A stretch of DNA of 27,151 nucleotides from the IMG/VR virus record IMGVR_UViG_3300009503_000105, positions 1 through 27,151 of that record, one strand, 5' to 3'. Of the stretch, positions 1 through 27,151 are shown in pieces; positions within the stretch are counted from its first letter, which is position 1; each line of letters begins with the position of its first letter. The stretch comes from a virus. The notes beneath the pieces were generated by a model, which worked only from the letters and a program-made list of their open reading frames with translations, had not been told where the DNA came from and searched no databases. The position numbers and the translations under genes were made by a program.

Positions 1-2208
1 AATTTTGATTGGGGCAGAACGGAGGTACTTAAGGAATCGGTGGAAGCCTTGTGGGCCGAGCTTCTTGTTAGAAAATTTAGTGTCGAGGCAATAGCAAGGC
101 TATGGACTGGGTATTATTATAATAATAATGGTACAGAAACTTTTGTACCTGGTAAAATACTGATACCGGCCAATACTTCTCTGAAGATAATTGGGTATGC
201 TCTGCCACAGTGGGGAGAGCTATCTGGGAGTACTGAATATTACCAATATCCCGTTATAGGAATATTGTTTGACAAAAGCAAAGGTGCTTATATAACCATT
301 AGATTTAGGCATAATGCAACTTCTCCTATTTTAGAGGAATACAGAGCAGATGCTTCTAATACTGGTATTAAAAATGGGCATGAAATTATATTTAAGATGG
401 TTCTTGGTCCCAATTCCCAAACCAATTCAGTGGAAGTAACAAATGTTTCTATCAATGATAAATATGCTGTATTTACTTTATCATTAAAAGATGGTGCTAA
501 TATAAAACCATCTGATATAGCATCAGCATTAAACAATTCCACATCTGCGTCTCCATATATAGCGGGCATATTTAGTAGTGACGGTAGTCTCACTAATGGT
601 GTTATAGCATCATCTCTGGTTGGTACTATTAAAAGCGGAGAAACTATAGCAAGTTACGATAGTATTCCAGATACTGACTCGTCTGTCCATTTCTACAATA
701 GAGCTCCTGTTTCTAGATATGAAATAGATATACCGGCGAGTGTGTTGTCCAACTTTTTCTCGGATAAAACGATGTCGCCAGGCGATGTTTTATTCGTATC
801 TATTCCACAAAATAATAATATTCCGAGGGATGGTTCTATACTAAGAGAAGTGCAGAATAGACAGCACATAGGGCAATATACTACTGTTACGGTTAATGAT
901 TTATTAATTTATTCTAGAAGTCTTAATAATTACAATGTTACGAAGCTTTCCCCCACCAACCATCTTTTAATTCCTATTGTTAGGATAAATGCTCCATATG
1001 CCGATAACTATAACCAAATAGAAACTATTAGTAATGGTGGTAGTAATGAGGAAATTTTAAGGAATAAGTTATTTTATGCCGAATTTATAGATGGAGTTAA
1101 GGTATATCCAGGAAAGTGGCATTATGATATTAATGAGGAAGATGAGGGGGCGCTTTCATTTATGAATTTTCAATGTTCTCTTACTTCATCTCATAAGGAA
1201 GATTTACAGCCTATCAATCTTGGTAGCGGCGAATCTTTTGGAGATGGTAGTTCCTATGGGAATTCATATATTCGTTTAGCAAGTAACAATAATTATTATT
1301 ATGAAAATAAAGATTATCTATTAGTCAGAGGAGTTAGCAACAATATAGCTACCATAATTAAGATAAATGGGGAATTAGCAAATAGCGATACTACCGCATA
1401 TTTTACTTTTGCAAAAGTTTTACAAATAGAAAGTGGTAAAATAAAGGCTATAGGGACTCAAGAAGTGACCAATCCATCGACTGTAACCGTTAGTAGTAGT
1501 AAAATTCCACATTGGAATAATGGCGAGACACTACTTAAAGCATTAGAGAGAATAGAAGAGCATAGACTTATCGGAACACAATATGGACATGCGAATAATA
1601 CAGTTCCAGGCGCTGCGATCAAAGATCACGAAATAACCGCGAATAAAATAAGTAGTAGCAACGATACGTGGATATTCAATGGAGAGCTGAAAGCCGAATG
1701 TAGCGTATCCAAGACCTATCCGCCTATTAAACTAGGGAATACCTATTGGAATAGTAGCGATATACCGGGCTCGTTGGGAAATTTCGCTATTAGTCTTATA
1801 GGCCCAGCATTATTGGGCATAGAAAGTTTTGCTGACGGAGTTAATAAAGTTGGCGGCTTAGCTATAAGAATGCCGTTTTCTTGTAGTAGTAATTATATTG
1901 GGTATATAGTTCGATTTGATAGTATTACAACTTCAATGTTACCTTGTGAATCAACAAATGGCGATAAAGCAGTAGGGATTGCGTTAAACGGCGGTGTTTC
2001 TAGTATACCTCTTTTAGTATATGGGGTTTGTTATGTTAAGGTCGATTCGAGTGCGACATTTACTACTGCTGGTACATTATTAACTATTGGTAGTACTAGC
2101 GGATGCGTCAAAGAAGTTGGTACCTCTACCTTTACAGTCGGCATAGCATTGAGTGCACCAAGTAACGGTTTCGTATATATGTTATATTGGGGATATAGGA
2201 AGACATAA
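1..2208 (+). CDS. Large tail-fibre/baseplate-like structural protein, probably 5' partial
   Basis: The frame is open from base 1, so the gene probably begins upstream of the window. A GTG at 40 is the first usable start inside it, but the nearest GGAGG (21-25) lies 14 nt away, which is too far to be convincing. From the GTG it encodes 722 residues rich in Ser, Asn, Gly, Thr and Tyr, without a signal peptide or membrane helix, as expected of a beta-rich virion protein. The last ~80 residues (GIALNGGVSS, then GVCYVKVD, GTLLTIGS and VGIALSAPSNGFVYMLYW) look like the trimeric beta C-terminal domains found on phage fibre and decoration proteins. It overlaps the next gene by one base (taATG). The role is inferred from composition and from the neighbouring block of structural-looking genes; a specific receptor-binding function cannot be read from the sequence. 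Confidence 0.6.
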   Translation, partial: NFDWGRTEVLKESVEALWAELLVRKFSVEAIARLWTGYYYNNNGTETFVPGKILIPANTSLKIIGYALPQWGELSGSTEYYQYPVIGILFDKSKGAYITIRFRHNATSPILEEYRADASNTGIKNGHEIIFKMVLGPNSQTNSVEVTNVSINDKYAVFTLSLKDGANIKPSDIASALNNSTSASPYIAGIFSSDGSLTNGVIASSLVGTIKSGETIASYDSIPDTDSSVHFYNRAPVSRYEIDIPASVLSNFFSDKTMSPGDVLFVSIPQNNNIPRDGSILREVQNRQHIGQYTTVTVNDLLIYSRSLNNYNVTKLSPTNHLLIPIVRINAPYADNYNQIETISNGGSNEEILRNKLFYAEFIDGVKVYPGKWHYDINEEDEGALSFMNFQCSLTSSHKEDLQPINLGSGESFGDGSSYGNSYIRLASNNNYYYENKDYLLVRGVSNNIATIIKINGELANSDTTAYFTFAKVLQIESGKIKAIGTQEVTNPSTVTVSSSKIPHWNNGETLLKALERIEEHRLIGTQYGHANNTVPGAAIKDHEITANKISSSNDTWIFNGELKAECSVSKTYPPIKLGNTYWNSSDIPGSLGNFAISLIGPALLGIESFADGVNKVGGLAIRMPFSCSSNYIGYIVRFDSITTSMLPCESTNGDKAVGIALNGGVSSIPLLVYGVCYVKVDSSATFTTAGTLLTIGSTSGCVKEVGTSTFTVGIALSAPSNGFVYMLYWGYRKT

Positions 2209-2519
2209 TGAAACGTATAGCTTTTGACTTTGACGATACAATAGTCCACGATGGTACGGATAAACCGATATCTAATGAAATGATAGAGTTTATCAAGCAG
2301 CTCAAATCTCATAAGGATTTTCAACTCATTATCGAAACAGCCAACCCAGATCTCGAACATGTCTACACTACACTCAAGAAACTGGGAATAGAACCAGACA
2401 TAGTCACCAACACTAAGCAAAGTGTAGATATTCGTATAGATGATCGGTGTATTAGGTTTAATGGAGATGTAGAACAGCTCAAAAGGGATATAATAAACTT
2501 TAAGCACTGGAAGTTGTAA
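2208..2519 (+). CDS. Short HAD-superfamily phosphatase-like protein
   Basis: The protein has 103 residues. The N-terminus carries HAD motif I (AFDFDDTIV, residues 5-13), with the nucleophile and acid/base aspartates of the DxDxT signature. A late IDDRCIRF segment (about residues 77-84) resembles the acidic motif IV that completes the magnesium site. It therefore probably hydrolyses a small phosphorylated substrate in the cytoplasm. At 103 residues it is shorter than most HAD enzymes and has no cap domain, like small phage and bacterial HAD proteins annotated as polynucleotide or sugar phosphatases. Substrate is unknown. It is coupled to both neighbours by single-base taATG overlaps, so it is co-translated with the structural genes, an unusual setting for a metabolic enzyme. 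Confidence 0.75.
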   Translation: MKRIAFDFDDTIVHDGTDKPISNEMIEFIKQLKSHKDFQLIIETANPDLEHVYTTLKKLGIEPDIVTNTKQSVDIRIDDRCIRFNGDVEQLKRDIINFKHWKL

Positions 2520-3373
2520 TGCAGCTTAAACTTTATACATATAAAAGGTTTATCGGAGATAATAATCTGTTGGCAGTTAGGTTATCTGGACCATCAGGCA
2601 TTTGTAATATCTTTAAGACCAGGATAACCCGGCAAATATTGTTTTATACTACTCCCGGCTATAACATAAATATATATTTGCCACAGGAAGAGGATATATA
2701 CAAAACAAACTATAGTGGGACACTAGATGAAGATACAGCTATAAGATTCAAGATGACATCTACCAACAGGACAACATTCGTCCAGTCAATGGAAGTGTAT
2801 GAATCTTGTTATATACCTGACTCAATATATGCTGTATCTTCGACGACGCTTAAACCCATTAAGTCTAATGTGCTTTATAGTGTTAATGAGGTATTTCAGT
2901 CTTCTGATATAAACAAGATGGTTAAGATAAGTGACCTTAAAAACAATACTTTCTATTCTAATCTTGCTATCCCATATGGGGATACAGAGGATAGCTATGC
3001 CTCTATAATGAATGACTTTTCTTTTAAGATTATAAGGTTTATTGATAGTAGAAGGGTTATAATTGACCCAGAACTACCCTGTAATTCGGCAGAACCATTA
3101 ACTATAACCATTAATAGAGGCACAAACGATAATCCTACACTAGTTAGTTATGAAGTCTCAATACAGAGTTCTATATATGACAATAATACTTATACTCCAA
3201 TTACAGTTAAAGATGTATATTATGGGTTAAAAGATAGATTTATTGCTCTTAATCTTACTTATTATCAAATGTTGGGATTAAAATACGAAATAGAGGATGC
3301 TTTATCTAAATATGTAGAAAACTTAAGGAAGATATCTGGCAGTAGCTACGAGGTAAGTATCTATGATGTCTAA
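2519..3373 (+). CDS. Unknown protein in structural block, 284 aa
   Basis: I do not recognise a family. The 284-residue product has no signal peptide, no membrane segment and no catalytic motif I can see. Sequence texture (alternating hydrophobic and Ser/Thr/Asn residues, many Tyr and Ile) suggests a beta-rich fold, with a more helical C-terminus. The start overlaps the HAD stop by one base and a GGAAG lies just upstream. The C-terminus overlaps the next small gene by 11 bases. Its position between a fibre-like gene and other virion-like genes makes a minor tail or baseplate role plausible, but this is context only. Confidence 0.6.
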   Translation: MQLKLYTYKRFIGDNNLLAVRLSGPSGICNIFKTRITRQILFYTTPGYNINIYLPQEEDIYKTNYSGTLDEDTAIRFKMTSTNRTTFVQSMEVYESCYIPDSIYAVSSTTLKPIKSNVLYSVNEVFQSSDINKMVKISDLKNNTFYSNLAIPYGDTEDSYASIMNDFSFKIIRFIDSRRVIIDPELPCNSAEPLTITINRGTNDNPTLVSYEVSIQSSIYDNNTYTPITVKDVYYGLKDRFIALNLTYYQMLGLKYEIEDALSKYVENLRKISGSSYEVSIYDV

Positions 3374-3548
3374 AACTTTGTTTAAGGTTGGCTTTCTTAT
3401 TAAGATGGCCTATGTGGAGCGGGAAGGTGGAAAATGGTATGTATTTTCCCATAAAGGTAAAAAGTTATCGAGAGGATATGATACAAGGGAAGAGGCCATT
3501 AAACGATTGCGGCAGATAGAATATTTTAAGCACCATAAGGGAGAATAG
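3363..3548 (+). CDS. Small phage protein with RLRQIEYFKH motif
   Basis: The 61-residue product is nearly all one small basic domain: GGKWYVFSHKGKKLSRGYDT followed by REEAIKRLRQIEYFKHHKG. This pattern (W-x-V-x-S-x-xGKxL, then a helix ending in RLRQIEYFKH) is common in phage proteins, both as tiny free-standing ORFs and as a domain in some head-morphogenesis proteins. Its biochemical role is not established as far as I know. The ATG at 3363 lies 11 bases inside the previous gene, after GAGG at a long spacing. An internal ATG at 3405 would give a product starting right at the domain (MAYVEREGG) and cannot be excluded. Confidence 0.7.
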   Translation: MMSKTLFKVGFLIKMAYVEREGGKWYVFSHKGKKLSRGYDTREEAIKRLRQIEYFKHHKGE

Positions 3549-3549
3549 T

Positions 3550-3903
3550 ATGGCAGTTGGGTTGAAGGTGACATTTGTGATAGAAATTAACCAAAATGGC
3601 GATTACCAATTAACGGCAACAGCTTCCGATCCTGTGGAGGGTATGCCTACATCTATTTTTTTGTATAAAGTAGACTATACCCCAGTTGGGGTTTGTAATA
3701 TTGGCGATATGTATAGATATCCCACCAGTAGAGATGAAACTAAGCCGTTTTATAGATTGACTTCTATAACATTTACTAATTCTGATCCATTGGTCATATC
3801 TAATATAAAAACGAATATGATAGCTGATATACAGCAATTGGTTAATGACTACTCTGCAGCTAAAGATATAGTTGGGACAGAAGTGAGAACGTTTAGTGCA
3901 TAA
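3550..3903 (+). CDS. Unknown small protein, 117 aa
   Basis: No family is recognised. The 117-residue product has no membrane segment or signal peptide. The N-terminal half reads as beta strands (VTFVIEINQNGDYQLTATAS), and the C-terminal part as a helix (ADIQQLVNDYSAAKDIV). It starts two bases after the previous stop with GGGAG upstream, so it belongs to the same transcript. Size and position fit a small virion or head-tail adaptor protein, but nothing specific supports that. Confidence 0.6.
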   Translation: MAVGLKVTFVIEINQNGDYQLTATASDPVEGMPTSIFLYKVDYTPVGVCNIGDMYRYPTSRDETKPFYRLTSITFTNSDPLVISNIKTNMIADIQQLVNDYSAAKDIVGTEVRTFSA

Positions 3904-3914
3904 AAGGATTAAAA

Positions 3915-5048
3915 ATGCTTGATCTTACTATTATAAATCCAGATCTTGTCTTGGATACCAGCACGATAGTGGATGGTTCTATCCGTAAATTTAAGGTACA
4001 TAGGGAGGGCTATAATACAACTGAGGCTGGGGAGGTTTTATTCGTTTTATCTGTTGAGGTAACAGATAAAGGAAGTCTATCCTCTGACAAGATATTTATA
4101 GTAGATGAAGATGGGAACTTCGTAAAAGTAGCCACTCTGGCTGAATTATCCAACGGTGTTCAGGGTTCATATAAGTTACAAAATTATATTATTATAAAGG
4201 CTAAGTCATTAGACGAAGTTAATTCGATTTGGAACTCCATAGATAAACAATTGTCGGACTTAGCCAGTGAACTCACAAGCTTTTATGAAAAGTTTGTGGA
4301 AAATGACTATCAGGAATACCCAAGGCCCTCAGGTACTGATGAACCCACGGAGTATTATAATAATTATCTTGCTGCCAAGCAGGCCTGGCAAGATTTAGTA
4401 AGTAAGAGGGATAAGGCGCTATCTGAATATAATATACTGCAGACCAAGATAGCACCGTTGGATAGTACTATTACTCCATTGTTGCAAAATCTTAATACTA
4501 CTATAGATACTAAAAAAAGTGCTATAGCCAATTCTGCGGTAGGGACGCAGCTAACGGCTTTTGGGAAACTCCTAAGTGAATTACAATCTAATGATAATGC
4601 CATATCTGCTAAGATACTTATGTCTATCAATCCCAAAATCCAATATATTATAAGTGACCTTCAGAATTCCGGTTTTAGCGGAGCTCTTAATGCGGCAAAA
4701 GAGATACAGGATCTCGTTAATATTGTATACAACTATGTTAGCAGTAATTTAAGTATTTATAATAATTACTTCGTATCTAATGGTGAGATTTTATCTTATG
4801 GGGGCATAACTGAGGCACTAAATGAAATCCAAAATATCTCAGCTGCTATATCTGATATAGATGCTAGGGTTAAGAATTTGATGGCAGTGGTTATGGCTGT
4901 TCTTGATGGGTATAAAAGAGATGCCCAGAAAAAGCTCGCTGAGATTCAGGATTATAATGTGAAAATAGACCAGGCGCTTAAAGTTAAGAATGAGGCTATG
5001 GCAAGGTTACTGGAAAAATTTCCAGATTTTGATAGAAGCTTATTATAA
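3915..5048 (+). CDS. Coiled-coil-rich structural-like protein, 377 aa
   Basis: No named family. Residues 1 to ~80 are beta-rich, with FKVHREGYNTTEAGEVLFVL resembling a small virion beta domain. From about residue 95 to the end the protein is mostly helical, with long stretches of Leu/Ile/Ala heptad character (for example SDLASELTSFYEKFVEN and AQKKLAEIQDYNVKIDQAL), which suggests an elongated, probably oligomeric rod. AAAGGA lies upstream of the ATG. A head-plus-rod layout next to fibre-like genes suggests a tail or fibre component; this is inference. Confidence 0.6.
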   Translation: MLDLTIINPDLVLDTSTIVDGSIRKFKVHREGYNTTEAGEVLFVLSVEVTDKGSLSSDKIFIVDEDGNFVKVATLAELSNGVQGSYKLQNYIIIKAKSLDEVNSIWNSIDKQLSDLASELTSFYEKFVENDYQEYPRPSGTDEPTEYYNNYLAAKQAWQDLVSKRDKALSEYNILQTKIAPLDSTITPLLQNLNTTIDTKKSAIANSAVGTQLTAFGKLLSELQSNDNAISAKILMSINPKIQYIISDLQNSGFSGALNAAKEIQDLVNIVYNYVSSNLSIYNNYFVSNGEILSYGGITEALNEIQNISAAISDIDARVKNLMAVVMAVLDGYKRDAQKKLAEIQDYNVKIDQALKVKNEAMARLLEKFPDFDRSLL

Positions 5049-5066
5049 TTTTAATGGAGAAGGACC

Positions 5067-5963
5067 ATGAGAGGCAATTATAGAGATATAAACAACGATC
5101 CAGAACGCAAGATTCTGAAAGAGATTCTGAACACTTATGAAGGAATTGATGAGTCTCTTATCAAGATCTCGTCTGATAAAGAGACTTTGTATGCTGATCC
5201 CGAAATGAAAATGTTCCCATTATCTTCTAAAGAATCTGTTTATACAACTTATTTATATGCCAAGTATCAGGGCCTATCTAACATAGAAAAAATGGCCGCC
5301 TCTATTTTGGAAGATATATATGGGATTGATGTATCTGGCATTAAAGTCAAAAAAGAAAAGTCTCTCGAGAAGAAGGCTGATATTCATCCACTGAAAGATC
5401 CCTTCTTTAAGTACAGGAAGTATAAAACAAAGGTAGCCTCAGTATTGGCACACACTGATATTCCTGAGTATGTCAAAATCATACCAGAGAAGCTTAAATA
5501 TAATCTCGAGCTTAGAAAGGTTGCCTGTGACAGATATGGTTCCAGACCGCAGGAGGGTGACAAGTATCTTAAGATAGCCAGCAGAGTTAACGAGTTTAAG
5601 GACAAATGCCTGACATCGGAGCAAATGGCCAAGATATGTGATTATATAGAAATTGTGGATAAGAAGGCTGGTCTCACAAAAGAATATGAAAAAAGAATAC
5701 CCAATCCTCTTTTTATGGTATTAGATTGTATTGAGCCAACTACCCCGTCTATTAAGATAGCAGGTTTTCACATAGATATTAAAAAAATGACATCCATCCC
5801 GCTAGATATATATGAATCAATTCTGGGAGAAGAGTTCGTCAAAAGGATAGTAGGCAAAGATGGGGAGATAGATCCTGATAAATTAGTAGAGAATCTAAAT
5901 ATGTTAACCCCGGCTCAGGAAGGCGATCTTCTAAAGGGGCTTAAGAAGCTTAACTACTTATAA
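5067..5963 (+). CDS. Unknown helical phage protein with FPL-S-x-ESV segment
   Basis: The 298-residue, Lys-rich protein has no membrane segment. Residues ~45-90 (YADPEMKMFPLSSKESVYTT, then a helix with NIEKMAASILEDIYGIDVSG) resemble a short domain seen in many phage proteins, where a 'fPi.d.ehV..A..yf' strand-helix unit is followed by a helix and a 'GI' turn. The function of that unit is unclear to me. The remainder is mostly charged helix with four cysteines that do not form an obvious metal site. GGAGAAGGA precedes the ATG, a strong ribosome binding site. The stop overlaps the next start by one base, so the two products are probably made together. Confidence 0.6.
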   Translation: MRGNYRDINNDPERKILKEILNTYEGIDESLIKISSDKETLYADPEMKMFPLSSKESVYTTYLYAKYQGLSNIEKMAASILEDIYGIDVSGIKVKKEKSLEKKADIHPLKDPFFKYRKYKTKVASVLAHTDIPEYVKIIPEKLKYNLELRKVACDRYGSRPQEGDKYLKIASRVNEFKDKCLTSEQMAKICDYIEIVDKKAGLTKEYEKRIPNPLFMVLDCIEPTTPSIKIAGFHIDIKKMTSIPLDIYESILGEEFVKRIVGKDGEIDPDKLVENLNMLTPAQEGDLLKGLKKLNYL

Positions 5964-6598
5964 TGGAAACCATTAAGTTGTCTGACGATATAACTGCATT
6001 CAAGCTACTAACTATACTCAAAGAAGAGTTAGGAGAAGACAAACTAGTAGATATAGATTGTGTCCATTATAACCTTGAAGCTAAAGGTATAGATTTAGAA
6101 CCAAAGGATATGGTTAGTGCTGTTGTTGCCTTTTATAACAATCCAATGCCATTCTATACCAATTGGGAGGCGTTTGATAAGTTTGTAGCTGCGTTTTGTC
6201 ACTATGATGTCAATCCTGACACTATCCATAAGAATAATATGTTCGAGGTTGTTAGAGCAATACTTGATGCTAAAAAAATAGTAGACACTTATATTAAGAC
6301 TGACATAAAGTTTAATAGTGAGGTATTAACCTATATAGCTGCTATTGCTCATGATGAAGGGCTAGTAGTATGTCCACCGGAGATAGCTTATACCGGTTTA
6401 CAGGAATATATGGATCGGGTTAATTATAATATTACCTCAGACATAAAGGATAAAATAACGAAGATATATAATGATTTATTGGAGGCTTATAACGCCCCAA
6501 ATCTTGCAAAAGTACTCGATAAAGATACGGATGATTTTATCATAGAAAACGCCCTTAAACTTCTCTCCATTACTTTATACACTAAAAAATATAATTAG
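5963..6598 (+). CDS. Unknown helical protein, last gene of the plus-strand block
   Basis: The product is 211 residues, mostly helical and mildly acidic, with no signal peptide or membrane segment and no motif I can assign. The ATG overlaps the previous stop (taATG), so it is translationally coupled to the 298-residue protein and may be its partner. It is the final gene before a hairpin-rich gap and a strand switch, so it ends this transcription unit. Confidence 0.55.
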   Translation: METIKLSDDITAFKLLTILKEELGEDKLVDIDCVHYNLEAKGIDLEPKDMVSAVVAFYNNPMPFYTNWEAFDKFVAAFCHYDVNPDTIHKNNMFEVVRAILDAKKIVDTYIKTDIKFNSEVLTYIAAIAHDEGLVVCPPEIAYTGLQEYMDRVNYNITSDIKDKITKIYNDLLEAYNAPNLAKVLDKDTDDFIIENALKLLSITLYTKKYN

Positions 6599-6599
6599 C

Positions 6600-6616
6600 G
6601 GTGAACCGGTCTCACC
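6600..6616. repeat. Imperfect inverted repeat resembling the 16-bp palindrome
   Basis: GGTGAACCGGTCTCACC has arms GGTGA and TCACC around an ACCGGT core. The core and general shape match the perfect palindrome 11 bp downstream, so it may be a degenerate copy or a second half-site. It lies immediately after the stop codon at 6598. Confidence 0.4.
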
Positions 6617-6626
6617 ATCCCCCGTG

Positions 6627-6642
6627 GCGAAACCGGTTTCGC
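6627..6642. repeat. Dispersed 16-bp palindrome GCGAAACCGGTTTCGC, copy 1
   Basis: This is a perfect 16-base palindrome, identical to copies at 11926, 19134 and 23967. This is the only copy outside a coding sequence. It sits in the convergent gap beside an imperfect relative. Flanking bases differ between copies, so the conserved unit is the 16-mer itself (copies 1-3 also share one further C on the minus strand). A dimeric DNA-binding protein or a partition/packaging factor is the simplest reader. Confidence 0.9.
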
Positions 6643-6731
6643 TAATTTGTCTATCGAAGATTTGTCCCTCACAAACCCCCGATAGGCGGACCTTAAAGTA
6701 TAGGAGGACGCATCGCCCTCCCTAGTTGTTA

Positions 6732-7352
6732 TTAATAATCATAAAAATAGCTTATGTATTGTTGGTTGGCCTTGTAAGGGCTATCCACCTTATAGGTATT
6801 ATATTTGTACGTATTGTTTGAATAATAGACTCCATTTTCTATTGTCCAGGAGTCTATCTTATAGATTTCTACTACCTTGTCCGATTTTAGCACCGCAACT
6901 TTTTCGTCAAGGTATTGCAGTACTTCTGTGTTTCCCACATGGGCAGCAAACATTGCTATTACTCTTGTATCAGATACGGGTCCACGAGGGACTATTTTAT
7001 GTATAGTGATAAGATCCATTAGCATTTTACTCCAGGCAGAGTAACCACCATTATGTATAAGTACTGCATCCGCTTCGCCTTCTAATTCTGGATCAGCAGT
7101 AGGAGTTATAGGGAATGGATGACACAAGAAAGGGTTAACTCCTCCAACTGAGGCTAATCTAAAATGGATAAGTTGCGGCAATTCTTTTTCTTGTGAAATT
7201 TTGTATATTTCGTCTGCTCCTATATTCTTTTTCCAGCGTACCTTACCATTCTCGACCCACGCTATGCCACCCCCGTCACGATTAGATGCTTCGCTATTTT
7301 TTAGTTGTTCTAGTGTTGGCTTGTTGCTGTCACAAACTATTGCTATACACAT
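6732..7352 (-). CDS. Class II (Ntn-type) glutamine amidotransferase
   Basis: The 206-residue protein begins MCIAIVCDS: once the initiator Met is removed, Cys2 is the N-terminal nucleophile that marks GAT-II enzymes. Further family signs are NRDGGGIAW (24-32), HFRLASVGGVN (63-73) followed by CHPF, and IHNGGYSAW (99-107), matching the HTR-A-x-G, HP and HNG elements of glutamine phosphoribosyl and glucosamine synthase glutaminase domains. It should release ammonia from glutamine, but has no synthase domain of its own. The ribosome binding site GGGAGG lies inside the 3' end of the upstream amidoligase-like gene, which it overlaps by 10 bases, so the two are translationally coupled. Amidoligase plus GAT-II is a known phage pairing thought to make or remodel amide bonds; the substrate is unknown. 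Confidence 0.85.
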   Translation of the reverse strand: MCIAIVCDSNKPTLEQLKNSEASNRDGGGIAWVENGKVRWKKNIGADEIYKISQEKELPQLIHFRLASVGGVNPFLCHPFPITPTADPELEGEADAVLIHNGGYSAWSKMLMDLITIHKIVPRGPVSDTRVIAMFAAHVGNTEVLQYLDEKVAVLKSDKVVEIYKIDSWTIENGVYYSNNTYKYNTYKVDSPYKANQQYISYFYDY

Positions 7353-8137
7353 GCCTTTCCTCCCGTTACTGGAATCGATTTAGTTATAATTGCTTTTTCT
7401 TTCTTCTCTTGATTTTTATATAACTTATCTAAATAATCGCAATATGTCTTGATTAATTCCTCAACTGCAGCGAGAGCCGTCTCCACTCTCGTGAACATTG
7501 GGAACAATCTACATTCTATTGTATTATGAACTTTATATGAAAAGTTTAGTTGTGTATATCTATGATAGTTACCTTTCATTTCTTTACATTGATAATCTGG
7601 GATAAACACTTTTGCAGCGAATCTATTTCTCCCACTTAGTCTGTACATTAATCTTTCTTTGTCGTTTGAATGTTTATCAAACTCATATGTATTAGCGAAA
7701 TTTTTCATTCTTTCTAGAAAAAACTTATAAAACTCTTCTTCCATTAAATTATTATAATGCCGAATTGATTTAAATGATACATGGATATGGAACCCACAGG
7801 TCTCATTAATTGCCACAGGGTAATATTTTATTATCCATTTTTTTAAGTCATCTAATTGTGAATATGGAAGTCGTGGAACTAACTCGCGACCCAATAGTCC
7901 TCCAGCTCTTTCTACTGGCGTATTTTCATCAAGGACGCCGAAAGCTATATTAGTTTCTTCTTTTCGTATTGTTTTATTATTATAGGTTGTGATTTCAATC
8001 CCTTTGTTTATATGTATTGAGCCATCTTCTTTTACTTTTACATCATCCGGTTCTTCAGTCAGGAGATCCTCTATAGATCTCTTTAGATAGATTCCTTCTA
8101 ATTCTACTGCAATTTTGTCAATATATTGGAATGACAT
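7343..8137 (-). CDS. Amidoligase-family (COOH-NH2 ligase) protein
   Basis: The 264-residue product carries the pattern of the glutamine-synthetase-fold amidoligase family: VELEG (11-15), KEDGSI (36-41), GIEITTY (46-52), CGFHIHVSF (114-122) and RYTQLNFSYKVHNTIECRLF (193-212). In this family the Glu, His and Arg residues of these motifs bind magnesium and ATP to form an amide bond between a carboxylate and an amine. The strong AAGGAG sits 8 bases before the ATG. It is immediately upstream of, and overlaps, the class II amidotransferase gene, which could supply ammonia or act on a glutamine side chain. An ATP-grasp ligase gene lies 4 kb away on the same strand. Target could be a virion protein, a host peptide or the cell wall; sequence alone does not decide. 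Confidence 0.8.
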   Translation of the reverse strand: MSFQYIDKIAVELEGIYLKRSIEDLLTEEPDDVKVKEDGSIHINKGIEITTYNNKTIRKEETNIAFGVLDENTPVERAGGLLGRELVPRLPYSQLDDLKKWIIKYYPVAINETCGFHIHVSFKSIRHYNNLMEEEFYKFFLERMKNFANTYEFDKHSNDKERLMYRLSGRNRFAAKVFIPDYQCKEMKGNYHRYTQLNFSYKVHNTIECRLFPMFTRVETALAAVEELIKTYCDYLDKLYKNQEKKEKAIITKSIPVTGGKACV

Positions 8138-8147
8138 CGTGCTCTCC

Positions 8148-8615
8148 TTATGTTGTTTCTATCATCATTCTTATCGTTTTTCTATATTCTTCTCCATAGG
8201 TGTTATATAAGAACTTTGCGACTCTTTCTAGCTCGGAAGTCCAGGCATTTATCTCTTTCTTTGTAATTAACGTCTCTGATAGAGAGACATACCATCTGAC
8301 CCCATTTCCGAGTTGAGTATCCAAGAGAGGTATTAGATTAGGTGTGTTATCCGCCAATACAATATTGTTTTTAGCTTCTATAGTGAATGAGCTTCCCCAT
8401 CCATATATTTTCCTTAAGATTTTGTGTACTAGACGTTCATCCCAGTATACATTATGTTCACCAACACTAGTTGTATTATTTTTGAATATATTTTTGGTTA
8501 TTCTCGCTATTTCTTCTGATTTTAAGTATATAATGTATTTTTCGTCATTCTTTACGATTTCAACATACAGTAATTCTTTGGGGGATCTTACTTCCTCTGT
8601 TGTTACTGTTGGCAT
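8148..8615 (-). CDS. Unknown protein, 155 aa, amidoligase operon
   Basis: No family is recognised. It has 155 residues with no signal peptide or membrane helix. The middle is strand-like (YIIYLKSEEIA, SSFTIEAKNNIVLA), and the C-terminus is a helix rich in charged residues. AAGGAGG lies 7 bases before the ATG. It ends 10 bases before the amidoligase start, so the two share a transcript, which makes it a candidate substrate or accessory for that enzyme pair. Confidence 0.6.
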   Translation of the reverse strand: MPTVTTEEVRSPKELLYVEIVKNDEKYIIYLKSEEIARITKNIFKNNTTSVGEHNVYWDERLVHKILRKIYGWGSSFTIEAKNNIVLADNTPNLIPLLDTQLGNGVRWYVSLSETLITKKEINAWTSELERVAKFLYNTYGEEYRKTIRMMIETT

Positions 8616-8637
8616 ATCTTACCTCCTTAAAAAATAC

Positions 8638-9036
8638 CTACTCCAATTGAACAATATTTGTTGCTATATCACTTACTTCTCTCAGCCTATCTTTTATGAT
8701 CTCAATTATACTTATATTTTCGGCATCCATGTTCTTTTTTATGTCATATATGATTTTTTTTACTCTGTTTTCCATCTCATCAAGATCAATATCACTTGGT
8801 AATTCTAATACCACTTCCATCTCATCATTTATTACATAATGATAACCATACGTAATTACGCCCTCACTACAAGAGGATATTTCTTCTCTAGTGATTATTC
8901 TGGCTGGATCTATATCTAATACATAACTAAGAAGTGCCCATCCCTCCGTAAACGTCCTAATAATACCATCGGGTAATACAAAAAATGGTATTCTGCTGTC
9001 CCCTCGATTGCTAATGCCCAAGATAAAATTCTTCAT
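8638..9036 (-). CDS. Unknown protein, 132 aa, amidoligase operon
   Basis: No family is recognised. I chose the ATG at 9036 because AAGGAGG lies five bases upstream of it, whereas the in-frame GTG two codons earlier directly abuts that site. The 132-residue product starts MKNFILGISNRGDSRIP and is acidic in its C-terminal half (SDIDLDEMENRVKK), which is helical. No membrane segment or catalytic motif is visible. It is cotranscribed with the downstream 155-residue protein. Confidence 0.6.
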   Translation of the reverse strand: MKNFILGISNRGDSRIPFFVLPDGIIRTFTEGWALLSYVLDIDPARIITREEISSCSEGVITYGYHYVINDEMEVVLELPSDIDLDEMENRVKKIIYDIKKNMDAENISIIEIIKDRLREVSDIATNIVQLE

Positions 9037-9097
9037 TTCCACCTCCTTGTGTTAAAAGATTACTATAGACGCCGGAGATGGAAAACTAGATAGAAAA

Positions 9098-9289
9098 CTA
9101 ATTTGAATTCTTTTTAGAATCGTTTTTGCGGTCTTCTTGAGACGAAAATATCGGTCCTAGTATATTCATCTTAGACAAGTATTGAGTGGCTTTCAATCCG
9201 ACATATGCCGTAGTAGCGGCCCCTAGAATTGCTCCAGCAATGAACAACCCTGTTGAAGAATTTGACGGCGGAACAAACTTCTTACCCAT
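9098..9289 (-). CDS. Small single-pass membrane protein, 63 aa
   Basis: The 63-residue product has a short polar N-terminus (MGKKFVPPSNSS), one Gly/Ala-rich hydrophobic helix at about residues 14-36 (GLFIAGAILGAATTAYVGL) and a charged Lys/Asp/Asn tail. One membrane helix is therefore likely. It is the first gene of the minus-strand block and lies next to a divergent promoter region. Size and layout would suit a holin- or antiholin-like or host-takeover protein, but no lysis genes are adjacent, so I leave the role open. Confidence 0.6.
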   Translation of the reverse strand: MGKKFVPPSNSSTGLFIAGAILGAATTAYVGLKATQYLSKMNILGPIFSSQEDRKNDSKKNSN

Positions 9290-9303
9290 CCTTCTTCCTT
9301 TCT

Positions 9304-9333
9304 CCGCACATAGGTGCGGTGTCTTGCCGCACC
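9304..9333. promoter_or_regulatory. Three-arm inverted repeat with two alternative hairpins
   Basis: CCGCAC (9304-9309), GGTGCGG (9313-9319) and CCGCACC (9327-9333) lie in a row. The middle arm can pair with either neighbour: 6 bp with a short loop on the left or 7 bp with a 7-base loop on the right. Mutually exclusive hairpins are typical of attenuators and of operators. The element lies in the leader expected for the minus-strand gene starting at 9289 and upstream of the plus-strand promoter at 9371. Confidence 0.5.
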
Positions 9334-9353
9334 CCAGGATGAGTACTATTAAT

Positions 9354-9371
9354 TTATAACATATTTTTTCT
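9354..9371 (-). promoter_or_regulatory. 18-bp repeated AT element, copy 1 (possible minus-strand phage promoter)
   Basis: On the minus strand this reads AGAAAAAATATGTTATAA, and it recurs exactly at 16960-16977. Both copies stand upstream of a minus-strand gene in the same orientation, here 64 bases before the membrane-protein start. The TTATAA end is -10-like. A promoter for the phage polymerase or sigma factor is one reading; chance similarity in AT-rich DNA is the alternative. Confidence 0.35.
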
Positions 9372-9399
9372 TGACATTATATCAATTTATTATTATTAT
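9371..9399 (+). promoter_or_regulatory. Sigma-70-type promoter for the sigma-factor operon
   Basis: A perfect -35 TTGACA (9371-9376) is followed by a 17-bp spacer and a -10-like TATTAT (9394-9399) within a TTA/TAT microsatellite. Downstream lie AAGGAGG (9409-9415) and the ATG at 9422. The near-consensus suggests early reading by the host polymerase. It drives a small protein and the phage sigma-like factor. Confidence 0.65.
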
Positions 9400-9421
9400 T
9401 ATTAAGAGAAGGAGGTTTACA

Positions 9422-9640
9422 ATGCCTAAGAATCGAATGTTTAGACCAAGGTATACAAAAGAATCAATGCAAAAGCTTGGACGAATTGTAGAAGTTATGG
9501 TCAATTACCGTAATAAAATTACTGACATCAAACTGAGTTCTCAGCCTGAAGCCCCCGAATTGTTGTTTAATAAATATGCTGACTTAGCAGCAATGAAGTC
9601 TTGTATCGCTGAAATAGAGGATATATTACAGGGAGAATGA
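9422..9640 (+). CDS. Small protein of 72 aa upstream of the sigma factor
   Basis: No family is recognised. The start at 9422 is fixed by AAGGAGG six bases upstream; the longer reading frame would begin inside the -35 box and is not credible. The 72-residue product has a basic N-terminus (MPKNRMFRPRYTKESMQK) and a helical C-terminal half ending ...EIEDILQGE. Its small size, strong ribosome binding site and first place behind a host-type promoter suggest an early protein made in quantity, possibly a sigma partner or a transcription regulator. That role is inferred only from position. Confidence 0.65.
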   Translation: MPKNRMFRPRYTKESMQKLGRIVEVMVNYRNKITDIKLSSQPEAPELLFNKYADLAAMKSCIAEIEDILQGE

Positions 9641-9643
9641 CAT

Positions 9644-10258
9644 ATGATTAAAGTCAATAAATCAGTCAATAGACAAGAAGAGAGGAAGTTACTTCTAGAA
9701 TACAAACTACACAATAATATAGAAGCCAGGAACAAACTTATCGAGGCCCATCAGAAGTTTATATACAATGAGGCTTTTAGATACTACAAGATGTATGTCG
9801 CCTACACTAATAACAGCTCTATCTATGAATTAGATGACTTTATAATGGAAGCCAATAGGGCCTTGATAAGAGCTATAGATGCCTTTGATATTAAGAGATC
9901 AACCAGACTGCTAACATACGCTGGACACTGGATTAAAGCTTATCTTTTTAAGATGGTTTATGGTGACGAGCACCAAGAAAACGATATTGATGTAGACACT
10001 GTAGAGGTAGAAGGTGAACCAGCGCTAGACCTTATTACTATTAAGATTAAGCTAAAAGAAGTCAGGAAAATACTTTCCCCGGTTGAATTCTTTGTTATTA
10101 GCAGTTTTATGGGGCTCACTGATATTAAGCCTTCTTGCCTACACCGTTACCTCTGCAGGAAGCAACAATGTGTATATTATATTAAGAGGAAGGCTAAACA
10201 GAAGATGCTCACAGTATTTACGCCTGCAGAATTATCTGCCCTTCTGTCGCTGTACTAA
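9644..10258 (+). CDS. Sigma-70-family-like phage sigma factor
   Basis: The 204-residue protein shows a region-2 layout: EARNKLIEAHQKFIYNEAFR (27-46) like region 2.1, DDFIMEANRALIRAIDAFD (64-82) like the 'DLIQEGNIGLIRAVEKFD' core-binding segment, and TRLLTYAGHWIKAYLFKMV (87-105) like regions 2.3-2.4, which melt and read the -10 element. Residues ~144-188 look like a region-4 helix-turn-helix with a basic end (KRKAKQKM) but are divergent. It is short for a primary sigma and resembles phage and alternative sigmas. GGGAG lies eight bases upstream of the ATG. The window also encodes RNA polymerase large-subunit parts, so it may redirect the phage enzyme, the host enzyme, or both. Its last 41 bases overlap the end of the opposing terminase gene. 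Confidence 0.8.
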   Translation: MIKVNKSVNRQEERKLLLEYKLHNNIEARNKLIEAHQKFIYNEAFRYYKMYVAYTNNSSIYELDDFIMEANRALIRAIDAFDIKRSTRLLTYAGHWIKAYLFKMVYGDEHQENDIDVDTVEVEGEPALDLITIKIKLKEVRKILSPVEFFVISSFMGLTDIKPSCLHRYLCRKQQCVYYIKRKAKQKMLTVFTPAELSALLSLY

Positions 10259-11855
10259 TCTCACCTAACAACGATAGCCCGTTTGGGAGCGAGTGATCAC
10301 CCGTTACCATCTTAATCCCTATCCACGCAAAGGCGACTGCGTGTAACAAGTCATCCATTTTTCCTTTCACTCTTTTCCATACTTTTCTCCCGCTCTCCTG
10401 GGTTTCAACATGCTCGTTTAATATCTCTTCTATGAGTTGGTTAGATTCTACCGGGAGGAATATTTTTTTCTGAAGGAGTTGGATCATTATGGCATCAAAT
10501 ATGGCTGTTTTGTTGGCTACATATTTATCACCAGAACGGGCCAGTATTTTATTTGGTGTGCCCCACTGAACCGGGGAAAAGACTATATTATTGGCTGCAC
10601 ATATTTTAAATAACTGTGTGTTCTGTACTAATCCTCCACCAGCATCGGCAAATACTACAGAGGGCTTAACTGTATTAATAACTCTTACAATTTCATCTAC
10701 ATCCTCTATCGGGTTGGAGGTTAGTTTTTTATAGTAAGCAATACCATATCCACTATTGTATGGTATCATTATTGCAATGGCTGTTTGTGATTGTATATCT
10801 TTATCAAGCTTGTGTGTATAATCGCTACCTCCCCAATCTATCCCCAGGGCTATGAAATTAGACTTAATAGATTCGAGCCCAGTATGGGGGATGATCTGCA
10901 ATGGGATAAGGTCTTTTCTTTCTATGATTCTGGTGCCTTTACCGTGAGATACTCCTAGGACTTCGTTATAGAATTTACTCTCGGTCCAGTCTTGCCTTTC
11001 CATCAGGTTGAGGATTTGTGTTTTCCACTTCTGCCTGTTGAGTTCTTCATTTTTGCTTATTACGATTGCCGTTCTGGCTATATGGAATCCCTTAATTACC
11101 CCTGATGGATTTAGAGGTATAAATTTACCTTCCAATGGGTTTAGTGGCCCGCCGCACTTAGTACAAATGGGACCATTTAGTCCTATAGTCTTAGTAGATA
11201 TAAACATGTTGTAGGTATTGCACTTATTGCACTTAACCATCCATTCGTGTTGTGTACTTTCACTCCATAATGATTCTATATCATTGTCAAGTGATTTTGG
11301 GGTGCCACAATAAACCATTTCATTCCGCAGAGCCTGGAAGGTACAAGCCTCTATAACTGGACCAACAGTTTTGACGTCTATATCCTGGATCTCATCCATA
11401 ACTATCCTATCAAATGTATATGACCTAACCCTGTCTGGATCATCCTGAGCATAACTAAATAGTACATATGCCTCATTGTCGAATAACTTGAAAAACACGT
11501 TATCAGTTCCAGCCTTATTACTGGGGGTATAGAAGTTAGGCCATAATAACTTAGACGACTTAAGCATGGACTTAAATTTGATGATAGAAAACGCCTTTGC
11601 CTGTGATTGTAAGGGTGTTAGATATAATTGATTATACTTTTCAAATTTGGCATCCAGAATCATAGCCATATTGATTGTCATGCTTTTACCGGTTTGCCTT
11701 CCCCATTTTATTAATATTGAAGGTGACCAATCCAGGTCTAGGAGATATTTACTATGTGGATAGAGATCAAATGATATTGAAGATTGTCTGTACTTCAGGA
11801 AGAGCTCAGCCTGTTCGCTGCGAGTTAGGTAAGCAACTTCTTTATTTCCGTCCAT
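10218..11855 (-). CDS. terL: Large terminase subunit (DNA packaging ATPase-nuclease)
   Basis: The 545-residue protein has the two-domain terminase layout. ATPase: Walker A WGRQTGKS (51-58) and Walker B IVMDE (151-155), with a YCGTP coupling-like motif (172-176). Nuclease: GIDWGGSD (338-345, metal-binding D340), VFADAGGG (401-408) and KMDDLLHAVAFAW (499-511), the acidic triad of the RNase H-like fold. Between them a zinc ribbon, C209-x2-C212 and C231-x2-C234, is inserted. It pumps DNA through the portal and cuts the concatemer. Portal lies 5 kb upstream on the same strand, an unusually wide separation. The ATG at 11855 sits 31 bases inside the previous small ORF with GGAG only two bases away, so the exact start is uncertain. 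The 3' end overlaps the sigma gene by 41 bases. Confidence 0.93.
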   Translation of the reverse strand: MDGNKEVAYLTRSEQAELFLKYRQSSISFDLYPHSKYLLDLDWSPSILIKWGRQTGKSMTINMAMILDAKFEKYNQLYLTPLQSQAKAFSIIKFKSMLKSSKLLWPNFYTPSNKAGTDNVFFKLFDNEAYVLFSYAQDDPDRVRSYTFDRIVMDEIQDIDVKTVGPVIEACTFQALRNEMVYCGTPKSLDNDIESLWSESTQHEWMVKCNKCNTYNMFISTKTIGLNGPICTKCGGPLNPLEGKFIPLNPSGVIKGFHIARTAIVISKNEELNRQKWKTQILNLMERQDWTESKFYNEVLGVSHGKGTRIIERKDLIPLQIIPHTGLESIKSNFIALGIDWGGSDYTHKLDKDIQSQTAIAIMIPYNSGYGIAYYKKLTSNPIEDVDEIVRVINTVKPSVVFADAGGGLVQNTQLFKICAANNIVFSPVQWGTPNKILARSGDKYVANKTAIFDAIMIQLLQKKIFLPVESNQLIEEILNEHVETQESGRKVWKRVKGKMDDLLHAVAFAWIGIKMVTGDHSLPNGLSLLGEISTATEGQIILQA

Positions 11856-12010
11856 AACTCCGAGTCTACTAAATTGCCCCTAAAAATGGGCTTTATTAGT
11901 TCTTTATATAGGTCAATCTCCCTAGGCGAAACCGGTTTCGCTTCCATATACTTCCTTAATATCTCTAAAGCTCTTGAATCATACCTATAAGGTAATCTAT
12001 AAAATCTCAT
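11825..12010 (-). CDS. Small ORF of 61 aa before terminase, carries palindrome copy 2
   Basis: The 61-residue basic product (MRFYRLPYRYDSRALEILRK then EAKPVSPREIDLYKE) has no recognised family. It is far too short for a typical small terminase, but position just upstream of terL makes that worth checking. The palindrome GCGAAACCGGTTTCGC encodes part of AKPVS in its middle. The start follows a run of ten G on the coding strand that could serve as a poor ribosome binding site. Its 3' end overlaps terL by 31 bases, suggesting translational coupling. Confidence 0.5.
   Translation of the reverse strand: MRFYRLPYRYDSRALEILRKYMEAKPVSPREIDLYKELIKPIFRGNLVDSELWTEIKKLLT
11926..11941. repeat. Dispersed 16-bp palindrome GCGAAACCGGTTTCGC, copy 2
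   Basis: This exact copy lies inside the 61-residue ORF, where its minus-strand reading is Ala-Lys-Pro-Val-Ser. It is 5299 bp from copy 1. Being inside a short gene just ahead of terL, it could act as a DNA site without harming a structured protein. Confidence 0.9.
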
Positions 12011-12016
12011 ATACTA

Positions 12017-12026
12017 CCCCCCCCCT
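12017..12026. repeat. Ten-base C/G homopolymer between genes
   Basis: Ten consecutive C on the plus strand (G on the coding strand) lie six bases upstream of the ATG at 12010. In AT-rich DNA this run is conspicuous. It could change length by slippage and thereby alter ribosome access, or it could be a sequencing artefact. Confidence 0.8.
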
Positions 12027-12032
12027 ATGTAA

Positions 12033-12947
12033 TTATGCTCTTATTGAGGTATAATTTATTAAATCTCCAATTCTTATGTTACTGAGATCAAGTATCTTTT
12101 CGGCTTCGGATATTACATCTGACAAAATATAATTTATTAGTAGCAGCCCTTTTCTAACAACTTTTATAGATGGGGCACTATTTGTTTCGAATACATATAC
12201 ATCGTCATCATCTGCAATACACAGGTCAACAGCACCAAAATCCAGTCCTACAGCATTTATTGCTTTCAAGGCTTCGATCTTTACCTCTTCGGGGACATCT
12301 CTGATTGGAATGAAGAGCCAGCCATTTGCATAATTTCTCGCATCCTTCGATGCGTCCCCTCCATATCTACTCGCAACAGCTGCAATTTCTTCTTCGGATG
12401 GCCGTTCGCCTTTAATTTTGATATCCACTTCCATTATTTTATTTTTATAAATAAAAACTCTGAATTCGTCTTTTATATTTATTTTTTCTATAAGCATTTC
12501 ATCAGGGGCCAACGATATAGACCTACCAGCCGGAATAAATTCCATATCATTGCCCCTCCTATGATTGAACTTTCTCTTATACATACCATTCCTTGCTTCA
12601 ATAGTAACATTCATATCTCTATCAGTATCATTTATGATAGTGCTAGGTATACTAACACTATTTTCTATAAATAATTTTCTCATTTTAACTTTATCTGCAG
12701 AGTTACTTATAGCGGTTGGGGAGTTTATATGATACACCCTACTAATTCTACCATTTCGCTCTCTAAACATTTGTTCAGAATCGGCTATGGGTATAGACGA
12801 CCCATATCTCAATAGCACTTCTATGTTATTGCGAGTCTCTTCATTTATATCGTCTTCATCAAATAATGGCACGACTAGCGGAGATATTTTGCTTAGAAAC
12901 ATAACTGTCTCTTTGCTAATCTTGTTTCCTAAAACGTAAATTTTCAT
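12033..12947 (-). CDS. ATP-grasp ligase (RimK/YheC-like carboxylate-amine ligase)
   Basis: The 304-residue protein has an N-terminal pre-ATP-grasp domain starting MKIYVLGNKI, with LLRYGSS at 45-51 and NSADKVKMRKLF (82-93), where the chain enters the ATP-grasp fold. EFRVFIYKNKIMEVDIKI (161-178) and GLDFGAVDLCI (234-244) with VFETNSAPS (252-260) supply the Asp, Glu and Asn that hold magnesium-ATP in RimK-like enzymes. Such enzymes activate a carboxylate as acyl phosphate and join it to an amine, often adding amino acids to a peptide or protein. AGGAGG is placed inside the end of the reverse transcriptase gene and the start overlaps that gene's stop (ATGA), so both are made together. The acceptor is unknown. 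Confidence 0.82.
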   Translation of the reverse strand: MKIYVLGNKISKETVMFLSKISPLVVPLFDEDDINEETRNNIEVLLRYGSSIPIADSEQMFRERNGRISRVYHINSPTAISNSADKVKMRKLFIENSVSIPSTIINDTDRDMNVTIEARNGMYKRKFNHRRGNDMEFIPAGRSISLAPDEMLIEKINIKDEFRVFIYKNKIMEVDIKIKGERPSEEEIAAVASRYGGDASKDARNYANGWLFIPIRDVPEEVKIEALKAINAVGLDFGAVDLCIADDDDVYVFETNSAPSIKVVRKGLLLINYILSDVISEAEKILDLSNIRIGDLINYTSIRA

Positions 12948-13774
12948 GTTGCCTCCTGTGCTGCTTTGTTTTTAATCATATTTTCATATGATAACAACCC
13001 AGCGATGTCTAAAGGAAGATTCTCATCATATCTATGATTAAACTTGATTGCTCTTATCAACCTTCTGGTTTCTTTAGGTAAATTTATCTTTTTATTGATA
13101 ACCAGACCACATACTATTTGTCTCTTATGGTCTGGCATCATTCTTATTTTCCTTTTATTGGGTTTCATTCTCATATGGTACAATATTTTCATCATATAAG
13201 ATATTACCTTTTGTAATTTCTCTCTATTATCACCAGACAGTATAATATCATCGGCATATCTCGTATAGTTCACATCCTTCTTTTGTGCAAATGTGGCCAC
13301 TTTCCAGTCAAAATTACCCATAAATATATTGGATAATATTGGAGAGGTGGCAAAGCCTGGTGGCAGAAATACCTTGCCGTTCTTTTCTCTAACAAAACAG
13401 GGTTCTATTTTTTCTATATAAGACATTATCTCCTCAAACGATATAAAATTATACTTTTTTGCAGTTATTTCGTATACGAATTTGTCGTATGTTATGTTCT
13501 CAAAAAAATTTTTGAGATCAACCTTGAAAACATATTTATGCCCTACATGGGGCTTAACCGCATCAACAATACTCTTGCCTTTAATGTATGCACAGGCCCA
13601 GGGCGATATAAGCTTACTAATTTTACTTTTATACAAAAAATCAAGCAAGGATTTAATCTTTGCCTTTAGTGATTCAGATGGGATATAAATAGTTCTATAT
13701 TTCCCACCCATTTTAATTTTGGTCTTTTTTACCTCCTCGTCTACATTGGTAAAATTAAATTTCCTGTCAGCCAT
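12944..13774 (-). CDS. Retron-like reverse transcriptase
   Basis: The 276-residue protein carries the RT palm and fingers: KYRTIYIPS (25-33), AYIKGKSIVDAVKPHVG (62-78), KVDLKNFF (84-91, catalytic D86), LPPGFATSPILSN (137-149), YTRYADDIILSG (170-181, catalytic D175/D176) and CGLVINKKINLP (222-233), followed by a LLSYENMI thumb-like segment. LPPGFATSP and GLVINKK resemble retron and related RTs, not diversity-generating RTs, which carry a different motif 4 ending in SQ. It is complete but has no extra domain. The gap to the upstream gene is four bases and the downstream gene overlaps by four, so there is no room for a normal adjacent msr-msd RNA. A GAG about ten bases upstream is a weak ribosome binding site. 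Activity and template are unknown. Confidence 0.9.
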   Translation of the reverse strand: MADRKFNFTNVDEEVKKTKIKMGGKYRTIYIPSESLKAKIKSLLDFLYKSKISKLISPWACAYIKGKSIVDAVKPHVGHKYVFKVDLKNFFENITYDKFVYEITAKKYNFISFEEIMSYIEKIEPCFVREKNGKVFLPPGFATSPILSNIFMGNFDWKVATFAQKKDVNYTRYADDIILSGDNREKLQKVISYMMKILYHMRMKPNKRKIRMMPDHKRQIVCGLVINKKINLPKETRRLIRAIKFNHRYDENLPLDIAGLLSYENMIKNKAAQEAT

Positions 13775-13778
13775 GTTT

Positions 13779-14465
13779 TTACTCGTTCCACTCCATTAAA
13801 TTTATAAATGGTGACTCCCCCATTTCCTTTACCTCCTCCCTTAATTTATCAGTACCCCAGAGTTCATCAGCTTTCTGAAAGTATATAAAATCCTTCATAG
13901 ACAATATCTTATAGATTTCTTCCCTCAAAGATGGAATATTATAACCTATCATATATAGTTGGGGTGGGTGAAACTTTGTAATATTTTCCCTTATTATCTT
14001 TTCTTTGTCTTCTATCCCATCCCACGTAAGCAACGAAAGACAATAATATTCACTCGCTCTGGGAGAATTGTCCCATAATTTATCGTATATGCTAATATAC
14101 TCAGAGCCATTCCAACCTTGTTCCAACACTATGTACCAAATATATTTGAAAATTTTATATTCAACATACAGGTCATAATAATATTGGGCTCCTTTGTCTC
14201 CTTTTGGGGGTAAATCTATATCTCTAATGATGGTAGCTTTGGATAGTTTGGCAAACCAGGGATAGTTTTGATATAGTTCCCCATCTAATACTTGCAAAGC
14301 CACATTAAAAGGAGCCCTAATCTCATGCTCACTAGGATTGTAGGCTATTACATCATATCTTATATCTAATTCCTTTTTTATGGATACCAATATATCCCCG
14401 GTAGTACCAAGAGAATCACCAAACCTATTTTTCCTGCTGTACCGTACTGGCCTGATGAATAGCAT
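13779..14465 (-). CDS. Unknown 228 aa protein upstream of the reverse transcriptase
   Basis: No family is recognised. The 228-residue product is rich in Tyr and Trp, with YNPSEHEIRAPFNVALQVLD then GELYQNYPWFAKL as its most distinctive stretch (about residues 42-74). It has no membrane helix or classical motif. No ribosome binding site is visible; the ATG is 41 bases inside the preceding gene, so translation is likely coupled to it. It ends four bases before the RT start. Conserved neighbourhood of this gene with RT plus ATP-grasp would make it a third component of the same system. Confidence 0.6.
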   Translation of the reverse strand: MLFIRPVRYSRKNRFGDSLGTTGDILVSIKKELDIRYDVIAYNPSEHEIRAPFNVALQVLDGELYQNYPWFAKLSKATIIRDIDLPPKGDKGAQYYYDLYVEYKIFKYIWYIVLEQGWNGSEYISIYDKLWDNSPRASEYYCLSLLTWDGIEDKEKIIRENITKFHPPQLYMIGYNIPSLREEIYKILSMKDFIYFQKADELWGTDKLREEVKEMGESPFINLMEWNE

Positions 14466-15420
14466 TTGTCAAGGACAATGAAGTTAATTTACAACCATAA
14501 TCTATTATAGTTGCCTTGTTATCCTTTATAATCAAGAATGGTTCAAATCTGGGAGTAATATTGCCGCTAGTGGCATCATAATATCTCTTTGCAACACTTT
14601 TATATTCTTTGCAATATACTGGCTTATATTCTGGCGGTGGAACAGCAGTATATGTCTTTGCCGTATTCTCTGCTCTCCTGGCCATTCTTTCGTCTAACCC
14701 AAGATAGTCTTTCATTATATCTCTAATATCTTCGAACAGAGCATTTATATCTATTCCGTTTTCGTCCAATAAATGCTCTTCTGCTGTAAGGGCTGCAAAT
14801 CTTAGTGTGTCAATAAATTCCATCTCATAAATATCTATTGCAATTGCTATTTCGTCTAGTAAAGTATCGACATCATTCTGTATGTTCCTTAGAATAGGTA
14901 CAAGTGCATCTATTGATTCTTTATATGTTAAGTCTGTCATGAAACTTACATTTATTATGCCTCTTAAACGCATATGGGAAATAACAGACAGCCCATCCGT
15001 AATGACATCCCCAACAACAGCTCTCTCCATAAAATCGCCGTTGGCTACTGTGAGATATTGCTTATATAATTCTTTTAGTTTATTTTCCTTCTCTATTAAA
15101 TCATCTAAGAATGATAAGACTACATATTTATTAAGGGTCTGATGTTCAATAACATATTGAGACGCCGAAATAAGCGTTCTACATATACTTTTATAAGCTT
15201 TTTTAATTTTCTTTTCCAATCGGATCACATCAATTGTTTTAACTCTGGCGAATTCATTGCTATTATTGTCCTTCTTATCGTCTTTTTTCTCATCCTTTTT
15301 CTCCAGCGGTTCTGATCCACAAGTAGGGCAGATTCCATTTACCAAGTCCTTGCCACATTTTGGACACTTGTCTGCATTGGGTATATCTACCCCGTATTTG
15401 ATCATTCCATTATCTCCCAT
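14425..15420 (-). CDS. Zinc-ribbon protein with long helical body, 331 aa
   Basis: An N-terminal zinc ribbon is clear: CPKCGKDLVNGICPTCG (about residues 19-35; two CxxC pairs). A Lys/Asp linker (EKKDEKKDDKKDNN) follows, then a mainly helical body to about residue 250. The C-terminus is strand-like (FEPFLIIKDNKATIIDYG). No catalytic motif is seen. AAAGGAGG precedes the ATG, the best start signal in this part of the cluster, so it may lead a translational unit with the unknown, RT and ATP-grasp genes that follow with 4-41 base overlaps or gaps. Zinc ribbons of this kind often bind nucleic acid or a partner protein; that is family inference. Confidence 0.65.
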   Translation of the reverse strand: MGDNGMIKYGVDIPNADKCPKCGKDLVNGICPTCGSEPLEKKDEKKDDKKDNNSNEFARVKTIDVIRLEKKIKKAYKSICRTLISASQYVIEHQTLNKYVVLSFLDDLIEKENKLKELYKQYLTVANGDFMERAVVGDVITDGLSVISHMRLRGIINVSFMTDLTYKESIDALVPILRNIQNDVDTLLDEIAIAIDIYEMEFIDTLRFAALTAEEHLLDENGIDINALFEDIRDIMKDYLGLDERMARRAENTAKTYTAVPPPEYKPVYCKEYKSVAKRYYDATSGNITPRFEPFLIIKDNKATIIDYGCKLTSLSLTNAIHQASTVQQEK

Positions 15421-15445
15421 ATTAGCCTCCTTTACTTAAATGTTT

Positions 15446-16186
15446 TTAGAAGTATATGTTTTTAGGATCTTCTGCTTTGCCAAACTCGCATATATCGTAA
15501 AAGTCACACCATTTTTCGGAACACATCCACCCATTGTCCGAATTTCTGTCCACAGGGGGAAATATATCGTTGATGATGCTATTATATATACCTCTTATTA
15601 TTTCCATAACTCTCTTGGCTTTCATCCTTATATCTTTAAATTCTCTGTAGGTAAAAATCGGATTGCCACCTTTAACGAATAGATTATATTGTCCTATATC
15701 TTTATCAAACGCTACAGCCTCCAGTATCAATTGAATTGGGTATGGCTTTTCATATCTATGCATGCTATTTTTCGAGATTATTTTTGTATCTATAACCCTA
15801 TCTGCCGTTACAATATCGGCTATTAGATACATAGGGATGCTGCCTATAGTAAAAGAAATAGCCCTTTCTACTCCCTCCACATTCTGTGGTATCCATTCAC
15901 CAGATTGAATAGCTGGCATTACCGAATTAATTTCATCTAATACTTCTTGCTTCTCCTCGTCTGAGAAGTAAGTAAGGTCTGCCTTAATTTCCTGCTCTCC
16001 CATGATATCTATTATATTTATTGATTCGTTCCTCAGCTTTCTTTCTATTAATCTATGCAGAATTTTTCCAGTTGTAATATATGGCCTGGGCTTTGTAACA
16101 ATCTTATCTTTATATATGAGTTTATACTTATATGGACACCCCATATAAGTATTAATTTGACTCGGTGACAAATATTCTATTTTCAT
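15446..16186 (-). CDS. PD-(D/E)XK nuclease of the Cas4/RecB type with Fe-S cysteines
   Basis: The 246-residue protein starts LSPSQINTYMGCPYKYKLIY (6-25), the usual opening of RecB/AddB/Cas4-type exonuclease domains. GKILHRLIE (40-48) supplies the conserved His, LIADIVTADRVIDTKI (121-136) the metal-binding Asp124/Asp133 and Lys135, and PIQLILEAVAF (150-160) the conserved Gln. C17 with C222, C227 and C233 form the one-plus-three cysteine pattern of a 4Fe-4S cluster that staples the fold. It should be a DNA exonuclease or structure-specific nuclease. AAGGAG precedes the ATG, which overlaps the previous stop by four bases. Phages use such proteins in recombination and replication; here RNase H is two genes upstream. 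Confidence 0.87.
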   Translation of the reverse strand: MKIEYLSPSQINTYMGCPYKYKLIYKDKIVTKPRPYITTGKILHRLIERKLRNESINIIDIMGEQEIKADLTYFSDEEKQEVLDEINSVMPAIQSGEWIPQNVEGVERAISFTIGSIPMYLIADIVTADRVIDTKIISKNSMHRYEKPYPIQLILEAVAFDKDIGQYNLFVKGGNPIFTYREFKDIRMKAKRVMEIIRGIYNSIINDIFPPVDRNSDNGWMCSEKWCDFYDICEFGKAEDPKNIYF

Positions 16187-16530
16187 TCATCGCTCCTTTT
16201 AGTCCCTGTCTCATCCAGAGTTAATATCTCGGGAACCTGATCGGGTGGAAGAGATGAGAAGAATTTCTTCCTTATACTTTCATCTACTTTCGTCCTTTTT
16301 TTATTACTTTTGTTTTCTTTTTCAACAGCCTCTTCTTCAGGTTGTGATATAGAATTGTTGGTAACGGCTGAGGTTTCTGTTATTGTTCCTATTGCTATCG
16401 GGGTAGATGTCTTTACGAGAAGACCAGGCTCAGTATCGTTGAGTTCTATTATTTCTACTTTATCGGCTTTAATTCCTATTTTATTAAAAATTTCCTTTAC
16501 CTCTTCTAGTGAGTAAATTATAGTGGGCAT
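16183..16530 (-). CDS. Unknown protein of 115 aa with charged low-complexity tail
   Basis: No family is recognised. The N-terminal ~55 residues (MPTIIYSLEEVKEIFNKIGI...VEIIELND) look like a small alpha/beta unit. The rest is a disordered linker (ISQPEEEAVEKENKSNKKRT) ending in a short helix. AGAGAGG precedes the ATG. It sits two bases after RNase H and overlaps the nuclease gene by four bases, so it may be an accessory or DNA-tethering subunit of that nuclease. Confidence 0.55.
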   Translation of the reverse strand: MPTIIYSLEEVKEIFNKIGIKADKVEIIELNDTEPGLLVKTSTPIAIGTITETSAVTNNSISQPEEEAVEKENKSNKKRTKVDESIRKKFFSSLPPDQVPEILTLDETGTKRSDE

Positions 16531-16531
16531 A

Positions 16532-16939
16532 TTATCCTCTCTTTCTTAACGTTTGATGAACTAATCTGTCGGCTTCTTTATTCTTTTTTCTTGGAACATG
16601 TCTCACTTTAACATTTTTTAGTTGAGACATTAAAGCCTTAGCTTTTTCATATAATGCTCTTATATTATCCGCTTTTACTTGATATAGACCATTAATTTGA
16701 TGTGCTACCAATTGTGAGTCGGTATTTATTAAAATATTTTCTATTTTATGCGCAATACAATATTCAAGCAGTTTTATTAATGCCAGATATTCTGCTTCAT
16801 TGTTTGTTACCTCTGTCGAGTGTTTTATACTTTCTTGTATTATTTTTCCGCCCCCGGTGTCTAAAATAAAGGCTGATACGCCAACACCCGGATTGTTCTT
16901 TACTCCTCCGTCAATCCATGCTGTTACATATTTTTCCAT
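16532..16939 (-). CDS. rnhA: Type I ribonuclease H
   Basis: The 135-residue protein matches bacterial/archaeal RNase HI: IDGGVKNNPG (9-18, D10), TNNEAEYLAL (45-54, E48), INTDSQLV (71-78, D74) and HVPRKKNKEADRLV (114-127, D124) give the full DEDD catalytic set. It cleaves the RNA of RNA-DNA hybrids. Length is like the compact single-domain form without the extra basic loop of E. coli RNase HI. AAAGGAGG is six bases before the ATG. It is in the same minus-strand run as the reverse transcriptase and a nuclease, so removal of RNA primers or of an RT template are both possible roles. Confidence 0.93.
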   Translation of the reverse strand: MEKYVTAWIDGGVKNNPGVGVSAFILDTGGGKIIQESIKHSTEVTNNEAEYLALIKLLEYCIAHKIENILINTDSQLVAHQINGLYQVKADNIRALYEKAKALMSQLKNVKVRHVPRKKNKEADRLVHQTLRKRG

Positions 16940-16959
16940 TAAGCCTCCTTTCTATATTG

Positions 16960-16977
16960 TTATAACATATTTTTTCT
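16960..16977 (-). promoter_or_regulatory. 18-bp repeated AT element, copy 2
   Basis: The minus-strand sequence AGAAAAAATATGTTATAA is identical to 9354-9371. It begins at the portal stop codon and ends 20 bases before the RNase H ATG, in the same orientation relative to the gene as copy 1. It could restart transcription for the RNase H to terminase run. Evidence is the repeat and its position only. Confidence 0.35.
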
Positions 16978-18673
16978 AAATACCCTGCTGGGCCCTACCT
17001 TCCTGAGCAGCTGTTCTCCTGATATCCTCCATCATATCAACTACTACGGCATATAATACATAATTATCCTTTTTGAGCGTAGCAAGGTATGATCTTCTCA
17101 AGTTTTCAGGCAGCTGTACAAGTTGTTCAGCATAAGATCTGGCCTGTTCCTTAATAGCGTCAAGAGAACCACTGTATATATTTTGCTGGGGTCGCATCTG
17201 CTGCTGACCCATGATTGCCATCTGCTTTTCCTGGATCCTCTTCTGCATCTGCATTGCATCAATCTGTTCAGCCTCTATGTTTCTCATTTCTTTTTCGTAA
17301 TCAATACCATACATTGCAAGGCCAGTCTTTTTGGACAACATCTCGCTACCTACCATCTGGGCCAATATAACTTTTTCGTCCATATTATCTAATAACCTGA
17401 ATGGAGTCATTCGGACTATTGCCGGCTGTTTTCCAAAGTAATCAGATAATTTGTTATCAACCCATTGTAGTAAATCGTTTAGTTGATCAATACCACTCTG
17501 AAGGAATTTTTCCAGCATACGGAGAGACAAAGGAAGTCCCTTGTACTGCATCCCGCCATAATGGATTTCTCGAGGTAACCCTATACCAGCAAGTATATCG
17601 TCCGTAGCCATTTGAATCTCATTATAGGTCAGTAGAGCCTTACCCTGACCTCCAACAGTTGCTGTTCCAAGAGGTATCGGTGAAATTTCTATATGTAAAG
17701 GATCTCTCCTCCATTTTTTTAGATTCCTGCTTACTTCTGATTTCCATTTGCTCAGATTGACGTACTGGAATGGATCGGGACCACCCTGAGATGATGGGAA
17801 GAGGATTCTAAATGGTACTAGATAATCATATGAGATAGCCTCGTTTGCCTTTTTGAGGATTTCTCTGTTTATGTAGTCTTTGAGCGTCCAGGCTACCATT
17901 GGGTATCCCCAATCCTGGCTCATACCACTTAATCCTTCGTTCTTAATGTGATAAAACTCACCTTCGGTTAGCTTAATAGTGCCTTCTTTTGATAAAGCAC
18001 CCTTAATTATTTCTATTGGAGTAGATGCTAAAAAGAATTTGTCCTTGTTTTTTATTCTTGCCTTGGTCTCGGCATCTATGTGAACCCAGATCTCCTCTTT
18101 ACCGCTATACTTGTTGTAATTTATGTCTACAAATTTCGGATCCCACTTTATAAAATGTATTCTTTGAGGATTTAAATCTTTAACATCCTTCACTTCCGCT
18201 GGAACGTTGGTATTACATTTTGTGCAGAAAAATCTGAATTCGGCCTTTGATGGTACGAAAGAAAAATCAGTTTTTTCTATAGGAACTACGTTCCCGCACT
18301 TTACACACCTTAACTGACGCTTGAATGGATAGGCTATACTACAGATAAAATTACCATAGAAATAAAGCCCTTCCTTAGCAGCTCTAGTAAGCAGATTATA
18401 TATCTTAGCCTTCCTGAATAATATGTCTCTATGCCAATCTTCGAGCTGCTTATTTCCACCAGCATCTATCTCTATATCTGTGACTATATAGGAAGCCAGC
18501 TTGCTAACAGACGAAGAAATTTGAGAACTGCTTCCATATAAGAATTCCGCCCATCTGAATAGGTCCTTTAATTTCCTGGGCAGAAATACTGTAGTATACT
18601 GAAATACGGGATTGGGATGTGATGCCGATAACAAAGAATCGTCGCTAAAAGTAACTACAGATGGATCACTCAT
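16976..18673 (-). CDS. Portal protein
   Basis: The 565-residue product has portal-like features: an N-terminal helical stretch with FLYGSSSQISSSVSKLASYIV (45-65), a central wing, and a C-terminal crown-like Gln/Met-rich tail (MQMQKRIQEKQMAIMGQQQM). GLPREIHYGGMQYKGLPLSL, followed by a helix (MLEKFLQSGIDQLNDLLQW), resembles the stem and clip area of large portals. Twelve copies would form the DNA channel at the capsid vertex and dock the terminase. A zinc ribbon, C123-x2-C126 and C150-x2-C153, is inserted in the wing, which is not usual for portals. AGAGGTG precedes the ATG. The assignment rests on overall pattern and on the terminase in the same strand run. Confidence 0.78.
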   Translation of the reverse strand: MSDPSVVTFSDDSLLSASHPNPVFQYTTVFLPRKLKDLFRWAEFLYGSSSQISSSVSKLASYIVTDIEIDAGGNKQLEDWHRDILFRKAKIYNLLTRAAKEGLYFYGNFICSIAYPFKRQLRCVKCGNVVPIEKTDFSFVPSKAEFRFFCTKCNTNVPAEVKDVKDLNPQRIHFIKWDPKFVDINYNKYSGKEEIWVHIDAETKARIKNKDKFFLASTPIEIIKGALSKEGTIKLTEGEFYHIKNEGLSGMSQDWGYPMVAWTLKDYINREILKKANEAISYDYLVPFRILFPSSQGGPDPFQYVNLSKWKSEVSRNLKKWRRDPLHIEISPIPLGTATVGGQGKALLTYNEIQMATDDILAGIGLPREIHYGGMQYKGLPLSLRMLEKFLQSGIDQLNDLLQWVDNKLSDYFGKQPAIVRMTPFRLLDNMDEKVILAQMVGSEMLSKKTGLAMYGIDYEKEMRNIEAEQIDAMQMQKRIQEKQMAIMGQQQMRPQQNIYSGSLDAIKEQARSYAEQLVQLPENLRRSYLATLKKDNYVLYAVVVDMMEDIRRTAAQEGRAQQGI

Positions 18674-18683
18674 CGTTCACCTC

Positions 18684-19040
18684 TTAATTGGGTAATACCT
18701 TTTTAGGATTATCAAAACCTGTCATAAACATAGCGTTGTTTTCTTCAAGATCTTCTATTGATACCGATTCCATTACGGCAGTAGAAACTAACTCGTTAAC
18801 CCCAACCTTGACACTATCTTTACCGGCTGCTTTGGCTGATAAAATCTTTTTTTCTATCAATAACATAAATTTGGGGTCAATAGAATATTGTTCTATAATG
18901 CCGTATTTTCCCATCATCTTTGAAATCCATAAGATACAGTCTTTTCCCCTGTCTTTAACCCCTTCAAACGCGGAAGCATACGATATTCCCCAATACAAGG
19001 TTGTTCTGAAGTCAATAGTTATTTCGTTGGTCTTTTTCAT
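18684..19040 (-). CDS. Unknown 118 aa protein upstream of portal
   Basis: No family is recognised. The start at 19040 is set by AAAGGAGG four bases upstream; the longer frame to 19151 would run across this site and into the previous gene and is not supported. The 118-residue product (MKKTNEITIDFRTTLYWG...) has a small strand-rich start, a helical middle and an acidic C-terminal part (VSIEDLEENNAMFMTGF). It precedes portal by ten bases in the same operon, so a packaging-related role is possible but unproven. Confidence 0.6.
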   Translation of the reverse strand: MKKTNEITIDFRTTLYWGISYASAFEGVKDRGKDCILWISKMMGKYGIIEQYSIDPKFMLLIEKKILSAKAAGKDSVKVGVNELVSTAVMESVSIEDLEENNAMFMTGFDNPKKVLPN

Positions 19041-19050
19041 ATGGCCTCCT

Positions 19051-19419
19051 TTATATAAGTTCAAAAGAAACTTCTGGTGAATTGTCCTGGGTTTGCTTTT
19101 TCTTGCGCCTCCCGCGCTTTGAGGGTACTGCCGGCGAAACCGGTTTCGCAACCGGCTCTTCTACTTCTACTGATTTGACCGGTTGAATAGACTCCTGGGG
19201 AGCCTTTTTAATCCCCAGAAAATACAAAACCATATTGTTATTTTCGTCCAATTTTTTCTCCAAAAGCTGAACCATAATAGTGTCTTTATTGAGGAAGTTA
19301 TCAAGCTCCTCGTTAACTTCTCCCGGCTTAACCACAAATCCCCTAACAACACTCTCTCCTATATTATTTAACGGAACTATTTGGCCTTCTGGGTCTTTAA
19401 ATTCTTCTACTTTAGCCAT
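19051..19419 (-). CDS. Unknown 122 aa protein with Pro-rich linker and basic tail; carries palindrome copy 3
   Basis: I use the ATG at 19419, eight bases after GGAGGAGG; the upstream ATG at 19437 lacks a ribosome binding site. Residues 1 to ~80 look like a small beta-rich domain (GESVVRGFVVKPGEVNEELD, NNMVLYFLGIKKAP). A flexible segment EVEEPVAKPVSPAVPSK follows, then a strongly basic patch (RGRRKKK) that may bind nucleic acid. The palindrome encodes the AKPVS part of the linker. It is the first gene of the minus-strand run and is divergent from the RNA polymerase gene. Confidence 0.6.
   Translation of the reverse strand: MAKVEEFKDPEGQIVPLNNIGESVVRGFVVKPGEVNEELDNFLNKDTIMVQLLEKKLDENNNMVLYFLGIKKAPQESIQPVKSVEVEEPVAKPVSPAVPSKRGRRKKKQTQDNSPEVSFELI
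19134..19149. repeat. Dispersed 16-bp palindrome GCGAAACCGGTTTCGC, copy 3
   Basis: This exact copy is read on the minus strand as Ala-Lys-Pro-Val-Ser within a flexible Pro-rich linker. It is further framed by GCCGG (19130-19134) and CCGGC (19152-19156), giving a longer interrupted inverted repeat. It lies 7208 bp from copy 2. Confidence 0.9.
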
Positions 19420-19491
19420 ATAAACTTCCTCCTCCATCCATAATTATAGCCTAAATAATAGTGTCAATTATAATTATAGTGAGGTTAGGAA
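19420..19491. promoter_or_regulatory. Divergent control region between the packaging run and the RNA polymerase run
   Basis: The 72 bp contain start signals for both directions. A minus-strand TTGACA (19462-19467) and TATAAT (19443-19448) are only 13 bp apart, shorter than normal for sigma-70. On the plus strand TATAAT (19469-19474) stands near the polymerase ATG (19492) without a -35 match. The direct repeat ATAATTATAG occurs twice about 30 bp apart. A plus-strand GAGGTTAGGA lies just before the ATG. A promoter is likely, but the exact form and polymerase are uncertain. Confidence 0.45.
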
Positions 19492-22400
19492 ATGATTAGA
19501 CCAATTATTAATTCACCAACAGTTTTACGGAAAGATATTATAGAGAAGGCTGTCCAATCAATTAAAGAAAATTTCCCCATAAAGACTAATCTTGGGAGTC
19601 TAGAGGTTGAAGATGTAAGGGTTGTAGATAAAGAGTACTCACTAAAAGACGAAAAAGCCGCAAAAATAGCCAGGGAACACCTAACCATACCAATTAAGGG
19701 TAGGGTTATATTAAAAGATAAAGATGGCAATGTTCTTGATGAGTCTACAAGGACCATAGTAAAGGTGCCATATCTTACCGGTAGACATTCCTTCATATTT
19801 GGTGGAAATGAATATACTTACGGTAATATGCTCCGTATGAAACCCGGCGTTTTATTATATAAACACGGGGCAGATGATATACGGGCGATGTTTAACCTGG
19901 AAAAAGGTAGGAACTTCAATTTGGAATTCTCACCAGATACTGGTAAATTTACCATTAGATATGGCACAAAAGGAGTCCCACTGTTTGCTGCACTGCATGC
20001 ACTTGACTATGACCCATCTCAACTTAAGTCCATCATAGGGAACGACCTCTATGAAAGAAATAAGATCAAAGACATTGACAAACATATAGAAACACTTTAC
20101 GAACAGCTCTACCCTGACTTTATGCGTCAGCATGATACAATCGAAGCTAAAAAACAAGCCATTAAAGAACATCTTCTTGGGTCAGTAATGGACCCTATCG
20201 TCAATAAATACACAATAGGAGTAGAGCATTCCAATCTGACTCCAGAAGTATTTATTAATGCCGTTAAAAAGCTCATAGACCTGAATAAGTCTGGTGTAGA
20301 CATTTATGACGATAGAGATAATATAGGTTACAAAAAGCTCTTTGGAGTAGATGACTTTATTGCGGAACGTATTAAACATATTACTAAAGATATAGCGAGT
20401 AGGCTTAATAAGCATATTACTACAAATCCATCTATCTCAACTATTATGCCGAGCTGGTATATGACCGACAGTCTAATAAACTTTCTACAGATGTCGGAAT
20501 TATCTAAGATATCTGAGCAATACAATCCACTCAGCATAATAGATGAAAGAGGTAGAATATCCCTTATGGGAGAAGGTGGGATAGGGGATGAAAGGGCTAT
20601 TCCTATAGGTGCAAGGCAGGTACACGGCTCTCATCTTGGAGTGGTAGACCCTATAAAGACCTCCGAGTCACACCATGCGGGTGTAGAACTACGTTCTACT
20701 ATAACAGCCGCAAAAGATGAAAAGGGCAATCTTTATGCACTATTGTTAGATAAGAAGGGCAATAAAACCTATGTGCCAAATATAGAATTTGTCAATAAGG
20801 TTATAGCCTTTTATCCTCCTCGCAAGGGAGAAAAGGAAGTAGATGCCCTAGTTAAGGGTCTCCCCTCAAGAGTAAGTGTAGACAAGATTGATTATATATT
20901 GCCATCCCAGGCTTTTTTATACGGGGAGGTCACAAATTTAATACCTTTCAAAAATTCGGTAGATCCTAACCGAGCACTGATGGGAGCTAAGCATATAACC
21001 CAGGCTCTTCAATTAAAGGATCCTGAGCCATTATTAGTAAGACCAGCCATGAAAGGCAAGGACTTACATAAAATGATAGCTGAGATCCTGAACCCCCGAT
21101 CTCCAGTAGATGGGGTAGTAACTGGTATAGATTCAGATTATATCTATATTAAACCCCTAAAAAAACAAGCTGCCTCTTCTGATAATATAGTTAAAATCCC
21201 CCATGTAAAGAATTTCCCACTAAATGAAGGGGCCTTTTTCTCGATCTACCCCGCCGTAAAACCAAAAGACAAAGTTAAGGCTGGTCAAGTAGTAGCAGAA
21301 TACCATTCAGCCAGGGATGGTGAAATTAAAGTAGGTAAAAATTTAAGAAGTGCTTATATAAACTATTATGGATTAAATAGTAATGATGCAGTAGTCGTAT
21401 CTGAGTCAGCAGCTAAAAAGTTAACTTCAATCCACGTACATAATGTGATAGTCCCTAAGAACCCCAATTCCGTATTTGATAAAAATAAATATATAGGCAA
21501 GTTTATGAATAAGCATCCCCTTGAAACTCTCAAAAAGCTGGATGAAAATGGGGTGATTAAAAGAGGTGCTATTGTCAATCCGGGGGAGCCAATTGCTGTT
21601 AGTATGGAACCATCTACTTTAACGGCAGAAGCCCAATTTATGGGTAAGCTAACCAGGAAGTTGTTTAATAGTCATGTTGATACAAGTGTACTGTGGGATA
21701 AGAACTTCCCTGCAGAAGTATTAGATGTTAAAGAAACCCCCACTCATTATTCTATTACACTAAGGATGGAGGCCCCAGCTCAGATAGGAGATAAAGTATC
21801 AGGTTTATACGGGAATAAGGGAACTATTGCTAAAATTATTCCAGATGAGCAGATGCTTCGTACTGAGGATGGACAGCCTCTTGAAATACTTATGACCCCA
21901 GCGGGAGTTGTCAGTAGAATTAACCCGGCTCAGCTATACGAGGCTGCCCTCGGAAAGATAGCTAGTAAAACTGGAAAGAAATACCTTATTGATATAGATG
22001 AACATATAGATAATTATAAGTTCGTAATGGATGAGCTTAAAAAGCATGGGATAAAATCTAAAGAGACATTGATAGATCCAGTCACGGGTAAAAAGATTCA
22101 TAATATTTTTACAGGTGTTTCTCATATTCTTAAGTTGTTCAAGACTACAGATACTAACTTTTCGAGTGTAGGGATAGGGCATTATGATCAGAATGATCAG
22201 CCAGTTCAGGGTGGTGAGGCTGGGGCTAAGGCTATAGGGAAAATGGAGTTTGATGCTCTTCTTTCCCATAATGTAAAAAATTTACTGAACGACATAATCA
22301 TCAAGGGTAACAGAAATGACGAATTCTGGAGAGCTGTCCAGTTGGGATTGCCCTATCCGGCTCATAAGACACCTACAAGCTTTAATAGGTTTACGCATTT

Positions 22401-23808
22401 CCTTAATGGACTGGGAGTAAAAGTAGATAAGAAAAGCAATATATATTACTTCCTCCCTATGACTACTAAAGAAATAGAGAAGATATCAGCTGGTGAGATA
22501 AAAAATCCACTAATGCTCAATCAGAAGAATCTATCTCCTGAAGAAGGTGGATTGTTTGACTATAATCTCACCGGGGGACCATCAGGGGGGAAGTTTGCTC
22601 ATATAACCCTACATACACCAGTATTAAACCCAATATTTGAAGATGGGGTTAAAGATTTATTAAATCTTACTCAGAAAGAATTTAATGACATAACTACGGA
22701 AAAGGGATTTGCGGGTCTGAGGAAGCTACTAAAGGACTTTGATTACAATAAGAGAGAAAAAGAAATTCTGGAAAAGGTCGAGAATAAAGAAGAACTTACT
22801 TCCAAAGATATTTCTGCCTTGAAGATAATAAAGGCAATGAGAGAACATGACATTCATCCAGCTACTCACTGGTTCATAGAAAAACTACCAGTTATTCCTC
22901 CTATTAGTAGACCCATCATTCAGGCTAAAGATGGTAAAGTATTCGTTTCTCCATTCAATTATCTATACAGAGACATTATAATAGCAAACGAAAACCTCAA
23001 GAATAGTGAAGATCTGCCAAATAAAGATAAACTCATAGCCCAACAGACATTATATTCTGCTGTAAAGGCACTAATTGGTCTGGATGAACCTGTAAGTCTG
23101 CAAGCTAAGACAAAGGGGGCTAAGGGGATTATAACTTTCCTTGGTGGCACTAACCCTAAGGCTGGGTATTTCCAATCAGTTGTTTTATATAAGCCCCAGG
23201 TATTATCAGCAAGAGGTACAGCCGTACCAGATACTTCGTTACATATGGATAATGTACGAGTACCTGAGGATATTCTATGGAACATATACCAGCCATTTCT
23301 TGTTAAAAGGATGCTAAATAAGGGCTATGACGCTGTTACGGCCAAAAAGATGATAGAGGAGAAACACCCTGTAGCAAGGGAGGCATTATTGTTAGAATGT
23401 AAAGAAAGACCGATTATATATAATAGGGCTCCTTCAATACATAGGTTCAACTTAGTGGCCGGCTATCCTATTCCAAGTCAAGGTAAGACCATCCAGGTCT
23501 CTCCATTTATAGAAGGCGGGATGAACTTAGATTACGATGGAGATGCCCTGCAAATCCATGTACCGGTAACCGAGCGCGGGGTGGAGGATGCTAAAAAGAT
23601 ACTCCCCTCTAAGTTAATATTTGGTGATAGGAAAAAAGGTGATTTAATGATGATACCTGGTCATGAGGCTCTATGGGGTGCCTATGTGGCCTCTAAAGAA
23701 AAGAACCATGGTGGTAAAAAAATAGTTAAATTTAAAACACTAGACGAAGCCGTCGAGGCTTGGAAACGTGGCGAAATAGAACTGGGTACGGAGGTTGTCA
23801 TTGGATAA
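19492..23808 (+). CDS. Phage RNA polymerase: beta fused to N-terminal half of beta-prime
   Basis: The 1438-residue protein is a full beta subunit joined to the front of beta-prime. Beta marks: RISLMGEGG (355-363), then ARQVHGSHLGVVDPIKTSES, PFKNSVDPNRALMGAKHITQ, GDKVSGLYGNKG (766-777, K768 and K776 of the active centre) and GKMEFDALL at the beta C-terminus. Beta-prime begins near residue 990 with GEIKNPLMLNQKNLSPEEGG, then FAHITLHTPV, RPIIYNRAPSIHRF, and the catalytic NLDYDGD (1345-1351; D1347, D1349, D1351 hold magnesium). The chain ends where bacterial beta-prime reads '..KVRI', and the rest is encoded by the gene at 24748. The first beta-prime zinc finger is missing: GGLFDYNLTGGPSGGKFAHI replaces the Cys-containing stretch. 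It makes RNA in the host cytoplasm and needs a promoter-recognition partner, perhaps the sigma at 9644. Confidence 0.95.
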   Translation: MIRPIINSPTVLRKDIIEKAVQSIKENFPIKTNLGSLEVEDVRVVDKEYSLKDEKAAKIAREHLTIPIKGRVILKDKDGNVLDESTRTIVKVPYLTGRHSFIFGGNEYTYGNMLRMKPGVLLYKHGADDIRAMFNLEKGRNFNLEFSPDTGKFTIRYGTKGVPLFAALHALDYDPSQLKSIIGNDLYERNKIKDIDKHIETLYEQLYPDFMRQHDTIEAKKQAIKEHLLGSVMDPIVNKYTIGVEHSNLTPEVFINAVKKLIDLNKSGVDIYDDRDNIGYKKLFGVDDFIAERIKHITKDIASRLNKHITTNPSISTIMPSWYMTDSLINFLQMSELSKISEQYNPLSIIDERGRISLMGEGGIGDERAIPIGARQVHGSHLGVVDPIKTSESHHAGVELRSTITAAKDEKGNLYALLLDKKGNKTYVPNIEFVNKVIAFYPPRKGEKEVDALVKGLPSRVSVDKIDYILPSQAFLYGEVTNLIPFKNSVDPNRALMGAKHITQALQLKDPEPLLVRPAMKGKDLHKMIAEILNPRSPVDGVVTGIDSDYIYIKPLKKQAASSDNIVKIPHVKNFPLNEGAFFSIYPAVKPKDKVKAGQVVAEYHSARDGEIKVGKNLRSAYINYYGLNSNDAVVVSESAAKKLTSIHVHNVIVPKNPNSVFDKNKYIGKFMNKHPLETLKKLDENGVIKRGAIVNPGEPIAVSMEPSTLTAEAQFMGKLTRKLFNSHVDTSVLWDKNFPAEVLDVKETPTHYSITLRMEAPAQIGDKVSGLYGNKGTIAKIIPDEQMLRTEDGQPLEILMTPAGVVSRINPAQLYEAALGKIASKTGKKYLIDIDEHIDNYKFVMDELKKHGIKSKETLIDPVTGKKIHNIFTGVSHILKLFKTTDTNFSSVGIGHYDQNDQPVQGGEAGAKAIGKMEFDALLSHNVKNLLNDIIIKGNRNDEFWRAVQLGLPYPAHKTPTSFNRFTHFLNGLGVKVDKKSNIYYFLPMTTKEIEKISAGEIKNPLMLNQKNLSPEEGGLFDYNLTGGPSGGKFAHITLHTPVLNPIFEDGVKDLLNLTQKEFNDITTEKGFAGLRKLLKDFDYNKREKEILEKVENKEELTSKDISALKIIKAMREHDIHPATHWFIEKLPVIPPISRPIIQAKDGKVFVSPFNYLYRDIIIANENLKNSEDLPNKDKLIAQQTLYSAVKALIGLDEPVSLQAKTKGAKGIITFLGGTNPKAGYFQSVVLYKPQVLSARGTAVPDTSLHMDNVRVPEDILWNIYQPFLVKRMLNKGYDAVTAKKMIEEKHPVAREALLLECKERPIIYNRAPSIHRFNLVAGYPIPSQGKTIQVSPFIEGGMNLDYDGDALQIHVPVTERGVEDAKKILPSKLIFGDRKKGDLMMIPGHEALWGAYVASKEKNHGGKKIVKFKTLDEAVEAWKRGEIELGTEVVIG
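23790..23794 (+). promoter_or_regulatory. Ribosome binding site that fixes a TTG start
   Basis: GGAGG lies six bases before TTG at 23801, inside the end of the polymerase gene. The other in-frame TTG at 23795 abuts this site and is too close. No ATG is available near the start of the phosphoesterase domain. Confidence 0.6.
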
Positions 23809-24310
23809 TAAAAAGTATTATGCTCCTGGTATTCCACTGGAGAATTTTAACAATAAGCGCATAAGTGTGATGCCGGAGCATCTTACTGGGGCTAAAATGT
23901 TGTTAAGTATACAGAAACACGATGCTCTCAGGGCCGGTACTCATTATGACCTCAGGTTAGGAGATAGCGAAACCGGTTTCGCTTACTCTTGGGCTATACC
24001 CGCTGCTAAACTCCCCAATCCAGGAGAACGGCCAGTCCTGGCTATACCGACATTTATACATGATATTCACTATATGCCTTTTGAGGGATATATTAAAGAG
24101 AAGTATGGCAGGGGTAAGGTTTCCCTGGCATATTATGGCAAGGCCAATATAATAGAAGCCAAACCACACAAAATTAGATTTGATATAATAGCCCAGAACA
24201 AAAAGACAGGTAAAGTAGAAACCAGAAGATTTTTAATGGTTTCTCATGATAAAGAAGGTAAAGGACCCTTCTTTTTATTTGCAGTTAAACCGAAGGAGAA
24301 TAAGCAATGA
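23801..24310 (+). CDS. LigD-type 3'-phosphoesterase (PE) domain protein
   Basis: The 169-residue protein (TTG start) matches the stand-alone PE domain of bacterial LigD: SIQKHDALRAGTHYDLRL (36-53) corresponds to 'QKH-A-HYDLRL', SWAIP (63-67) to 'SWAVP', and HDIHYMPFEG (87-96) with KYGRGKV (101-107) to 'EDHP-DY-FEG...YGAGTV'. H40, H48, D50, R52 and H87 are likely catalytic and manganese-binding residues. PE trims 3'-phosphate or ribonucleotide ends so that a polymerase or ligase can act. No ligase is fused. It overlaps the polymerase gene by eight bases and is followed by a second unknown, beta-prime C-half and a primase/polymerase. The palindrome at 23967 encodes SETGFA in the loop between two strands, about two residues longer than the LigD equivalent. 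Confidence 0.88.
   Translation: MDNKKYYAPGIPLENFNNKRISVMPEHLTGAKMLLSIQKHDALRAGTHYDLRLGDSETGFAYSWAIPAAKLPNPGERPVLAIPTFIHDIHYMPFEGYIKEKYGRGKVSLAYYGKANIIEAKPHKIRFDIIAQNKKTGKVETRRFLMVSHDKEGKGPFFLFAVKPKENKQ
23967..23982. repeat. Dispersed 16-bp palindrome GCGAAACCGGTTTCGC, copy 4
   Basis: This exact copy lies inside the phosphoesterase gene, where it is read Ser-Glu-Thr-Gly-Phe-Ala, a different frame from the Ala-Lys-Pro-Val-Ser of copies 2 and 3. It lies 4833 bp from copy 3. It lands in a surface-loop position of the domain, where a small insertion is tolerable. Confidence 0.9.
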
Positions 24311-24738
24311 TAGAGATAATGTTCAAGATTGGTCAGATGGCCAATGACCCGCAGTCATTAGCACTTATGCAGACTATGACAGGTTTAGGAGCTCCTGTGA
24401 TGAGCCCGGCGGCAATGGCTTCGTATAGCCCGTTATTAATGCAGGCTCAAACCCAGAACATGGTAAATCCTGCTCTGGTAGCAGCAGTTAATCCGGAGAT
24501 GGTGGGGACTCCTGGGATAGTACCACCGGTGAATTTTGCTGAGGAATTAGCCTCGATATTTGATCAGCAACCATCTGCTGAAGAGACACCGGAAGGGGAG
24601 ACGCCATCAATAGTTAACAAATCAGCTCCTACGCTCTGGCAAGGACCTGGTCCAGTTGATTACCAGAATATAATGCTTGGACAAGTGAATAATCCAGCTC
24701 AGTATGTTGACTATGGTCTAGGCGGGACAGCTTTCTAA
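24307..24738 (+). CDS. Unknown Met/Ala/Pro/Gln-rich protein between polymerase pieces
   Basis: The 143-residue product is low in charge and rich in Met, Ala, Pro, Asn and Gln (MSPAAMASYSPLLMQAQTQN; PALVAAVNPEMVGTPGIVPP), so it is probably extended or partly disordered. One short acidic segment (EELASIFDQQPSAEETPEGE) follows. The C-terminus is Gly/Tyr/Asn-rich. No domain is recognised. It overlaps the phosphoesterase gene by four bases (ATGA) and ends nine bases before the beta-prime C-half gene, so all are co-translated. A flexible polymerase partner or scaffold is one guess, not supported by motif. Confidence 0.6.
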   Translation: MIEIMFKIGQMANDPQSLALMQTMTGLGAPVMSPAAMASYSPLLMQAQTQNMVNPALVAAVNPEMVGTPGIVPPVNFAEELASIFDQQPSAEETPEGETPSIVNKSAPTLWQGPGPVDYQNIMLGQVNNPAQYVDYGLGGTAF

Positions 24739-24747
24739 GGGGGTCCT

Positions 24748-26445
24748 ATGACACTAGGACAATTACTGCTCAAAAGGGCGTTGCCCAATTATAATGGCGA
24801 AGAATTAACAAAGAAAGTATTACAAAATAAACTATTCGAGATAGCTCAGAAAGACCCTGATCAATATGTCAAGTCGATTCACGAGATTAAAAAAATAGGA
24901 GATCTTGTTTCGACACTTCATCATAATATGACTGTTGGACCAGAAGATGTAGCTCCATTAAGCATAGAACCAAAAGGAGCTACCACTTTAGATAAGATTA
25001 AATATGTTAAAGAGAAGGCAATGGAGCACCCTGGTACTATGGCAGATATGGTTAGGAGTGGAGCCAGGGGTAAAGATTATCAGTTAGCCTCCTCAGTATT
25101 AACACCAGTGGCGGCATATGATGTGTATGGCAACGAGCTTCCGATAACTATTAAACGAGGCGTATCCAGTGGTCTTTCTCCATCTGAGTACTGGGCTAAA
25201 GCCATAGAAAAGCGTTATCAAGTTGCTGAAAGTAGAACTGCGGTAGTAGAGCCTGGTGATGTATCTAAGATGCTGATTAATACTATGCATGGCCAGGTAA
25301 TAACAATGGATGATTGCGGTACTTTAACGGGAATTCCTATGGATCCTAATAGCCCGGACATTATAGATAGATATCTGGCTCTACCATTTGCGGGGTTTGA
25401 TAGGAATACCCTAATTACCAGGGAAGTGGCCAATAGAATGGCAAAGCATGGCGGGCAGCCGATCGTCCGTTCACCGCTTACTTGCAGGGCCAAAACGGGC
25501 GTATGTCAGAAATGTATGGGATTATCTCCAGCAGGTAAGCCATATGATATAGGGTTCAACATAGGAGTAAGGGCTGCACAGACGTTGAGCGAACCTCTTA
25601 CTAACCTTGTATTACAATCGAAGCACGGCACAAGGTCAGCAGCAGCTGGTGGGGCTGGTGGACTAAAAGGAATAAAACAGCTATTAGAGATACCCAAATC
25701 GTTCCTCCATAAGGCTGAGCTGGCCAGGGATCACGAAAGAGTTAAAGAGATTGAGAAATTAGAGTATGGAGGTCACAGAATATATACAGACAAGAACGAA
25801 TATTTCGTACCCCCTGGACTTAAACTATTAGTCAAAGAGGGCCAAGCCCTTAAACCCGGTGATCAAATTAATGAAGGTATTCCATATCCACCTGATGTTC
25901 TTAAATATAAAGGATTGATAGAGGGAAGGAAATTCCTTGCAGATAAGCTACATGAAGTATATGCTAATTCAGGTATAGGGCTAGATAAGAGATATACTGA
26001 GTTGTTAGCCCGTTCCCAACTTAATTTCATTAAAGTTAACGATAAAACACTATATCCCCATATAGTCCCAGGAGATATTGTTACATATAGTGGCTTTGAA
26101 GAGGCACTATACAAGAAAAGTAGACCTGTACCAGTATCTAAGTCGTTGAATAAGCATCTGGCAGTAGGGATATTAGATTTACCCGCTGGGCATAAGATAG
26201 ATGAGAATACCATCAAAAAATTACAAAAACATAATATCAGAAACATAGATGTAGTAGACTCTGTTGATATAGAACCAGTAATGAAACCAATAGAAACTAC
26301 GCCGTTGCTTAATCCTGATTTTCTTGCTAAACTGGCTTACAGATATCTCAAGCGCACATTAGTAGATGATATTACATATACAGGTAAGAGCAACATCAAG
26401 GATAATCATGTCGTACAATATGCATTAGGGAAGTTAGATGTTTAG
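24748..26445 (+). CDS. Phage RNA polymerase: C-terminal part of beta-prime
   Basis: The 565-residue protein resumes beta-prime where the fused 1438-residue chain stops. TLGQLLLKRALP (2-13) aligns with bacterial 'TTVGRAILWMIVP'. SGARGKDYQLASSVL (104-118) is the bridge-helix-side 'SGARG' motif. C190 with C246, C253 and C256 are the four cysteines of the second zinc site, all present. AAQTLSEPLTNLVLQSKHG (276-294) is the trigger-loop region; His293 matches the catalytic trigger His, while the preceding Met-Arg and Phe of E. coli are Leu-Gln and Lys here. LKGIKQLLEIPK is like 'LPRVEELFEAR'. The C-terminus is shorter than cellular beta-prime. It must assemble with the upstream fused subunit. AGGGGG precedes the ATG. 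The stop overlaps the next gene by eight bases. Confidence 0.93.
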   Translation: MTLGQLLLKRALPNYNGEELTKKVLQNKLFEIAQKDPDQYVKSIHEIKKIGDLVSTLHHNMTVGPEDVAPLSIEPKGATTLDKIKYVKEKAMEHPGTMADMVRSGARGKDYQLASSVLTPVAAYDVYGNELPITIKRGVSSGLSPSEYWAKAIEKRYQVAESRTAVVEPGDVSKMLINTMHGQVITMDDCGTLTGIPMDPNSPDIIDRYLALPFAGFDRNTLITREVANRMAKHGGQPIVRSPLTCRAKTGVCQKCMGLSPAGKPYDIGFNIGVRAAQTLSEPLTNLVLQSKHGTRSAAAGGAGGLKGIKQLLEIPKSFLHKAELARDHERVKEIEKLEYGGHRIYTDKNEYFVPPGLKLLVKEGQALKPGDQINEGIPYPPDVLKYKGLIEGRKFLADKLHEVYANSGIGLDKRYTELLARSQLNFIKVNDKTLYPHIVPGDIVTYSGFEEALYKKSRPVPVSKSLNKHLAVGILDLPAGHKIDENTIKKLQKHNIRNIDVVDSVDIEPVMKPIETTPLLNPDFLAKLAYRYLKRTLVDDITYTGKSNIKDNHVVQYALGKLDV

Positions 26446-27151
26446 TAAGAAACCAAATGAAGTGAATAAAAAGCTAAAAGAACCAGTTATAAGTAACGGG
26501 GTTATAACCCTTACACGGGAAGATATTATCAAGCACTATATGAAACCTGAAGTAGTAGATAGTATTACCAAGTTTATTGGTGATGCTAATGTAATGGTGA
26601 ATCGGTTTTTCAATGGCCAAATGGTTGTTCAGAAAAATGTAGATAATAAGCCAATCAAAATTAAAGAGATGGGTCACGATTTGGACAATCCACATAACTA
26701 TTATTATTATGTCCCCAGGCATATAGTTGAGTTCCATTATATATATCCAGAGAAATCCCACCATGTTACTATAGATATAGACCCCAACAAAGTCCCCTTT
26801 AGTGTAGCCAAGAAGGTTACCAAACATTTATATGATTATCTATCTGACAAAGTAGATGGCAAAATGGAAGTCAGGTATAGCGGGGGGAGAGGGTTTTATA
26901 TTACGATATACCACGATAAACCAGTTGATGTTAATGAATACAGAAAGAGGTTGACGAAAATATTTGAGCCGATAGTAGAGAAGGTTGATTTTTTAACTTT
27001 GAAGCCACCTCAGGAGGGGCAGATAAGGATTGACTTATCTACTATGCACGAGGGTGGGAGTATAAGAGCTCCATATTCGTTACATGCCGAAACGGGGCTA
27101 GTATCAGTGCCTGTAGATATGAAAAAAATAGATATATTTAACCCATTAAGG
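26438..27151 (+). CDS. Archaeo-eukaryotic-type primase/polymerase (PriS/LigD-Pol like), 3' partial
   Basis: The frame opens at ATG 26438, inside the last codons of the previous gene, and runs without a stop through the window end, giving at least 238 residues. Motif I is VTIDIDP (110-116, D113/D115). Motif II is RYSGGRGFYITI (146-157), where primases and LigD polymerase have GxHx; here the His position is Tyr154. Motif III is QIRIDLS (195-201, D199), followed by IRAPYSLHAETGL (209-221), close to PriS 'IRLPGSLHGKTGL' and LigD 'APYSLRA'. It should synthesise short RNA or DNA from nucleotides in a template-directed way. Next to a phosphoesterase gene it recalls a split LigD, but a replicative primase is equally possible. 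GGGAAG just before the ATG serves as ribosome binding site. Confidence 0.85.
   Translation, partial: MFSKKPNEVNKKLKEPVISNGVITLTREDIIKHYMKPEVVDSITKFIGDANVMVNRFFNGQMVVQKNVDNKPIKIKEMGHDLDNPHNYYYYVPRHIVEFHYIYPEKSHHVTIDIDPNKVPFSVAKKVTKHLYDYLSDKVDGKMEVRYSGGRGFYITIYHDKPVDVNEYRKRLTKIFEPIVEKVDFLTLKPPQEGQIRIDLSTMHEGGSIRAPYSLHAETGLVSVPVDMKKIDIFNPLR

Follow-up and report, generated by a model that had tools for sequence, protein, structure and literature searches.

A retron-type reverse transcriptase and an overlapping ATP-grasp ligase, probably mere neighbours in a large-phage operon

In a virus record of 27,151 bases (the whole stretch analysed here, called the window), a reverse transcriptase (RT; 276 amino acids, 12944-13774, minus strand) and an ATP-grasp ligase (304 amino acids, 12033-12947, minus strand) are encoded by overlapping genes. 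We consider it likely that these are two separately explained genes standing side by side in a portal-to-terminase operon. The RT and the ligase are probably neighbours rather than one machine, because they are found apart elsewhere and the usual partners of the ligase are encoded a few kilobases away. The gene identities proposed in the sequence-only reading of this DNA were borne out: the RT matches PF00078 (E=1.7e-25) and has an intact YADD motif, and the ligase matches PHROG 2599, 'S6 glutaminyl transferase' (5e-24).

The RT stop codon TGA and the ligase start codon ATG share the sequence ATGA at positions 12944-12947 (minus strand), and the junction reads ...GCACAGGAGGCAACATGAAAATT. An AGGAGG ribosome-binding site for the ligase lies within the RT gene (12952-12957, minus strand). 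The same RT-ligase pair is carried by a related virus contig, L002, with the same ATGA junction (...GGGAGAAGCATATGAAAATT), and the pair was found in these two viruses only. Thus, the coupling signal noticed at first sight is real and persists in a relative, and the two proteins may be expressed in a fixed ratio. Between the window and L002, the RTs are 57% identical and so are the ligases, and the four-fold sites at identical residues match in 7 of 42 cases for the RT and 14 of 47 for the ligase. Since the proteins keep this identity despite synonymous sites near saturation, both frames are real and under purifying selection. Survival of the junction and its ATGA in two viruses near synonymous saturation is also what would be seen with deliberate coupling, and speaks against the neighbour reading. 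However, overlaps are routine in this genome, so that the overlap alone does not mark out the RT-ligase pair: of the 24 junctions between same-strand genes in the window, 10 are overlaps, three of them of exactly 4 nt (the coordinates of one small ORF being approximate). Overlaps of 4 nt are also seen in the RT relatives L143, L144 and L206, there between the RT and another, unrelated gene downstream. The overlapping gene in L143 (6717-7151) appears GatB/YqeY-like by eye; this neighbour of amide-chemistry type is probably a coincidence.

The pair belongs to a large tailed phage that encodes a multisubunit RNA polymerase of its own; besides the polymerase genes, the window holds genes for terminase, portal and a sigma factor. 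The gene run on the minus strand starts with the portal protein (16976-18673) and continues with RNase H (16532-16939; PF13456, 8.1e-22), a 115-amino-acid protein, a PD-(D/E)XK nuclease (15446-16186; PF12705, 5.7e-9), a 331-amino-acid protein with a weak zinc-ribbon-like N terminus (14425-15420; 46% identity to L002), a 228-amino-acid protein that has no match in Pfam or PHROG (13779-14465; 71% identity to its L002 counterpart), the RT, the ATP-grasp ligase, a small ORF of 61 amino acids (11825-12010; kept in L002, 6e-10) and the terminase large subunit (10218-11855; PHROG 675, 5.8e-40). This whole run is kept between the window and L002, and thus conservation of the RT-ligase pair does not exceed that of the genes around it. 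The portal family is common to 33 distant viral contigs and Salmonella phage Arash, and this ATP-grasp gene is absent from the 33 distant relatives retrieved by the portal. Arash and other large phages have a portal (27% identical in Arash) and split RNA polymerase genes like those of the window; unlike the window, Arash has no RT or ATP-grasp annotated in a 25.6-kb stretch around its portal. As for the polymerase itself, two distinct polymerase profiles match one after the other along a 1438-aa ORF of the window (19492-23808), and the match to the second profile carries on in another ORF (24748-26445). From these matches, it looks as if beta and part of beta' were fused, and beta' were split.

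The ligase falls in the phage ATP-grasp/amidoligase/GATase family by its match to an HMM trained without the window (2.3e-38), and its matches to NCBIfam RimK-family models lie far under the curated cut-offs. The metal-binding signature of ATP-grasp enzymes is conserved, with D241, E254 and N256 in invariant columns. The glycine-rich loop is altered, reading NHRRGNDMEF in the window and SGHSGAGI in relatives, and for this reason the substrate may differ from that of the relatives. Sets of an ATP-grasp protein, an Amidoligase_2 protein and a class-II glutamine amidotransferase (GATase) were reportedly predicted by Iyer et al. in 2009 to form amide or peptide bonds. Phages CVT22 and CW02 and the LUZ24-like phage UFV-P2 (PMC3890496) have annotated sets of this kind, and GAP52 has most of one. 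The window has all three proteins on one strand. The Amidoligase_2-type ligase lies at 7343-8137 (minus strand), with a sub-threshold match to PF12224 (E=0.0044) and a match of 1.8e-10 to an HMM of 57 phage loci; the class-II GATase lies at 6732-7352 (minus strand), with a sub-threshold match to PF13522 (7.2e-5) and a match of 5.4e-11 to an HMM of 68 phage loci. The window was left out of training in both cases. For the amidoligase, useful matches came from profiles alone; a direct BLAST comparison with phage records and the proteins of CVT22 yielded none. Compared with the set in CVT22, CW02 and UFV-P2, the ATP-grasp gene of the window is set apart by about 4 kb from the other two, adjoins the RT and a terminase gene, and encodes the changed loop. 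The distance from the amidoligase is 3.9 kb; elsewhere the median is 1 kb and the range extends up to 4.1 kb. AlphaFold models were too poor to be of use, with mean pLDDT values of 35 for the ATP-grasp protein (two-sequence alignment) and 33.5 for the amidoligase (single sequence).

How this family is usually accompanied was seen from viral contigs scanned with a five-sequence alignment, which gave 79 other ATP-grasp loci. A class-II GATase is present in 68 of them, an amidoligase in 66 and both in 65, and no RT was found in the flanks of any of the 79 (up to 10 kb, often shorter). These counts speak against the earlier proposal that the ligase serves the RT as an effector, a payload or a priming enzyme. 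The L002 contig ends inside the terminase gene, so that it does not show whether the amidoligase and the GATase are present there. By profiles and gene neighbourhoods, the ATP-grasp protein is the ligase of the known phage trio of ATP-grasp, Amidoligase_2 and class-II GATase.

The RT was placed by tree, profiles and structure-library matches, all of which point to the retron type. The NCBIfam models matched below their curated cut-offs, with 160 bits for retron St85 (cut-off 235), 128 for Ec67, 60 for Drt3a and 51 for Drt2; retron models as a whole gave 120-164 bits and Drt4 gave 26. The best match was not a DRT or Abi model. In PADLOC, the best 25 models are all retron RTs, with types III-A, II-A and Ec107-like among the closest, and the best PDB chains are the RTs of retrons Ec83, Ec86 and Ec78. 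The window RT shares with these the fold, the motifs, YADD and the arrangement of regions X and Y. It differs from them in having neither an adjacent msr-msd nor a recognised retron effector, and in altered NAxxH and VTG motifs. Region X reads A-V-x-x-H in the window and A-A-x-x-H in L002, with the H kept, and in region Y of both viruses VTG reads VCG, with the G kept and T replaced by C. The N of NAxxH is present in 126 of the 174 RTs compared and the T of VTG in 132; validated retrons, too, occasionally depart from the motifs here (PMC6868368). The window RT ends about 53 residues after the VTG glycine, whereas L055 and L051, two RTs with a retron label, continue for 73-82.

Broad scans for relatives of the RT supplied the best 80 loci in genomes of bacteria and another 79 viral loci. 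A tree of 174 RTs pairs the window with L002 (support 1.0), and the two join L063, L144, L143, L146, L145, L147 and others (inner supports 0.53-0.87) in a 29-member group (support 0.96) made up mostly of viral contigs, many of them over 100 kb. A conserved RT-ATP-grasp neighbourhood, as the sequence-only reading had suggested searching for, was not seen beyond the L002 lineage; relatives of the two genes stand apart there, the outcome that this reading had named as reducing the pair to local gene order. By the ATP-grasp profile, none of the 159 other RT loci listed (best 80 genomic and 79 viral) has an ATP-grasp gene beside the RT, and only one of them, L092, has an ATP-grasp-like ORF at all, 4.5 kb from the RT on the opposite strand. 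The nearest relatives L063, L143, L144, L146 and L145 have neighbours other than ATP-grasp. Scans of viral contigs for the RT, the ATP-grasp protein and the terminase with window or two-sequence queries returned L002 or nothing; these collection scans used short peptide patterns, by which diverged loci are missed.

No msr-msd was found next to the RT. The 228-amino-acid gene ends 4 nt upstream of the RT in the window, which leaves no room for a separate ncRNA, and the corresponding gap in L002 is 2 nt. No stable structure common to the window and L002 was found near the RT, and Rfam gave no match. One hairpin inside the RT gene, picked up in scan segments that start at 13020 (z -5.3) and 13080 (z -4.4), has no counterpart in L002. 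Synonymous-site conservation revealed no embedded RNA in the RT, the 228-amino-acid gene or the ATP-grasp gene. The sole significant peak lies at the start of the RNase H gene (16858-16930), where synonymous codons are unusually conserved against L002 (19 of 20 identical, z 4.5; 95% null 3.65), possibly an embedded signal. Thus, the RT is by sequence of retron type, yet it is not filed as a retron here, because no adjacent ncRNA was found. The only gene linked to it as a possible effector is the ATP-grasp gene, which is otherwise explained by its partner set.

Among the alternatives, the one that survives best is that the RT belongs to a phage-carried retron that acts against rival phages and has its msr-msd RNA at another place in the genome. 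This is a tentative possibility, clearly less probable than the neighbour reading. Retron-like RNAs are indeed seen upstream of related RTs. In five RTs of a sister group (L192, L203, L200, L173 and L157), the upstream regions are closed by stems that differ in sequence and yet pair, namely CAGUUAUA/UAUAACUG in L192 and L173, ACAGUUAUA/UAUGAUUGU in L203, UAGUUAUA/UAUAACUA in L200 and GGCUAUA/UAUAGCU in L157, a pattern that would suit a compensatory closing stem. The stems were picked by eye from the comparison across relatives, without a formal null. The upstream regions of this group fold more stably than mononucleotide shuffles; when single sequences were searched for inverted repeats closing the regions upstream of RTs, real loci were not separable from shuffles. 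In a close relative, L063, whose contig was assigned to a bacterial MAG, the RT is preceded by a structured, retron-like gap of 275 nt (5702-5976), closed by the repeats AATAGACA/TGTCTATT, a stem that is not significant by itself. There is also a precedent for such separation in Nannocystis exedens, where msr-msd repeats occur without an RT within a kilobase (PMC6868368). On the other side, no msr-msd-like element was found within the 27 kb available, which is a fragment of the genome, and the N of NAxxH and the T of VTG are both replaced in the window and L002.

It is unlikely that the pair makes up a new retron-like system, with the ATP-grasp protein as an effector that the RT and its cDNA restrain until a trigger sets it free. 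The retron type of the RT and the overlapping, conserved junction would fit it, and retron effectors are diverse and can be translationally coupled with their RT; the PtuA gene of Ec78, for example, overlaps its RT by 4 nt. However, there is no adjacent ncRNA (gaps of 4 and 2 nt, and no structure matching in both viruses), this ligase stands beside no other RT among the 159 loci listed, and it belongs to the core of a different set that is widespread. No paper containing both 'retron' and 'ATP-grasp' was found in the literature, covered mostly outside subscription journals. It is equally doubtful that, in a large-phage lineage, a retron-derived RT deprived of its neighbouring ncRNA and of motif residues now cooperates with a peptide-forming ligase, for example by using or marking a ligase-modified protein.

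Still less probable is an RT primed by a protein, as in several DRT systems, with the ligase making or modifying the priming protein. The missing adjacent RNA and the altered NAxxH and VTG are in line with it, and protein priming is described for DRT9 and DRT10 (PMC12489045, PMC12632851). Against it are the bit scores, in which retron models far exceed Drt3a, Drt2 and Drt4; moreover, no comparable ligase is seen with other RTs, and no candidate primer protein was identified. An RT of a diversity-generating retroelement, to which phage location and small size might point, was rejected as highly improbable, since no template/variable repeat pair is present in the window and the profile and structure-library matches are to retrons and not to such retroelements.

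The preferred reading, two separately explained neighbours, would imply two independent functions on a shared transcript, a carboxylate-amine ligase and a retron-type RT. From the chemistry of its family, the ATP-grasp protein would activate a carboxylate of a peptide or protein with ATP, as an acyl-phosphate, and then convert it to an amide, and the amidoligase and the GATase would perform other steps alongside it. The RT, given its intact YADD and motif-A Asp, would still make cDNA. Because the template RNA is not adjacent in the lineage of the window and L002, the RT may act on an RNA encoded elsewhere or may have taken up a new template. We infer cDNA synthesis, a template in trans, these enzymatic products and the functional independence of the RT and the ligase.

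The clade of the window RT also includes RTs of other large viral contigs with a different neighbourhood. In L192 (3054-6828), a bpMoxR gene (PF20030, 1.6e-49), a VWA gene, a structured gap and a retron-type RT follow one another, and the best PADLOC match is type XIII. The same arrangement is found in the large viral contigs L203, L157, L200, L173, L160, L207, L181 and L189; the gap is only 8 nt in L160, and the VWA or MoxR frames are broken or missing in some of the contigs. Judged by its compensatory closing stems, the gap looks like a retron ncRNA. L192, L203, L157 and their relatives share the clade of the window RT (support 0.96) and their location on large viral contigs; in these, a retron-like RNA precedes the RT and bpMoxR-VWA genes lie upstream, and the window has neither. 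The phage RTs of L041-L045, L144 and L147 are also near DUF2201 metallopeptidase/VWA genes, so that RTs from several branches share a VWA neighbourhood.

This case separates a suggestive gene overlap from a real partnership. It also brings out a clade of retron-type RTs, mostly on large-phage contigs, in which some members have retron-like RNA and MoxR/VWA neighbours and others have no adjacent RNA. These loci are concrete constructs for testing the role of retron-type RTs in lytic phages. Should the RT of the window prove active with no msr-msd beside it, it would be an instructive example of how retron RTs change template.
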